Shown: positions 1 through 64,000, counted from the first letter of the stretch. The stretch: DNA of 64,000 bases from Candidatus Hydrogenedentota bacterium (GCA_029556545.1 JAKQEQ010000159.1:29814-93813); one strand, 5' to 3'. Numbers and translations are program-made. Notes: generated by a model not told the origin, from the letters alone.

Positions 1-2
1 GT

Positions 3-1730
<1,728 letters not shown>

Positions 1731-1754
1731 TCCAAGCGCGCCGCCGACGCCCCG

Positions 1755-1790
1755 GTCCATACCGTCCATATCGTCCGTACCGTCCATCAA
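1755..1790. repeat. 9-bp tandem repeat, consensus GTCCATAYC, 4 units
   Basis: Four adjacent 9-mers (units start at 1755, 1764, 1773, 1782) lie in the 69-bp gap between the convergent uvrA and the binding-protein gene. The same unit recurs at 3679, 18749, 24405 and 26832. Confidence 0.85.
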
Positions 1791-1799
1791 GCCCCAAGA

Positions 1800-2744
1800 T
1801 CAGAGCGGCTTCAACAGTTTCTGGATTTCCGGCGTCTCCAGGTTATCGAGCGTAACAACCTTCACACCCGTGTCGATGCGCTTTTCGACGGGTTGCCCTT
1901 TAATCGCGTCCATGGCCGTCTGCACGCTTAGATACCCCATCTTGAACGGGTCCTGCACTATCAGCGCCTGCACCGCGCCGTCGCGCAGCGCGGCCACTTC
2001 CTCGTCCGCCGCGTCAAAGCCCACCAGTTTCACCTGGCCCGCCTTCCCGAGCGTCTTGAGCGCCTGGGCCGCCCCGATGCAAGCACTCTCGTTTGCCGCG
2101 AAGATGCCCTTGATGTTCGGGTGCGCCGTCAGCATGTCCTGCGTCACGCTCATGGCCTTTGCCTCGTTGCTGTCGCAATACTGCACCGAAACGAGCCGGA
2201 TGTTCGGAAATTCCTTGATTCCCTCCTTGAAGCCTTCCTCGCGCATCTGCGACGTGGCCGCGCCATAAACAAAGGGGATCAACCCGACCTCGCCCTCTTC
2301 GCCGATGAGCCGCGCAAGCTCCCGGGCCGCCGCTTTCGCCCCGGCGATGTTGTCCGTCGCCACGAAGGAGAGCGGCAGGTCCGATGTCACCCCCGAGTCC
2401 ATCGTGATGACCGGGATGCCGGCATCCAAGGCGCGCTGGATAGGACCGTTCAGTGCGTTCTCATCGCACGCGGCCAGCACGATCGCGTTCACGCCCCGGA
2501 CGATCATCGTCTCGATGATGTCCACCTGCTTGTCGACCTGCGTCTCCTTGTCGGGGCCCATCCAGGTCACCGCGACGCCGAGGTCCTTCCCCGCCGTTTC
2601 GGCGCCGGTCTTTACCGTAAGCCAGAATTGATGCGTGAGGGCCTTGGGAATCACGGCGATGCGCACCTGGCCGCTTGACGATTGCCCGCAGCCGAATGAG
2701 GTCAGCATGCCCGCCAGCACGCAGGCGGCGATAACACGTTTCAT
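1800..2744 (-). CDS. Sugar ABC transporter substrate-binding lipoprotein (Peripla_BP_4 / ribose-binding type)
   Basis: Predicted periplasmic sugar-binding protein of 314 residues. The chosen ATG at 2744 has a good ribosome site (AAGGAGGAC) and gives a lipoprotein signal peptide MKRVIAACVLAGMLTSFGC with a lipobox cysteine. The mature part has type I binding-protein features: IAVIPKALTHQFW, an internal IIETMIVRGVNAIVLAACD segment and VKLVGFDAADEEVAALRDG near the C terminus, as in ribose, rhamnose and autoinducer-2 binding proteins. No permease or ATPase gene is adjacent. It follows the GspB-like gene on the same strand after 58 bp. The ligand cannot be told, and a role as a receptor rather than an importer component is possible. 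Confidence 0.88.
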   Translation of the reverse strand: MKRVIAACVLAGMLTSFGCGQSSSGQVRIAVIPKALTHQFWLTVKTGAETAGKDLGVAVTWMGPDKETQVDKQVDIIETMIVRGVNAIVLAACDENALNGPIQRALDAGIPVITMDSGVTSDLPLSFVATDNIAGAKAAARELARLIGEEGEVGLIPFVYGAATSQMREEGFKEGIKEFPNIRLVSVQYCDSNEAKAMSVTQDMLTAHPNIKGIFAANESACIGAAQALKTLGKAGQVKLVGFDAADEEVAALRDGAVQALIVQDPFKMGYLSVQTAMDAIKGQPVEKRIDTGVKVVTLDNLETPEIQKLLKPL

Positions 2745-2802
2745 GGTCCCTTGTCCTCCTTCGCCGCAAGCGGCGGCGACTGCTTCCCTTTCACGACGTC
2801 GG

Positions 2803-4023
2803 TCACCAGCGCACGAAGTAGCGCTGCCCCGCGCCGATAATCTCGATGGCGATGCCACTGTTCGCAACGCCGATTAGACGCGCGTTCGTGCCCGGAATCC
2901 GCTCGCCCACGAACACCTTGTGCAGGTTGATAATGGCGACCCCGTGGGGGCGATTCGCGTCCGCCTCGCGAATCACGTTGATCCGCATGTTTTCGAGCCC
3001 CAAGCGTACCCGATCCGATCCTCTCAATTCCGGAAGGGTTTTCGGGTCCACCGGCTGAACCGGCGGCATCGCCGGAGGCGCCTGATCCACGTAATCCACC
3101 TCCCGGGGCGCCGGCGCGACGGGCGGCACGGGCATCTTGCCGGTGTTCTCAGGCGTCGACGCCGTAACGGACGGTACAGGCGCTTGCGCCACCTGAAGCG
3201 GCGGCGGTTCCGGCGTCGGCGCGGTCACGGGTATCGCCAGAGGGGGCGCTTGGGGCTCAGGCGACCGTGCAACCACCGGCGGCGCGGCTGGCGCAGGTGG
3301 CTCCGGCGCGGGCGCTTGCACAACCGCAGGCGGCGCGGCTGGCGCGGGGGACTCCGGCGCGGGCGCTTGCGCAACCGCAGGCGGCGCGGCGGGCGCAGGT
3401 GGCTCCGGCGCGGGCGCTTGCACAACCACAGGCGGCGCGGCTGGCGCGGGGGACTCCGGCACGGGCTGTTGCGCGACCACAGGCGGCGCGGCTGGCGCGG
3501 GCGCGGGCTGTTGCGCAACCACGGGCGGCGCGACTGGCACGGGGGACTCCGGCGCGGGCTGTTGCGCGACCACAGGCGGCGCGGCTGGCGCGGGCGCGGG
3601 CTCTTGGACGATCGCAGGCGGCGCGGCAGGCCCCGGTGGCGCTGGCGTGGGTTGCGCCAGGACCGTCGCGTTCCTCTTGTCCATGCCGTCCATATCGTCC
3701 ATATCGTCCATCGCATCCGTCGCGCCTGCCGCAGCCTCGCGCGCCACGTGGCGCGCCTGCGCGCCCGGGACTTCCGGCGTGCTCGCCCGATTCAACACCA
3801 CGAACACGATGACGGGCACAACCACCAGACACGCGGCCAAGGCCGCGCCCGCGGCGATCAGCCGCCCGCGCGTGACCTGAATGACGGCTTCCCCTGGCGT
3901 GGACGATTGGCCGAGCAGTTCCGCCTCGGCCTCTTCGGCCTCAAACGCGTCCTCTGCGGGCGCCTGGGCCGTTTGCATGCGTTCGGCTTCCACTTTCCGA
4001 AGCGCATCCAGTATCGAACTCAT
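2803..4023 (-). CDS. GspB-like type II secretion accessory protein with Pro/Ala-rich spacer
   Basis: Predicted 406-residue inner-membrane protein. It begins MSSILDALRKVEAERM, the N-terminal signature of GspB/PulB proteins, has one membrane segment at about residues 72-95 (GRLIAAGAALAACLVVVP), a long Pro/Ala/Val-rich periplasmic spacer, and a C-terminal domain ending in IIGAGQRYFVRW that fits the GspB C-terminal domain. The start at 4023 is preceded by GGAGAG; an upstream in-frame ATG at 4083 lacks the family N terminus. In known systems GspB works with GspA/ExeA to place the secretin in the cell wall, and here the ExeA-like gene lies 99 bp upstream. A 9-bp repeat is translated inside it as DDMDDMDGMD. 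Confidence 0.82.
   Translation of the reverse strand: MSSILDALRKVEAERMQTAQAPAEDAFEAEEAEAELLGQSSTPGEAVIQVTRGRLIAAGAALAACLVVVPVIVFVVLNRASTPEVPGAQARHVAREAAAGATDAMDDMDDMDGMDKRNATVLAQPTPAPPGPAAPPAIVQEPAPAPAAPPVVAQQPAPESPVPVAPPVVAQQPAPAPAAPPVVAQQPVPESPAPAAPPVVVQAPAPEPPAPAAPPAVAQAPAPESPAPAAPPAVVQAPAPEPPAPAAPPVVARSPEPQAPPLAIPVTAPTPEPPPLQVAQAPVPSVTASTPENTGKMPVPPVAPAPREVDYVDQAPPAMPPVQPVDPKTLPELRGSDRVRLGLENMRINVIREADANRPHGVAIINLHKVFVGERIPGTNARLIGVANSGIAIEIIGAGQRYFVRW
3240..3650 (-). repeat. Imperfect tandem repeats coding the Pro/Ala spacer of the GspB-like protein
   Basis: Repeats of roughly 18 codons (core PPVVAQAPAPESPAPAA with variants) run through the middle of the GspB-like gene. They encode an extended spacer. 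Copy number probably sets its reach across the periplasm; that is inference. Confidence 0.75.
3679..3714. repeat. 9-bp GTCCAT-type repeat inside the GspB-like gene
   Basis: Four 9-mers of the same family as 1755-1790, in frame within the minus-strand gene, translated as Met-Asp-rich residues (DDMDDMDGMD). Confidence 0.85.
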
Positions 4024-4122
4024 TCGCCGCTCTCCGTTTCCGCGCACGCCGGCCAACAGCGACCAGCGCGCCACGCTATTCAAACATGCCGCCGCCCCGC
4101 CGTCAAGACGGCCGGGACCCGC

Positions 4123-6144
4123 CTATTCCGCCGCCCCTTCATGGGGCGTCAAAGGCGCATTCGCCGGTACCGGCTGCGTCGCCGGCTTTTCGATGTCCTC
4201 CAACGGAAGCGTCGGCGGTTCGGCGGGCTCCGACAAAACCTCCATCACAACCGCGGGCGGGCCTTCTTGCGTGGGCGCGTGCGCCCCGGGCAACTCTGAC
4301 TGATCCGACTGATCCGACCGATCCGACAAGTCCGGTGTCTCGGCGCTCGGCGCGGGGTCTGCCGTCGCGGCATCCTCGGCCGGTGTCGGCGGTGTCTCGG
4401 GCTGCCGCACGTTCGGTTCCGGCGCGGGCACATCGAGCGCGCGCAAGGCGGGCGTGGGGGTTTCGGGGAGCCAACTCGTGAGCGCCATCCGCACCTGCTT
4501 GCCCGCGAGCCCGTCAATCAACAGACCGCTTTCTGCCTGGAGTCGGCTGACCGCCATGGCCGTCTCCGCGTCATACACATTGGACATGTTCTCCGCGCGC
4601 AGGCGGCCGGTCCGCCGCAATGCCTCTTTCAACCGCGCGACGGTCTCGCCCGAACTATTGGGAAGCAGGACGCGCGCGCCGGGGGTCGGGTCCCGCCACA
4701 ACACGACCGCCTCGCCCGCATAATACGCCTGGAACTCCTCCCGCGTGGCCGTGACCGTTTCCTCGCCTGCGGCGGTCAACCGCAAACGATCCTCTTCGAC
4801 ACCGGTCAGCGCCAGCCAGCAATCCTTCGTTCCCATGCGCATCTTCACGAATGTCGGCAGATTCACAACCAGTAACTGATCCAGCGCGGGCCGAAGCACC
4901 TCGAACGCCAGGCCGTTGCGAACGGCGAAAGCCGCGAAGGCCGGTATGGTGTCATCTTCCGGCCGCGCCGCAACCGGCTCGACATTCCATGCATCGAGCA
5001 GCGCCGCCGATGCCGCCTCGATCGCCGGTCCCGGCTCGATCGCGAGAAGCGCCGTGATAAAGTCGCTCCGCTCGGGCTCGGGCAGCTTGGATGCCGCGGG
5101 GTTCGGCTCGGAAACCGTGGCGGCATCCGCCGGATCGAGGGCGATCGGACGCGGAACCGGCGACGCCGCGGGAACGGGGCGTGCGCTCTGTGTCGCCATT
5201 TCCTCGAGCAGGTTCTCGAGGGGCCGCACCAGGCCGTAGAACGCCAGCAGCACGATGACGCACGCGGTGACAAGCAACGCCGGGCTGGGCAGGAGCCGCC
5301 CGATCGCCTGCCGGAAGGGAGTACGCCGTGCCCGCACGCGCTCCCCCCGGATTTCCCGCGCCGCCAGGCGCACAATCGGGGCCGTGATCGTGCGGACCTC
5401 CTTGGTGTAGCCCACCAGCAGCGCGCGATCGCACACCGCGTTAATCACACGAGGCACCCCACCCGAAAAACGGTAGATCGCCCGCACCGCCTTGCGATCG
5501 AATTGCACCTTGCGCCGCCCCCCCGCCACGTGCAGCCGGTACGCGATGTATTGCAGCGTCTCCGTCTCCGTGAGCGGCTTCAGATGATACCGCGCCGTGA
5601 TCCGCTGGTTGAGCTGCCGCAGTTCCCTCAGCGCGAGCACTTCGGCCAGTTCCGGCTGCCCGATGAGAATGATCTGGAGCAACTTGTCCTTCTCTGTCTC
5701 GAGATTCGACAGCAGGCGAATCTGTTCGAGCACCGGCGGGGCAAGGTTCTGCGCCTCATCGATGACCAGCACGCAATTACGGCCCCGCGCCGCCGCATCG
5801 AGCAGGTACTTGTTCAGGGAATCCACCAGTTCGAGGGCGTTCTCCGGGCACGCATCAATGCCGAATTCCTCGTTGATCTTTTTCAGCAGCTCGATGCTGC
5901 TCAACGCCGGATTGAAAATAAACGCGACATCCGTCTCCGGGTCAAGCTGGTTCAACAGATTCCGGCAAATCGTCGTCTTCCCCGTCCCGATTTCGCCCGT
6001 CAGCATCACGAACCCGCTGTGGTTCTTGATCCCGTACAGGAGGTGCGCGAACGCTTCCTTATGCTTGTCGCTCAGGTAAAGGAACTTCGGGTCCGGCGTC
6101 AGATTGAACGGCTTTTCTCGAAGGCCATAGAACACTTCGTACAT
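4123..6144 (-). CDS. ExeA/GspA-like AAA ATPase with peptidoglycan-binding domain
   Basis: Predicted 673-residue membrane ATPase. The N terminus MYEVFYGLREKPFNLTPDP is characteristic of ExeA/GspA ATPases; Walker A GEIGTGKTT is at residues 50-58 and Walker B VLVIDEAQNL follows. A membrane segment (LLVTACVIVLLAFYGLV) precedes a periplasmic part that carries a PG_binding_1-like segment (LKEALRRTGRL...VSRLQAESGL). The ATG at 6144 was chosen over 6186 because it starts the conserved family N terminus. In Aeromonas ExeA with ExeB inserts the type II secretin through peptidoglycan, and the next gene here is GspB-like. The C-terminal tail holds Asp/Ser repeats made by a 9-bp tandem repeat at 4301-4327. 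Confidence 0.88.
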   Translation of the reverse strand: MYEVFYGLREKPFNLTPDPKFLYLSDKHKEAFAHLLYGIKNHSGFVMLTGEIGTGKTTICRNLLNQLDPETDVAFIFNPALSSIELLKKINEEFGIDACPENALELVDSLNKYLLDAAARGRNCVLVIDEAQNLAPPVLEQIRLLSNLETEKDKLLQIILIGQPELAEVLALRELRQLNQRITARYHLKPLTETETLQYIAYRLHVAGGRRKVQFDRKAVRAIYRFSGGVPRVINAVCDRALLVGYTKEVRTITAPIVRLAAREIRGERVRARRTPFRQAIGRLLPSPALLVTACVIVLLAFYGLVRPLENLLEEMATQSARPVPAASPVPRPIALDPADAATVSEPNPAASKLPEPERSDFITALLAIEPGPAIEAASAALLDAWNVEPVAARPEDDTIPAFAAFAVRNGLAFEVLRPALDQLLVVNLPTFVKMRMGTKDCWLALTGVEEDRLRLTAAGEETVTATREEFQAYYAGEAVVLWRDPTPGARVLLPNSSGETVARLKEALRRTGRLRAENMSNVYDAETAMAVSRLQAESGLLIDGLAGKQVRMALTSWLPETPTPALRALDVPAPEPNVRQPETPPTPAEDAATADPAPSAETPDLSDRSDQSDQSELPGAHAPTQEGPPAVVMEVLSEPAEPPTLPLEDIEKPATQPVPANAPLTPHEGAAE
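4301..4327. repeat. 9-bp tandem repeat TGATCCGAC, 3 units
   Basis: Three 9-mers in frame in the ExeA-like gene, translated as SDRSDQSDQS. Same period as the GTCCAT family but a different consensus. Confidence 0.8.
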
Positions 6145-6585
6145 GGAAAACCTCGCGACCTTCTCGCTCGCGGAGAGAACCGCCACCCTGGAAAAATCGG
6201 CTTAACGGGACCCATCCGAGACTGTCTTCGAATGCTCCCGTTTCCGTTTTCCCCAGGAACCGTGGCGCTGTGTAACCGCCTTTCCGCTACGCCGACGTAG
6301 CCTAACACGGAAAGACCGTGGAATCAATGACTTCCTTCAACGCGTTTTCCAAGACAATCGGGGAATTGACAGAATTCGGATTTTGAGGTACGCTATAGTC
6401 AGACGTGAACGCGGGGGAAGGTGGAGAGGCATAACGCCTTTTCACTTTGGGGTACGCAGAAGCGGCTGTTGCCGTCGCTTCTTCTCGCGACGTGCTCATA
6501 TACGCGAGTTCGGGTGTGTAACGAAGGCAGAAAGATGACCGTGACGGGGGCGATCCACTCGGGGGACCGCTCAGGAGGTAGAACT
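6145..6585. other. 441-bp divergent intergenic region
   Basis: Lies between the divergent ExeA-like gene and the first secreted modular gene. Two perfect small inverted repeats are present: GCTACG/CGTAGC (6286-6301) and CACGG/CCGTG (6306-6320). A possible plus-strand promoter is at 6366-6399. A strong ribosome site AGGAGGT (6574-6580) lies just before the ATG at 6586. I see no convincing gene here; the short open frames have no start signal or recognisable sequence. Confidence 0.6.
6366..6399 (+). promoter_or_regulatory. Possible sigma-70 promoter of the secreted protein gene
   Basis: Perfect TTGACA at 6366-6371. The best -10-like hexamer, TATAGT at 6394, is 22 bp away; a poorer TACGCT at 6389 has 17-bp spacing. 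The call is therefore tentative. Confidence 0.35.
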
Positions 6586-9500
6586 ATGTCTTATCACAAA
6601 GTATTTCAGGCGTACTGTGTCTTCTGGACCGTTTGCTGCGCGGCATTCGTGCTTGCCGGCACGCCGACGTTCGCCAACGGCGTGTCGCACGGAGTAAACA
6701 TTACGGTAAAATCTGGTGCCGTAGGACTCCCCGCCCCGCCGGTCCCGCGCGACGTCAACGCGAACGCAGACCCCTGGAACGATATTTACAAGGCCGGCGG
6801 CACGGCCCCGGCGCCAGGTTCGACCAGCCTGCTGCGGCTGGACAAGGCGCTCCTCGGCCTGCTCCCCCACGACGACATCGACGCCATTTCCTACGCCGAC
6901 GCCAATGTGGCGCTGCCGCCGCCAGTGCTAATTGCCGACGGGCCCGCCTGGGTTGAGGGAATTCCCGGCGGCGGCTGGGAAGACTGGCAAGGCAACCTCA
7001 TCTTCTGGCACTTCTCGGTGGATGAGTTTGCGCTCGGCGTGTTCAACCCCTTTACCATTCCTCCCAAGTCCGCGGTGCGCAACGAAGTCATGGCGGGCAC
7101 CTCGTGGAACCTGCTGCCCGCGAATCCGAATGAGGCGCACGGCGACTACTTCATCGCCAGCACCGCCTTCCCCGGCGGCAAAGGCAACAATTTCCTGGGC
7201 GCGGATGAAGAACAGTTGACGCTTGATATCTCGCCGCTCGCCGCGCCCCACGCGCAGGACGACCTGAACGGTCTGGACCTGGAGGCGGACCTGATCCTGC
7301 ATCCAGACATCCCGCTACAGCCGGGAGAGTTGTTCTTCTCTCTCGCGCCGGGCTCGCCGTCCCTCGCGGGCATCGACCCCTTCTTCCTGCGGCCCTTCTC
7401 CGAGGCGGACATTCTCACCCCGAACGGCGGGGGGGGATTTCGCATCGCGCAGGTGGTGGACGGCCTGATCGTGAACGGCAACGCGGAACGGCTCGGCATC
7501 CCCTTGGGCAACAACCTGGACGCCCTCTTCGTGGACGGCAACGGCATTCCCTGCTTCTCCGTGCAAATGCTGATCCCCAGCATGATGCCGGGTACTCCGA
7601 ATGCGAATCCCGGCGACATCCTGGTGCCGGACGGCATGTTGTACCCACTCGGCATGCCGGTTCCGGACGGGGTAGCCGACGAGTTGATTCCCGCGCGCGA
7701 CCTCGGCCTGCTCGACCTCGAGAAAATTGGAACGCCGGAAGACCCACCCGACCCGCAAGACGACAACCTGAACGCCCTCGACGCCGAATTGGAGCCGTAC
7801 ACGTCGCCTCCTCCTCCCGTGGAAGGCAAGGACGATGCTCTTGTGCCTGGTGGCGAAGGCGAAGGTGAAGGTGAAGGTGAGGGCGAGGGCGAAGGCGAAG
7901 GTGAGGGCGAGGGCGAGGGTGAGGGTGAAGGTGAAGGCGAAGGTGAAGGCGAGGGTGAGGAACCGAATCCCTTCGGCATCAATATCTCCGTGCGCGTGAA
8001 CAGCGCCGGATTGCCGCCGCCGCCGTGGCCCCGGGACGTCGCGCTCAATCCGGATCCTTGGAACGACGTCTATAAGGCCGGCGCAGGCCGCAACCTCCTG
8101 CGGCTACCGCAGCATCTGTTAGGACTCCTCCCCGGCGACGATATCAATGCCATCTCCTATCGCGATACCGTCGTGTTTCTGCCGCCGCCCGCGCCCGCGG
8201 ACCCGCCTTTCTGGGCGGACTTGCCGGGCCATGGGTGGTGGGACGCCGCGGGATTGCCTATATACTGGCATTTCTCCGTGGACGCGTGGGCGATTGGCGT
8301 CGGATTCAAACCGCTCGCGATGCCGCCGCGCCCGCCGTCTGATGTCAATAACGAAGTCCTGCTTGGCAGACAATGGAATGTGGTGCTCGCGAATCCTAAC
8401 GAGGCGCATGGGGACTACTTCCTCACCAGCATTGTGTTTCCTGTTGGAATGCCAGGGGGCATTGGGTCAAACCTCCTCGTCGGCGACGAAGAAGCGCTCG
8501 GACTCGCCATTCAGAACAACGTCGCGCCCCCGCCAGCCCACGACAACGACGACCTGAATGCACTCGACTTGCACGCGCCGTTGATCGATAGCCGACCCCA
8601 TCCGCTGCCGCCCGGCTGCCTTTACTTCTCATTGGCTAAGGGATCCCCTTCGCTCGGCGGATTCGACCCCACTTTCGGGCGGCCTGTCACCGCCGCGGAC
8701 ATTTTTACGCCTGACGGCGCGGGCGGATTCCGTATCGCGCTGATGGCCGATGGACTGCTTGTAAACGGAAACGCTGAAACGTTGGGGGTTCCCCTCGATA
8801 ATGATCTCGATGCGCTGTTTGTCGACGGACAAGGCATCCCCTGCTTTTCGGTATTAAGCCCCATTGTGAGCGCCCTGCATCAAGCCGCGAATCCCGGCGA
8901 TATCCTCGTTCCCGACGGCATGCTCCTGCCGGCGGGAGGACCCGTACCAGACGGTGTCGCCGACGAAATGATCCCCGCTCGAGACCTCGGGCTCCTCGAC
9001 CTCGAGAAGCTTCCTAATCCCGAGGACCCCGACCCCGACCCGCAAGACGACAATCTGAACGCCCTGGATGCGGAACTGGCCAGTGTACCGCCGGATAACC
9101 CTCCGGGTGAGGGCCAGGACCAGGCCGGTAGCGAAGGAGAAGGAGAGGGCGAAGGAGAAGGTGAAGGTGAGGGTGAAGGCGAGGGAGAGGGCGAAGGTGA
9201 AGGAGAAGGGGAGGGAGAGGGCGAAGGAGAAGGTGAAGGGGAGGGTGAAGGCGAAGGAGAAGGTGAAGGCGAAGGGGAGGGAGAGGGCGAAGGCGAAGGA
9301 GAAGGAGAAGGCGAAGGTGAAGGGGAAGGGGAAGGAGAAGGCGAGGGCGAAGGCGAAGGGGAAGGTGAAGGGGAGGGAGAGGGCGAAGGGGAAGGAGAAG
9401 GAGAAGGCGAAGGTGAAGGTGAAGGGGAAGGGGAAGGCGAAGGCGAAGGAGAAGGCGAAGGTGAAGGGGAAGGTGAAGGCGAGGGAGAGGGCGAAGGTGA

Positions 9501-9855
9501 GGGCGAAGGCGAAGGGGAGGGCGAGGGGGACCCTTGCTTCAGCGAATACCACACGGCGGACCAGTCGCAGAATAATCTCATCGAGTTGACCGAGTTGTTG
9601 CGGGTCATTCAGTTCTATAACAGTGGCGGATTCCACTGCGCCGATGACCCCTCGAGCACGGAAGACGGCTACGTCCCCGGGCCGGGTGCGAACCACGCTT
9701 GTTGCCCCCACGACAGCGACTACGTGCCCTCCGGCCCCGATTGGGAGGTCAAACTGACGGAGTTGTTGCGCGTAATCCAGTTCTACAACTCGGGCGGCTA
9801 CTACTACTGCCCGGACGAAGCGACGGAGGACGGTTTTTGCCCAGGGCAGCCTTGA
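6586..9855 (+). CDS. Secreted modular protein: two duplicated domains, two Glu-Gly linkers, C-terminal EF-hand-like module
   Basis: Predicted exported protein of 1089 residues, function unknown. The ATG at 6586 follows AGGAGGT and opens a signal peptide of about 31 residues ending near GTPTFANG. Two homologous domains of about 390 residues follow, recognisable by shared landmarks PRDVNANADPWNDIYKAG / PRDVALNPDPWNDVYKAG, NPNEAHGDYF, and PARDLGLLDLEK with PQDDNLNALDAEL at the end of each. The first Glu-Gly linker (7855-7960) joins them. The second (9133-9528, 66 dipeptides) leads to a C-terminal module of about 108 residues with two ELLRVIQFYNSGG helices and six cysteines. The repeated Asp-rich segments suggest calcium-dependent folds, which is inference. 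No catalytic motif was recognised. Confidence 0.85.
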   Translation: MSYHKVFQAYCVFWTVCCAAFVLAGTPTFANGVSHGVNITVKSGAVGLPAPPVPRDVNANADPWNDIYKAGGTAPAPGSTSLLRLDKALLGLLPHDDIDAISYADANVALPPPVLIADGPAWVEGIPGGGWEDWQGNLIFWHFSVDEFALGVFNPFTIPPKSAVRNEVMAGTSWNLLPANPNEAHGDYFIASTAFPGGKGNNFLGADEEQLTLDISPLAAPHAQDDLNGLDLEADLILHPDIPLQPGELFFSLAPGSPSLAGIDPFFLRPFSEADILTPNGGGGFRIAQVVDGLIVNGNAERLGIPLGNNLDALFVDGNGIPCFSVQMLIPSMMPGTPNANPGDILVPDGMLYPLGMPVPDGVADELIPARDLGLLDLEKIGTPEDPPDPQDDNLNALDAELEPYTSPPPPVEGKDDALVPGGEGEGEGEGEGEGEGEGEGEGEGEGEGEGEGEGEGEEPNPFGINISVRVNSAGLPPPPWPRDVALNPDPWNDVYKAGAGRNLLRLPQHLLGLLPGDDINAISYRDTVVFLPPPAPADPPFWADLPGHGWWDAAGLPIYWHFSVDAWAIGVGFKPLAMPPRPPSDVNNEVLLGRQWNVVLANPNEAHGDYFLTSIVFPVGMPGGIGSNLLVGDEEALGLAIQNNVAPPPAHDNDDLNALDLHAPLIDSRPHPLPPGCLYFSLAKGSPSLGGFDPTFGRPVTAADIFTPDGAGGFRIALMADGLLVNGNAETLGVPLDNDLDALFVDGQGIPCFSVLSPIVSALHQAANPGDILVPDGMLLPAGGPVPDGVADEMIPARDLGLLDLEKLPNPEDPDPDPQDDNLNALDAELASVPPDNPPGEGQDQAGSEGEGEGEGEGEGEGEGEGEGEGEGEGEGEGEGEGEGEGEGEGEGEGEGEGEGEGEGEGEGEGEGEGEGEGEGEGEGEGEGEGEGEGEGEGEGEGEGEGEGEGEGEGEGEGEGEGEGEGEGEGEGEGEGEGEGDPCFSEYHTADQSQNNLIELTELLRVIQFYNSGGFHCADDPSSTEDGYVPGPGANHACCPHDSDYVPSGPDWEVKLTELLRVIQFYNSGGYYYCPDEATEDGFCPGQP
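7855..7960 (+). repeat. Glu-Gly hexanucleotide linker (first, secreted protein at 6.6 kb)
   Basis: Run of GAR-GGN codon pairs coding alternating Glu-Gly between the two duplicated domains. The third bases vary, so the DNA is a degenerate hexamer repeat. Confidence 0.95.
9133..9528 (+). repeat. Glu-Gly hexanucleotide linker, 66 dipeptides
   Basis: 396 bp of uninterrupted GAR-GGN pairs. It uses GGA and GGG often, unlike the linkers at 13.7 and 52.2 kb, which use almost only GGC and GGT. This suggests a separate expansion. Confidence 0.95.
9529..9852 (+). other. EF-hand-like / dockerin-like C-terminal module (copy 1)
   Basis: About 108 residues. The first helix-loop reads ADQSQNNLIELTELLRVIQ, matching an EF-hand loop D-x-S-x-N-x-x-I-x-x-x-E. 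The second, PDWEVKLTELLRVIQF, keeps the loop Asp and final Glu. Between them lie TEDGYVPGPG and a CC pair, and the end reads TEDGFCPG. Homologous copies end the proteins at 10.1, 45.4 and 49.3 kb. Confidence 0.8.
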
Positions 9856-10049
9856 ACGCCGTGCGCGGAAATGCCGAACGCATTCGAGACGTGGAATAGG
9901 AGAGTGAGTCCATTTCGCGGCTCATTGATATGGGACTAAACGCCGAAAAAGGAGATAAAACCGATTTTATCTTATGGATTTGCGGGAAGATCGGCAAGTG
10001 GAGTGTTTTCGTAAGTCGTTGCGCCGCAAGGATCTTTGCAAGAAAGGGC

Positions 10050-10079
10050 TTGTGTGTTCCGCCTAGACGGTGCTATAAT
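10050..10079 (+). promoter_or_regulatory. Sigma-70-type promoter for the 1357-aa secreted protein
   Basis: TTGTGT (10050-10055), 18-bp spacer, perfect TATAAT (10074-10079), about 60 bp before the ATG at 10139. An AT-rich 8-bp hairpin (9953-9972) lies upstream. Confidence 0.55.
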
Positions 10080-10138
10080 GGGTTCGGGTTGGAGTTGAGG
10101 TACGAAACCGAAGCGAAAGGAATGAGGGGTTCTTTGTC

Positions 10139-13100
10139 ATGTCACACAACACATTCACCACTAGTCTCCGTGTACTTGTAGCCATCCTCTGCGCAGTCGC
10201 GGTCACGTCCGCATGGGCGCAAGGCGCCGCGGACCCGTCCCGGCTGTTGCCGCCCATGCCGCCCGCCGCGGCGGGAATGGCGCCGCAGGCCAAGGCGCCT
10301 GCGGTCGCGTCGCTGGGACCCAGCGACTGCCAGGTCGCGATCAACTTCGACGAACTGACCGCGCCGTGTGGTTTTGCAAGTACGACGCGGCTCACGGGCG
10401 AGTATTTCTACCTTGGGCTCTTGTTCGAAGGACCGGGCGGCAACGACGGCGGCGCCGTGCTCGATGAGTGCGGGGTCTTTGGCGTAACGGGCCACTCGTC
10501 GCCCAATTTCCTCGCGTTCAATACCGGTTCGGCTCTGAGCGACGGCGGCGTGCCGCAGGGCCCGGAAACCATCACCTTCAGCAACCCGATCGTGTCCTTC
10601 GAGGCAGCGTTCGGCACCGGAACCGCCGGCAACCTGACGCTCACCGCGTATGATGAAGGGGGTGGAGTGGTCGATCAGACGACGGGCGCCATCGGACCCG
10701 CGTTGGCGCGCTTTGCCGTCTTCGGACGCGGCATCAAGACGGTCGAGTTCAACACCACCGCCGCCGCCTGGGTCTGCGACGACCTCTGTATCGTCGAGGA
10801 CGGGGGCAGCGGCGTGCTGGTCCTGCTCGAAACCTGCGGCGGCAGTGCCGACTTCATCACGCCCGCCCTGGCGAACCTCAGCCATACCGACGTCACCGTG
10901 GTCAACGATCCGGGCGATTATGAGTTCGCCATTCGCACGGGGCAGTGGGACCTCATTATCCTGGAAGAGTATGGTAATTATATTCCCGAAGCCGCGCTCG
11001 ACGCGTTGGTTGATTACCACAACGGCGGCGGGCGGATTGTTTTCTCCTACTGGGGGCTGGATGCGATTACCGCCCATCCGATCATGGACGTTCTCGGCGT
11101 CTCGTATGTGAGTTCCTATAATACTCCAGAATCCGTCTATGCCTGGAACCCGACCCCGCTCTTCGACACGCCGAACAGCGTGCCTGATCTAACGACGTTC
11201 ATCAATCCGTGCACCCAGGACGGCCACCGGGTCGAGCCGACCTCCGCTGCGGCGATGGCGGGATACACCGCGACGGCGCAAGCGAATGAGGCAGCCCTGA
11301 CCGTCAGCGGCAACGGAAGGGCCATTCTGAACGCCTTCATGCCGGGCACGGTCGACCAGGACGCGGACACCGACGGCAAGAACGACATGATCGCGTTGTA
11401 CGAGAACGAGATTTACCACCACATCGGCCTTGGCGACGCCGCCCTCGCGGCCGCGCCGCCCGCCATCGAGTTCCGTCTCCCGGTCGACGGCGCGGACGCC
11501 GAACCGGTGACGCTCGAAAACCTGAGTCCCGCGCCCATCAACTGGACCAGCGGCGTCGTCCGCGTGCTGATCGCCGCGGCAAGCGATCCGCCGACGTTCT
11601 TCCTGGACGAGTTCATGGCGGAGACCGGCATGGCCGTGGTCGATTACGTCAACACGAGTGGGGCCACGCCGACTGTTTCGGAAATGCTCAACTATGACGT
11701 GGTCATTGTGGCAAGCAACTTCGCGCCTGCCGATCCGGCAGCTCTCGGCAACAATCTGGCCGACTACATCGACATGGGCGGCAAAGTGATCAACGCCCTC
11801 GCCACCTTCGCGGGAGCACCATGGCAGTTGGAAGGCCGCTTTGTCGCGGACGGCTACGGCGCCTTCCTCAATGACGCCCCGACGGAGTTCTTCCTGCACA
11901 CCTTGGGCACTTTTGATCCCGGCCACCCGATTATGGACGGCGTCAGCAGTCTGACTGATAGTCTCGTGGCGACCGCCGTGCCCGCGCCCGGCGCCGTGGT
12001 CGTGGCCGAATGGGACAACGGCACGCCGTTGGTGGCTACTCAAGGCGACACGGTAGTCGGCTTGAACGCTTTCATTCTCGGCACGGGTTACACGGGCGAC
12101 CTCGCGCACATGGTCCGCAACGCCGTGCTCTGGCTCGCCAAGCGCGGCGAGTGGCTGAGCGTCAATCCGCCGTCGGGCACCCTGCTGCCCGGGGAATCCG
12201 TCGTGCTCGATGTCGCGGCCGACGCCACGGGCTTGCCTCTGGGCTTCTATGAGCCCCTTACACTGGGCCTGTGGGGGCCGAAGGGCGGGCGCGCGGAAGT
12301 GGACGTGTCCCTCGTGGTCTTTGACCCGTGCCCGCCGGACGCGAGCTTCTCCCAGCCTGTGGCCATGCCGCACGAGGGCGGCGGAAGCGCATACACCAGC
12401 AGCGATACCTCCAGTTACAAAGTCTATGAAAATGTTTCCGGATTGACCGGGAATATCGTCGCGCTGCAATGGTGGGGTCTCGACCTCGAGTGGCTTCCCG
12501 GCTTCGGCGAATGCGACCGGCCCGCGCCGGACCAGTTCCTCGTGGGCTTCTATACGGACAATGCCGGCCTGCCCGACGCGCTGATCGACGAGGTCACCGT
12601 GACCGCCGTGGTCGAGGATACCGGCCTCGTGCTGTTCGGAGTCTACGAGCAGAAGCGGTACTCCGCGACGCTCCCGAGTCCGGTGGCCATGCCCGAGGGC
12701 TGGATTTCGATCCAGGGCATCGACGCGGACGCGTGCTGGTTCCTCTGGAGCACCTCACCGGTCGGCGACGGTAACGGTGTACAGGATAGCGGCAGCCTCG
12801 TCAACCTCGGCGTTGACCTCGCGCTGTGCGTGACCACCCAAGTCACGGACTTCTGCCCGCCCGAGTCCATCTACAGCCAGCGTCCCGTCACCACGACGCA
12901 GCCGCTCTTTGGCCCCTTCAGCGACGACGCTTCGGGCTTCCAGGTCTATGACGATTTCAGCGGTGTCCCGGGGCCGATCGGCGGGTTGGTATGGTGGGGC
13001 TTCGAGTATTCAGGCGTGCCTTGCACGCGTCCGGTCACCGATTTCCTCATCGGGTTCTATGAAGACGACGGCGGCGGCCAGCCCGCCACGGGCACGCCGA

Positions 13101-14212
13101 TTCACGAGGAGGTAGTGACGGCGGTCAGGGAGGACACGGGCCTTCTGTATCTCGGGACCCTCCCGCTGCTCCGGTACACCGCCCCGCTCTCCGCAGGGGT
13201 GAACATGGCGTCCGGCTGGGTCAGCATCGCGGGCACGAACGGCGACGCATCCTGCGTCTTCGCCTCGGTCGACTCCGACCAAGGCAACCTGCACGCCCTG
13301 CATTGGGATGGTGTTACGTTCGGCCCCCTCGGAAAGGACATGGGTCTCTGCTTCTTGCCTTACATCGTCCCGACATGCACACCCATCGCGGATGCGATCT
13401 GCGACTCGGTGGTGTACGGGACAAACATCGGCCAACCTTCGGAGATCGATAGCTACTCCTGCTCCGGATGGTCGGAGACCGGTCCCGAAGCGGTATACAG
13501 CTTCGCCCCGCTGGCGGATACGGATGTGACAATGATCTTGTCCGACATGACAATGGATCTCGATATCTTCATCCTGGAGAATGAATGCCGACCGGACCAG
13601 TGCATCACGTATGGTAACAACGACGTGACGTTCTCGGCGCTGGGAGGAAGCACGTATTATGTTTCCGTGGACGGCTATGCCGGGGCGACCAGTGACTTCA
13701 CACTGACCATCACCTGCACTGGCGGTGAAGGCGAGGGTGAAGGTGAGGGCGAGGGTGAGGGCGAGGGCGAAGGCGAGGGTGAAGGTGAAGGCGAAGGTGA
13801 GGGCGAGGGCGAGGGCGAAGGCGAGGGTGAAGGTGAAGGCGAAGGTGAAGGTGAAGGCGAGGGTGAAGGCGAAGGCGAAGGTGAAGGTGATCCTTGCTTC
13901 AGCGAATGGCATACGGCGGACCAGGACCACAGTAGCCTGATCGAGTTGACGGAACTATTGCGTGTCATCCAGTTCTACAACTCCGGCGGGTTCCACTGTG
14001 CGGATGACCCGGGATCAACGGAAGACGGTTACGTGCCGGGCGTCGGCGCGAACACCACGTGCTGCCCGCACGCGAGCGACTACGCGCCCTCCGGGCCGGA
14101 CTGGCAGATTGCGCTGACCGAGCTGCTGCGGGTCATCCAGTTCTACAACTTCCCCGGCTATCACTACTGTCCGCTTGACGGGACGGAGGACGGCTTCTGC
14201 CCCGGACTTTGA
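10139..14212 (+). CDS. Secreted 1357-aa modular protein with Glu-Gly linker and C-terminal EF-hand-like module
   Basis: Predicted exported protein of unknown function. A signal peptide (LRVLVAILCAVAVTSAWAQG) is followed by a beta-sandwich-like N-terminal region (INFDELTAPCGF...), then two regions that look like ThuA/GATase-type Rossmann folds (VLVLLETCGGSADF with WDLIILEEYG; VRVLIAAASDPP with YDVVIVASNF). Two tandem copies of a roughly 170-residue domain follow, both starting CPP and containing WWG, GFY and EDTGL. After these come a PPC-like domain (CDSVVYGTNIG...DLDIFILEN), a Glu-Gly linker (13727-13888) and the 108-residue C-terminal module. It lies 283 bp after the similar protein at 6.6 kb, with its own promoter-like site. 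No catalytic residues were identified; adhesion or substrate binding is a guess. Confidence 0.82.
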   Translation: MSHNTFTTSLRVLVAILCAVAVTSAWAQGAADPSRLLPPMPPAAAGMAPQAKAPAVASLGPSDCQVAINFDELTAPCGFASTTRLTGEYFYLGLLFEGPGGNDGGAVLDECGVFGVTGHSSPNFLAFNTGSALSDGGVPQGPETITFSNPIVSFEAAFGTGTAGNLTLTAYDEGGGVVDQTTGAIGPALARFAVFGRGIKTVEFNTTAAAWVCDDLCIVEDGGSGVLVLLETCGGSADFITPALANLSHTDVTVVNDPGDYEFAIRTGQWDLIILEEYGNYIPEAALDALVDYHNGGGRIVFSYWGLDAITAHPIMDVLGVSYVSSYNTPESVYAWNPTPLFDTPNSVPDLTTFINPCTQDGHRVEPTSAAAMAGYTATAQANEAALTVSGNGRAILNAFMPGTVDQDADTDGKNDMIALYENEIYHHIGLGDAALAAAPPAIEFRLPVDGADAEPVTLENLSPAPINWTSGVVRVLIAAASDPPTFFLDEFMAETGMAVVDYVNTSGATPTVSEMLNYDVVIVASNFAPADPAALGNNLADYIDMGGKVINALATFAGAPWQLEGRFVADGYGAFLNDAPTEFFLHTLGTFDPGHPIMDGVSSLTDSLVATAVPAPGAVVVAEWDNGTPLVATQGDTVVGLNAFILGTGYTGDLAHMVRNAVLWLAKRGEWLSVNPPSGTLLPGESVVLDVAADATGLPLGFYEPLTLGLWGPKGGRAEVDVSLVVFDPCPPDASFSQPVAMPHEGGGSAYTSSDTSSYKVYENVSGLTGNIVALQWWGLDLEWLPGFGECDRPAPDQFLVGFYTDNAGLPDALIDEVTVTAVVEDTGLVLFGVYEQKRYSATLPSPVAMPEGWISIQGIDADACWFLWSTSPVGDGNGVQDSGSLVNLGVDLALCVTTQVTDFCPPESIYSQRPVTTTQPLFGPFSDDASGFQVYDDFSGVPGPIGGLVWWGFEYSGVPCTRPVTDFLIGFYEDDGGGQPATGTPIHEEVVTAVREDTGLLYLGTLPLLRYTAPLSAGVNMASGWVSIAGTNGDASCVFASVDSDQGNLHALHWDGVTFGPLGKDMGLCFLPYIVPTCTPIADAICDSVVYGTNIGQPSEIDSYSCSGWSETGPEAVYSFAPLADTDVTMILSDMTMDLDIFILENECRPDQCITYGNNDVTFSALGGSTYYVSVDGYAGATSDFTLTITCTGGEGEGEGEGEGEGEGEGEGEGEGEGEGEGEGEGEGEGEGEGEGEGEGEGEGEGEGDPCFSEWHTADQDHSSLIELTELLRVIQFYNSGGFHCADDPGSTEDGYVPGVGANTTCCPHASDYAPSGPDWQIALTELLRVIQFYNFPGYHYCPLDGTEDGFCPGL
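13727..13888 (+). repeat. Glu-Gly hexanucleotide linker, 27 dipeptides
   Basis: 162 bp of GAR-GGY pairs immediately before the C-terminal module. Confidence 0.95.
13889..14209 (+). other. EF-hand-like / dockerin-like C-terminal module (copy 2)
   Basis: Nearly the same as copy 1: ADQDHSSLIELTELLRVIQF, then TEDGYVPG, a CC pair, PDWQIALTELLRVIQFYN, and TEDGFCPG at the end. Confidence 0.8.
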
Positions 14213-14244
14213 GCCGGCGGCGCCGACTTGATTGAAGGAGCATC

Positions 14245-14292
14245 GTGCGCGGGCGGTTGGACCATCGGGTTCCAGCCGCCCGCACTTCTTCC
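14245..14292 (+). terminator. Likely intrinsic terminator after the 1357-aa gene
   Basis: A long GC-rich hairpin (14245-14261 with 14271-14285, one bulged base) followed by TTCTTCC. It starts 32 bp after the stop codon. Confidence 0.5.
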
Positions 14293-14437
14293 GCCAGAGT
14301 CAAATGTTGCCGTGTCTCATCGGAATTTGGAATACTGGCGGCGTAGAATCGTCTTGTTATCGAGTGTCGGAATGTGCGCCGCTGCCGCGGGGTTTCCTTG
14401 ATTGAGTACGGTCGGCGCGAAAAAGAAGGAAGATACC

Positions 14438-15037
14438 ATGAGAAAACACTCGCGGATCCTGCTGATAATTGCGGTGGTCGGTCTGGCGTTGGTCCATATC
14501 GGCTGTGAGACCTACGGCCAATCCGCGGGCCTTGGCGCGCTGGTCGGCGGCGGCGCGGGCGCGATTATCGGGCACCAGTCCGGTCACGCGCTCGAGGGCG
14601 CGGCCATCGGTGCGGCGCTCGGCGCCGCCACCGGGCTCATCGTCCACGACGTGAAGGCCAGAAGGGCCAGAACCGCCGAGGAAACGGCCCAGCAATACAA
14701 TTATCAGCCATCGCAGGGACTGAAACTCCAAATCGAACGCTCGGAGGTGCTGCCCAATTTCGTCGCGCGCGGCAACGAGGTCGAGAGCCAGGTGCAGTAC
14801 GCCCTGCTCGGCAGCGGCGGCGGCGTCGAGGTCACTGAGAAGCGCACCCTGCTGCGTGGCGGACAAGTCGTGTCGGAGTTATCGTCCGAATCGTTCGTGA
14901 GATCGGACGGCACCTGGGTCAGCAGCCAGCGTTTCCGGCTTCCCAACGACTTGCAGCCTGGAGAATATGCGGTCATGCAGCGCGTCAGCACCGCGCAGCA
15001 CGTCGTTTCAGGCACCGCTCCCTTCACCGTGCAATAA
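14438..15037 (+). CDS. Glycine-zipper lipoprotein (17 kDa surface antigen-like)
   Basis: Predicted 199-residue outer-membrane lipoprotein. The ATG at 14438 follows AGAAGGAAG and gives MRKHSRILLIIAVVGLALVHIGC with a lipobox cysteine. Next comes a glycine-zipper segment (ALVGGGAGAIIGHQSGHALE, then GAAIGAALGAATG), the hallmark of the Rick_17kDa_Anti/SlyB type. The C-terminal half is a beta-rich domain with an ERSEVLPNFVARGNEVE segment. The usual role of such lipoproteins is outer-membrane integrity. It is flanked by converging genes and seems to be a single-gene unit. Confidence 0.83.
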   Translation: MRKHSRILLIIAVVGLALVHIGCETYGQSAGLGALVGGGAGAIIGHQSGHALEGAAIGAALGAATGLIVHDVKARRARTAEETAQQYNYQPSQGLKLQIERSEVLPNFVARGNEVESQVQYALLGSGGGVEVTEKRTLLRGGQVVSELSSESFVRSDGTWVSSQRFRLPNDLQPGEYAVMQRVSTAQHVVSGTAPFTVQ

Positions 15038-15134
15038 CCGACGCCCTCGTTATTCGGCCCGCCGCCCGCTCCTTGCGCCGCACGGAGCGGCGGCTGTCTC
15101 ATTTCCGCCCTCCCTTCTCCCTTCTCCCTTCTCC

Positions 15135-15992
15135 CTATTCCCCCACCGCCCGCGCCGTCGCGTATTCTCGGATGCGAAACGCAATCGCGGACAGCGCGAC
15201 GAAGACCGCGGTTATCACCAGCAGCGTAATCAGCGCGTCCTGTTTCTCGATCAGGATCGGGTTCTTCTGAAACCCCAACGAGGTCTGCTCGAAGAAATCC
15301 CGCGGCCGCGCCACGTCCGTCTTCGGGAACAGCATCTCGAGGTATTTCTGGATCGTGAGGAAATCGACGAGTCCGGGAACCTGTATAGCGAGCCGCTGCC
15401 ACCCGAAAAGCAGAATCAGGCCGTAGATGATGGGCCGTTTCGAGAACGTGCCCAGGAACAGGCAAAGCGCGCCATAGGATGCGATGGCGAGCGTCAGCAC
15501 GCCGCAGTATTGCAGCAGCCGCAACACGTGTTCCGACGTGAATTCGAGGTTCGCCAAGCTGCCGCACCCTGCGAACACCAGCGCGGCGGAAACGCAGAGC
15601 ATGAACGAGCAGAGGAACACGTACGCCAGGAACCGCCCGATGATCCACGCCGAACGCGGCAGGGGCCGCGTGAGAATATACGCGATGGTCTGACCTTCGG
15701 CGTCTTCGCCCACGAGCATCCCGGCAAAAAACAACGCGAGCACCGGCGCCAGAATGCTCACGTACAGGTCTTCCATCATGCGGATAAACGTGACGTCGCC
15801 CAGGACGGAAAACGGGGTCCGCGACAGAAACGCCAGCGCGAGCGGCAGCAGCACGGGCAGCAGCGTGATCGCTGCCGCCAGGATAAGCCGGCTGCGGCGC
15901 AGCATCATCACCACGGCATGCGCGCATGCGACGCGCACGTAGCCGAAGTAACCGACCATGGGAGGCGCGGTACGTTCTTCCGTTACGGACAC
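15135..15992 (-). CDS. ABC-2 type transporter permease
   Basis: Predicted 285-residue polytopic inner-membrane protein with about six hydrophobic segments (for example SRLILAAAITLLPVLLPLAL and LYVSILAPVLALFFAGMLVG) and the motif GEDAEGQTIAYILTRPLPR, typical of ABC-2 permeases of gliding and export type (GldF/NosY-like). The start is GTG at 15992, 9 bp after the stop of the ATPase gene. The AGGAG ribosome site overlaps that stop codon (TAGGAG), which implies translational coupling. It is the last gene of a four-gene ABC run. Confidence 0.85.
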   Translation of the reverse strand: MSVTEERTAPPMVGYFGYVRVACAHAVVMMLRRSRLILAAAITLLPVLLPLALAFLSRTPFSVLGDVTFIRMMEDLYVSILAPVLALFFAGMLVGEDAEGQTIAYILTRPLPRSAWIIGRFLAYVFLCSFMLCVSAALVFAGCGSLANLEFTSEHVLRLLQYCGVLTLAIASYGALCLFLGTFSKRPIIYGLILLFGWQRLAIQVPGLVDFLTIQKYLEMLFPKTDVARPRDFFEQTSLGFQKNPILIEKQDALITLLVITAVFVALSAIAFRIREYATARAVGE

Positions 15993-16001
15993 GGCAGTCT
16001 C

Positions 16002-16919
16002 CTAATGAATCAGGTAATCGAACACGGACTGCAAGTTGTCGTCCGCGCAGGTTATCGACCGAATCCCGAGGGTTTCGTCATCCATGAGTCCGTTCAACTT
16101 CTCATAGCACCCGTTGGGGTCGCGCGTGCGCAGGGTGGCCCGCCCGTTCTCGAACTCGATCCCGATCGTGGCCGCATCCGTTACGAAGTGCGCGGACATC
16201 CGCCGCGGGTCGCGGCACTCGACGGTGATCGTGTGCGGGTGATCGTCGATGAGATCGCGGATTTCGCGCACGTTGCCTTGGGCGATCAACGTCCCGTGGT
16301 ACAGCAGCACCACGTTGTCCGTCGCGCGCTCGACCTCGTGCAACACGTGGCTCGACACCACCACCGAGCGGCCCGCGTCCCCGAGGCGGCGGATCAGTTG
16401 AAACATCTCCTCGCGGCCCTCGGGATCGAGGCCGCTCATGGGCTCGTCAAGCAGCAGGAACTCGGGGTCGGTCGCGAGCGCCTGGGCAATCTTGACGCGC
16501 TGGCGCATCCCTTTGCTGTACTCGCTGATCGGGTCGTGCATCCGATCCGTCATCCGCACCTGATCAATCGCCGCCGCCGCCACGCGCCGCGCATCGCGAA
16601 CGCCCATCCCCCAGAAGCGATTCATCCAGTAGACGAACTCGAAGCCGCTCATGTTCTCGTAGAACTTGTCGGTCTCCGGGCAATAGCCGATACGACGCAG
16701 CACGCGCCGGTTGTTGCACGGCGCCTCGCCGAAAACCTCGATGACGCCGCGACTGGGCCGGTACAGTCCCAGCGCGAGTTTGATGAACGTGCTCTTGCCG
16801 GCGCCGTTCGGACCGAGCAGGCCGGTAACCCCGGCTTCGATTTCGACGCTCAGGTTGTTGACGGCGACCACCTCGCCGAACCATTTCGAAACTTCTTTCG
16901 CGCGAATGACGGCGCTCAT
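16002..16919 (-). CDS. ABC transporter ATP-binding protein
   Basis: Predicted 305-residue ATPase that should energise the neighbouring ABC-2 permeases. Walker A is GLLGPNGAGKSTF, the signature YSKGMRQRVKIAQAL and Walker B FLLLDEPMSGLDPEGR. A C-terminal extension of about 90 residues follows the ATPase core, as in CcmA/NatA-type exporters. The ATG at 16919 overlaps the stop of the upstream permease by 4 bp (ATGA), which supports this start over the longer frame from 17045. Confidence 0.93.
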   Translation of the reverse strand: MSAVIRAKEVSKWFGEVVAVNNLSVEIEAGVTGLLGPNGAGKSTFIKLALGLYRPSRGVIEVFGEAPCNNRRVLRRIGYCPETDKFYENMSGFEFVYWMNRFWGMGVRDARRVAAAAIDQVRMTDRMHDPISEYSKGMRQRVKIAQALATDPEFLLLDEPMSGLDPEGREEMFQLIRRLGDAGRSVVVSSHVLHEVERATDNVVLLYHGTLIAQGNVREIRDLIDDHPHTITVECRDPRRMSAHFVTDAATIGIEFENGRATLRTRDPNGCYEKLNGLMDDETLGIRSITCADDNLQSVFDYLIH

Positions 16920-17800
16920 GCGGCAACCTCCGCGCGACGCACCGCCCGGCAAATAATCCAGAAGGCCGTGACGCACACGAGGACGAGCATCCCGAGCGAC
17001 AGCCCGAGATCGATCCGTGTCAGATAGCCGCGCTGCCGGAAACACGCAAGCCCGATGCGGTTGACGACCATCGGGACGGACACGATGAGATATTGCGGGT
17101 CACGCAGCATCTGGGCAAGAAGCACGCCCATGGTCGAGCTGGCGATAACGACCATAAACACCGCAATGGCCGCGTAGCGCTGGCTCCGCGAGAGTGCCGA
17201 TGCGGCCAGTACGCAGAGGGCCGCGGGAACCACAATGGCGGAGGCGAAGCCGACGCTCGCCGGTCCCCACCACCAATTCGCCGCCAGTTGATCGAGGTCC
17301 GCCAGCAGCGCGTTGTGCAACGCCAAAAACAGGACGGCCGGCAGCGCCGTCAGCGAGAGGCCGAGCAGGACAAGCGCGCAGCACTTCCCGAGCGTGTAAT
17401 CTATCCAGGTCAGCGGTTTCGCGAAGTAGACTTCCATCAGGTTGTTCACGAAATCGTTACTGATCGCGCCCGATCCGGCGTAAATGAGAATGAGGAACGC
17501 AAGACCGGATTGAAAGCGGAGAAACATATAGAACAGCCGCTCATCCACCATGAACTCGCGCACCTGGGTCAGAAACCCGAGGCCGCTCTGACGAAACAAC
17601 TCCTGGTTGCTCCGGTACACTTCGTTCAGCAGGATAATGAGCACATAAAAGAGGCAATGAAGCAACGCGATGAGCACAAGCCCTTTGAAAATGCGCGCCC
17701 GCGCGAGCAGCCGCAATTCCTGCTCCGCCACGGTCCACCACCGGAAATGGCGGCGCAGCGTTCCGTCATAAGTTCTATACGTTTGACTGTAAATCGGCAC
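16916..17800 (-). CDS. ABC-2 type transporter permease
   Basis: Predicted 294-residue polytopic membrane protein. The N terminus (MPIYSQTYRTYDGTLRRHFR) is cytoplasmic, followed by about six membrane segments such as IFKGLVLIALLHCLFYVLII and KCCALVLLGLSLTALPAVLF. The segment GAISNDFVNNLMEVYFAKPL resembles the permease core of ABC-2 exporters. It is 2 bp from the upstream ATPase gene and overlaps the downstream ATPase gene by 4 bp, so all are almost certainly co-translated. The substrate is unknown. Confidence 0.85.
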   Translation of the reverse strand: MPIYSQTYRTYDGTLRRHFRWWTVAEQELRLLARARIFKGLVLIALLHCLFYVLIILLNEVYRSNQELFRQSGLGFLTQVREFMVDERLFYMFLRFQSGLAFLILIYAGSGAISNDFVNNLMEVYFAKPLTWIDYTLGKCCALVLLGLSLTALPAVLFLALHNALLADLDQLAANWWWGPASVGFASAIVVPAALCVLAASALSRSQRYAAIAVFMVVIASSTMGVLLAQMLRDPQYLIVSVPMVVNRIGLACFRQRGYLTRIDLGLSLGMLVLVCVTAFWIICRAVRRAEVAA

Positions 17801-17802
17801 GC

Positions 17803-18738
17803 CTAGCCCCTCCCCACCGCGTCCATGAAGGCTTCCTCGAGCGAACGTCGCACCGGACGGAAATGGCGGATGTGCGTACCCGCCGCGCGTGCGGCCTCTG
17901 AGATTTGAGATTTGAGATTTGAGATTTCAGAGGTTCCCGCACCGTTCCCCGGCGACACAATCAGGTTGCCGCCGCGTTCCGCTTTCCACACCATCCCCGC
18001 GCGATCGAGGGCCGCGCAAAACACCGCCTCGCGGTCGCGTACGCGCACCTCGAACAGGTCGTCCCGCGGCGTGGTGAGTTCGTCGATGCGCCCTTCCTGG
18101 ACGATCCGGCCGTTGTTAATCATGATCACGCGATCGCAGACGTGCTGCACGTCGGGCAACAGATGCGAAGAAAGCAGCACGGCGACGCCCCGCCGCCCGG
18201 CGATGTCGCGGATCAGGTCGAGCATCTGGATGCGCCCCGTCGGATCGAGGCCGTTGGTCGGCTCGTCGAGCAGCACGAGCTTCGGATCGTGGATGAGCGC
18301 CTGCGCCAGCTTGACGCGCTGGAGCATGCCGGTCGAGTAGGTCTCCATGAGCCGGTAGCGGCTGTCGCCGAGCCGGACGTAGCTGAGCGCCTCGTGGGCG
18401 CGCTCCATCGCGTCCAGGTAGCTCATGCCGATGAGACGGCCGCAGTACGTGAGGAAATTGACGGCGCTGACCTTCGGGCTCGACACCTCACGCTCCGGCA
18501 TGTAGCCGATGCCCAGGCGCACTTCGAGCGCGTGCCGCGGCATCGCTTTCCCGAACAGCGAGACCCGGCCGGACGACGCGCGGTTGAACCCGAGCAACGT
18601 GCGGATGAGCGTGCTCTTCCCCGCTCCATTCGGCCCGAGCAGTCCTACCGCGCCGCCCTCGATGGCGCACGAGACGCCGTCAAGCGCTACCAAGTCGCCA
18701 TAGGCGACCCGCACGTCCTCCAATTCAATCAAGGCCAT
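17803..18738 (-). CDS. ABC transporter ATP-binding protein with repeat-derived insert
   Basis: Predicted 311-residue ATPase: Walker A GLLGPNGAGKSTL, signature YSTGMLQRVKLAQAL, Walker B LVLLDEPTNGLDPTGR. Its partner permease follows after 2 bp. Near the C terminus a tandem GAGATTT repeat (17900-17927) is translated as EISNLKSQISEA within the regulatory extension; this looks like an inserted repeat that kept the frame. The start at 18738 was chosen for the conserved MALIELEDVRVAYGD. A second in-frame ATG at 18759 lies within a 9-bp repeat and may be used instead. Confidence 0.9.
   Translation of the reverse strand: MALIELEDVRVAYGDLVALDGVSCAIEGGAVGLLGPNGAGKSTLIRTLLGFNRASSGRVSLFGKAMPRHALEVRLGIGYMPEREVSSPKVSAVNFLTYCGRLIGMSYLDAMERAHEALSYVRLGDSRYRLMETYSTGMLQRVKLAQALIHDPKLVLLDEPTNGLDPTGRIQMLDLIRDIAGRRGVAVLLSSHLLPDVQHVCDRVIMINNGRIVQEGRIDELTTPRDDLFEVRVRDREAVFCAALDRAGMVWKAERGGNLIVSPGNGAGTSEISNLKSQISEAARAAGTHIRHFRPVRRSLEEAFMDAVGRG
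17900..17927. repeat. GAGATTT heptamer, 4 tandem units, inside the ABC ATPase gene
   Basis: Four perfect 7-mers. Two more units (AAATCTC, AAATCTT in plus orientation) lie at 38511-38524, just downstream of the mutS stop codon. In the gene it codes for the ISNLKSQIS stretch. Confidence 0.85.
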
Positions 18739-18748
18739 CCGTCGGCCC

Positions 18749-18784
18749 GTCCCTATCATCCATACCGTCCATGCCGTTCATCTC
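18749..18784. repeat. 9-bp GTCCAT-type repeat, 4 degenerate units
   Basis: Same family as 1755-1790. It fills the 44-bp gap between the 981-aa protein gene and the ABC ATPase gene and reaches the stop codon of the former. Confidence 0.7.
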
Positions 18785-21728
18785 AAAACAGGCTGATCGC
18801 CAAGTCTACGGGAATGACTTCTTCCCCCGCCACCTCGACCAGCGTCGTGTGCATGAAACGAATCTCCGTGCCGAAGGCGTAGTAGACGTCCAACTGATAC
18901 GTCCCCGGCGGTATCCCCTCGATAAGGAAGAAGCCGGTGGCGTCGATCATCCCGACCGGCAGTTGGAAGAAATCCGAGGACATCCCGATGAGGCTCGTCG
19001 AGCCGCCCAGCGGCAGCGGCGACGCCCCGGGATACCGCAGCGCCGCGAAACCGCCCGGCAGGATGCCCGCGAGCGATGGCGGCGGCGGCGTACACATCCC
19101 TTCGATGGTCGCGCCCTGTTCGCTGTCGAAGTTGATGGTCGTGACCCCGCCGTCCACGACCTCGGCCTGACGCATGCGCATGTCTACCATGGCGGAGATG
19201 TCGCCGCTGAACGGCACCGCGGTGACACCGTAACTGCCCGGGGCGAGGCCGTCGATGCGGTACTCGCCGTTGGCGTCGGTCTCGGTCATGCGCGGCTCGC
19301 CGTCACCCATGACGGTGACAATCGCGCCCTCGACGCGCCGTCCGTTGTACGCCACGTAGCCCTCGATGCCGCCCCCGAAGGTCAACCGCAGCTCGATGCC
19401 CGTCGCCTGGCCCAAATCTTCCAGGTAGATGGGTTCGCTGCGCGCCGTGGTATAGCGTTCGTGCCGTGCGATGGCGATGTAATTTCCCTCGGGCAGGTTC
19501 TCGAAAACGAATACGCCGTCGTCCCCCACCCGCATCGATCGGTCCGCCTCCCCGCCGCCCATGGCCGCCTGCGCCGCGTCCGCGGGGGAGTCGGCGTCAA
19601 TCAGCGTCACGAGCGCGCCCTGCGGACTTCGATTGTCAGCCGTGGTCACCCGGCCCTCGATGCGTCCGCCCTCGCTGCGCACGTACAGGTCGATCCCTTC
19701 AAGCACCTGGCCCGCTTCGAGGTTGATCGTCTCGCGTCCGGGGGTGTATTTCGTTGCGCGCGCCTCAAGGCGGTAGACGCCGGGATTCAGCTCGAGTTCG
19801 TAGCGCCCCTCGGGATCGTTGAACGCCACCGCCTCCGGCGTCTCGAACAGCCGAATAACATCGACGCTTGCCCGCGCCTCGTCGGCCAGCGCCGTCGCGC
19901 TTACGGTGTACTGCGGCGGCGGCGCGCCCGTCCCCTTGACCAGCACCCGGCCCCGCACCATCGCCGTGGCATTGAGCGTAATGCGGATTTCGCGGTCCAG
20001 CAGCACGTTCCGCACCGTCTGCGCGCCGTAGCCTTCCTTCGACGCGATCAGGACATACAACCCCGTCTCGACGTTCGTGAACTCGAACCGGCCCTCGGTG
20101 TTCGTTGACGTGGTCTCCGAGGCATCGCTCAGGCTCTCCGACCCGAGACCGGTGAGCCGGATCTCGACGCCCGATAGCGGCTTGCCGCCCGTCTCGAAGA
20201 CAATGCCGAAGATGGTGTGCAGCCCCGCCTCGATCGGGTAAAGCACCACGTCAACCCCGGAAAGGTTGTTGTACCCGTCGACATACACCGGCTCGCCGAA
20301 GGCGCTGAACTTGTACCCTTCCTTCCGCCCCATGATCTGGTAGTCACCGGGCGGCAACTCGCGCACGGTGAACTGCCCCCTGCCGTCCGAGTCCGCCCCC
20401 CGGAACGCCTGCGGCGTGCGCATCGGCGAAACCAGACTCGAGAAGCTTGGTATGCACAGCACGTTCGCCTGCGGCACCGGCTTCCCCGTCGGCTCGATAA
20501 CCCGCCCCGTGACCGTGCTGCCGCGGTACAGGAACAGGTCCACCTGCACCTCCCGCGTGGCGGCCGTCAGCGTGATTTCCTGCGACAGTTGCGGCGCGAA
20601 GTCGTCCGTGGCGGTATACACGCGCCACGTTTCTTCGAGCGGCACGCCGAGCAACTCGTAATAGCCGTCCTCCTCGGACCGATCGCGGACCGGCGGCGCG
20701 CGCCGTACCATGGCCGTCAACGCCTGCGACACGACGCTCGACGATGTGCAGAGCACCACTTCGCAGCCGGCCACGGGCGCCTTCTCGACGTTCTGGACAT
20801 ACCCCCAGATCACGCCCGCCGGATCCACCGTGAAGTTCACGTTGTCCACCTGCTCGCCCGCCGACTTGATCGAAACCTTCTGATAGGGCAGTTCGCTCGC
20901 GGCGCGATAGGGCGTATTCCGAAGTAGCAGCGTCACGCCGAATTCGCCGACTCCGAGGCCCGTTAGCGTATACCGCCCGTCCTCGTCCGTCGTCGCGGGC
21001 GGCAGCGGCGAGTTCTCGATGAGCACGCCGATGCCCGGCGCGCCGCGCGTGGACCCGGCCTCCGTTACGCGGCCCGCGATGCTCGCCCCGGTCGCGAGCG
21101 CCATATCAATGACCGCCTCGCGCGTTTCCGCGTCGAGAACGCCCGCTTCCCGCATCGCCGGCACGTATCCCTCGAGAACGACTTGGACGGTGTACACGCC
21201 CGGCTCCTTCACCCGGACCTCGTAATCGCCGTCCTCGTTGCTGCTTCCGCGCTCGACGACACGCAGCCGGTCGTGGTCGCGCCGGACCGCCATCAACCGG
21301 CTCCGGTCGCGTCCGCGCGCCGCTTCAATCTGCCGCGCGCGCCAATCCGCCTGCTCCTCGGGCGACCAGTCGCGGCGCGCCTCGACCCGCGCCCCGGCCA
21401 GCGGCTTGCCGCTCCGCGCGTCCGTGATCCGGCCTCGGATGGCGAATGCGACCGCGCTTTCCGCAGCGGTTGTGTCGGGCGGCGGCGGGTCCTCGGCCGG
21501 CGCGGCGCGCGTCCTGGGCAGGGGCGGGGCGGGCCATGCGGGCTCGACGCCGGCGGCGGGGGAACGTTCGGGGCGTTGCTCGAAGGCAACCTGAGACGGT
21601 GGCGGCGGCGGGTCCTTGCGCGGGGCGAACATGACGGCGAACGCGACGAGCGCCGCGAGCAACAGCACCATCACCCCCACGATTCGCAGTGTGCCGAAGG
21701 AAGACACTTTGCGATTCAGACGCGGCAT
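18783..21728 (-). CDS. Membrane-anchored protein of carboxypeptidase-regulatory-like repeats (981 aa)
   Basis: Predicted periplasmic or surface protein. An N-terminal membrane anchor (GVMVLLLAALVAFAVMFAP, about residues 18-36) is followed by a Pro-rich segment and about eight beta-sandwich repeats of the CarboxypepD_reg/SpaA type. Recognisable repeat starts are GRITDARSGKPLAGARVEAR, GRVTEAGSTRGAPGIGV, GYVQNVEKAPVAGCEV, GRVIEPTGKPVPQANV, GIVFETGGKPLSGVEI, GRVTTADNRSPQGALV and GYVAYNGRRVEGAIV, each followed by a G-Y-Y/F-x-L-P-type strand. No peptidase domain is present. The ATG at 21728 has AAGGAG 9 bp upstream. It sits upstream of the ABC exporter genes, 44 bp away, and may be co-transcribed with them. 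Adhesion or structural roles are likely but unproven. Confidence 0.85.
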   Translation of the reverse strand: MPRLNRKVSSFGTLRIVGVMVLLLAALVAFAVMFAPRKDPPPPPSQVAFEQRPERSPAAGVEPAWPAPPLPRTRAAPAEDPPPPDTTAAESAVAFAIRGRITDARSGKPLAGARVEARRDWSPEEQADWRARQIEAARGRDRSRLMAVRRDHDRLRVVERGSSNEDGDYEVRVKEPGVYTVQVVLEGYVPAMREAGVLDAETREAVIDMALATGASIAGRVTEAGSTRGAPGIGVLIENSPLPPATTDEDGRYTLTGLGVGEFGVTLLLRNTPYRAASELPYQKVSIKSAGEQVDNVNFTVDPAGVIWGYVQNVEKAPVAGCEVVLCTSSSVVSQALTAMVRRAPPVRDRSEEDGYYELLGVPLEETWRVYTATDDFAPQLSQEITLTAATREVQVDLFLYRGSTVTGRVIEPTGKPVPQANVLCIPSFSSLVSPMRTPQAFRGADSDGRGQFTVRELPPGDYQIMGRKEGYKFSAFGEPVYVDGYNNLSGVDVVLYPIEAGLHTIFGIVFETGGKPLSGVEIRLTGLGSESLSDASETTSTNTEGRFEFTNVETGLYVLIASKEGYGAQTVRNVLLDREIRITLNATAMVRGRVLVKGTGAPPPQYTVSATALADEARASVDVIRLFETPEAVAFNDPEGRYELELNPGVYRLEARATKYTPGRETINLEAGQVLEGIDLYVRSEGGRIEGRVTTADNRSPQGALVTLIDADSPADAAQAAMGGGEADRSMRVGDDGVFVFENLPEGNYIAIARHERYTTARSEPIYLEDLGQATGIELRLTFGGGIEGYVAYNGRRVEGAIVTVMGDGEPRMTETDANGEYRIDGLAPGSYGVTAVPFSGDISAMVDMRMRQAEVVDGGVTTINFDSEQGATIEGMCTPPPPSLAGILPGGFAALRYPGASPLPLGGSTSLIGMSSDFFQLPVGMIDATGFFLIEGIPPGTYQLDVYYAFGTEIRFMHTTLVEVAGEEVIPVDLAISLF

Positions 21729-21798
21729 CGCGTCGGGACTCCTTGTGTCTTGGGCGCGCTCGTCCTGTTGTGGCCGGTCTCCTGCGTGCCCACCGTAG

Positions 21799-21817
21799 TC
21801 ACGCGCCGCGCGTGACG
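21799..21817. other. Perfect 8-bp inverted repeat (GTCACGCG / CGCGTGAC)
   Basis: Arms 21799-21806 and 21810-21817, loop CCG, in the 158-bp gap between the sigma/anti-sigma genes and the 981-aa gene. No T-tract follows, so it may be a regulatory site or a weak terminator. Confidence 0.5.
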
Positions 21818-21887
21818 AAGGCGGGACCGCGCCACCGCGCCGACGCGCAGCGCAGGCGCTTGCGCCGCGTGCCGAAGGTCTCCAACG

Positions 21888-22298
21888 CTAGTGGCGCCGC
21901 ATGCGTTCACGCAACGGGACAATGATCAGCAGCAGCGTCCCCAGCGCGAGCAGGAGCGACAGGCCGAGTGAATAGGCGCCGGTATAGCCCGTGTAATACC
22001 ACGACAAATTGTTGATGATATAGTCCAGCCGGCCCTTCGCGCCCGGCGCGCCGTAATCCGCCACGTGGCGCAGGTTCGTGAACGCGACAAAGAGAACGCC
22101 GCTTAGTATGATGGCCACCGCCGCCACGCACATCATCGCCATACTCGCGCGGAAGCGCGCCCGCTCGCGGTCCATCATCGCCTGCACATCGAGCCGGCGC
22201 ATCACCCGCTCATGCAACGCGGGCGGCGTCGGCAGCATCGGCTCGGCGCGCAACGCGGACTCGATGAGCGTATCGAGGTCGCGATCGTTATCCCGCAT
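21888..22298 (-). CDS. Putative anti-sigma factor-like membrane protein
   Basis: Predicted 136-residue protein. The N-terminal cytoplasmic part (LDTLIESALRAEPMLPTPP, then LHERVMRRLD) resembles the start of many anti-sigma factors but has no zinc-binding H-x3-C-x2-C. Two membrane segments follow: MAMMCVAAVAIILSGVLFVA and LGLSLLLALGTLLLIIVPL. The start overlaps the sigma factor gene by 11 bp, so the two are co-translated. The role is inferred from position and topology only. Confidence 0.65.
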   Translation of the reverse strand: MRDNDRDLDTLIESALRAEPMLPTPPALHERVMRRLDVQAMMDRERARFRASMAMMCVAAVAIILSGVLFVAFTNLRHVADYGAPGAKGRLDYIINNLSWYYTGYTGAYSLGLSLLLALGTLLLIIVPLRERMRRH

Positions 22299-22887
22299 GG
22301 CGAAACACCTCTTTGTTCACGATATGCTTGAGTTGCTTGCGCGCCCGATGCATCCACGTCTTGAGCGTGCCCATCGGGATGCTCATCGCGTCCGCAATCT
22401 CCTCGTAGGACGTGCCTTTCAGATAATACAACGTTACGATGGTCGCGTAACGGTCCGGCAGCAGCGTCACGCAGCGACGCACCATTTCCGGCACGTCGAA
22501 GTTGCGGACCGGCTGCACCGCCGCGTCGGCCACATGCTGCGGCTGGAGCGCCACTTCGCCCCGCTTCTTGCGCCGGCTCAATTCGGTCAGACACACGCTG
22601 CAAGTCACCCGGTATACCCAAGTCGAGAAGCTGCACTCGCCGCGGAACCCCTTGAGAAGCCGGAACGCCTTGACGAACGCCTCCTGCGCCATATCTTCGG
22701 CCAAGGCGGGGTCCCGCACGAAGCGATAGGCCACGTTGTAGACCATGTTCTGGTGGCGGCGCACCAACTCGGAAAAGGCGTCGCGGTCACCCCGCTTACT
22801 CTTGCGGACCAGTTCCTGGTCGTCCGTTTCCTGCACGGCAAGGCCGCGCGCCGAAACCGGCAGGGCCGCTGTCGCGGACGGCGTCAT
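22288..22887 (-). CDS. ECF RNA polymerase sigma factor (RpoE-like)
   Basis: Predicted 199-residue sigma-70 family factor. Region 2 is visible as LVRRHQNMVYNVAYRFVRD and AEDMAQEAFVKAFRLL, followed by FSTWVYRVTCSVCLTELSRR. Region 4 is LPDRYATIVTLYYLKGTSYE and IADAMSIPMGTLKTWMHRAR. The ATG at 22887 overlaps the stop of the upstream DUF4097-like gene (ATGA) and has a strong GGAAGGAG site. With the overlapping downstream anti-sigma-like gene it forms a three-gene regulatory unit. The regulon cannot be read from the window. Confidence 0.93.
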   Translation of the reverse strand: MTPSATAALPVSARGLAVQETDDQELVRKSKRGDRDAFSELVRRHQNMVYNVAYRFVRDPALAEDMAQEAFVKAFRLLKGFRGECSFSTWVYRVTCSVCLTELSRRKKRGEVALQPQHVADAAVQPVRNFDVPEMVRRCVTLLPDRYATIVTLYYLKGTSYEEIADAMSIPMGTLKTWMHRARKQLKHIVNKEVFRHAG

Positions 22888-23801
22888 GTCTCGCTCCTTC
22901 CAATAAGGATATCACCGGCAAACGTACTCAACGTCAATTGCGTCTCCGACTGGCCGATGAAACCCCGCAATTCCGTGGGTTTCTGTCCCCCCGAGAGGGG
23001 GACGACCTCGAAGTCGCTCTTGACAACGCCCTGGCGCGTAATGGCGTTGACTTCCGCCGAGCACCCGGGGTGCAGGCTAAGTGTAATATTCCCGTTCGTC
23101 GTGGTCAAGTCGCACCCCCGCACGCCGGGCTCCGGCAGCCGTACGTCGATGTTCCCGTTGACTGTGTTCGCCGTCAGTACATGGCCCGAGAATATCGCGC
23201 GCACATTGCCGTTCACCGTCCGAAGCGTGGCCTCCCGACCCGCGTCCAGCAAATCGATCCGCCCGCTCGTCGTCTGCGCGTGCACGATCCCTCCCGCCTT
23301 GCGTATCTCGATGTCGGACAACGCGCTGCGCACGTTCACGTCCCCGCAGCCCTCGCCGACGTAGATGTTGCCCCGCGTGGTCTCGATCTCAACGTGCGCG
23401 CCCCGCGGCGCCAGAATCTCGTACGCCACGTTCAGTTCGACCTCGCTCGGGCGCGCCCGCGGCTCCGTCACCAGCCACAGCGTATTCCCGTCCGCGTCCG
23501 CCCGAAACAACTCCTTCACGTATCGCTCCGCGACCTCGCGGTCCACGTAGGACCGCACATACGCCGACACCGTGGCATTGACCGCGACCCGCGGCGCGTC
23601 ATGCACCGCGACCCGGACGGCCCCGTTCGCGTTGCTCAGGACGAACCGCGAGACCCCGTCGAACTCGCGGCTCCAGACGGTGCGGACGTCCGGGCGGCAC
23701 ACTTCCCGGGGAAGGAAATCGGCGAGCACGCCGATTGTGAAGCTCTGTACGGCCGCTGCGATAAAAACCGCCGCCACCGCGCTGCGAAGAAAAAGATTCA
23801 T
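22884..23801 (-). CDS. DUF4097-type beta-helix protein
   Basis: Predicted exported protein of 305 residues. An N-terminal hydrophobic segment (FLRSAVAAVFIAAAVQSFTI) precedes repeated strands of the DUF4097/adhesin type: GAHVEIETTRGNIYVGEGCG, GIVHAQTTSGRIDLLDAG, ATLRTVNGNVRAIFSG, LTANTVNGNIDVRLPEPG, DLTTTNGNITLSLHPG. Such proteins are often encoded beside ECF sigma factors, as here, and may sense or report envelope state. The ATG at 23801 was chosen because it starts the hydrophobic segment. An in-frame ATG at 23837 is the alternative, but a TATATT -10-like sequence immediately before it argues for the shorter form. Confidence 0.82.
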   Translation of the reverse strand: MNLFLRSAVAAVFIAAAVQSFTIGVLADFLPREVCRPDVRTVWSREFDGVSRFVLSNANGAVRVAVHDAPRVAVNATVSAYVRSYVDREVAERYVKELFRADADGNTLWLVTEPRARPSEVELNVAYEILAPRGAHVEIETTRGNIYVGEGCGDVNVRSALSDIEIRKAGGIVHAQTTSGRIDLLDAGREATLRTVNGNVRAIFSGHVLTANTVNGNIDVRLPEPGVRGCDLTTTNGNITLSLHPGCSAEVNAITRQGVVKSDFEVVPLSGGQKPTELRGFIGQSETQLTLSTFAGDILIGRSET

Positions 23802-23887
23802 CTTGCCGTCCGGCTCTTGGTACACTTTCCGTGCCATAATATAGACCCGATCACGTGGAAAACAGGTTTCAGACCGGTTTGTCGCGG

Positions 23888-23906
23888 CATGGGCATCTCG
23901 CCCATG
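23888..23906. repeat. Perfect 7-bp inverted repeat CATGGGC / GCCCATG
   Basis: Hairpin with 5-base loop in the divergent gap between the DUF4097-like and 140-aa genes. It looks like a REP-type intergenic element rather than a terminator. Confidence 0.45.
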
Positions 23907-23976
23907 ATTTTCGGCGTCGGCGGCGCGAAACTCGCGCACGACGCGCCCGGTCCAACCCGATGAAAGTCAAGACCCC

Positions 23977-24399
23977 ATGGTGCGGATGATCGTGCTGATG
24001 TTGCCATTTCTGCTCGTGATATTCACGATACTCTTCGCGCTGGTCCGAAGCATCGGCCAGGTGTGGCTGCGCCATCGCATCCGCATGACCCTGCTGGAAC
24101 AACTCGAGAAACGCCCCGAACTCCTCGATCAATTCCACGACCTCCAGGAAGCCGCCATCCCCGAACGCCCGCCGGAGCCCTCGTTCTGGAAGCCCGACTA
24201 CATCCTTACCGGGGTTATTCTCGCCGTACTCGGCATGGTCTGCGCCGTTGTCTGCGCCGCTGTTGGGGGAAGTCGCATCGCGACCGCCGCCTATTTCGGC
24301 GGCGTCCTCTGCGTTTGCCTCGGCTTTATTCTCGCCATGGTCGGCCTGCTGCTGCGCTACCTTTCCCACACCGCGGCCAAGGGCCTCCACGACGACTGA
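23977..24399 (+). CDS. Small membrane protein of unknown function (140 aa)
   Basis: Three hydrophobic segments are visible: [20 protein letters not shown] at the N terminus, [20 protein letters not shown], and [20 protein letters not shown]. Between the first and second is a charged stretch ([15 protein letters not shown]). No family was recognised. No clear ribosome site precedes the ATG. It lies upstream of the pseudopilin gene on the same strand, separated by a 9-bp repeat tract, and the pseudopilin may be in the same transcript. Confidence 0.7.
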
Positions 24400-24404
24400 C
24401 CACC

Positions 24405-24449
24405 GTCCATCTTGTCCATCTCGTCCATCTCGTCCATCTCGTCCATCCC
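24405..24449. repeat. 9-bp tandem repeat GTCCATCTC, 5 units
   Basis: The most regular copy of the family in the window (units at 24405, 24414, 24423, 24432, 24441), starting 6 bp after the stop of the 140-aa gene. Confidence 0.95.
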
Positions 24450-24515
24450 CCCGACCGGAAACCCCCCGCCCTTATCCTCAGTCTAGCCCATATCCACCGA
24501 ATAAGGAGAGCCGCC

Positions 24516-25493
24516 ATGTCACGCTCGCGGGGTTTCACCCTCATCGAGTTGCTCGTGGTCATCGCGATCATCGGCATACTCGCCGCTATTCTGCTCCCGG
24601 CGCTAGCGCGCGCGCGCGAATCGGCCCGCCGCGCGAGTTGCGCCAACAACCTCAAGCAATGGGGCATCATTCTAAAGATGTACGCGAGTGAATCCGCGGG
24701 CGGGCGGTATCCGCCGATGCTCGCGCGGGGCAACGTGCAACTGGTGGATTGCACCACTGCCGCGCTGACGCCGGCGGGAGTCGAGCCGTTCTTCCTGGCC
24801 GCGGGCCCGAATACGAGCGCGGTGTACCCCGAGTATCTTACCGATCCCAATATCGTGTTTTGTCCCTCGGACGCGGCGGACGCGCCGCGCAACCTGATGA
24901 CGCCGGGGCTGAATCGCTCGAATTTCAGCGAGCCCTGTGCCGACCGGAAACAAGGGCTCCGCGCCGTCGATGCGAGTTACGCCTACGTCGGATGGGTTCT
25001 GGACAAAGTTGCGAGCACGGACCCGTTCAACAATTTCAGCCTCGGCGGATTCGTCGATCTCCGGCTGTGCCCGCTGCAAATGGGCTATCTCGCCTTTGAC
25101 CTCTTTCTCCCGGCGCTCCTGAACGTGAGCCGCTTCCCAGAACAAGCCGACAAGGACGGCGATCTCAGCCAGTGGTGCGCGGACTGCGGCAATGGCGGCG
25201 GCGCCGCGGTTTATCGGTTGCGCGAAGGCATCGAGCGCTTCCTGATCACCGACGTCAACAACCCCGCCGCGTCGGCGCAGGCGCAGAGCACCGTTTTCAT
25301 CATGTTCGATCACGTTTCAGACCGTCCCGAGGGCTTTAACCATGTTCCCGGAGGCTCGAACGTACTCTACCTCGACGGGCACGTTTCCTACGTACGCTAT
25401 ATTCCCGAGAATCCGTACGGCAGCGGTGGCAGCATCGCGCCCGTCAACGCGGGCGTCGCATCGGTTATCGGCGCGGTCGGATTTGTATACTAG
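24516..25493 (+). CDS. Type II/IV pseudopilin-like protein (prepilin cleavage motif, H-X9-DG-like)
   Basis: Predicted 325-residue prepilin. The ATG at 24516 follows AAGGAG. The N terminus [20 protein letters not shown] is a textbook class III prepilin peptidase site (G/FTLIE) followed by the hydrophobic pilin helix. The large C-terminal domain ends with [16 protein letters not shown], the H-Xn-DG motif common in the many pseudopilins of Planctomycetes and Hydrogenedentota-like genomes; here ten rather than nine residues separate His from Asp. Type II secretion or pilus-like assembly is the family role. Such genomes carry dozens of paralogs, so the specific role is unknown. Confidence 0.9.
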
Positions 25494-25654
25494 CCGCTGA
25501 ATGGCATAGGTACACAAAGACACCGGCGTATGCCGCGCCGGAACGAGGGCGCGCCGCTCTCCGCTTGTACATGTTTCCGCTTGTACGATGAATATCCACA
25601 GCGGTCCGGTGTATCTTCTTCCGATACGTTTCGTGTATCGAGGGAAAAGCCGAT

Positions 25655-26683
25655 ATGGCGGACCGCGTTGTCGAGTGCGCGTGCGGGCAGAAGATGCGCC
25701 TGCCCGAGCGCGCCGTTTCCGGCCGCGGTCGCTGCATCCGATGCGGCGCGATCATTCGTGTCGGGCAGGATGCCTCGCGCGTAGAAGGTGCGCCTTTGCC
25801 CACGGATGTGCGCCACGCGACCATCGATCGACTTGAAGCGCTCTGGGGAGATGACGAAGCACCCAAACCAACGCCGCACGCCACCACGCCGACGGACGCC
25901 ATGCGCCGCGGCACACTACCGGCGGCAGACCCCATGCCCGAGCCCCGCTGCGCGCGTTGTGGCCGTGCCTTTCGGGGCGACTGGGACCAACGCCCCGGCG
26001 AGGAAGGCACGCTATGCCTCATCTGCGCGCGCCAATCGCCCGAACCCACGCCGTGGGACGCGCCGCCGGCCGGCCCCCCCGTCCCGCCGCCAGGCAAGGC
26101 CGAACTCCGAGAATTCCGCACGATTCAGGAACGCCTCGAAAAGGAGCAGCAGCCCAAGCAGGACCGGCGCGGCCTGGTGCCGTTTCTCATCTTCTCCGGC
26201 TTCGTGATGCTGCTCATACTGGTGTTTCCCGTCGAGGTCTGGCTGAACCGCGCAACGCTCGCCATCGCGGACCGCCAAGTCGAGGAAGTCAGCCCGGACT
26301 GGCGCTACGCCCTCATGGCCGTCAGGCTCCTCATCGTATACCTCAGCTTCTTCCTCCCGGTCTACCTGACCTTCCGCGAGGCGGGCAAGCTGGACGACGA
26401 TTCCTTCCTCGCGAATTTCCTTTACACCAACAAGTACGCCTTCGGATTCTTTCTGGTGGAGGCGCTCTTTCGCGGTTTCGCCGAATTCGGGGGCGGGCCC
26501 GGCGCGAACGTATTCGCGCTCGTCTACGCCTTCTCCGTTCCGGCCCTCATTCTCTGGGTCTTCTCGGACCTGACCGGACGGGAAGTATTTCACTTCTATA
26601 TTTATCTATGTATTATAAAACCCGCGATGATCGCGCTCCAGTGGCTCCTCTTCGGCGCCGTCGCGCTCGTGGCCGTCGGCTGA
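25655..26683 (+). CDS. Zinc-ribbon membrane protein of unknown function (342 aa)
   Basis: The N terminus has two cysteine pairs (CAC and CIRCG) typical of short zinc ribbons, followed by a second set (CARCG...CLIC) near residues 95-125. About five membrane segments follow (for example FLIFSGFVMLLILVFPVEVW, LMAVRLLIVYLSFFLPVYL and GANVFALVYAFSVPALILWV). A charged linker (QERLEKEQQPKQDRR) lies between. The ATG at 25655 has only a weak upstream site (GAGGG). No homologous family was recognised; such ribbon-plus-membrane proteins are common in Planctomycetes-like genomes. Confidence 0.7.
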   Translation: MADRVVECACGQKMRLPERAVSGRGRCIRCGAIIRVGQDASRVEGAPLPTDVRHATIDRLEALWGDDEAPKPTPHATTPTDAMRRGTLPAADPMPEPRCARCGRAFRGDWDQRPGEEGTLCLICARQSPEPTPWDAPPAGPPVPPPGKAELREFRTIQERLEKEQQPKQDRRGLVPFLIFSGFVMLLILVFPVEVWLNRATLAIADRQVEEVSPDWRYALMAVRLLIVYLSFFLPVYLTFREAGKLDDDSFLANFLYTNKYAFGFFLVEALFRGFAEFGGGPGANVFALVYAFSVPALILWVFSDLTGREVFHFYIYLCIIKPAMIALQWLLFGAVALVAVG

Positions 26684-26740
26684 GGCCTGGCCGCGTCGGT
26701 TGCCCAAGGCGCGAGCAAAGCGCCCGATGGCGCAGGACAG

Positions 26741-26780
26741 AATTGGGTATTACCCATTCAAATGGGTCATGAATTGGGTA
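26741..26780. other. Palindrome flanked by direct repeats between convergent genes
   Basis: AATTGGGTA occurs at 26741-26749 and 26772-26780. Between them is a perfect 7-bp inverted repeat ACCCATT/AATGGGT (26752-26758, 26761-26767). The surrounding DNA is much richer in A and T than the flanks. Possible bidirectional terminator or small insertion footprint. Confidence 0.45.
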
Positions 26781-26831
26781 ACATCGGCCGCGGCGCGCGG
26801 GACTCCCCGAACCCCGGCGGCAGGCGGGGCT

Positions 26832-26858
26832 GTCCATCCCGTCCATTCAGTCCATTCC
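26832..26858. repeat. 9-bp GTCCAT-type repeat, 3 units, overlapping the GT39 stop codon
   Basis: Units at 26832, 26841 and 26850. The stop codon of the minus-strand glycosyltransferase (26847-26849) is inside the repeat, so the last Met-Asp residues of that protein are repeat-encoded. Confidence 0.85.
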
Positions 26859-28715
26859 CGGTCCCAGCAGCCGCCGACCGGAGTCGTTCGCCAGAAGCAA
26901 CACTTCGCGGCGGCCCACGCCCTGATGCCGCACCACGTGATATGGCGGAACCGTGGTGAAGAGCGGCAACAACCAGCGCCAATCCTCTTCCTGCACAAAC
27001 ACGAATACCGGCTCGGGCACGGCGAACAAGGCCGCGAACGCATCCACCTCGGCGATGAGATCATGCTCGAACGCGCGCAGACCCTGGACCTCCTCGTCGG
27101 CGTCGTCCACCGCGTCCTCGATGGCCCGCCACAACGCCTCGCGCTCCGCCTCCGTTACCGCGGCGATATCCGCAATCGCCACGTCGGCCACTGCCTCCGC
27201 GATGAGTTTGCGCGCGCGCTTCTGGGCGTCCGCCACCGCCATGAGTTCGTCCATATCCGTCGGGACTTCGCCGATGAGGCTGGCGAACGCCTCGGTGTGA
27301 GGCCGCCGGCTGTAGTAGACATATTCCTCGCGCGAGAATCCGACGGAGTACAGACGAAACGCCGCGCCCTGCTCCGCGAGTATGCGGACCGGCTCGCAGA
27401 AGGAACGCGCCGACTTCAGGGTGTTCACTAACGGGAAGACCGCCCAGACCGCCGCAAGCGCCAGCGCCGCGAAGGTCGCCGCGAAAACCACGTGCAGCCG
27501 CGCCATCCGGGTGAAGAGGCTCAGGCCCAGCGCCGCCGCGCCGCACGCCCCCGCAAGCACGGCGAATTCGAGCAGGGGTTCGTTCGCAAAATGACTGTAC
27601 TCGGTAAAACGCAGGATCAGCGGCCCCGCCGCCACCACAAGCAATATCAGTCCCCACGCCGCGCCCATCCACCGCCGCCACCGCGCCGGCCCACGGTCCG
27701 CAAGGTCAAGCGCGGCCACGGCCAGCAACACGGCGACCAGGGGAAACAGCGGCAGGATATACACCGCGCGCTTGCCGACCGAGATCGAGAAGAACACGAG
27801 GGCGGGCGCCGTGCCGCACCAGAGAAAGCGCATGGCCTTGTCCGCGCCGCGCCGCCGCCAAATCCAAGGCGCGGCCCACGGCAGCAGCAGCGTCCACGGC
27901 AGCAGGTCGACGGGAATCGTGGTCGCGTAATACCACGGCGGCTGCGCCTTGCTCACCCCGAGAAAAAGACGGCCGACGATGTTCCGGAACAGGTTTCCGC
28001 CCATGCCCGAGGTCACGGCTTGCTCCGCGGTCTCGGCGGCGAGCATACGCGCCGGCACGTACCACGCCGCAACCGCAAGGAGGACGCACGCGGCCCCGAC
28101 GGCCCAGTGCGTGTGCCGCCGCGCGGCGCGGTTGCCCCAATAGAAACCGAATAGCAGCAGGAGCGGAAACACCAGCGCCACCGGCCCCTTCGCGTAGACG
28201 CCCGCCGCCGTGGCCGCGTAACACAACACCAGCCACCCGCCGCGCCGCGTCTCCTCCCATCGCCACAGCGCGTACAGGGCCGCCGTTACGCACGCGGTCA
28301 GCAGCATGTCGATCTGCCCCGTCCGCGCCTGCCACCAGAACCGCGCGCCCGTCATGAGAATTATCGCGGTCCAGAGCGCGGTTCGCGCGTCGAAGAGCCG
28401 CAGCGCGAGGAGATACGTCAGCAGCACCGTGGCCACGCCGCTGAGGACCGACGGCAACCGCGCGCTCCACTCGGTGACCTCGCCTTGCGGCCAGGAACAC
28501 AGCGCAATGGTCCAGAAGAGCAGCGGCGGTTTCTCGTAATACGGCGCGCCGTTTACGTATGGCGTAAGAAAGTCGCCCCGCTCCCCCATCTCGCGCGCCA
28601 CCTGCGCATACCGCGGCTCGTCCGGCGGCCACAGGTCGTACCCGCCAATGCCATAGCCGAACAACGCAAGGGCGGCGAGCGTCAGCAGGCACAGGTGACG
28701 CGTAGTGGCGGTCAT
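26847..28715 (-). CDS. ArnT-like glycosyltransferase family 39 membrane protein
   Basis: Predicted 622-residue polytopic inner-membrane glycosyltransferase that moves a sugar from a polyprenyl-phosphate donor to a lipid or protein on the periplasmic side. The first periplasmic loop has DLWPPDEPRYAQVAREM with the catalytic DE pair of the PMT/ArnT superfamily, and YYEKPPLLFW follows, as in ArnT. About 11 membrane segments precede a soluble C-terminal domain of about 170 residues. It lies in the same minus-strand run as a secreted protein, a LAB_N-like protein and a GT2. The C-terminal end is formed by a 9-bp repeat. The acceptor is unknown. Confidence 0.88.
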   Translation of the reverse strand: MTATTRHLCLLTLAALALFGYGIGGYDLWPPDEPRYAQVAREMGERGDFLTPYVNGAPYYEKPPLLFWTIALCSWPQGEVTEWSARLPSVLSGVATVLLTYLLALRLFDARTALWTAIILMTGARFWWQARTGQIDMLLTACVTAALYALWRWEETRRGGWLVLCYAATAAGVYAKGPVALVFPLLLLFGFYWGNRAARRHTHWAVGAACVLLAVAAWYVPARMLAAETAEQAVTSGMGGNLFRNIVGRLFLGVSKAQPPWYYATTIPVDLLPWTLLLPWAAPWIWRRRGADKAMRFLWCGTAPALVFFSISVGKRAVYILPLFPLVAVLLAVAALDLADRGPARWRRWMGAAWGLILLVVAAGPLILRFTEYSHFANEPLLEFAVLAGACGAAALGLSLFTRMARLHVVFAATFAALALAAVWAVFPLVNTLKSARSFCEPVRILAEQGAAFRLYSVGFSREEYVYYSRRPHTEAFASLIGEVPTDMDELMAVADAQKRARKLIAEAVADVAIADIAAVTEAEREALWRAIEDAVDDADEEVQGLRAFEHDLIAEVDAFAALFAVPEPVFVFVQEEDWRWLLPLFTTVPPYHVVRHQGVGRREVLLLANDSGRRLLGPGMD

Positions 28716-28755
28716 GAGGCCCCTCCCGTCTTCTCCCGTTGACCCATTCCCCGGT

Positions 28756-29802
28756 TCACGCCGGCGTCGGCGCCGACGCCAGGCGATCGAGGAGGGCCTT
28801 CACGTCGTCGCGATTGGACAACGGCAGTTCCGCGTATATGCGTTCGAGATAGGCGCGCGCGGTCTCGCGCAACTCGGGCGCGCGTCCGCTGTTGGCGTCG
28901 GCGTATCCGGCAAGCGTCCGGGCAAAGCCCAGCCATTGGGCGTCGTGGTCCCGAAGGAGTCTGCCCACGTCGCCTTTCGGTTGCGGCGCACCCTCCGCAA
29001 ACAGGACCTCCGGACGCAAGACTTCACCCCGCGCTTCAGCGAAGGCTGCCACCGCCGAGTCCTTCTTCAGCACGTGGGCGTAGGCCCTGGTGAGGAAGTG
29101 AAAATACGCCTCGATGGCTGCGCACTGGACCCGCGGCTTCTCGGCCGCGTGTTCAACAATGCCCCCCAAGTATTTGCGCAGTTCTTCCGAGTTGTGCGCC
29201 AAGGCGTCCTGAAAATACAGTGCAAAGAGCGACGGACGCATCGTCCCCGGCACGCTGCAACGCAACAGATACAGCCGCAGTTCGTCCTCCTCGTTCGGTT
29301 CCGCCAGCGCGTACAACAACGGTTTCAGGTCCCGGTCGTCCACCGCTATTAGCGGATAATATTCGAGAGCTGTCACGATGTTCCGCCGAATCTGCAAAGT
29401 CACCTCCTCCGGCGACTTGCCCCACGTCGCCGCGCGCGCCTCGGCGATGCCCTCGCGCACCGCTCGCAGCAGGTCGCGGCCGCGCAGGTGTTGAATGTTC
29501 TCAAACGGGTACATCTTACGCGGTACATAGCGCCCGCCCGGGCGCGCGGTCAGGACAGACCGACGCAGCGACTCGTTCTGGAGGATTTCATTGAGGTGCG
29601 TCCAGTAATTGAGAATGATGCGCTCCTCCGACGACGTCGCGGGCGGCGGCGCCACCGGCGGCGCTTGCCGCGCGGGACCCGCGAACGGACTGGACGGCGG
29701 CGGCGCGAAGGCGCTCGGCGGCGGCTTGGCCGGATCCGGGACCTCCGCCGCGACGGACAACGCCAGTGCGCACAAGACGACAGCAATTCGCGCAATATGC
29801 AT
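28756..29802 (-). CDS. Secreted protein of unknown function (348 aa)
   Basis: The ATG at 29802 follows GGAAGAAGGG and gives a signal peptide MHIARIAVVLCALALSVAAE. A Pro/Ala-rich stretch of about 40 residues follows, then an alpha-helical domain (RIILNYWTHLNEILQNESLR, ALEYYPLIAVDDRDLKPLLY, HFLTRAYAHVLKKDSAVAAF). It may form a helical-repeat fold. No family recognised. It is between the LAB_N-like gene (123 bp upstream) and the GT39 gene (40 bp downstream) on the same strand. Confidence 0.7.
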   Translation of the reverse strand: MHIARIAVVLCALALSVAAEVPDPAKPPPSAFAPPPSSPFAGPARQAPPVAPPPATSSEERIILNYWTHLNEILQNESLRRSVLTARPGGRYVPRKMYPFENIQHLRGRDLLRAVREGIAEARAATWGKSPEEVTLQIRRNIVTALEYYPLIAVDDRDLKPLLYALAEPNEEDELRLYLLRCSVPGTMRPSLFALYFQDALAHNSEELRKYLGGIVEHAAEKPRVQCAAIEAYFHFLTRAYAHVLKKDSAVAAFAEARGEVLRPEVLFAEGAPQPKGDVGRLLRDHDAQWLGFARTLAGYADANSGRAPELRETARAYLERIYAELPLSNRDDVKALLDRLASAPTPA

Positions 29803-29925
29803 GACTCGAAACCCTTCTTCCTTGTTTCGCTCCCGCGCCGCCGTCAAGGCGCGACCGGACCTTATTCTAACGGATAGGCGGCACGACCGGATAACAGCGG
29901 CGCGAACGCGATCACGGGCGCCGCG

Positions 29926-30618
29926 TCAAATCGGGTCCGCATCCGCGGCCGTATCGCCGTACCGGCGAATCAGCCAGATGTTCCGAAGATACACGAGCAG
30001 CGTCGAGGCAGCCCCCGCCATGAATATCCATTCTCGCCGCTGCAGGTGCGACGCCGCCACGAGCACCGCCGCCGCCACGCTCAAGTACCAGAACGCGAGC
30101 GGCACCACGCTTTTTCGCCGCCGTTCCGTCGCCACCCACTGAACCAGAAACCGGCACGCGAACAATCCCTGGCCCGCCGCGCCCACGCCAATCCAGAACC
30201 AGTTCGCCGCCGCCGTCCCCGTCGCCTTCGTCGCGTGGTACTCCCGCAGCCACGTGTGCGCCGCCAGCACGAGCGCGCCGACGACAATTACCGCGACCGC
30301 GCCGTGCACCACCACGTAGAGCACCCGCGTCAGCGCGCCCCGCTCCCGCCAGATGTGCACCAGGTTCCGCGCGTACACCACAATGTTGAAACAATGACTC
30401 AACGCCCCGATCGGCGATCGAATGTGCGCGGCGTACCCGAGCAACAGGAGCGACCCCACGCTGCTCATGTACCAGAACGCAATCGGCACCACGCTCCGCT
30501 TGCGGATTTCGGAGACGATCCACTGCAGATAGAAGCGACCGTAGAAGATACACGCCGCAACGATGCCAACCAGTTCCCACAACCGCGGCCCGAACGGCCC
30601 TGCAAGCCAGTCACTCAC
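29926..30618 (-). CDS. LAB_N-domain membrane protein, internally duplicated
   Basis: Predicted 230-residue polytopic membrane protein. Two homologous segments are visible: FYGRFYLQWIVSEIRKRSVV with PIAFWYMSSVGSLLLLGYAA, and RFLVQWVATERRRKSVVP with LAFWYLSVAAAVLVAASH. Both match the lipid-A-disaccharide-synthase N-terminal (LAB_N) family. The start is GTG at 30618, inside the upstream GT2 gene (8-bp overlap), with AGGAGG before it, so translation is coupled to the GT2. In known genomes such proteins are encoded with ArnC/ArnT-like enzymes, and transport of a lipid-linked sugar has been proposed by analogy to ArnE/F; that function is inference. Confidence 0.85.
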   Translation of the reverse strand: MSDWLAGPFGPRLWELVGIVAACIFYGRFYLQWIVSEIRKRSVVPIAFWYMSSVGSLLLLGYAAHIRSPIGALSHCFNIVVYARNLVHIWRERGALTRVLYVVVHGAVAVIVVGALVLAAHTWLREYHATKATGTAAANWFWIGVGAAGQGLFACRFLVQWVATERRRKSVVPLAFWYLSVAAAVLVAASHLQRREWIFMAGAASTLLVYLRNIWLIRRYGDTAADADPI

Positions 30619-31360
30619 GCGCCGCCTCCTCTTCCACCGCGGGAACAACGAAACGGCGGCGAAGCCACCGCACGCCGACAAGGTCGTATAGGCCGCGCCA
30701 GAGACGATTCCCGATGCCGTACTTTGACACGCCGAACTGCCGCGCGTGATGCGTCACCGGCGTCTCCGCCAGACGCAGCGCCGCCGCGCGGATAAATACC
30801 GCTACAAAACGGTGCAAGCCGTTGAACGGCGGCAGATACGCCACGCACGCGCGCCGGAACCCCTTCGCGCCGCAACCCGAGTCCCGCACCCCGTCCCGCA
30901 GCACCCAATCGCGCACCCTGTTCGCCACCTTGCTTGAAACCTTCCGCACCAGAGAATCATGCCGATCCGCCCGGTAGCCGCAGACGCAGTCGTACTCGCC
31001 AAGCAGCTCCAGGAAGCGGGGAAAGTCCGCAGGGTCATTCTGCAGGTCCCCGTCAATGGTGAGGATGTAATCGCCGCGACTCCGCGTCATCCCCGCGTAC
31101 AACGCCGCCGACTGCCCCTGATTCCGCGCGAGGTGCACCGCCCGTACCGCCGGATGCGCCGACGCGAGCCCGTCAATCGCCGCCCGCGTCCCGTCCGTGC
31201 TGCCGTCGTTCACCAGCAGCACCTCATGGGCGTAGCCCGGTAGACACGCGAAAACCGCGGCTATCTGTTCATACAGCCGCGCAACGTTTTCCTCTTCATT
31301 GAATAGAGGCACTACCACCGACACGAGTGGCGTATGGGTGTCAAGGTTCCCGTCCGACAT
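30611..31360 (-). CDS. Glycosyltransferase family 2 (polyprenyl-phosphate sugar transferase-like)
   Basis: Predicted 249-residue cytoplasmic transferase of the DPM/ArnC/GtrB type. Visible motifs: [50 protein letters not shown] (nucleotide-sugar and metal site) and [19 protein letters not shown]. Unlike ArnC or GtrB it has no C-terminal membrane segments. The chosen ATG at 31360 has no ribosome site, but a perfect TATAAT (31371-31376 on the minus strand) lies 10 bp upstream, suggesting a very short leader. It heads the glycan cassette and overlaps the LAB_N-like gene. Confidence 0.88.
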
Positions 31361-31637
31361 GGCGGGCGGGATTATACACCTCGCCCCGGGGCAACTACAG
31401 CGACTTATTCGCGGATGGCAAACTGGAGCGACACATCGATCCTCGCCGAGCCGGGTGCGCGCCGCCGCCATCGGCAGCTATGCGATCCGGCTGTGCCATT
31501 TTGGCAATATTGAGACTGCGACAATGTTTCTTCCAGCCCCCCTTGTTTCGCGAGACATAGAACTTCCTCTCACACATGTATTACGGGCTCGATGCTCGAA
31601 CTTGATAAATATCTTGAAACCAATGATTTATGAGGGC

Positions 31638-31667
31638 TTGACAAGACTTGGGGGGACATGCTATTAT
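31638..31667 (+). promoter_or_regulatory. groESL sigma-70 promoter
   Basis: Perfect TTGACA (31638-31643), 18-bp spacer, TATTAT (31662-31667). The -10 overlaps the left arm of the CIRCE operator, as expected for repressor-controlled heat-shock operons. Confidence 0.78.
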
Positions 31668-31690
31668 CACTCCTGCATGATGAGTGCTAA
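31664..31690 (+). promoter_or_regulatory. CIRCE operator (HrcA binding site)
   Basis: TTATCACTC, nine bases, GAGTGCTAA. This is the CIRCE consensus TTAGCACTC-N9-GAGTGCTAA with one mismatch in the left arm. HrcA repression of groESL is the known role of the element. No hrcA gene is in this window. Confidence 0.88.
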
Positions 31691-31787
31691 GGCACTCGCT
31701 TGGTCGGCGAGTATTGCCAAAGTGGCAAGAGTGCGCGAAGCCGATCGGCGGGGTTTAACGGAAACAGCAAAACGGAGGAGAAGTCGC

Positions 31788-32078
31788 ATGAAGGTACGTC
31801 CACTGGCCGACCGCATTCTCGTGAAGCGAGAAGAGCCGAAGGAAACGGTGCGCGGCGGGATCATCATCCCCGACAGCGCAAAGGAAAAGCCGCAGGAAGG
31901 CAAAGTTGTCGCCGCCGGCCCGGGAAAGCTGGATGAGAACGGCAAGCGCGTCCCCCTCGAGGTAAAGAAGGGCGACCGCATTCTCATGGGCAAGTACGCG
32001 GGCACGGAAGTGAAGATCGATGGCGAAGAGCACATCATCATGCGTGAGGACGATGTGCTCGCGGTGATTGAAAACTAA
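31788..32078 (+). CDS. groES: Co-chaperonin GroES
   Basis: Heptameric lid of the GroEL chaperonin, cytoplasmic. The 96-residue protein has the family start [19 protein letters not shown], the mobile loop [19 protein letters not shown] and the end [17 protein letters not shown]. The length is normal. The ATG at 31788 is preceded by GGAGGAG; a longer in-frame opening upstream would run through the promoter and operator and is excluded. It is 36 bp from groEL in a CIRCE-controlled operon. Confidence 0.98.
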
Positions 32079-32090
32079 CGAACGGCGTAA

Positions 32091-33752
<1,662 letters not shown>

Positions 33753-33766
33753 CGCTCCCCTCCCTC

Positions 33767-33835
33767 TGGCGGCGCGCAATACGCCGCCAAGGGTTACATA
33801 TCCGGGCCGTCCGGTTCACCCCCGCCGGGCGGCCC
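33767..33835 (+). repeat. Double-hairpin element, copy A (possible groESL terminator)
   Basis: First stem TGGCGGCG/CGCCGCCA (33767-33774, 33782-33789). Then TATCCGGGCC, and a second stem GGGCCGTCC/GGGCGGCCC (33804-33812, 33827-33835). Begins 15 bp after the groEL stop codon. Confidence 0.65.
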
Positions 33836-34008
33836 CGCCTCGTTTCCAAAGGATTGGGTACACGCACGTCTCGTCCACCTGCGGCGGGAGTGGCAGTCCG
33901 CCCAGGAGAAGCGGTATAATCTCCTTGGCAAGGGCAGCCGCAAGGCCCCGCTCTCAGCGGATTATCTTGGGAGCGGCGAACACTAAAGCGGCATAGCAAG
34001 CCCCCATC

Positions 34009-34079
34009 CTGTGGCGGCGCTCCCCTCGTCGCCACAGGTTCAGTATCCGGGCCGCCTAGTCTCCCCCGCTGGGCGGCCC
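34009..34079 (+). repeat. Double-hairpin element, copy B
   Basis: First stem CTGTGGCG/CGCCACAG (34009-34016, 34030-34037). The same TATCCGGGCC junction, and second stem GGGCCGCC/GGCGGCCC (34049-34056, 34072-34079). Arrangement matches copy A 242 bp upstream. Confidence 0.65.
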
Positions 34080-34268
34080 CTCGATTTCCGTGCTTGTTCC
34101 CAAGTTCCCCCTGTGCGTCGCATTGTCCGTCGTTCCGGTCCTTGCCGTCGTTTTCGTCCTTGGCTGTGGTCACTGCTTGCGGGCCGGGCCACACGCGGTG
34201 AACCCGGTCGCTCCCGAGCACTTGTTCGATATTCGACCATGCGTATGATTACGATACCGCATCACGCC

Positions 34269-35345
34269 ATGTTCGGCATCTACATTCACATACCGTTTTG
34301 CAGGACCGTCTGCCCCTACTGCGACTTCGTGCGCGAGCGCGTGGACGGCGCCGCGCCCGACGCCTACGTGGACGCGGTGTGCCGCGAAATCGAGCGGTTT
34401 GAGGGCCCGGAGGCGGCGGGCAGCGTCTTTTTCGGCGGCGGCACGCCGTCTCTGCTGCGTCCGGAATCGCTCGAACGCATCCTCGGGACGGTCGCGCACC
34501 GCTTCCGCCTCGACTCGCCCGAAATCACCCTCGAGGCCAACCCGGACGATGTGACGGCGCCGCTGGCGCGCGCGTGGCGCGACCTGGGCGTGAACCGGAT
34601 CAGCCTCGGGGTGCAGAGTTTCGACGACGCGGTCCTGCGCGCGCTGGGCCGCCGCCACAACGCCGACCGCGCTCGGGACGCCTGTGCTCTCGTGGCCGCG
34701 CACTTCGAGAACTGGAGCATGGACCTCATCTTCGGCGCGCGCCCCGTCGAGGCATGGTGGCCAACCCTCGACGAGTGCATGCGCCTGGACCCGCCGCACG
34801 TGTCCGCCTACGGGCTGACTTACGAGGCGGGCACGCCCTTCGAGAAGCGCGCGTCGGAGGCGCTCGATCAGGAGCGCGCACTGCGTCTGTACGAGGAAGC
34901 CGAGGTTGCCCTTGCCGCCTTCGATCACTATGAGATTTCCAACTTCGCCAAGCCGGGCTTCGCGGCGCGCCACAACCTCATTTACTGGCGCAACGAGGCC
35001 TACGCGGGCTTCGGCACGGCCGCGTTCTCGTTCGTGGACGGCGTGCGCGCCCGGAATCTCACGGACACACGGGCCTATATGCAGGAGCCGGGCAAGAAGT
35101 CGGAATCGTTGCGCCTCTCGGACCACGAGATACGTGTCGAAACGCTGATCCAGCATTTCCGTCTTCGCGAGGGGCTTCTGAAGGCGTACTATCGCCGTCG
35201 CTTCGGCGTCGAGGCGCGAGCCGATTTCTGCCCACAACTCGATGCGCTTTGTGCGCGCGGCCTGATCGAGGAAGACAAAGGGGCTTTTCGTCCCACGCGC
35301 GAAGGCTTCTATCTGAACAACGAGATTGGGATCGCGCTGGTGTAG
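34269..35345 (+). CDS. hemW: HemW-like radical SAM heme chaperone
   Basis: Heme-trafficking radical SAM protein of 358 residues, formerly annotated as oxygen-independent coproporphyrinogen oxidase. MFGIYIHIPFCRTVCPYCDF carries the iron-sulfur CxxxCxxC (C11, C15, C18). VFFGGGTPSLL, LEANPDDV, GVNRISLGVQSFDD and the C-terminal HemN_C region (RLSDHEIRVETLIQHFRLRE) follow. The length and the lack of the long HemN N-terminal region fit HemW. ATG 34269 was chosen by family alignment; in-frame ATGs at 34239 and 34245 exist and none has a clear ribosome site. Confidence 0.88.
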   Translation: MFGIYIHIPFCRTVCPYCDFVRERVDGAAPDAYVDAVCREIERFEGPEAAGSVFFGGGTPSLLRPESLERILGTVAHRFRLDSPEITLEANPDDVTAPLARAWRDLGVNRISLGVQSFDDAVLRALGRRHNADRARDACALVAAHFENWSMDLIFGARPVEAWWPTLDECMRLDPPHVSAYGLTYEAGTPFEKRASEALDQERALRLYEEAEVALAAFDHYEISNFAKPGFAARHNLIYWRNEAYAGFGTAAFSFVDGVRARNLTDTRAYMQEPGKKSESLRLSDHEIRVETLIQHFRLREGLLKAYYRRRFGVEARADFCPQLDALCARGLIEEDKGAFRPTREGFYLNNEIGIALV

Positions 35346-35438
35346 CGCCGCGCGTTCGCCGCCGTCCTTGATTGCGGGTGTACGGACACCGCACAATACG
35401 CCCTCGTTACCTGTTGCTGGGTTCGAGGCGTTGGAAGT

Positions 35439-37505
<2,067 letters not shown>

Positions 37506-37508
37506 CGA

Positions 37509-38411
37509 TCAGGGCATGATCGCGCGCAACGCCTCGAAATTCTCAACGAGGTCCAGAGTGCCCCCCGCGAGGTAGGAGGCCACGCCGAACGCGAGCGCCA
37601 CGCCGTAGAGCGCGAGCCCGGCATGCCCCGCCTTTTTCAGGCTCTGGTCCCAGCCATTCGCCAGCGGCAGGCTCCCCAACACCGCCAGCGGCAAACAGCA
37701 CGCGAGCGCCCAGAACAGCATTCCCCCCGCCTGCTGCTCGATCCAGCCCCAGGAACCGATCATCGGGAAAGGTCGCTTGAGAAACGTCTCGTGGGCATAC
37801 CGCAGGAGATCAAGGAGATAGGCTACGCCCAGATGGAGCGCCACCGCGATGATCAGCGTCACGGCGCTGTTCACGAGGATCGGAAAGATCCGCACCGGCG
37901 GCAGCGCGCGCGGTCCCGACACGATACGCAGGTATGCGAAGAGCAACAGGTACGTCACGAGCGCAAGCGATATGGTAAACAGCCCGATCGTGACGCTGGA
38001 CCAGTCGCGCACGGACGCGATCGTGAGGAGACTCAACACCGGCCCCGCGAGGCACAACACCGCGCCGATAACCCGCAGCACCCATGGCTCGACGCCCAGC
38101 CGCGCCGCGATTCCCGCGCACACGCCGAGCCAGATACGGTCCCCCTCCGGCAGCAGCACGCGCGTGTCGAAGCCCTGCCCCGACAGCGCGAGCGCCTGTT
38201 CCTTCGGCGGGCCGAAACGCCCGAGCGCCGCCTCGACCTCGGCGTCACTGATGCGATCGCGGCCCGTGCCCTCGAGCGCACGGTAGAGGTCCGCGCGCAG
38301 CCGCGCCAGCGCCTCTTCCCGCGCCTCGGACGACAGTTTCTCATCCAGGGCACTTGCGACGTCACGAAGATAATTCGTGACAAGCGCGCCCTGTTGTTGC
38401 GTAAGTTTCAT
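37509..38411 (-). CDS. PspC-domain membrane protein with N-terminal HAAS-like region
   Basis: Predicted 300-residue inner-membrane protein. Residues 1-80 (NYLRDVASALDEKLSSEARE...VEAALGRFGPPKEQA) resemble the DUF1700/HAAS helical domain that reads cell-envelope or transcription signals. WLGVCAGIAARLGVEPWVLR is a PspC signature and about five to six further membrane segments follow. PspC proteins are linked to phage-shock envelope stress. No psp operon is nearby. The role is inferred from domains only. Confidence 0.83.
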   Translation of the reverse strand: MKLTQQQGALVTNYLRDVASALDEKLSSEAREEALARLRADLYRALEGTGRDRISDAEVEAALGRFGPPKEQALALSGQGFDTRVLLPEGDRIWLGVCAGIAARLGVEPWVLRVIGAVLCLAGPVLSLLTIASVRDWSSVTIGLFTISLALVTYLLLFAYLRIVSGPRALPPVRIFPILVNSAVTLIIAVALHLGVAYLLDLLRYAHETFLKRPFPMIGSWGWIEQQAGGMLFWALACCLPLAVLGSLPLANGWDQSLKKAGHAGLALYGVALAFGVASYLAGGTLDLVENFEALRAIMP

Positions 38412-38527
38412 ACCGCCCCGCCCGCATCCACGTTTTCACCCATCCGCTCGAAGTCCTGACCTCCATTGGGCGCAGTATACACAATTGCCTACGGCGCCCG
38501 CCGGAATTTCAAATCTCAAATCTTCAA

Positions 38528-41176
38528 TCACTTCCCGCTTTTCTCATGGCGCGGCGTGCGCAGCATATGCTTCAGGTGATACAAGAATTCGTGGGCCTCT
38601 TTCGGGCTGAGCGCGTCCGGATCCACCAATTCGAGCTCGCGCTCGACGGGGTTCGGCTCGGGCGGCGTCTGCGGGCCAAAAAGATACATTTGCTGGGGCA
38701 GGCCCGCCGCGACCGGGTTGCCCGCCTCGAGCGATTCGAGAATGTCGCGCGCGCGCCGGATCACCGCCGGCGGCAGCCCCGCCAGCTTCGCCACCTGGAT
38801 GCCGTAGCTGTGGTCCGCGCCGCCGTCGACGATGCGGTAGAGGAACACCACCTTGTCGCCCCATTCGCGGACGGCCACGTTCAGGTTCTTCGCCCGTTCG
38901 AGTTTCTCGCCGAGTTCCGTCAATTCGTGGTAGTGCGTCGCGAAGAGCGTTTTCGCGTGGACGTGGTCGTGGATATGCTCGGCCACGGACCACGCAATGC
39001 TGATCCCGTCGAAGGTGCTCGTGCCGCGCCCGATCTCATCGAGCACGATCAGGCTGCGCGCCGTCGCGGCGTTCAGGATGTTCGCCGACTCGATCATTTC
39101 GACCATAAACGTGCTCTCGCCGCGCACGAGGTTGTCGGACGCGCCCACGCGCGTGAAGACGCGGTCCACGACGCCGATCCGCGCCTCTGTCGCGGGCACG
39201 AAGCCGCCTATCTGCGCCATGAGCACAATCAGCGCCACCTGCCGGAGGTAAGTCGATTTGCCCGCCATGTTCGGGCCGGTAACGATCTGCAGGCACGCGC
39301 GCGCGGGTTCGAGCAGCGTGTCGTTCGGCACGAAATCGCCGCGCGCCATCAGGTCCTCGACCACCGGATGCCGCCCGTCGCGGATATGAATCACGTCGCC
39401 GCCGTCCACCGTCGGCTTGCAATACCCCTTGTGCGCGGCGACCTCGGCGAGGCCCGCGACCACGTCCAGCGCCGCGATGGCGTTGGCCGTGCGGCGGATA
39501 CGCCGCGCCTCGGCGGCCACGCGGCCGCGCAGCGCGACGAAGAGGTCGTATTCAAGTTTGCACATGCGCTCCTCGGCGGTGACGATCTCCTCCTCGCGCG
39601 CCTTCAGCGTCGGCGTGACGTAGCGCTCCGCGTTCACGAGCGTCTGCTTGCGTTCGTAGTCCGGCGGCACAAGGTGCGCGTTTGCGCGGCTCACCTCGAT
39701 GTAGTAGCCGAATACCTTGTTGTAACCGACCTTGAGGTTCTGGATGCCCGTGCGCTCCGTCTCCTCCTTCTTGAGCGCGGCGATCCAGTCCTTGCCGCCG
39801 CGGACGAGCCCCCGCAGGTGATCGAGGTCGGCGTTGTAGCCGTCCTGGAACATCTTGCCCTCATTCATCGCGAGGGGCGGCGCATCCACAATCGCGGACT
39901 CGATCCATCCCGACACGTCCGCCAATTCGTCCATGTCGTCGTGGAGTTCCCGGACGAGCGGCGCCTGGGCCGCCGCAATGGCCTGCCGAAGCGCGGGCGC
40001 GCGCGTCAACGAAGCGCCGAGCGCCTTGAGGTCGCGCGCGTTGCCCGACTTCGACGAAATGCGCCCAAGCAGCCGTTCGAGGTCGGCCACGCCCCGCAGC
40101 AGTTCGCGGACGCCCAGCCGCAGTTCCGTGTCCTCGTGCAATGCCTCGACCGCGTCCAGGCGCGCGCGGATCGCCTGCACGTCGACCAGCGGATGCAGAA
40201 TCCACTGGCGCAGCATGCGCCCGCCCATCGGGGTCAGCGTGCGGTCGAGCACGCCGAGCAGCGTGCCGTGCTTTCGCTTGTCCGCAAGCGATTCGATCAA
40301 TTCGAGATTGCGCTGCGTATTGCCGTCAAGAACCACGTATCCGGCGGGACTGTAGCGTCGGGGAAATTGAAGGTGCGGCGCCATGTCGCGCTGCGTCTGC
40401 TTTACATAGGCGACGGCGGCGCCCGCGCCCGCCACGGCCTCCGGCGCATCCGCGATCCCGAACCCCTTGAGCGTGCTCACGCCGAAAAAATCGAGCAAGA
40501 GGTCGCGCGCCGCCTGGGGGTCGAACTCGATTTCCGGTCGCGGCGTGAAGGTCGTCGCCCGAAACCGGTCGCGCAGCCGCTTGAGCGCGGCCTCGTCCGC
40601 ATCGCGCGCGACGAGGACCTCCGCCGGATTCATGCGCGTGAATTCGTCGTGCAGCGCGCGCTGGAGGTCATCCTCGATTTGGGCGACAAGAAACTCGCCG
40701 GTCGAGATGTCCACGAACGCGAGACCCGCCTTATCGCTGTGCAGCGCGAGGGCGCAGAGGTAGTTGTTGGCGGTCTCGTCGAGCAGTTCCGGCGCCATGA
40801 CCGTGCCGGGGGTGATGGTGCGCACGACGGCGCGCTTGACGATGCCCTTCGCCTCCTTCGGGTCCTCGATCTGGTCGCACAGCGTGACCGTGCGGCCCGC
40901 CTTCAGAACCCGCGCCACGTAGCCGTCCACCGCGCGAAACGGCACGCCCGCCATCGGCACGCGCCGGTCCTTGCCGGCGTCGTCGCGCGAGGTGAGCGTC
41001 AGCCCGAGCAATTCCGCCGCCTCGATCGCATCCTCGAAGAAAAGTTCGTAGAAATCGCCCATGCGGAAGAAGAGCAGCGAGTCGCCGCATTCCGCCTTCG
41101 CCTGCAAGTATTGGCGCAGCATGGGCGTGACGCGGTGGGGGGAGACCTCTTCCAGTTTCATCCATTGCTCGGGCAT
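38528..41176 (-). CDS. mutS: DNA mismatch repair protein MutS
   Basis: Recognises base mismatches and small loops. 882 residues, typical length. The mismatch-reading F-x-E is in MGDFYELFFEDA (Phe42, Glu44). The ATPase has Walker A GPNMAGKSTYLRQVAL, LVRGESTFMVEM and Walker B SLIVLDEIGRGTSTFDG. The ATG at 41176 has no ribosome site. A perfect TATAAT on the minus strand (41185-41190) lies only 8 bp upstream, so a leaderless or very short-leader mRNA is likely; initiation at the next in-frame ATG (41161, MKLEEVSPHRV) is possible. mutL is not in the window. Confidence 0.97.
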   Translation of the reverse strand: MPEQWMKLEEVSPHRVTPMLRQYLQAKAECGDSLLFFRMGDFYELFFEDAIEAAELLGLTLTSRDDAGKDRRVPMAGVPFRAVDGYVARVLKAGRTVTLCDQIEDPKEAKGIVKRAVVRTITPGTVMAPELLDETANNYLCALALHSDKAGLAFVDISTGEFLVAQIEDDLQRALHDEFTRMNPAEVLVARDADEAALKRLRDRFRATTFTPRPEIEFDPQAARDLLLDFFGVSTLKGFGIADAPEAVAGAGAAVAYVKQTQRDMAPHLQFPRRYSPAGYVVLDGNTQRNLELIESLADKRKHGTLLGVLDRTLTPMGGRMLRQWILHPLVDVQAIRARLDAVEALHEDTELRLGVRELLRGVADLERLLGRISSKSGNARDLKALGASLTRAPALRQAIAAAQAPLVRELHDDMDELADVSGWIESAIVDAPPLAMNEGKMFQDGYNADLDHLRGLVRGGKDWIAALKKEETERTGIQNLKVGYNKVFGYYIEVSRANAHLVPPDYERKQTLVNAERYVTPTLKAREEEIVTAEERMCKLEYDLFVALRGRVAAEARRIRRTANAIAALDVVAGLAEVAAHKGYCKPTVDGGDVIHIRDGRHPVVEDLMARGDFVPNDTLLEPARACLQIVTGPNMAGKSTYLRQVALIVLMAQIGGFVPATEARIGVVDRVFTRVGASDNLVRGESTFMVEMIESANILNAATARSLIVLDEIGRGTSTFDGISIAWSVAEHIHDHVHAKTLFATHYHELTELGEKLERAKNLNVAVREWGDKVVFLYRIVDGGADHSYGIQVAKLAGLPPAVIRRARDILESLEAGNPVAAGLPQQMYLFGPQTPPEPNPVERELELVDPDALSPKEAHEFLYHLKHMLRTPRHEKSGK

Positions 41177-41261
41177 GACCGGGCATTATAGCGACGGCGC
41201 GCGCGGGGTTTCCTCTCAGTCAGACCCGCCCCGAGCGGCGTTCACGCCTGCTCGCAGGCCA

Positions 41262-42203
41262 TCACCCCTTCCGCAGCAGTTCGTCAAAATAGGCGATGGT
41301 CGGCTTCAGCCCGTCCCGAAGCGGCACTGTGGGCTCCCAACCCAGCTTCTCCCGCGCGAGCGAGATATCCGGTTTCCGGCGCACGGGGTCGTTTGGCGGC
41401 AACGGCTTGAACTCGATCCGCGACTTCGACTCCGTCAGTTCGATGACCATCTCGGCCAGTTGCCGGATGGTGAACTCGCCGGGATTGCCCAGATTGACCG
41501 GCCCGGTGAAATCGTCGGTTTCCATCATGCGGACAAGCGCATCGACCAGGTCGCTGACGTAACAGAACGAACGTGTCTGGGCGCCGTCGCCGTAGATGGT
41601 GATCGGTTCGCCGCGCAGGGCCTGCACGATGAAATTGCTGACGACGCGGCCGTCGTTCACGAGCATGCGCGGGCCGTACGTGTTGAAGATGCGGACGATG
41701 CGGATGTCCACCTTGTTCTGCATGTAGTAATCGAAGAACAGCGCCTCGGCGACCCGTTTGCCCTCGTCATAGCACGAGCGCGGCCCGATGGGGTTCACGT
41801 TGCCCCAGTACGACTCGACCTGCGGATGCACCTGCGGGTCGCCGTATACCTCCGAGGTGGACGCCTGGAGTACGCGCGCCTTCACGCGCTTGGCCAGCCC
41901 GAGCATGTTCAGCGCGCCCATGACGTTCGTCTTGATCGTCTTGACCGGGTTGTACTGGTAATGCACGGGCGAGGCCGGGCAGGCCAGATTGTAGATGCGG
42001 TCCACTTCGAGCAGGATCGGATTGATCACGTCATGGCGGACCAACTCGAACTTCGGGTTCTGCAGCATGTGCGCAATGTTGTCCTTGCGCCCGGTGAAGA
42101 AATTGTCCAGGCACAACACTTCCTGCCCCTTGGCGAGCAACGCTTCGCACAGGTGCGACCCGATAAACCCCGCGCCGCCGGTGACCAGATTAACGATTGC
42201 CAC
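41262..42203 (-). CDS. UDP-glucuronate decarboxylase-like SDR (UDP-xylose synthase type)
   Basis: Predicted 313-residue NAD-dependent nucleotide-sugar enzyme. [20 protein letters not shown] is the Rossmann dinucleotide site. The catalytic Y-x3-K is in [17 protein letters not shown], and STSEVYGDP carries the third catalytic residue. [13 protein letters not shown] and the [10 protein letters not shown] segment are typical of UXS-type decarboxylases making UDP-xylose. It precedes no epimerase partners here, but the 27-bp upstream neighbour is a nucleotidyltransferase for another sugar acid, so the pair may feed surface polysaccharide synthesis. Confidence 0.9.
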
Positions 42204-42230
42204 GTTGGTACCCTTTCCTCCCGGTTGGTT

Positions 42231-42896
42231 CTACAGTTCCGCGCATAGCGGGAGCAGCGCCTCCGCCATGCGCAAGTCTTCTTCCGTCTTGATAATGAGG
42301 CCGCCGAGCCGGTCCACCGGATGAAACCCGATTCTGCCGGAATACGTGGCCGTCTTGCCCGCGTCCGCGGCGGCCAAGTACGTGGCGCGGCGCCAGCCCG
42401 TGATGCTCCACGGGATGCGCTGCACCGGCGTCAGGTCCTGCGAATTCGTTTTCGCGTCGAAGGTGAAATTGACTGGCCGCCCTTCATAGGCGCACTCGAT
42501 CTGCTCGGGCGTATAGCAGAGCATCGTGTCGTAATCGCTCGCGATCATGGCGCGCACGAACGCGCGCACCTCGTCCGCCGTCAGCAGCGGCGCAATCGAG
42601 TGCACCTGAAACACCCGCTCGCAGGGATGCGCCGTCAGAAATTCATACACGAACTGCTCGCTGGTCGCCGCGTGGTTCGCCAGTTGCTCGGGGCGGCGAT
42701 GAAAGGAAACGCCTTCCGCCGCGGCAATGTTCCCGAACTCGGGGTGCTCCGAATTCACCCAGATTTCGTCGAAACACGCGGCGGCCTTGCATTTCCGAAT
42801 CGCGCGCGTGATCAAGGGGACCCCGCCCAATTCGCGCAGATTCTTCCGCGTCAACCGCTGACTGCCCATCCGGGCCGGGACCATCGCAATATTCAT
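42231..42896 (-). CDS. Acylneuraminate cytidylyltransferase-like enzyme
   Basis: Predicted 221-residue nucleotidyltransferase that activates an acidic sugar with CTP. The N-terminal nucleotide site VPARMGSQRLTRKNLRELGG fits the NeuA/KdsB family, though the usual GGSKR is here MGSQR. EIWVNSEHPEFGNIAAAEGV and HRRPEQLANHAATSEQFVYE are typical of NeuA-type proteins. The ATG at 42896 has an adequate GAGG. It is 27 bp upstream of the decarboxylase gene, probably one transcript. The sugar substrate (sialic, pseudaminic, legionaminic or other) cannot be decided. Confidence 0.83.
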   Translation of the reverse strand: MNIAMVPARMGSQRLTRKNLRELGGVPLITRAIRKCKAAACFDEIWVNSEHPEFGNIAAAEGVSFHRRPEQLANHAATSEQFVYEFLTAHPCERVFQVHSIAPLLTADEVRAFVRAMIASDYDTMLCYTPEQIECAYEGRPVNFTFDAKTNSQDLTPVQRIPWSITGWRRATYLAAADAGKTATYSGRIGFHPVDRLGGLIIKTEEDLRMAEALLPLCAEL

Positions 42897-43037
42897 CGCT
42901 TGCCTCGAAGTACACGCCGGGCGACAACGCCGTCGGGAGCATCGAGTATACCGCGCCGGGCACGCGGATGTGGAGTGCGGCCCTTTACTTGGGTATACTA
43001 CGCCCCGCCCTGGAGTCACGACCCGCGGAGAAGCGCC

Positions 43038-43259
43038 ATGCTGTATTTCAAATGCGCCCAGTTTGTGCCCGGCAAGGGCGACGCCTGGACCTATTACGAG
43101 TGCGACGACGGCAAGAAGGTCCTGCGGCAGTTGACGCACATTCCCGCGACCCGCGAACTCACGCGCGTGCCCGACCCCATCGTGAAGAAACTGGTCCGGC
43201 CCGAACTCCTGCTCGATGCCTCCGCTGAGGAATTCATGGGGCTCTGGGGCACGTCCTGA
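43038..43259 (+). CDS. Small conserved-looking protein of unknown function (73 aa)
   Basis: The ATG at 43038 follows GGAGAAG. The sequence begins MLYFKCAQFVPGKGDAWTYY and is rich in charged and aromatic residues, with no signal or membrane segment. A TATACT -10-like hexamer is at 42994. It precedes the PHP-domain gene by 24 bp and is probably co-transcribed. No family recognised. Confidence 0.65.
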   Translation: MLYFKCAQFVPGKGDAWTYYECDDGKKVLRQLTHIPATRELTRVPDPIVKKLVRPELLLDASAEEFMGLWGTS

Positions 43260-43283
43260 ACCCGAACATCGAGGTAATCCATC

Positions 43284-44162
43284 TTGCCCATCCGAATCAA
43301 CCACCCTTATAAAGATGGCGCGTGCTCCTGGCTCAAGGGGAACCTGCACACGCACACGACGAACAGCGACGGCGACCTCAGCCCGCAGGAAGCCGCCGCC
43401 GCCTACGCGGCGCTCGGGTACGACTTCCTCATGTTCAGCGATCACGACTGCTTCACGAAAACGAAAGGGCTGGACCCGTGCGGCATGGTGCTGATCCCCG
43501 GCAACGAGATCACGGCCTACGGACCCCACCTGTTGCACGTCAACGCGCACCGGTACATCGATCCCGATGAAGACCGGCAAGCCATGATCGACGCCATCAA
43601 CGTGGACGGCGGCTTCTGCATCGTGTGCCACCCGAATTGGCTCGAAGACTACAACCACTGCGATCACAAGTTCCTCGACGAGTGGCGCGACTACCTCGGC
43701 ATCGAAATCTACAACGGCGTGTGCCTGCGCGCCGAAGGCAGTCCGATCGCCACGGACCGCTGGGACCGCCTCCTCAGCGCCGGGCGGCGCGTCTGGGGTT
43801 TCGCCAATGACGACAGCCACCGGTCTGTGGACCGCGGCATCGCGTGGAACGTCGCGAAGGTCGAGTCGCGCGTCCCGGCGGCCATCGTGCGCGCCCTGCG
43901 CGAAGGGCGTTTCTACGCCAGCACCGGCGTCGAGATTTCGCGTATCCGCGTCGACGACGCGACAATTACCGTCGAGACCGCAAACGCGCAGCGGTGCCGC
44001 GTTTTCGCCGATCTGGGTCGCCTCCAGGCAACGCAGGACGGTCCCGCGATCTCGTTTACGGTCCCGGAGGATTTCCCGTACACCTACGTGCGCGTGGAAT
44101 GCTACGGGTTCGGCGACGACACGGCCTGGACGCAGCCGTTCTTCGTGGAAAAGACCGCATGA
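43284..44162 (+). CDS. PHP-domain metal-dependent phosphoesterase-like protein
   Basis: Predicted 292-residue cytoplasmic protein. The first PHP motif GNLHTHTTNSDG holds the metal ligands His22, His24 and Asp29; further ligands are in MFSDHDCFT, IVCHPNW and FANDDSH. The start is TTG at 43284, preceded by GAGGT; no ATG gives the complete domain. It lies between a 73-aa protein gene and phnX on the same strand. The substrate is unknown; the neighbourhood hints at phosphorus compounds, which is inference. Confidence 0.85.
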   Translation: MPIRINHPYKDGACSWLKGNLHTHTTNSDGDLSPQEAAAAYAALGYDFLMFSDHDCFTKTKGLDPCGMVLIPGNEITAYGPHLLHVNAHRYIDPDEDRQAMIDAINVDGGFCIVCHPNWLEDYNHCDHKFLDEWRDYLGIEIYNGVCLRAEGSPIATDRWDRLLSAGRRVWGFANDDSHRSVDRGIAWNVAKVESRVPAAIVRALREGRFYASTGVEISRIRVDDATITVETANAQRCRVFADLGRLQATQDGPAISFTVPEDFPYTYVRVECYGFGDDTAWTQPFFVEKTA

Positions 44163-44262
44163 CGCATCATAGGCGCGGGGGCGTCTCGGAGGTCCGCCGC
44201 AGGCGGATTAGACCACGGGCGGGACACCCCTGCCACACTGTATAACGGGAGGAAACGCTGAT

Positions 44263-45093
44263 ATGGATTTCGTCTTTCAACGCAGTTACCGCGGACCGCT
44301 CAAGGGCGTCCTGCTCGATTGGGCCGGCACGACCATGGACTATGGCTGCTACGCGCCCGCGGTCGTGTTCTTCGAGGTCTTCAAGCGCCAGGGCGTACCC
44401 ATCACGATGGAGCAGGCCCGCGAGCCGATGGGCGCGCACAAGCGCGTCCATATCCAGAAGATCACGCAGATCGAGGCGGTGCGCCGTCTCTGGGAGGAGA
44501 CGCACGGGCGGCCGCCCGCCGAGGAGGACGTGGACCGCATGTTCGCGGAGTTCGTCCCGCTGCAATTGCAGTGTCTGGCCGATTACGCGGACCTGATCCC
44601 CGGCACGCTCGAGGCCGTGGCCGACTTCCGCAAGCGCGGACTCAAGGTCGGCTCGACCACCGGCTACACCGGCGAGATGATGCAACTCCTGCGCGCCGAG
44701 GCGACCAGGCGCGGCTACACGCCGGACGCGACCGTCTGCGCCACCGACGTGCCCGCGGGCCGGCCCGAACCTTGGATGTGCCTCGAAAACGCAAAGCTGC
44801 TCCGCATCTTCCCGATGGAAAGCATCGTGAAGGTGGGTGACACGCTCCCGGATATCTTCGAGGGACTGAACGCCGGCATGTGGACCGTCGGCCTCGCCAT
44901 GACTGGCAACGAACTCGGGCTGAACGAAGCGGAAATCGCCCGACTCGACCCAGAAACCCGCGAACGCAAACGCCGCCGCGCCTACGAGCGCATGGCCCAA
45001 GCCGGCGCGCATTACGTCGTCGACGCCATCTCCGACGTGCCGCCGCTGCTCGACGAAATCAACGCCCGCCTCGCCCGCGGCGCGCGGCCATAG
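44263..45093 (+). CDS. phnX: Phosphonoacetaldehyde hydrolase
   Basis: HAD-superfamily enzyme cleaving phosphonoacetaldehyde to acetaldehyde and phosphate. 276 residues, normal length. The nucleophile motif is LLDWAGTTMDYGCYAPAVVF, and the Schiff-base lysine lies in MGAHKRVHIQKI, where PhnX enzymes have it. GSTTGYTGEMM and the metal site IVKVGDTLPDIFEGLNAGMW follow. The ATG at 44263 has an AGGAAA-type site. No phnW (2-AEP transaminase) or phosphonate transporter is in the window. The 100-bp gap after the PHP gene has no terminator, so they may be co-transcribed. Confidence 0.92.
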   Translation: MDFVFQRSYRGPLKGVLLDWAGTTMDYGCYAPAVVFFEVFKRQGVPITMEQAREPMGAHKRVHIQKITQIEAVRRLWEETHGRPPAEEDVDRMFAEFVPLQLQCLADYADLIPGTLEAVADFRKRGLKVGSTTGYTGEMMQLLRAEATRRGYTPDATVCATDVPAGRPEPWMCLENAKLLRIFPMESIVKVGDTLPDIFEGLNAGMWTVGLAMTGNELGLNEAEIARLDPETRERKRRRAYERMAQAGAHYVVDAISDVPPLLDEINARLARGARP

Positions 45094-45108
45094 GCGTTCG
45101 TAGTGCGC

Positions 45109-45122
45109 GCTTTAGCGCGTCT
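45109..45122. repeat. Small palindrome CGCGCTTTAGCGCG
   Basis: Perfect short hairpin of the CTTTAGC/CTTCAGC REP-like type just after phnX. Related hairpins are at 54980-55000 and at the menE stop codon. Confidence 0.5.
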
Positions 45123-45274
45123 TTGGTTGTACTGCATTGTTCGGCGCGCGCCGAGGTCTGAACAGCCGGCAAGTGCGCTCTTCGGCCCTGAAGAAGGGGG
45201 ATAACAAGAGAGAGACCTGCGATCAGCCTGGCAGACAGATGACCGCTTTGGCCGGTTCAGGCCGGCTCCAGCTC

Positions 45275-45303
45275 TTGACGATTCGTTTGAGAGGGAATAC
45301 AAT
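45275..45303 (+). promoter_or_regulatory. Sigma-70 promoter of the beta-helix / SGNH operon
   Basis: TTGACG (45275-45280), 17-bp spacer, TACAAT (45298-45303), 62 bp before the ATG at 45366. The leader ends with a purine-rich AGGAGAGGAGGAAGAG ribosome site. Confidence 0.65.
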
Positions 45304-45365
45304 AGTAGCCGGTGTAGCCATGCCACCATTGGCCGAGTGAAAAGGGAGGAGAGGAGGAAGAGGGG

Positions 45366-49310
<3,945 letters not shown>

Positions 49311-49323
49311 TTGACGCTGGAAA

Positions 49324-51243
49324 ATGAAGACGCTCTCCGGCATAACAGGCATCCTGTTCTTCATGCTGTGCGCGGTGTTAGGCTCGGACGTAGCAGCCGA
49401 GCCGCGCATCTTGATCGTCGGTGACAGTTGGGCGACGGGCATCAATGCGTTTCGTGTACTCGATGAGGTGTTGTCAGAATACGGCATAGAAGACGTTGAA
49501 ACAGTTGGAAACTTCACGGCCATCGGCGGCACAACCGCCGCCCAATGGGCATCAAACAGTTTTCTCGCAATAATCATGGCCCAACTTGCGGCCCAGCCCA
49601 CCATCGACACCATCCATCTCGTCATCGGTGGAAACGATGTCTTCGGCTTCATTGCGCACACCAACGTTTACTCATCGGTGCCGATCTATTTGCAGTGGCT
49701 GACTTACGTCAGTGTGATCCAGGCAAATGTTATGAAGGTGGCGTCGTATTGCCTGGCGGTTCCGCAAGTCAAGCACGTGGTTATCGCCGACTATGATTAT
49801 ATAAACCGAGTCCTGGCTCACGCCTTGGCAGGCTACGACTTCGGTTGGATGACCCAGCGCATGGTAAACGAGTGCTTTATCCAAGCGGGCAAGGCAAAGT
49901 TGGCCGTTGCCAAGTCACTCCAGGGGTGCGAATACGTGCAGAACTGGGGCCTGTTACAGCACCACTTCGATATCCCCGCCGGCGCGCCGGCCCCGGGCCA
50001 ATACCCTGATTACTCGCCTTACCCGGGGGGTAACCCCAACTATCCTATGCCCGACGTAGCTTTCGATCCCCTGGGTCCGTTTCCCGGCGATGGCATTCAT
50101 CCCAATAAAGAAGCGCACAAGGTCATGCTGCGCAATGCGGTCGAGCAATTTTATATCCACTGGTATCCGCCCACGATCGAGGGAGAAGGTGAAGGAGAGG
50201 GCGAAGGCGAAGGCGAAGGCGAGGGTGAGGGCGAAGGCGAGGGTGAAGGAGAAGGAGAGGGAGAGGGAGAGGGAGAGGGTGAGGGTGAGGGTGAGGGTGA
50301 GGGCGAAGGTGAAGGCGAAGGTGAAGGCGAAGGCGAAGGTGAAGGCGAAGGTGAAGGTGAGGGCGAAGGCGAAGGTGAAGGCGAAGGCGAAGGTGAAGGC
50401 GAAGGCGAAGGTGGGGGTGAGGGTGAGGGTGAAGAGCCGCCGCCTTGCCTCGAATACTGGAGCGATGATACCCCCCTTGTTATTGCCGATTTCGATCAGG
50501 TGGATTCACATATTACCGTTCCTTACCTCGGTGTCATCACAGACGTGAACGTGACCGTAAGAATCACCCATGGGGCGGCGGGCGACCTAGTGCTGTGGAT
50601 CAAGTCGCCCTCCGGCGCGTCGGTCTTTCTCGTATCCCAATTGGGCGACGCGGAACTCGGGTTCGCGGATACAACCTTTGACGACGAGGCCCCTACAGCC
50701 ATCATCTTTGCCGAGCCGCCTTATCTCGGGACTTACGCACCTATTGGCCAGTTGTCAACATTCGACGGCAGTTATGCCCAAGGCGTATGGACACTATGTG
50801 TCTTCGACGGCAAGACAGGCAATGAGGGCGTGCTCGACGGGTGGCGTTTGACCTTCAACGATTCCTGCGATGTTCCGGGCGAAGGAGAGGCAGCGGAAGG
50901 TCAAGCACCTGGTGAGGGAGAGGGAGAAGGAGAAGCCGGCTCGATAACGCACGCGGCGGACCAGAATGGCGATTACAAGGTCGATTTGTCGGAGTTGCTG
51001 CGGGTCATTCAGCTCTCTAATTCGGGCGGCTACTCCTGCGCTCCGACACCCGGGGCCACGGAAGACGGCTATGCGCCCGGACCGGGCAGCCGCGATTGCG
51101 CGCCCCACTCGAGCGATTACGCGGGTGGCGCGGACTGGCGCATCAGCCTGTCCGAGTTGCTCCGGCTGATTCAGTTCTTTAATTCGGGCGGCTATCACCC
51201 ATCTCCGGAAGGCGAAGACGGATTCGGCCCGGGGCGATTGTGA
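49324..51243 (+). CDS. Secreted SGNH-hydrolase-like protein with P-domain and EF-hand-like module (639 aa)
   Basis: Predicted exported esterase-like protein. After the signal peptide ([17 protein letters not shown]) the SGNH motifs are complete: ILIVGDSW (Ser35), an early Gly, [10 protein letters not shown], and PGDGIHPN with the Asp and His of block V. A 43-dipeptide Glu-Gly linker (50179-50436, one Glu to Gly change) leads to a P-domain very close in DNA to that of the upstream gene, and to the C-terminal module. In this copy the last two module cysteines are lost (YHPS and DGFG). It begins 13 bp after the upstream stop, so the two are one operon. The substrate is unknown; carbohydrate deacetylation is typical for secreted SGNH enzymes. 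Confidence 0.85.
50179..50436 (+). repeat. Glu-Gly hexanucleotide linker, 43 units
   Basis: 258 bp of GAR-GGN pairs with one GGG replacing a Glu codon near the end, so the tract has begun to decay. Confidence 0.95.
50949..51240 (+). other. EF-hand-like / dockerin-like C-terminal module (copy 4, two cysteines lost)
   Basis: [19 protein letters not shown] and [18 protein letters not shown] are kept. Compared with copy 3, the C-terminal Cys pair is replaced by Ser and Gly, and a Tyr before NSGG by Ser. Confidence 0.8.
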
Positions 51244-51292
51244 CAAGGACTGAAGGATGGGGTACTGGCTACAAGTGCACGAGGTAAAGTTA

Positions 51293-52882
51293 ATGAAAGT
51301 GTCGTGGTTGGCGCGCGCGGTTTTTCTCGCATTATTGGTTACGCTCGCCTGTAGCGCCGCGTTTGCCACGCCGCGCATCCTGATCGTGGGCGACAGTTGG
51401 TCCGTCAGCGTCTGGCATGGACGGGCCCTCGATACGGCATTGCAGGAGTATGGGCTTCACGATGTCGAGTGCGTCGGCGATATCACGACCCGGGGCGGCA
51501 GCACGGCGTCTGACTGGGTAAAGCCCGACTGGCTGGCCGCGATTACACAACAACTCGGGGCCTTTCCGACCATTGATACCGTCCATCTGATCATCGGCGG
51601 CAACGACGTCCTCAGCAAGATCAAGACAACCAACGTCTTTGTAGGCTGGCCCGCGCTCATGCGCGAGAGCTGGTGGCAGGACATTCAGAATAACATACAG
51701 GCCCTCGTGAACTACTGCCTGTTACACCCGCAGGTCAGGCACGTGGTTATCGCGGACTATGATTATCTGAATCGAACCACGGTTCAAGTACTCTACTATG
51801 TCCTTGGCCAGACCTTCGATTTCGGCGGCATGACGCAAGAGCAGGTAAACACAGCCTTTATCGAAGTCGGCGTGAAGAAATTGGCCGTCGCGCAGCGTAC
51901 GCCCGGGTGCTACTACGTCCAGAACTGGGGCTTGCTCCAGTACCATCACAACACGCCCGCCGGCGCGCCGCGTCCGGGCGTCTATCCGGACTACAACCCT
52001 TACCCGGGCGGCAACACGGCATATCCCATGCCTGACGCGGCGTTTGACACGGTCTACATCGGGCCGTTTCCGTTTGCGGGCGACGGTATCCACCCGAGCA
52101 TCGACGCGCACAAGGTCATGGCGCGGAACGCGGTCGAACAGTTCTATCTGGACTGGTACGGCGGCGGCGAAGGTGAGGGCGAAGGTGAAGGTGAGGGCGA
52201 GGGAGAAGGTGAGGGCGAGGGTGAGGGCGAGGGTGAAGGCGAGGGTGAAGGCGAGGGTGAAGGCGAGGGTGAAGGCGAGGGTGAGCAGGCGCTGGCGATT
52301 GTCGAGTGCGTCACGTACACCACCAGCGGCGGCAAGAATAGCGACCGCCATCTGAGCGTAACGATAAAGGTCGTGGATAACCAGGGGTCGCCGGTCGGGA
52401 ATGCTGCCGTGTCGATTTCCATCACGCGGAACGGCAGCGCCTACGCCACCGGCAACGCCAGTACGAATGGCAACGGCGAGGCAACCTTCGTGGCAAACAA
52501 CGCGCCAAACGGCACGTACTCCACCGCGGTCACGAACGTCAGTGCAAATGGCCTGACTTTCGAGGGGTCCACCCCGCCAAACGCATTCAGCAAAGGCAGC
52601 GACCCCGTTCCCGCCTCGTATTGCCGCAGCACGGGCACGTCCGCGTCCGCAAGCGGTCCCGGCGCGGCGGTGCGCCTCGCTCGCGAGGTGAAAGCGCGGC
52701 ATTCGGATGCGCTGTTCGCGGCGCCGGGCGTCGTCGGACACGGCGTCGGCCTGTCCGGTGGCCGACCGGTGATCGAGGTATACCTCGAAAACGAGAACGC
52801 GGCGGCGCGCGCACAGTTGCCGGCTTCCATCGAAAACGTGCCCGTCCGCATTATCGTGACCGGCCCGTTTGAGGCGTTCTAG
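51293..52882 (+). CDS. Secreted SGNH-hydrolase-like protein with Big-like domain and protease-prodomain-like tail (529 aa)
   Basis: Paralog of the upstream SGNH gene. The ATG at 51293 follows GAGGT and gives a signal peptide MKVSWLARAVFLALLVTLAC...AFA. Catalytic motifs ILIVGDSW (Ser35), HLIIGGNDVL and AGDGIHPS are complete. After a 39-residue Glu-Gly linker (52169-52285) comes an invasin/Big-like domain (VTIKVVDNQGSPVGNAAVSI). The final 65 residues (GVVGHGVGLSGGRPVIEVYL...NVPVRIIVTGPFEAF) resemble the segment preceding S1-type protease domains in other secreted proteins, but no protease follows. Unlike the other linker proteins, it lacks the EF-hand-like module. It is 49 bp downstream of its paralog. 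Confidence 0.84.
   Translation: MKVSWLARAVFLALLVTLACSAAFATPRILIVGDSWSVSVWHGRALDTALQEYGLHDVECVGDITTRGGSTASDWVKPDWLAAITQQLGAFPTIDTVHLIIGGNDVLSKIKTTNVFVGWPALMRESWWQDIQNNIQALVNYCLLHPQVRHVVIADYDYLNRTTVQVLYYVLGQTFDFGGMTQEQVNTAFIEVGVKKLAVAQRTPGCYYVQNWGLLQYHHNTPAGAPRPGVYPDYNPYPGGNTAYPMPDAAFDTVYIGPFPFAGDGIHPSIDAHKVMARNAVEQFYLDWYGGGEGEGEGEGEGEGEGEGEGEGEGEGEGEGEGEGEGEGEGEQALAIVECVTYTTSGGKNSDRHLSVTIKVVDNQGSPVGNAAVSISITRNGSAYATGNASTNGNGEATFVANNAPNGTYSTAVTNVSANGLTFEGSTPPNAFSKGSDPVPASYCRSTGTSASASGPGAAVRLAREVKARHSDALFAAPGVVGHGVGLSGGRPVIEVYLENENAAARAQLPASIENVPVRIIVTGPFEAF
52169..52285 (+). repeat. Glu-Gly hexanucleotide linker, 39 codons
   Basis: 117 bp of GAR-GGY/GGA pairs after the SGNH domain. Confidence 0.95.
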
Positions 52883-52923
52883 ACGACCTGGCTCATCGAA
52901 AAAAAGCCGCTTGCGATCCCTGA

Positions 52924-53841
52924 TCAGGTATCGACATCGATCGGGGCGGTTCCGCCCCGCGCCAGAAAACCCTCGAGAGCCTCGATAAACTGATCGCGCA
53001 TCATGGCGTTCATGTGCGTTGCCCCGTCGATTACCACTACCTCGATCCCCCGTATATGTTCGCGCAGGTTGTCCACGCCGACCTTCAGCGGATCGCGGGA
53101 ACCGACGATGCTCAACATGGGTAACACGATCCCGCGAATCTCATCCGCCGAAACCACGAGGTCCTGCGCGGCGCGGAGCATCGCCGCCAGCGCCTTGCCG
53201 TCGTTGAGGTAGCGCGTGACCAGTTTGATGGTCCACGTGTGGATCAACCCAGTCCTTTCGCGGTCCGCGCCAAAGTCGCCGCTGGGCGGTTTAATGCCTC
53301 GGCCTTCCTCCAGCATCCGCGCGAGGTCCGGCGCGCGCGACAAGAAGGCGCTTTCCTCCGGGCGTTCCCAACCCGCGCCGAGCGGCGACGCCGTGATCAG
53401 CCGGTCCGGGTGCATGGCCGCCAGTTTCAGCGTCAGGAACCCGCCGAGCGAATACCCCGCGACGTGCGCCTTCTCGATGCCCAGATGGTCCATGAGCCGC
53501 ACGACGTCCTCGACCATCTCCCGCCCGTACTGCTCCGGATCGTGGGGCTTGTCGCTGCGCCCGTGGCCGCGCAGGTCCGGCACGATGACGCGGAATCGCC
53601 GCGCGAGCCGGTCGATGACGCCGGGGCGTCGCCAGTTGAAGTCGCCCTGCACCGCGAAGCCATGAATCAGGATCACCGGTTCGCCGGCGCCCTGGTCCGT
53701 ATAGAAGATGCGCACGCCGTCCGAGTCGAAGAACTCGCCGCTCGCGCGGGCAAGAAAGATGTAGTAGGCCAAGCCCCCGGCAAGTACGACAACAAGGGCG
53801 ATGCTTGCCGCAAAAATCAGCACGAACTTCTTCATGGACAT
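52924..53841 (-). CDS. Membrane-anchored alpha/beta hydrolase
   Basis: Predicted 305-residue hydrolase with an N-terminal membrane segment (FVLIFAASIALVVVLAGGLAYYIFL). The fold is shown by VILIHGFAVQGDFNWRRPG (oxyanion region), VPDLRGHGRSDKPHDP, the nucleophile elbow VAGYSLGGFLTLKLA, LSIVGSRDPLKVG for the acid and VIDGATHMNAM for the His. It lies 14 bp downstream of a paralog of the same design, an apparent tandem duplication. The substrate is unknown. Confidence 0.88.
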   Translation of the reverse strand: MSMKKFVLIFAASIALVVVLAGGLAYYIFLARASGEFFDSDGVRIFYTDQGAGEPVILIHGFAVQGDFNWRRPGVIDRLARRFRVIVPDLRGHGRSDKPHDPEQYGREMVEDVVRLMDHLGIEKAHVAGYSLGGFLTLKLAAMHPDRLITASPLGAGWERPEESAFLSRAPDLARMLEEGRGIKPPSGDFGADRERTGLIHTWTIKLVTRYLNDGKALAAMLRAAQDLVVSADEIRGIVLPMLSIVGSRDPLKVGVDNLREHIRGIEVVVIDGATHMNAMMRDQFIEALEGFLARGGTAPIDVDT

Positions 53842-53855
53842 GCCCCCGACCTGTA

Positions 53856-54800
53856 TTACTGTTCCCGCAACTGCCGTTGGATTTCACGCCGGAACACCTC
53901 GCTAAACATCGTCGTCGCGTGGTCCCCGCCGGGGACGTAGACGACACGCGCCGCGCTCATGACCCCATCGAGGTTCCGCGCCGCGTCCACGAGGGGATCG
54001 CGGTCACCGACGATGACCAGCGTGGGCACACGGTTCGCGCGCAGGGCGTCCTCGGTCACGCGCAGGTCGAGCATCGTGCTTACCAGGGCCCGCAGCGCCC
54101 ACAAGTCGCAAATCCACGCGATGGCCGCGTCAATCAACCATACCTTGACCCGGCTCGGGTTCGGCGTCGGCTCGAGCGCGCGGATAAGCGGCGCGAACCC
54201 GCCGCCCTGTTCGAGCGAAGCCTCGAGCGCGCGCAGTATGGACATCTTCGGCGTGGTCTCGTCGTACCAGCCCGCGCCGCCGACCACGGCGGTCCGCAGC
54301 CGCTCGGGATGCGTCGCCAACAGCTTGAGGGTAATGAAGCCCCCGAGGGAATAGCCGACCACGTGGGCCTTCTCAATGCCCAGGTGGTCCATGAGGCGCA
54401 CCGCGTCCTCGACCAGTTCCACGCCGTAGCGGCCCGGATCATGCGGATGCTCGCTCAGGCCGTGCCCCCGCAGGTCGATGGCGATCACGCGGTGCGTCTT
54501 GCGCAACATGCGGATCACCCCCGGCACGCGCCAGTTGATGTCCGCGTTGACGGCAAGCCCGTGGATCAGAATAACCGGCTCGCCGTCCCCTTCGTCCGTG
54601 TAGTGGATGCGGACGCCCCCGGAGTCGAACCATTGCCCCCGCACGCGCCGCAGCGTCAACAGATAGAATAGGAGGACGCCGCCAAACACGACAATAAAGA
54701 CGGCGGCCCCGAGATAAGGCCGCCACAGCGCCAACAGCCAGCACACGGCGGCAAACAGCGCCGCCACGGCCAGCAATACCAGGCCGAGACGATACTTCAT
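53856..54800 (-). CDS. Membrane-anchored alpha/beta hydrolase (paralog)
   Basis: Predicted 314-residue hydrolase. Two hydrophobic stretches open it (LGLVLLAVAALFAAVCWLLA, LGAAVFIVVFGGVLLFYLLT). Then VILIHGLAVNADINWRVPG, AIDLRGHGLSEHPHDPGRYG, nucleophile VVGYSLGGFITLKLLATHP, LVIVGDRDPLVDAARNLD and VPGGDHATTM with the catalytic His. The ATG at 54800 follows GGGAGG. Same strand as the men genes but separated from menE by 231 bp with several hairpins. MenH is an alpha/beta hydrolase, but MenH proteins are soluble, so this identity is not supported. Confidence 0.88.
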   Translation of the reverse strand: MKYRLGLVLLAVAALFAAVCWLLALWRPYLGAAVFIVVFGGVLLFYLLTLRRVRGQWFDSGGVRIHYTDEGDGEPVILIHGLAVNADINWRVPGVIRMLRKTHRVIAIDLRGHGLSEHPHDPGRYGVELVEDAVRLMDHLGIEKAHVVGYSLGGFITLKLLATHPERLRTAVVGGAGWYDETTPKMSILRALEASLEQGGGFAPLIRALEPTPNPSRVKVWLIDAAIAWICDLWALRALVSTMLDLRVTEDALRANRVPTLVIVGDRDPLVDAARNLDGVMSAARVVYVPGGDHATTMFSEVFRREIQRQLREQ

Positions 54801-54954
54801 GCTCGTATGCCCTCCCCCTCGGCGCGCATCGAGCGCCCGAGGCCCGTGATCGCAAGACAGCGACGCCGCGTATCCTACTGCGCAACACGCCCGAAACACA
54901 ATGCGCCGCCGTAACTGCGCCCATTACGACCGCAAACACGTGGCCATCGCGTCA

Positions 54955-55000
54955 GCCTGCCTTAGCAGGCTCTGCTTTGCACCCGGCTTCAGCCGGGGTG
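54955..55000. repeat. Two adjacent hairpins (REP-like) between menE and the hydrolases
   Basis: GCCTGC/GCAGGC (54955-54970, loop CTTA) and CACCCGGCT/AGCCGGGGTG (54980-55000, loop TC, one bulge). With a further imperfect hairpin at the menE stop codon they may act together as a terminator of the men operon. Confidence 0.55.
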
Positions 55001-55031
55001 TATCGGAGGCACCCCTCCGCTATAGCACGCT

Positions 55032-56447
55032 TCAGCGCGGCTTGCCGTCGCCGCGCCTCAGCCCGATTCCTCTTGCCCGGGCCGTAAACGCCTTTCGGTC
55101 CGGCTTGATACCGGGCGGGATCAGGTCCTCCGGCCAGGGGAGAAAGCGGCGTGGCGTCTTGAAGAGCGGCAGTCGCGTCTCGAGTTCCCGGCGCAGCGCG
55201 GCCTCGTCCGGCGCTCGATCATCGTCGGAGCGCACGAAGGCCACCGGGGTCGCGCCGAATTCCGCGTGCGGCACGGGCACGACCACCGCCTCGCGCACGC
55301 CGGGACACCGGCACAGGACCTGCTCGATTTCCTCGGGTTGGATGTTCTCGCCGCCCGCGATGAACATGTTGTCGCGACGGCCCGTGACATGGAGATAGCC
55401 GTCCGCGTCCAAATAGCCCAAGTCGCCGGTCGCAAACCAGCCGTCGTCGGTCAGCGGGCGGCGCACGGCGTCGCCCTCGACGTAGCCGAGGAACAACGTC
55501 TTGCCGCGCACGAAAATCTCGCCGTCCGCGGCAATGCGCAGACTCCCGGGATCAAGCGGCGCGCCGGAAGTGAGCAATCGTTCGAGCGGGTCGCCCGGAC
55601 GAGTCGTAGCCACCTGCGAGGCCGTTTCAGTCAGCCCGTAGCTGGTGAAGATCGGCGCGCCCAGCGCGAACGACTCGCGCAACAGGCCCTCGGGGATCGC
55701 GCCGCCGCCCAGCAACACCGCGCGCGCTTGCCGCAGGCACACGCGGCCCGCGTCCGTCGCCAGCAGCCGATGCAATTGCGTGGCTACGAGCGACAAATGC
55801 GTGACCCCGTAACGGGTGACAGATGCCTCGATGGGTTCCTCGTTCTCGGAAACGACGATTGCCGCCCCGCCGACGAGACAACGGAAGACGACCCCGACGC
55901 CCGCCACGTGGCACATGGGCAGCGACAACAGCCAGCGGTCGCCGTGCGCGATCGGCAGGTTTCGGTTGGAGAGCAGCGCGCTGTGAATGTGATTGCCGAA
56001 GCAATGCAGCGCGGCCTTCGGCGGTCCGGCGCTGCCCGACGTGAAGATGATTGTCGCCGGTTGATCTGCCCGAAACCGTGGCGGTTCGTTGACCGTCGCC
56101 GCGGCCGCCCACGCCGCCCCGAGCGGTGGCAGTGCTTGCGCACAAATACGCCCCAGCAGTTCATCGCGATAGGCCTCGGGGAAGCGCGGGTTCATCGGGC
56201 ACGCCACCGTGCCTAGACGCAGCAACGCCAGAAACGCGATCACATACTCCACGTCTGGCCGCCCGAGCAGCGCCACGCGGTCGCCCGGCGCCACGCCCTG
56301 ATCGCGCAACGCCGCCGTCCGTTCCCGTACGCGCGCATCGAGTTCGTGAATCGAAATCGTGCCCGCCGCCGACACCAGCGCCGGCGACTCCGGCCTCGCG
56401 GTCGCCCCGCCGCGCAGCGGACACGGAATGTCGACACGTTGTCTCAT
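55032..56447 (-). CDS. menE: MenE, o-succinylbenzoate-CoA ligase
   Basis: Adenylates o-succinylbenzoate and forms its CoA thioester in menaquinone synthesis. 471 residues. AMP-binding motifs: ATIIFTSGSAGPPKAAL, SYGLTETASQV, TGDLGYLDADGYLHVTGRRD, NMFIAGGENIQPEEIE and a C-terminal PPGIKPDRKAF with the catalytic Lys. Start 56447 (GAGGTT site) was preferred; a GTG at 56522 would overlap menC but translate a low-complexity YEDEDGDG stretch arising from CTCGTA-type repeats at 56478-56497. It follows menC, menA and menB on the same strand. Confidence 0.9.
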   Translation of the reverse strand: MRQRVDIPCPLRGGATARPESPALVSAAGTISIHELDARVRERTAALRDQGVAPGDRVALLGRPDVEYVIAFLALLRLGTVACPMNPRFPEAYRDELLGRICAQALPPLGAAWAAAATVNEPPRFRADQPATIIFTSGSAGPPKAALHCFGNHIHSALLSNRNLPIAHGDRWLLSLPMCHVAGVGVVFRCLVGGAAIVVSENEEPIEASVTRYGVTHLSLVATQLHRLLATDAGRVCLRQARAVLLGGGAIPEGLLRESFALGAPIFTSYGLTETASQVATTRPGDPLERLLTSGAPLDPGSLRIAADGEIFVRGKTLFLGYVEGDAVRRPLTDDGWFATGDLGYLDADGYLHVTGRRDNMFIAGGENIQPEEIEQVLCRCPGVREAVVVPVPHAEFGATPVAFVRSDDDRAPDEAALRRELETRLPLFKTPRRFLPWPEDLIPPGIKPDRKAFTARARGIGLRRGDGKPR

Positions 56448-56509
56448 AACCTCAGAAGACTTCTTCCCATCCCCATCCTCGTCCTCGTACTCGTAATCGC
56501 CCCGCGCGA

Positions 56510-57622
56510 TCAGCCCTCCCACACCATCTCCAGCACATCCGGGTTGACCTCGATCGGCCCATCCAACGCGGCAACTTGTAATTCCGGGTCGCCCAGCGGC
56601 AGCCGTCTGTGCAGCACGTCCGCGTCGAGAGCCGCATAGGTGTCAAGACCGACCGCGACCTCCGCGCCGCTGATGGCGGCGGCGTAATGGACCAGCGCGC
56701 TCATGCCGACCCCCGATTCGTATGCGCCGCTGATGACGATGCGCGGGGTGGACGACGCGGCGCGCAGCCATTCGACAAGTCCGTGAAAGTGCATGAGCGT
56801 CGGCTTGACGACCCACGCATGGGCGCCGCACAACACCTCGCCCAAGGGCGTATCCGTCTCGCACTCGCCGCCGATCGCCATCGCCGCGAGGTGCTCCTTG
56901 TTGTCCTGCAAGGTCTCGTCCAGGGCATACCGCGCGCCGGACGCCGCGGCAAACGCGGGAAGGTCCCGCCAGTCGCGCGTCGGCTCCTCGAAGTAATCGA
57001 CGTTATACGGGGCCGTTTCGCGTGCGAACGCCACCGCCTCGGCCAGTTCCCACGCGCGGTTGGCGTCCAGCCGCAGCGCCGCGTCGGGACCGAAAGCCTG
57101 CCGTGTCGCGTGGACCGTCGCCCTGCTCTCCGCCGGTGCGTCGCGCCCCACCTTAAGCTTCACGGCGGCAAAGCCCTGCCGTGACCGCGTCCACGCCGTG
57201 CGCCGCGAGTCATGCCGCAGGTCGGGCACAAGCGCGCATATCCGCACGGTCTCGGCGCTGTGTTCGGCGATAAGGCGACGCAGCGGTATCTCGAGGTGAT
57301 CGGCGGCCAGCCGCAACACGGCCGTTTCGAGCGCGAACGAGACCGAACTGCACAGGGTTGAAGCGCGCCGCAACGCGAAAGCATCGACGAGCGAGCAGTC
57401 ACGCAGCCGTTTCGCGCAATCGATGAGCTCGAAAACCGTCTCGTTCTCGGATTCGCGGCTGAATCCGGGCAGCGGCGCGGCCTCGCCCCAACCCTCGATG
57501 CCGCCGTCCGCCTCGAGACGGAGCAGCCAGCCGGTGCGTGCTTCGAGGGCACCGCGCGGCAACAGGAGCGGCGTGCGAAACGGCAGTTCGTAGCGGTAGA
57601 CCCGCGTCCGCTCGATCTTCAT
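56510..57622 (-). CDS. menC: MenC, o-succinylbenzoate synthase
   Basis: Enolase-superfamily dehydratase that makes o-succinylbenzoate. 370 residues. Catalytic residues are readable: K-x-K in FAAVKLKVGR (Lys155, Lys157), metal ligands in LRLDANRAW (Asp186), DYFEEPTRD (Glu212/213) and YALDETLQD (Asp235), and Lys273 in VVKPTLMH. It could also act as an N-acylamino acid racemase by family, but the men neighbours favour OSBS. Overlaps the end of menA by 4 bp, so the pair is translationally coupled. Confidence 0.9.
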   Translation of the reverse strand: MKIERTRVYRYELPFRTPLLLPRGALEARTGWLLRLEADGGIEGWGEAAPLPGFSRESENETVFELIDCAKRLRDCSLVDAFALRRASTLCSSVSFALETAVLRLAADHLEIPLRRLIAEHSAETVRICALVPDLRHDSRRTAWTRSRQGFAAVKLKVGRDAPAESRATVHATRQAFGPDAALRLDANRAWELAEAVAFARETAPYNVDYFEEPTRDWRDLPAFAAASGARYALDETLQDNKEHLAAMAIGGECETDTPLGEVLCGAHAWVVKPTLMHFHGLVEWLRAASSTPRIVISGAYESGVGMSALVHYAAAISGAEVAVGLDTYAALDADVLHRRLPLGDPELQVAALDGPIEVNPDVLEMVWEG

Positions 57623-58521
57623 AGCAGCCAGCCCGCGGAGAAGAGGACACTGTAAAGCAGTGTGATCTTGCCAGTGCCCGCCAGTGTCTGGTTCAGCGCG
57701 GGTCCCTCCTCACGCAGTATCGCGCGGACATTGGGAATCGCCGCGATTAGGGCGAGGCACGCCGCAAGGGCGAGCCAGTGGCCGCCGGTCCACACGCAAA
57801 GCCCCGCGGGAACCGCAACGCAGGCCAGAACGACGCACGCGATGTATTCCGCCCGCGCGAAACCGCGCCCAAACCGTGCTGGCGGCGTCTTTTTGCCCGC
57901 CGCGCGGTCCCCTTCGATGTCGCGCAGGTTGTTAACCGTCAGTATGGCCGTCGAGAGGAGCCCTGGCGCGAGCCCCGCGACCAGTACCGCCGGCGTGACG
58001 GTCAGCGCCTGCACGTAGTACGTACCGCCCACCGCCACCGGTCCGAAGAATACGAGCACGAACACATCGCCGAGGCCGAGATACCCGAGAGGATACGGCC
58101 CGCCTGTGTACAGCACGCCGAACAGAATCGACAACGCGCCGATGACGACAATCGGCCACCCGCCGCGATAGACGAGATAACCCCCCGCCAGCGTCGCCAG
58201 TCCGAAAGCTATCGTTGTGGCGGTTTTCATCTGCGCGGGCGTCGCCAGACCCGCCTGGGTCACGCGCAGCGGCCCGAGTCGCGACTCCGTATCCGTTCCC
58301 TTCACGAAATCGAAGTAATCGTTCGCGTAATTCGTCCCGATTTGGATGAAGACGGCCCCGAACAGCGCGCATAACGCCGCGAGCCCGTGGAACGCGCCAT
58401 CCGCCGCGGCCATGGCCGCGCCAACCAGCACCGGCGCGATCCCCGCAAACAGCGTCTTCGGGCGCGCCGCAAGCAGCCAGACCTTCCACGAGGCCGGCAT
58501 GTGCTCAGCGGAGGCGCTCAT
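57619..58521 (-). CDS. menA: MenA, 1,4-dihydroxy-2-naphthoate polyprenyltransferase
   Basis: UbiA-superfamily prenyltransferase of the inner membrane that joins DHNA with the polyprenyl diphosphate. 300 residues with about eight to nine membrane segments. The two Asp-rich substrate sites are TNYANDYFDFVKGTDTESRL and NNLRDIEGDRAAGKKT. Both fit the MenA subfamily. It is 79 bp downstream of menB and overlaps menC. Confidence 0.92.
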   Translation of the reverse strand: MSASAEHMPASWKVWLLAARPKTLFAGIAPVLVGAAMAAADGAFHGLAALCALFGAVFIQIGTNYANDYFDFVKGTDTESRLGPLRVTQAGLATPAQMKTATTIAFGLATLAGGYLVYRGGWPIVVIGALSILFGVLYTGGPYPLGYLGLGDVFVLVFFGPVAVGGTYYVQALTVTPAVLVAGLAPGLLSTAILTVNNLRDIEGDRAAGKKTPPARFGRGFARAEYIACVVLACVAVPAGLCVWTGGHWLALAACLALIAAIPNVRAILREEGPALNQTLAGTGKITLLYSVLFSAGWLL

Positions 58522-58600
58522 TAGAGGGCTCGGCGGTGGGCAAAGCTAAAGGTCCTATAGGACCTATGCGACCCATGTTTCGCATCGCTTCATGTAGTCC

Positions 58601-59425
58601 TTATGGATTTCGCGGGAACTTGCTGAAATCCGGCGGGCGCTTCTCGATGTAGGCGTTGCGCCCCTCCTGGCCCTCTTCGCTCATGTAGAAAAGCATCGTC
58701 GCGTTGCCCGCCAGTTCCATCAGGCCCGCCTGGCCGTCCTCGTCGGCGTTCATCGCCGCCTTGATGCAGCGAATCGCGATGGGCGACTTCTCCAGGATTT
58801 CGCGACACCACTGCACCGTCTCTTCCTCAAGCTTGTCCAGAGGAACCACCGCGTTGACCATCCCCATCGCGAGTGCTTCTTGCGCGTTGTACTGACGACA
58901 CAGGTACCAGATTTCCCGCGCCTTCTTCTGGCCCACCATGCGCGCTAGGTGCGCCGATCCGTAACCCGCGTCGAACGAGCCCACCTTCGGGCCCGTCTGC
59001 CCGAAAACGGCGTTGTCCGCCGCGATGGTCAGGTCGCACACCATCGCCAGGATGTTGCCGCCGCCGATGGCGTACCCCGCGACCATCGCAATCACGGGCT
59101 TCGGACACGTCCGAATCTGGCGGTGGAGGTCAAGCACGTTGAGCCGATGCGCGCCCGAGCGGTCGTCCACGTAGCCGCGTTCCCCGCGAATATACTGATC
59201 GCCGCCCGAGCAGAACGCCTCCGTGCCCGCGCCCGTCAGAATAATCACGCCGATCCGTTGGTCAAAGCGCGCGTCGCGCAGCGCATCGCTGATTTCATCG
59301 TTGGTCAGCGGTGTAAACGCATTTCTGCGATGAGGACGGTTGATGGTAATCTTGGCAATGCCTTCCGCCTTTTCGTAAATGATCTCCTGGTATTCCTTTG
59401 CTTTTTCCCATTGAGGTGTGTTCAT
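58601..59425 (-). CDS. menB: MenB, 1,4-dihydroxy-2-naphthoyl-CoA synthase
   Basis: Crotonase-fold enzyme closing the second ring in menaquinone synthesis. 274 residues. [79 protein letters not shown] and the C-terminal [20 protein letters not shown] are all MenB signatures. The next gene upstream, 30 bp away, belongs to the low-GC block, so the composition break lies right at the menB start. Confidence 0.96.
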
Positions 59426-59455
59426 GAAAAATTCGTTCCTGTTTGTGCGGCATGA

Positions 59456-61462
59456 TTACCGGTGTTCAACGTTCATAAGTATAGGGGCAGTGCGCCATCT
59501 TGCCTCATCGCCCCAGCGCTTGTGATTGCCGTCCGGGCTGTCCAGGGGCGCATCCCCATAGATTACACGAATGATAATCGCCATAAAAAATACAGCGCAG
59601 ACAATTACGGGAAACGCCCGCAGCCAGAGCCGCAGCAGCAGGCTGCTGTAGGACAATGGCTCTATCGGATAGAATTTTCGTGAGGAGCGGGGAAGGGCAA
59701 TAATCAAAAAGGTCGCAAGAGCAGCATTCATGATGATCACCCACTCGGTCACGAGGCGGCTTGCGTCAAATCCCGGCAAGGCACGTTCAAAATTCGCGAT
59801 GACCATAATCCACAGAAACGCCAGATAAAACACCTGGCTCCGTGCGCGCCAGGAAGTCGGCACAATCGGCAGCGGCCGCCGCAGGTGCAACAACATCAGT
59901 GCGATGACAGAGGTTGCCAACGCTGCCCAGGCAAAAAGAAACCAGATTTCCGCGGGAAATTCAATGGAGGAAAACAGCGGCGCTTTCATCATCGCCGGGA
60001 CAACCTTGTTGCTGCCTTGTGTCCATTCACCCACATTCTTGAAGACATTCATCAAAGTTACAAAAAACAGGACAAAAATAACCCCGAACATCTCGGCGCC
60101 CCTGTGGCGCTTCCCCTGATCGTCGTGGGGTTTTACCATGCCTGCCAGCATGCCAAGCGCAATTGCCAGCGCAATGCCATGCCCAAACCCGTGCAGTTGT
60201 TCCATAATGCTGTGCCAGTTTGCATTTTGATAATGTGCCCAAGCCTCCGGCATGCCCCCCGGTGTCCGGTATGGATGACCCGGTATGCGAAGCAATGCGC
60301 GCAAAAAGGGCACTGCAATGAAGAAGAAGCCACCCACAAGCCCCGTAACAGAACCGGAAAAAGCGGCGCCGCCGAGTCCATAGCGCAGGCAATAGACCAT
60401 GCCTGCAATAAACACGCCTGTAATGCCTGCCCAGTCATCGCTGCGCGGCGGAGTCATGCGAAAGCCGCCGATAGATTGCAATGGTATGGAGCCAAGGGTT
60501 GGCATAAGAATAAACGCCAGCAGCCAACCGCACGCAAGATACAAAATCAGTTTTGAATCGCGCCGGAATGTACCGTAACGCCAAAAATAAATGCCGCCGC
60601 CAGCAAAAAGTCCCGATAGCCATCCCAAATGTTCAGGATAATAATGTACAAAATTTGGCCAGTTTGACAGGAACGTCACATTGCCGAAAGGTTCGCCGGT
60701 TACAGGGTTTATAGCATTGGAATCACCCAGGGGAATCACCAGCGCGTTGGCAATGTGCTGGTGCAGGCCCAGCAGCCCTGTCAGGTGATATGCCGCCGCG
60801 CCCGCCGCAGCGCCCAGACCGCAGTACACCAAAAGACGCCATGCGCCTGAGAAGCGGCGATCCCATAAATCAAACAAACATACGCCAAGCAGTGCCATCA
60901 ACGCCGGAAACCAGTCGGCATCGAACCAATAAAGCGGATTGTGATGCCGATGCCAGGTAGTATCCATTTTGTCAGCGTCCGGTATCACCAGCGTTTCTGA
61001 AAGCCAGGGCTCAAAAAAGAGCGCGCTGGCAGCCATGATAATCAAGACAAATGCAACAGGCACGCAAAAACTGTTCATCCGCTTCCGTTCCATCACCGCC
61101 GGAAGCGCCGCACCCATGCCGCCAATCCCTGCCCAGAGCAGTCCTTCCCAGAAGGTGGTCAAAAAACCGTAGATGCAGGTGCTCCATTGTTCCGAGCCCG
61201 CAAAGGAAATGGGATACATGTAGGAGATGGAGCCGCCAAAACCAAACCCGAGCCCGCCGAAAAGCGCGAAAAAAGCAACCCTGCGCCGCCAGTCCGACCT
61301 GCCGGACATGAGACATGCGGCAATGGATGCCAATACCCCCGCAATCATTGCTCCTGATTCATGCCCGAAGTTGCCGCGTATGCCCCAGCCGATGGAAAGG
61401 GAAAGCGCCACAATAAAAATAGCCCCCGGACGCAACCCCGGCAATCCTCGGAACCGCTCCAT
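59456..61462 (-). CDS. Polytopic membrane protein of unknown function (668 aa)
   Basis: Predicted inner-membrane protein with about 14 to 15 hydrophobic segments, for example FIVALSLSIGWGIRGNFGHE, SGAMIAGVLASIAACLM, FALFGGLGFGFGGSISYMYP and SLLLRLWLRAFPVIVCAVFF. Unusual conserved-looking loops include NPLYWFDADWFPALMALLG, GDSNAINPVTGEPFGNVTF and LSNWPNFVHYYPEHLG. No family was recognised. The ATG at 61462 has an excellent AAGGAGGAAG site and a promoter-like sequence 46 bp upstream. GC content is visibly lower than in the menB-side DNA. It could be co-transcribed with menB. Confidence 0.8.
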   Translation of the reverse strand: MERFRGLPGLRPGAIFIVALSLSIGWGIRGNFGHESGAMIAGVLASIAACLMSGRSDWRRRVAFFALFGGLGFGFGGSISYMYPISFAGSEQWSTCIYGFLTTFWEGLLWAGIGGMGAALPAVMERKRMNSFCVPVAFVLIIMAASALFFEPWLSETLVIPDADKMDTTWHRHHNPLYWFDADWFPALMALLGVCLFDLWDRRFSGAWRLLVYCGLGAAAGAAAYHLTGLLGLHQHIANALVIPLGDSNAINPVTGEPFGNVTFLSNWPNFVHYYPEHLGWLSGLFAGGGIYFWRYGTFRRDSKLILYLACGWLLAFILMPTLGSIPLQSIGGFRMTPPRSDDWAGITGVFIAGMVYCLRYGLGGAAFSGSVTGLVGGFFFIAVPFLRALLRIPGHPYRTPGGMPEAWAHYQNANWHSIMEQLHGFGHGIALAIALGMLAGMVKPHDDQGKRHRGAEMFGVIFVLFFVTLMNVFKNVGEWTQGSNKVVPAMMKAPLFSSIEFPAEIWFLFAWAALATSVIALMLLHLRRPLPIVPTSWRARSQVFYLAFLWIMVIANFERALPGFDASRLVTEWVIIMNAALATFLIIALPRSSRKFYPIEPLSYSSLLLRLWLRAFPVIVCAVFFMAIIIRVIYGDAPLDSPDGNHKRWGDEARWRTAPILMNVEHR

Positions 61463-61507
61463 TATTCTTCCTCCTTTTCATCATTTGAATCCGTGCAACG
61501 CAGCGCT

Positions 61508-61535
61508 TTTATATCTCGCACGATATTTTATCCAA
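61508..61535 (-). promoter_or_regulatory. Possible promoter of the 668-aa membrane protein gene
   Basis: On the minus strand TTGGAT (61535-61530), 16-bp spacer, TATAAA (61513-61508). It is the best match in an AT-rich 180-bp gap. Confidence 0.45.
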
Positions 61536-61635
61536 ATTTTATTACAGAACACTATAATGCCACACTTTGCTACCGGATTTCCCGTCCATGTGCATTTTGC
61601 AACGTGAAAGCCATGGTGACAACATGGTTGTTCAT

Positions 61636-61667
61636 AAAAAAAAGGGCAGATTGAGGAAATCTGCCCT
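61636..61667 (-). terminator. Rho-independent terminator of the 638-aa fusion gene
   Basis: Perfect 10-bp stem AGGGCAGATT/AATCTGCCCT (61658-61667 with 61643-61652), 5-base loop, then seven T on the minus strand (61642-61636). It begins 24 bp after the stop codon. Confidence 0.9.
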
Positions 61668-61690
61668 AAATCCATGTTACCTTCTGCCTG

Positions 61691-63607
61691 TCAGGTCTGT
61701 CCATCGGCCGCAGGTGCAGAGGCTTTCACCTTGAGTTCTTTCTCCAGTTTCGCGCCTTCTTTCAGTTTGACGATAGATGCCAGGCTGTATTCATCTTCCA
61801 CAGCGGTAATTTCAATACGACCGACCGTATTCTGGCGGTGTGCAATAACACGTCCGCCCACTTCGATAGGTTCGCCTTCGGTGAAAACGTCAAAACGCTG
61901 TCCCAGCGCCACACCATGTTTGGCGCCTATGTTAATCATGACAACGCCGTCGTCAGTAACATCCGCAACCAGTCCCTTTAGTTCCTGGCTGTCTGCGGTT
62001 TCCGCAAGGACGCGTTCCACAACCGCCTGTGACACATCAGTGAGTTTGTTGATGTTTACCGGTTGCGACACCTGCATGGCCAGCGCCGTGGTTTCGGTAT
62101 CCACCAGCCGCAGGTACATGGTAAGGTCGGCGCCCACCTGCGCATAATCTATAAAACCGAGATACCGTGCGGATAATACGCGTCCCAGCACCTGCTGCGT
62201 GTTTGGATCGGCAAGTTCCGAGGAGCCCAGTTCCAGTTCCTGGAGCAATTGGTCAAGCATGGTGCGTTCCAGTACCTGAACGCGAGGGTCGTTCTGCAGG
62301 CGTGTTTCAATATCACGCTGCAATGCCACATCCGTACCGGCGCGTTCGAAAAACACCGTGCTCTTGCCGGGCAGCAGCGCCAGTGTAAGGGCGCGGGTGG
62401 ACCAGGCATCCTTCGGTTTATCAAGCCCAGCGGCCTTCAATTCCTTGAAACGCGCGGAGAGGGATTCAATCTGGGAGCGGATGAGTTCCTGCCGTTTCAG
62501 ATCGTTGGCTTCCTCTATTTCACCGCGTACTTGCTGCAGCAGCATGCTAATAAGGTTGTCGTCACTTATCTGTTGTGCCTGCACCAGCAGTTCCTGCGCC
62601 TCTTCGAGGTTGCCTTTTTCACGCTGTGCTGCTGCTTCGTTACTAAGCGGTTTGATGCCGTACGCATCTATTTCACGGGCTGCCTGATAATCGCTGATGG
62701 CGCCGTCAACGTCCCCCTGATGGTGCTTGATGCGGCCGCGGCTGTTTGCGGCTTCGGCGGCCTGCCAGGGACGTTCGGCCTGTTCTACGGGCACATCATT
62801 AATTGCAGCGGCGGCTTCGTCCACTTTGCCCAGGCGCGCCAGCGCTTCTGCCTTGATGGAGGCAGCATAGGGGTCGTTCCCTGCGAGGTCTGCCTCCTTG
62901 ATGGCTTGTTCAAAATCGCCCTTTTCCAGCGCCACTTTCGCAAGGCCTGTGTGGGATTCCAGACTACCAAACTCCTTTTCTGCCTCGTCGAGTTTGCCTT
63001 CACTGGCGAGAATAAATCCTTTCAACTCTTTTGCAGACGCATCATTGCCCTCGTTGATTGCCTGATCCACCGCCTCCAGCGCCATTTCCCGGCGCTGCCG
63101 GAAAAGAGATTCTGCGGTCTTGGTCAGCAGAGAGGAAATGGAAAGTCCATCGCCAGCAAGCACTTCGTCTATGCGGCGACTTTGTGTAGTCTCTACAAAC
63201 AGGGTGATGGGATACTGGCGCACCATTTCCAGCCAGTTACCCTCCTCCAGTTTGTTGGCATCTACAACGTGATACTCGATGCCAAGCCGTTCGGCAAATT
63301 CCTTCAGTTGCTCTTCATTCTGCTCTATGCCCAGTGCCACTACCTGAAACTTCTCGCGATACTGCATCTGAAGTACCTGCAGTTTTGCCGCCAGTTCCTC
63401 GCCTGTATTTGGCGCGAAACAGAACACCACCAGCAGGTAGGGGTTCTGGGCGATGATTTCATTCAGGTCAACATTTTCACCTGAAATATCCACAGCGCGG
63501 ATGTTCGGTGCAGGCGTGCCCCGCGTCAAATCTCCCAACGCAATTGTTCCTGTTAACAGCATGCTTGCTGCTATTGCGGCTGATGCCAATACGTTTTTCT
63601 TGTTCAC
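61691..63607 (-). CDS. Exported thioredoxin-fold / TPR / CsgG-like fusion protein (638 aa)
   Basis: Predicted periplasmic protein. The GTG at 63607 after GAGGGAAC opens a signal peptide (NVLASAAIAASMLLTGTIALG). Residues 25-150 are an AhpC/TSA-like thioredoxin fold (LTRGTPAPNIRAVDISGENV), but the redox CxxC is absent (VVFCFAPNTGEE), so it is probably not an oxidoreductase. A TPR region follows (LKGFILASEGKLDEAEKEFG, ALARLGKVDEAAAAIND). The C-terminal third resembles CsgG/LpoB-type proteins: VQVLERTMLDQLLQELELGS and VLGRVLSARYLGFIDY. A final strand-rich domain reads GVALGQRFDVFTEGEPIEVG. Flanked by its own promoter and terminator, it is a single-gene unit. Confidence 0.82.
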   Translation of the reverse strand: MNKKNVLASAAIAASMLLTGTIALGDLTRGTPAPNIRAVDISGENVDLNEIIAQNPYLLVVFCFAPNTGEELAAKLQVLQMQYREKFQVVALGIEQNEEQLKEFAERLGIEYHVVDANKLEEGNWLEMVRQYPITLFVETTQSRRIDEVLAGDGLSISSLLTKTAESLFRQRREMALEAVDQAINEGNDASAKELKGFILASEGKLDEAEKEFGSLESHTGLAKVALEKGDFEQAIKEADLAGNDPYAASIKAEALARLGKVDEAAAAINDVPVEQAERPWQAAEAANSRGRIKHHQGDVDGAISDYQAAREIDAYGIKPLSNEAAAQREKGNLEEAQELLVQAQQISDDNLISMLLQQVRGEIEEANDLKRQELIRSQIESLSARFKELKAAGLDKPKDAWSTRALTLALLPGKSTVFFERAGTDVALQRDIETRLQNDPRVQVLERTMLDQLLQELELGSSELADPNTQQVLGRVLSARYLGFIDYAQVGADLTMYLRLVDTETTALAMQVSQPVNINKLTDVSQAVVERVLAETADSQELKGLVADVTDDGVVMINIGAKHGVALGQRFDVFTEGEPIEVGGRVIAHRQNTVGRIEITAVEDEYSLASIVKLKEGAKLEKELKVKASAPAADGQT

Positions 63608-63693
63608 AATAGTTCCCTCGCATTCCTTGTTCCGGAGTTTCAAATAGCCGGAAGGTTGCAAAAACCCATTACAAAATCTTCAACAACAAAAAC

Positions 63694-63723
63694 ATTATAA
63701 CACCAAACCCCACTCCATGTGAA
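63694..63723 (-). promoter_or_regulatory. Sigma-70-type promoter of the 638-aa fusion gene
   Basis: On the minus strand TTCACA (63723-63718), 18-bp spacer, perfect TATAAT (63699-63694). The predicted leader is about 80 bases. Confidence 0.58.
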
Positions 63724-63851
63724 TAGGGGCAGGAAAAAAATCCGGGGATATTTTCATGAAGTCATTAACCTAAAAAGAGCAGTTCATCGATCCGTCATTG
63801 CGAGCATATCACCCCACGGTTCGGGGTTTTTCTTGAAAGAACTATTTGCAA

Positions 63852-63941
63852 CCTGGGAACGCCGACGTCCTCGTCGGCTGGGTTACGGACGATAGCGCAA
63901 GGAGCCGCGAGCATGCCGACGGGGACGTCGGCGTTCCCAGG
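63852..63941. repeat. Long inverted repeat, MITE/REP-like
   Basis: Arms of 27 bp (63852-63878 and 63915-63941) match with one mismatch; each starts or ends with CCTGGGAACGCCGACGTCC. The loop is 36 bp. The element has high GC in an AT-rich setting. Confidence 0.8.
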
Positions 63942-64000
63942 ATAGCGATGCGATGGCATATACATGTTCTTAAAAAAACAACATACAAACGTCTAAATGT

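Follow-up and report, generated by a model that had tools for sequence, protein, structure and literature searches.

A LAB_N membrane protein as candidate flippase in a proposed three-component sugar-transfer cassette of Candidatus Hydrogenedentota

The systems nearest to the locus analysed here include several that use lipid-linked sugars. The Arn system, which places L-Ara4N on lipid A, relies on the GT2 glycosyltransferase ArnC with its own membrane helices, the small SMR-family membrane proteins ArnE/F, and the GT39 transferase ArnT. GtrA-type systems (GtrA-GtrB-Gtr and CsbB-GtcA-YfhO) have a three-part layout as well, with a GT2 at the cytosolic face, a small putative C55-P-sugar flippase, and an extracytoplasmic transferase (PMC7389260), and kinship of GtrA (TCDB LST family) with the SWEETs has been proposed (PMC7176098). 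In eukaryotes, a soluble GT2 (DPM1), a PQ-loop membrane protein (MPDU1) and a GT39 (PMT) offer an analogy of parts only; DPM1 is targeted by DPM2/DPM3 (PMC4281381), and MPDU1 is needed for the use of dolichol-P-mannose and -glucose by a mechanism that is unknown (PMC4281381, PMC3281891). LAB_N (PF07578) has been placed by Pfam in one clan with SWEET, PQ-loop, KDEL receptor, and MPC proteins (PMC4499210). In many genomes, PF07578 proteins carry the label 'lipid-A-disaccharide synthase N-terminal domain protein', and a full-text literature search under three designations of this domain returned remarks on clan or annotation only, with no role.

The window examined here is a stretch of 64,000 nucleotides from a Candidatus Hydrogenedentota genome of 6.1 Mb that was assembled from a metagenome. 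A sequence-only reading had described a run of four genes at 26847–31360 as a GT2, a LAB_N protein, a secreted protein, and a GT39 resembling an alternative Arn-type pathway, and all four were found there on the minus strand. The first encodes an ArnC/DPM1-like GT2 (30611–31360; ATG at 31360, 249 aa; Glycos_transf_2, 1.1e-28), followed by a membrane protein with two PF07578 domains in tandem (29926–30618; GTG at 30618, 230 aa, 146 bits). The stop of the GT2 gene and the start of the LAB_N gene overlap by 8 bp, as had been noted, the common bases being GTGAGTGA. After a gap of 123 bp comes a gene for a protein with a hydrophobic, signal-like N-terminal segment, referred to here as SEC (28756–29802; ATG at 29802, 348 aa), and 40 bp further on a gene for an ArnT/PMT-like GT39, a sugar transferase of the periplasmic side (26847–28715; 622 aa; PMT_2, 6e-19). 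A scan of the run for terminator-like sites revealed no excess over shuffled sequences. A divergent groES-groEL pair lies upstream. The grouping of the four genes is more than chance, because other families of the Hydrogenedentota have them linked as well and the GT2-LAB_N-GT39 set turns up again in further phyla.

Comparison with the Arn system revealed likeness in the overall logic and clear distance in the individual parts. ArnC was the closest PDB relative of the GT2 (1.4e-33), and ArnT (5EZM/5F15) was the only PDB match of the GT39 (2.8e-20), with the Asp-Glu motif of ArnT 5EZM aligned, as the sequence-only reading had claimed. That reading kept its ground in its Arn-like logic of GT2, small membrane protein, and GT39, with which the closest PDB relatives of the two glycosyltransferases agree. 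However, the GT2 scored 128 bits against the ArnC equivalog model (cut-off 529) and the GT39 135 bits against that of ArnT (cut-off 567), and since both lie far under these cut-offs, the two proteins are best classed as relatives of ArnC and ArnT and not as Arn orthologues. Unlike the Arn system, this run has LAB_N in place of ArnE/F, a GT2 lacking the ArnC membrane helices, and an additional secreted protein. ArnA, ArnB, and ArnD are all missing from the four-gene run, and an epimerase/dehydratase gene at 41262–42203, distant from it, has weak similarity to ArnA only. In keeping with the earlier suggestion that LAB_N stands in for ArnE/F, a search for ArnE in 60 related Hydrogenedentota genomes gave nothing above the curated cut-off, and in the genome of the window no match at all. 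The GtrA systems have the same three-part layout but differ in their parts: the LAB_N protein lacked a match to GtrA (PF04138), PF07578 alone scoring above the cut-off, the transferase here is a GT39, and the GT2 is helix-less.

The LAB_N protein is predicted to consist of two three-helix repeats joined by a single helix. An AlphaFold2 model built on a 37-sequence alignment (pLDDT 91.9, pTM 0.87) has seven helices in a 3+1+3 arrangement (residues 10–39, 46–65, 69–92, 98–130, 136–167, 174–193, and 197–220), and 13 of the 14 conserved LAB_N positions are identical between the repeats (R, F, Q, W, E, S, P, F, W, S, Y, R, and N). If the N-terminus lies outside, the loops on the cytoplasmic side are somewhat richer in basic residues, which is weak evidence for that orientation. 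Two features of the MtN3-like clan were found in LAB_N. One is profile homology to PQ-loop proteins: hhalign of the LAB_N profile against five of them gave Prob 81 over 81 columns, covering the whole repeat (reversed control 0.3), and the PQ-motif glutamine aligned with the invariant LAB_N glutamine. The other is the three-helix repeat with its tandem 3+1+3 form, as in SemiSWEET/SWEET and PQ-loop proteins. Differences from SWEETs were also evident, in that the MtN3_slv model (PF03083) matched neither LAB_N nor anything else in the 60 Hydrogenedentota genomes, and the motifs RFxxQWxxSE and RN are specific to LAB_N. A Foldseek search of the PDB with the LAB_N model gave no match at E<=0.001; SWEETs took ranks 4–7 and 10 (E 0.5–0.9, TM about 0.3), so that structural similarity between LAB_N and SWEETs is unproved.

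The internal duplication had been taken as a mark of the cassette, and this did not hold up. LAB_N was present in 56 of the 60 related Hydrogenedentota genomes and was nearly always tandem, and other phyla have the cassette with a single LAB_N protein; duplication was therefore rejected as a cassette marker. In a tree of the separate halves, the N-halves formed one clade and the C-halves another (support 0.99), and since nearly all LAB_N proteins of the order are tandem, the duplication is taken to be ancestral there.

Next, we investigated how the four genes are distributed among the 60 Hydrogenedentota genomes. By gene position, all six pairs among GT2, LAB_N, SEC, and GT39 were found linked, in permuted order. 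The linked sets were GT2-LAB_N (12), GT2-LAB_N-GT39 (11), GT2-GT39 (7), LAB_N-SEC (6), LAB_N-GT39 (6), all four genes (4), SEC-GT39 (4), and LAB_N-SEC-GT39 (3). GT2 adjoined LAB_N in 27 of the 61 LAB_N genes and GT39 in 18, so the expected pairing of LAB_N with these neighbours was frequent and not universal, and the first observation that would have counted against the sequence-only reading, LAB_N genes being as common without such neighbours, was half borne out. Strict operon conservation was accordingly rejected as evidence, and co-occurrence at the genome level was used instead, which rescued the association. A non-adjacent GT2 was usually found elsewhere in the same genome as LAB_N. With a GT2 orthologue defined by at least 190 bits, one was present in 47 of the 56 genomes with LAB_N and in none of the four without (Fisher 0.0015, uncorrected for relatedness); several of the nine LAB_N-containing genomes without the orthologue are fragmented assemblies. 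A 5-kb contig, G001:C246, shares 99.98% identity with one from another genome (G050) and is probably misbinned.

To examine the cassette in other phyla, we surveyed 241 genomes of the Verrucomicrobiota phylum, 44 of which contained LAB_N, with a single domain match in all but one. About half of 40 inspected loci had a GT2 directly beside LAB_N, often followed by a GT39. Helix-less GT2s, defined as matches of at least 65 bits that reach the end of a profile of the GT2 C-terminus (A3), longer GT2s being separated, were present in 44/44 genomes with LAB_N and 28/197 without (Fisher 2e-29, ancestry ignored); none of the 241 genomes had LAB_N without the GT2. The cassette also occurs in Alpha- and Gammaproteobacteria, Fusobacteriota, and Bacteroidota. 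Plasmid records of Thalassospira, Azospirillum, Pelagovum, and Ilyobacter carry GT2-LAB_N-GT39, the Pelagovum GT39 being annotated as hypothetical and recognised by profile, and a Paracoccus plasmid record has the same three genes with GT39 ahead of GT2. GT2-LAB_N-GT39 is also found in Aeromonas caviae and GT39-GT2-tandem LAB_N in Phocaeicola; Paenibacillus has a GT2-LAB_N pair for which a GT39 was not detected. Response regulator and histidine kinase genes adjoin LAB_N loci in Thalassospira, Ilyobacter, Cetobacterium, and Hymenobacter, and also a second module in the Hydrogenedentota genome of the window; a two-component regulator beside some LAB_N cassettes is a further likeness to the Arn system.

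The secreted protein had been described as a new component. It proved to be conserved, so far in Hydrogenedentota only, where it is present in 34 of the 60 genomes, linked to LAB_N (13) or GT39 (11). At 17 loci, SEC follows LAB_N or precedes GT39, and elsewhere it is solitary; it is absent from two families (f3 and f4), in which the bare GT2-LAB_N-GT39 prevails. The SEC of the window has no Pfam or NCBIfam match, and eight members of the family had no Pfam match over the curated cut-off. Its model is all-helical (pLDDT 82.8), a Foldseek search with it gave no significant relative (best E 0.013, a designed helical protein), and PDB sequence matches were weak, to designed helical bundles. SEC is thus predicted to be a secreted, all-alpha accessory specific to this lineage; as to its role, we can only guess at an acceptor, a chaperone, or an acceptor-presenting factor.

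On these grounds, we propose a pathway in which the helix-less GT2 would use a nucleotide sugar to load polyprenyl phosphate on the cytoplasmic side of the membrane. The two-repeat, seven-helix LAB_N protein would then carry the polyprenyl-P-sugar across to the outer leaflet, filling the position of ArnE/F or GtrA in other systems, and GT39 would hand the sugar on to an extracytoplasmic acceptor, with SEC as a periplasmic accessory that may serve as acceptor or present it. The sequences show what the parts are, how they are linked and co-occur, that the GT2 has lost its helices, and which topology LAB_N is predicted to have; the sugar, the carrier, the acceptor, the flipping step, and the part played by SEC are inferences. 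Charging by the GT2 and transfer by GT39 are likely, and we hold both with good confidence. The lipid flippase is probably LAB_N and not ArnE/F or GtrA. The complete reading, a three-component polyprenyl-P-monosaccharide system including flipping by LAB_N, with a lineage-specific fourth part, we judge to have slightly better than an even chance of being correct. Weighing against it are the non-significant fold matches to SWEETs, the somewhat more than half of Hydrogenedentota LAB_N genes that lie away from the GT2, and the nine genomes that have LAB_N and lacked a GT2 orthologue. The three-component logic is already known, and the new part is probably LAB_N as its candidate flippase.

The strongest alternative is that LAB_N anchors or activates the helix-less GT2, as DPM2/DPM3 do for DPM1 or as ArnC's own helices would, while another protein flips the lipid. 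The earlier suggestion that the GT2 has lost its membrane segments was borne out by the sequences: the ArnC match spans residues 12–229 of 249, ArnC (322 residues) continues beyond it, and C-terminal membrane helices of the ArnC type are absent. A C-terminal hydrophobic segment was likewise missing in 60 of 62 GT2s scored at LAB_N loci of Hydrogenedentota, the Verrucomicrobiota phylum, and plasmids; the remaining two are separate GT2s lying some 4 kb away from LAB_N, of which one was observed directly and the other deduced. In the control, all 20 sampled unlinked Hydrogenedentota paralogues had one or two C-terminal helices, a contrast that is strong and not exhaustive since the sample was drawn from higher-scoring matches and a few lower-scoring unlinked GT2s are short as well. 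The GT2 and LAB_N genes also form the tightest pair (27 linked, often with an overlap of a few bases), and the GT2 of the window closes with a conserved, amphipathic-looking motif; the helix-less GT2s have a C-terminal motif in common, in which H1, R2, V20, H22, R25, G28, Y32, R37, D44, W50, and R54 of the A3 profile are invariant. However, the 28 Verrucomicrobiota-phylum genomes that hold a helix-less GT2 with LAB_N undetectable indicate that LAB_N is not needed as the sole anchor, and an anchor leaves unexplained the invariant polar residues repeated in both LAB_N halves, which appear to be more than a bare anchor needs. Flipping by LAB_N is a proposal, and loss of the GT2 helices fits an anchor equally well; we nevertheless prefer a flippase to a pure anchor because polar residues are kept in both repeats and because, in the Verrucomicrobiota-phylum sample, GT2 occurs without LAB_N and never the converse, the pattern to be expected of a LAB_N protein that works on what the GT2 makes. 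A role purely as anchor or activator is, in our estimate, unlikely but a serious rival.

A less probable alternative is that LAB_N acts as an MPDU1-like utilisation factor presenting the lipid-P-sugar, or returns spent polyprenyl phosphate to the cytoplasmic side. Its match to PQ-loop profiles and its 18 cases of linkage to GT39 are consistent with such a role, as is a VTT/DedA-family gene that overlaps the GT2 gene in one Verrucomicrobiota genome without LAB_N, DedA proteins having been implicated in Und-P recycling (PMC12826051). The DedA case is a single one, however, the comparison bearing on MPDU1 covered PQ-loop profiles, and we regard this role as improbable. That LAB_N works in lipid A biosynthesis, as its name says, and has glycosyltransferase neighbours by accident is hardly credible, for although an NCBIfam LpxB-fusion model matches in its N-terminal part and LpxC is encoded in the genome, the match covers model positions 13–215 of 610 with no LpxB catalytic domain, LAB_N tracks GT2 across genomes, and it adjoins GT2 in Paenibacillus, a Gram-positive organism without lipid A.

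Returning to LAB_N as a flippase, a broader reading is possible and is offered tentatively. LAB_N proteins may constitute a further class of bacterial lipid-linked-monosaccharide flippases that belong to the SWEET/PQ-loop superfamily and work in obligate partnership with a helix-less GT2; the whole would be a bacterial counterpart of DPM1-MPDU1-PMT, in which two independent duplications (in Hydrogenedentota and probably in Bacteroidota) would have repeated the step from SemiSWEET to SWEET. The coupling of GT2 and LAB_N makes the choice between flippase and anchor directly testable. If LAB_N does move lipid-linked sugars, PF07578 proteins would lose a wrong label, many systems of envelope glycosylation would have a candidate for a step that is missing from them, and MPDU1, a human disease gene whose role is unexplained, would have a simple bacterial model.

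The source genome carries a second GT2-tandem LAB_N-GT39 module besides the window cassette, at 5769-11983 of locus L005 on contig C134. The gene for SEC, the 348-aa secreted protein of the cassette, is missing from this module, which is accompanied by a divergent histidine kinase and a CzcR/CopR-like response regulator. The 295-kb contig bearing it may be misbinned. Elsewhere in the survey, loci L035 and L085 (contig G001:C246 versus one contig of genome G050) showed 99.98% identity across 4.7 kb, and genome G001 therefore probably includes a misbinned contig, G001:C246.

In the window, a CIRCE element with one mismatch (31664-31690; 0 occurrences in 100 shuffles) lies between the divergent groESL genes and the GT2 gene, adjoined by a groES promoter-like site. 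Separately, G+C content is lower at 46001-48000 and 60001-64000 (0.53-0.54) than in the rest of the window.

Tandem LAB_N was also present in Hymenobacter radiodurans (L178, 5965-6633), annotated as one gene, and in Hymenobacter sp. HDW8 (L244, 5965-6633), annotated as two adjacent genes. Neither has a GT2 in its neighborhood, which encodes GT39 together with a two-component system and an epimerase/dehydratase. SEC is encoded in genome G041 (L231), where no LAB_N and no GT2 or GT39 orthologues were found, suggesting that SEC may work outside the cassette or that the assembly may be incomplete. In one genome of the phylum Verrucomicrobiota, in which LAB_N was not detectable, a VTT/DedA-family gene overlaps a GT2 gene of the type lacking C-terminal membrane helices by 16 bp (L294, 4181-4909), and is a possible replacement for LAB_N.
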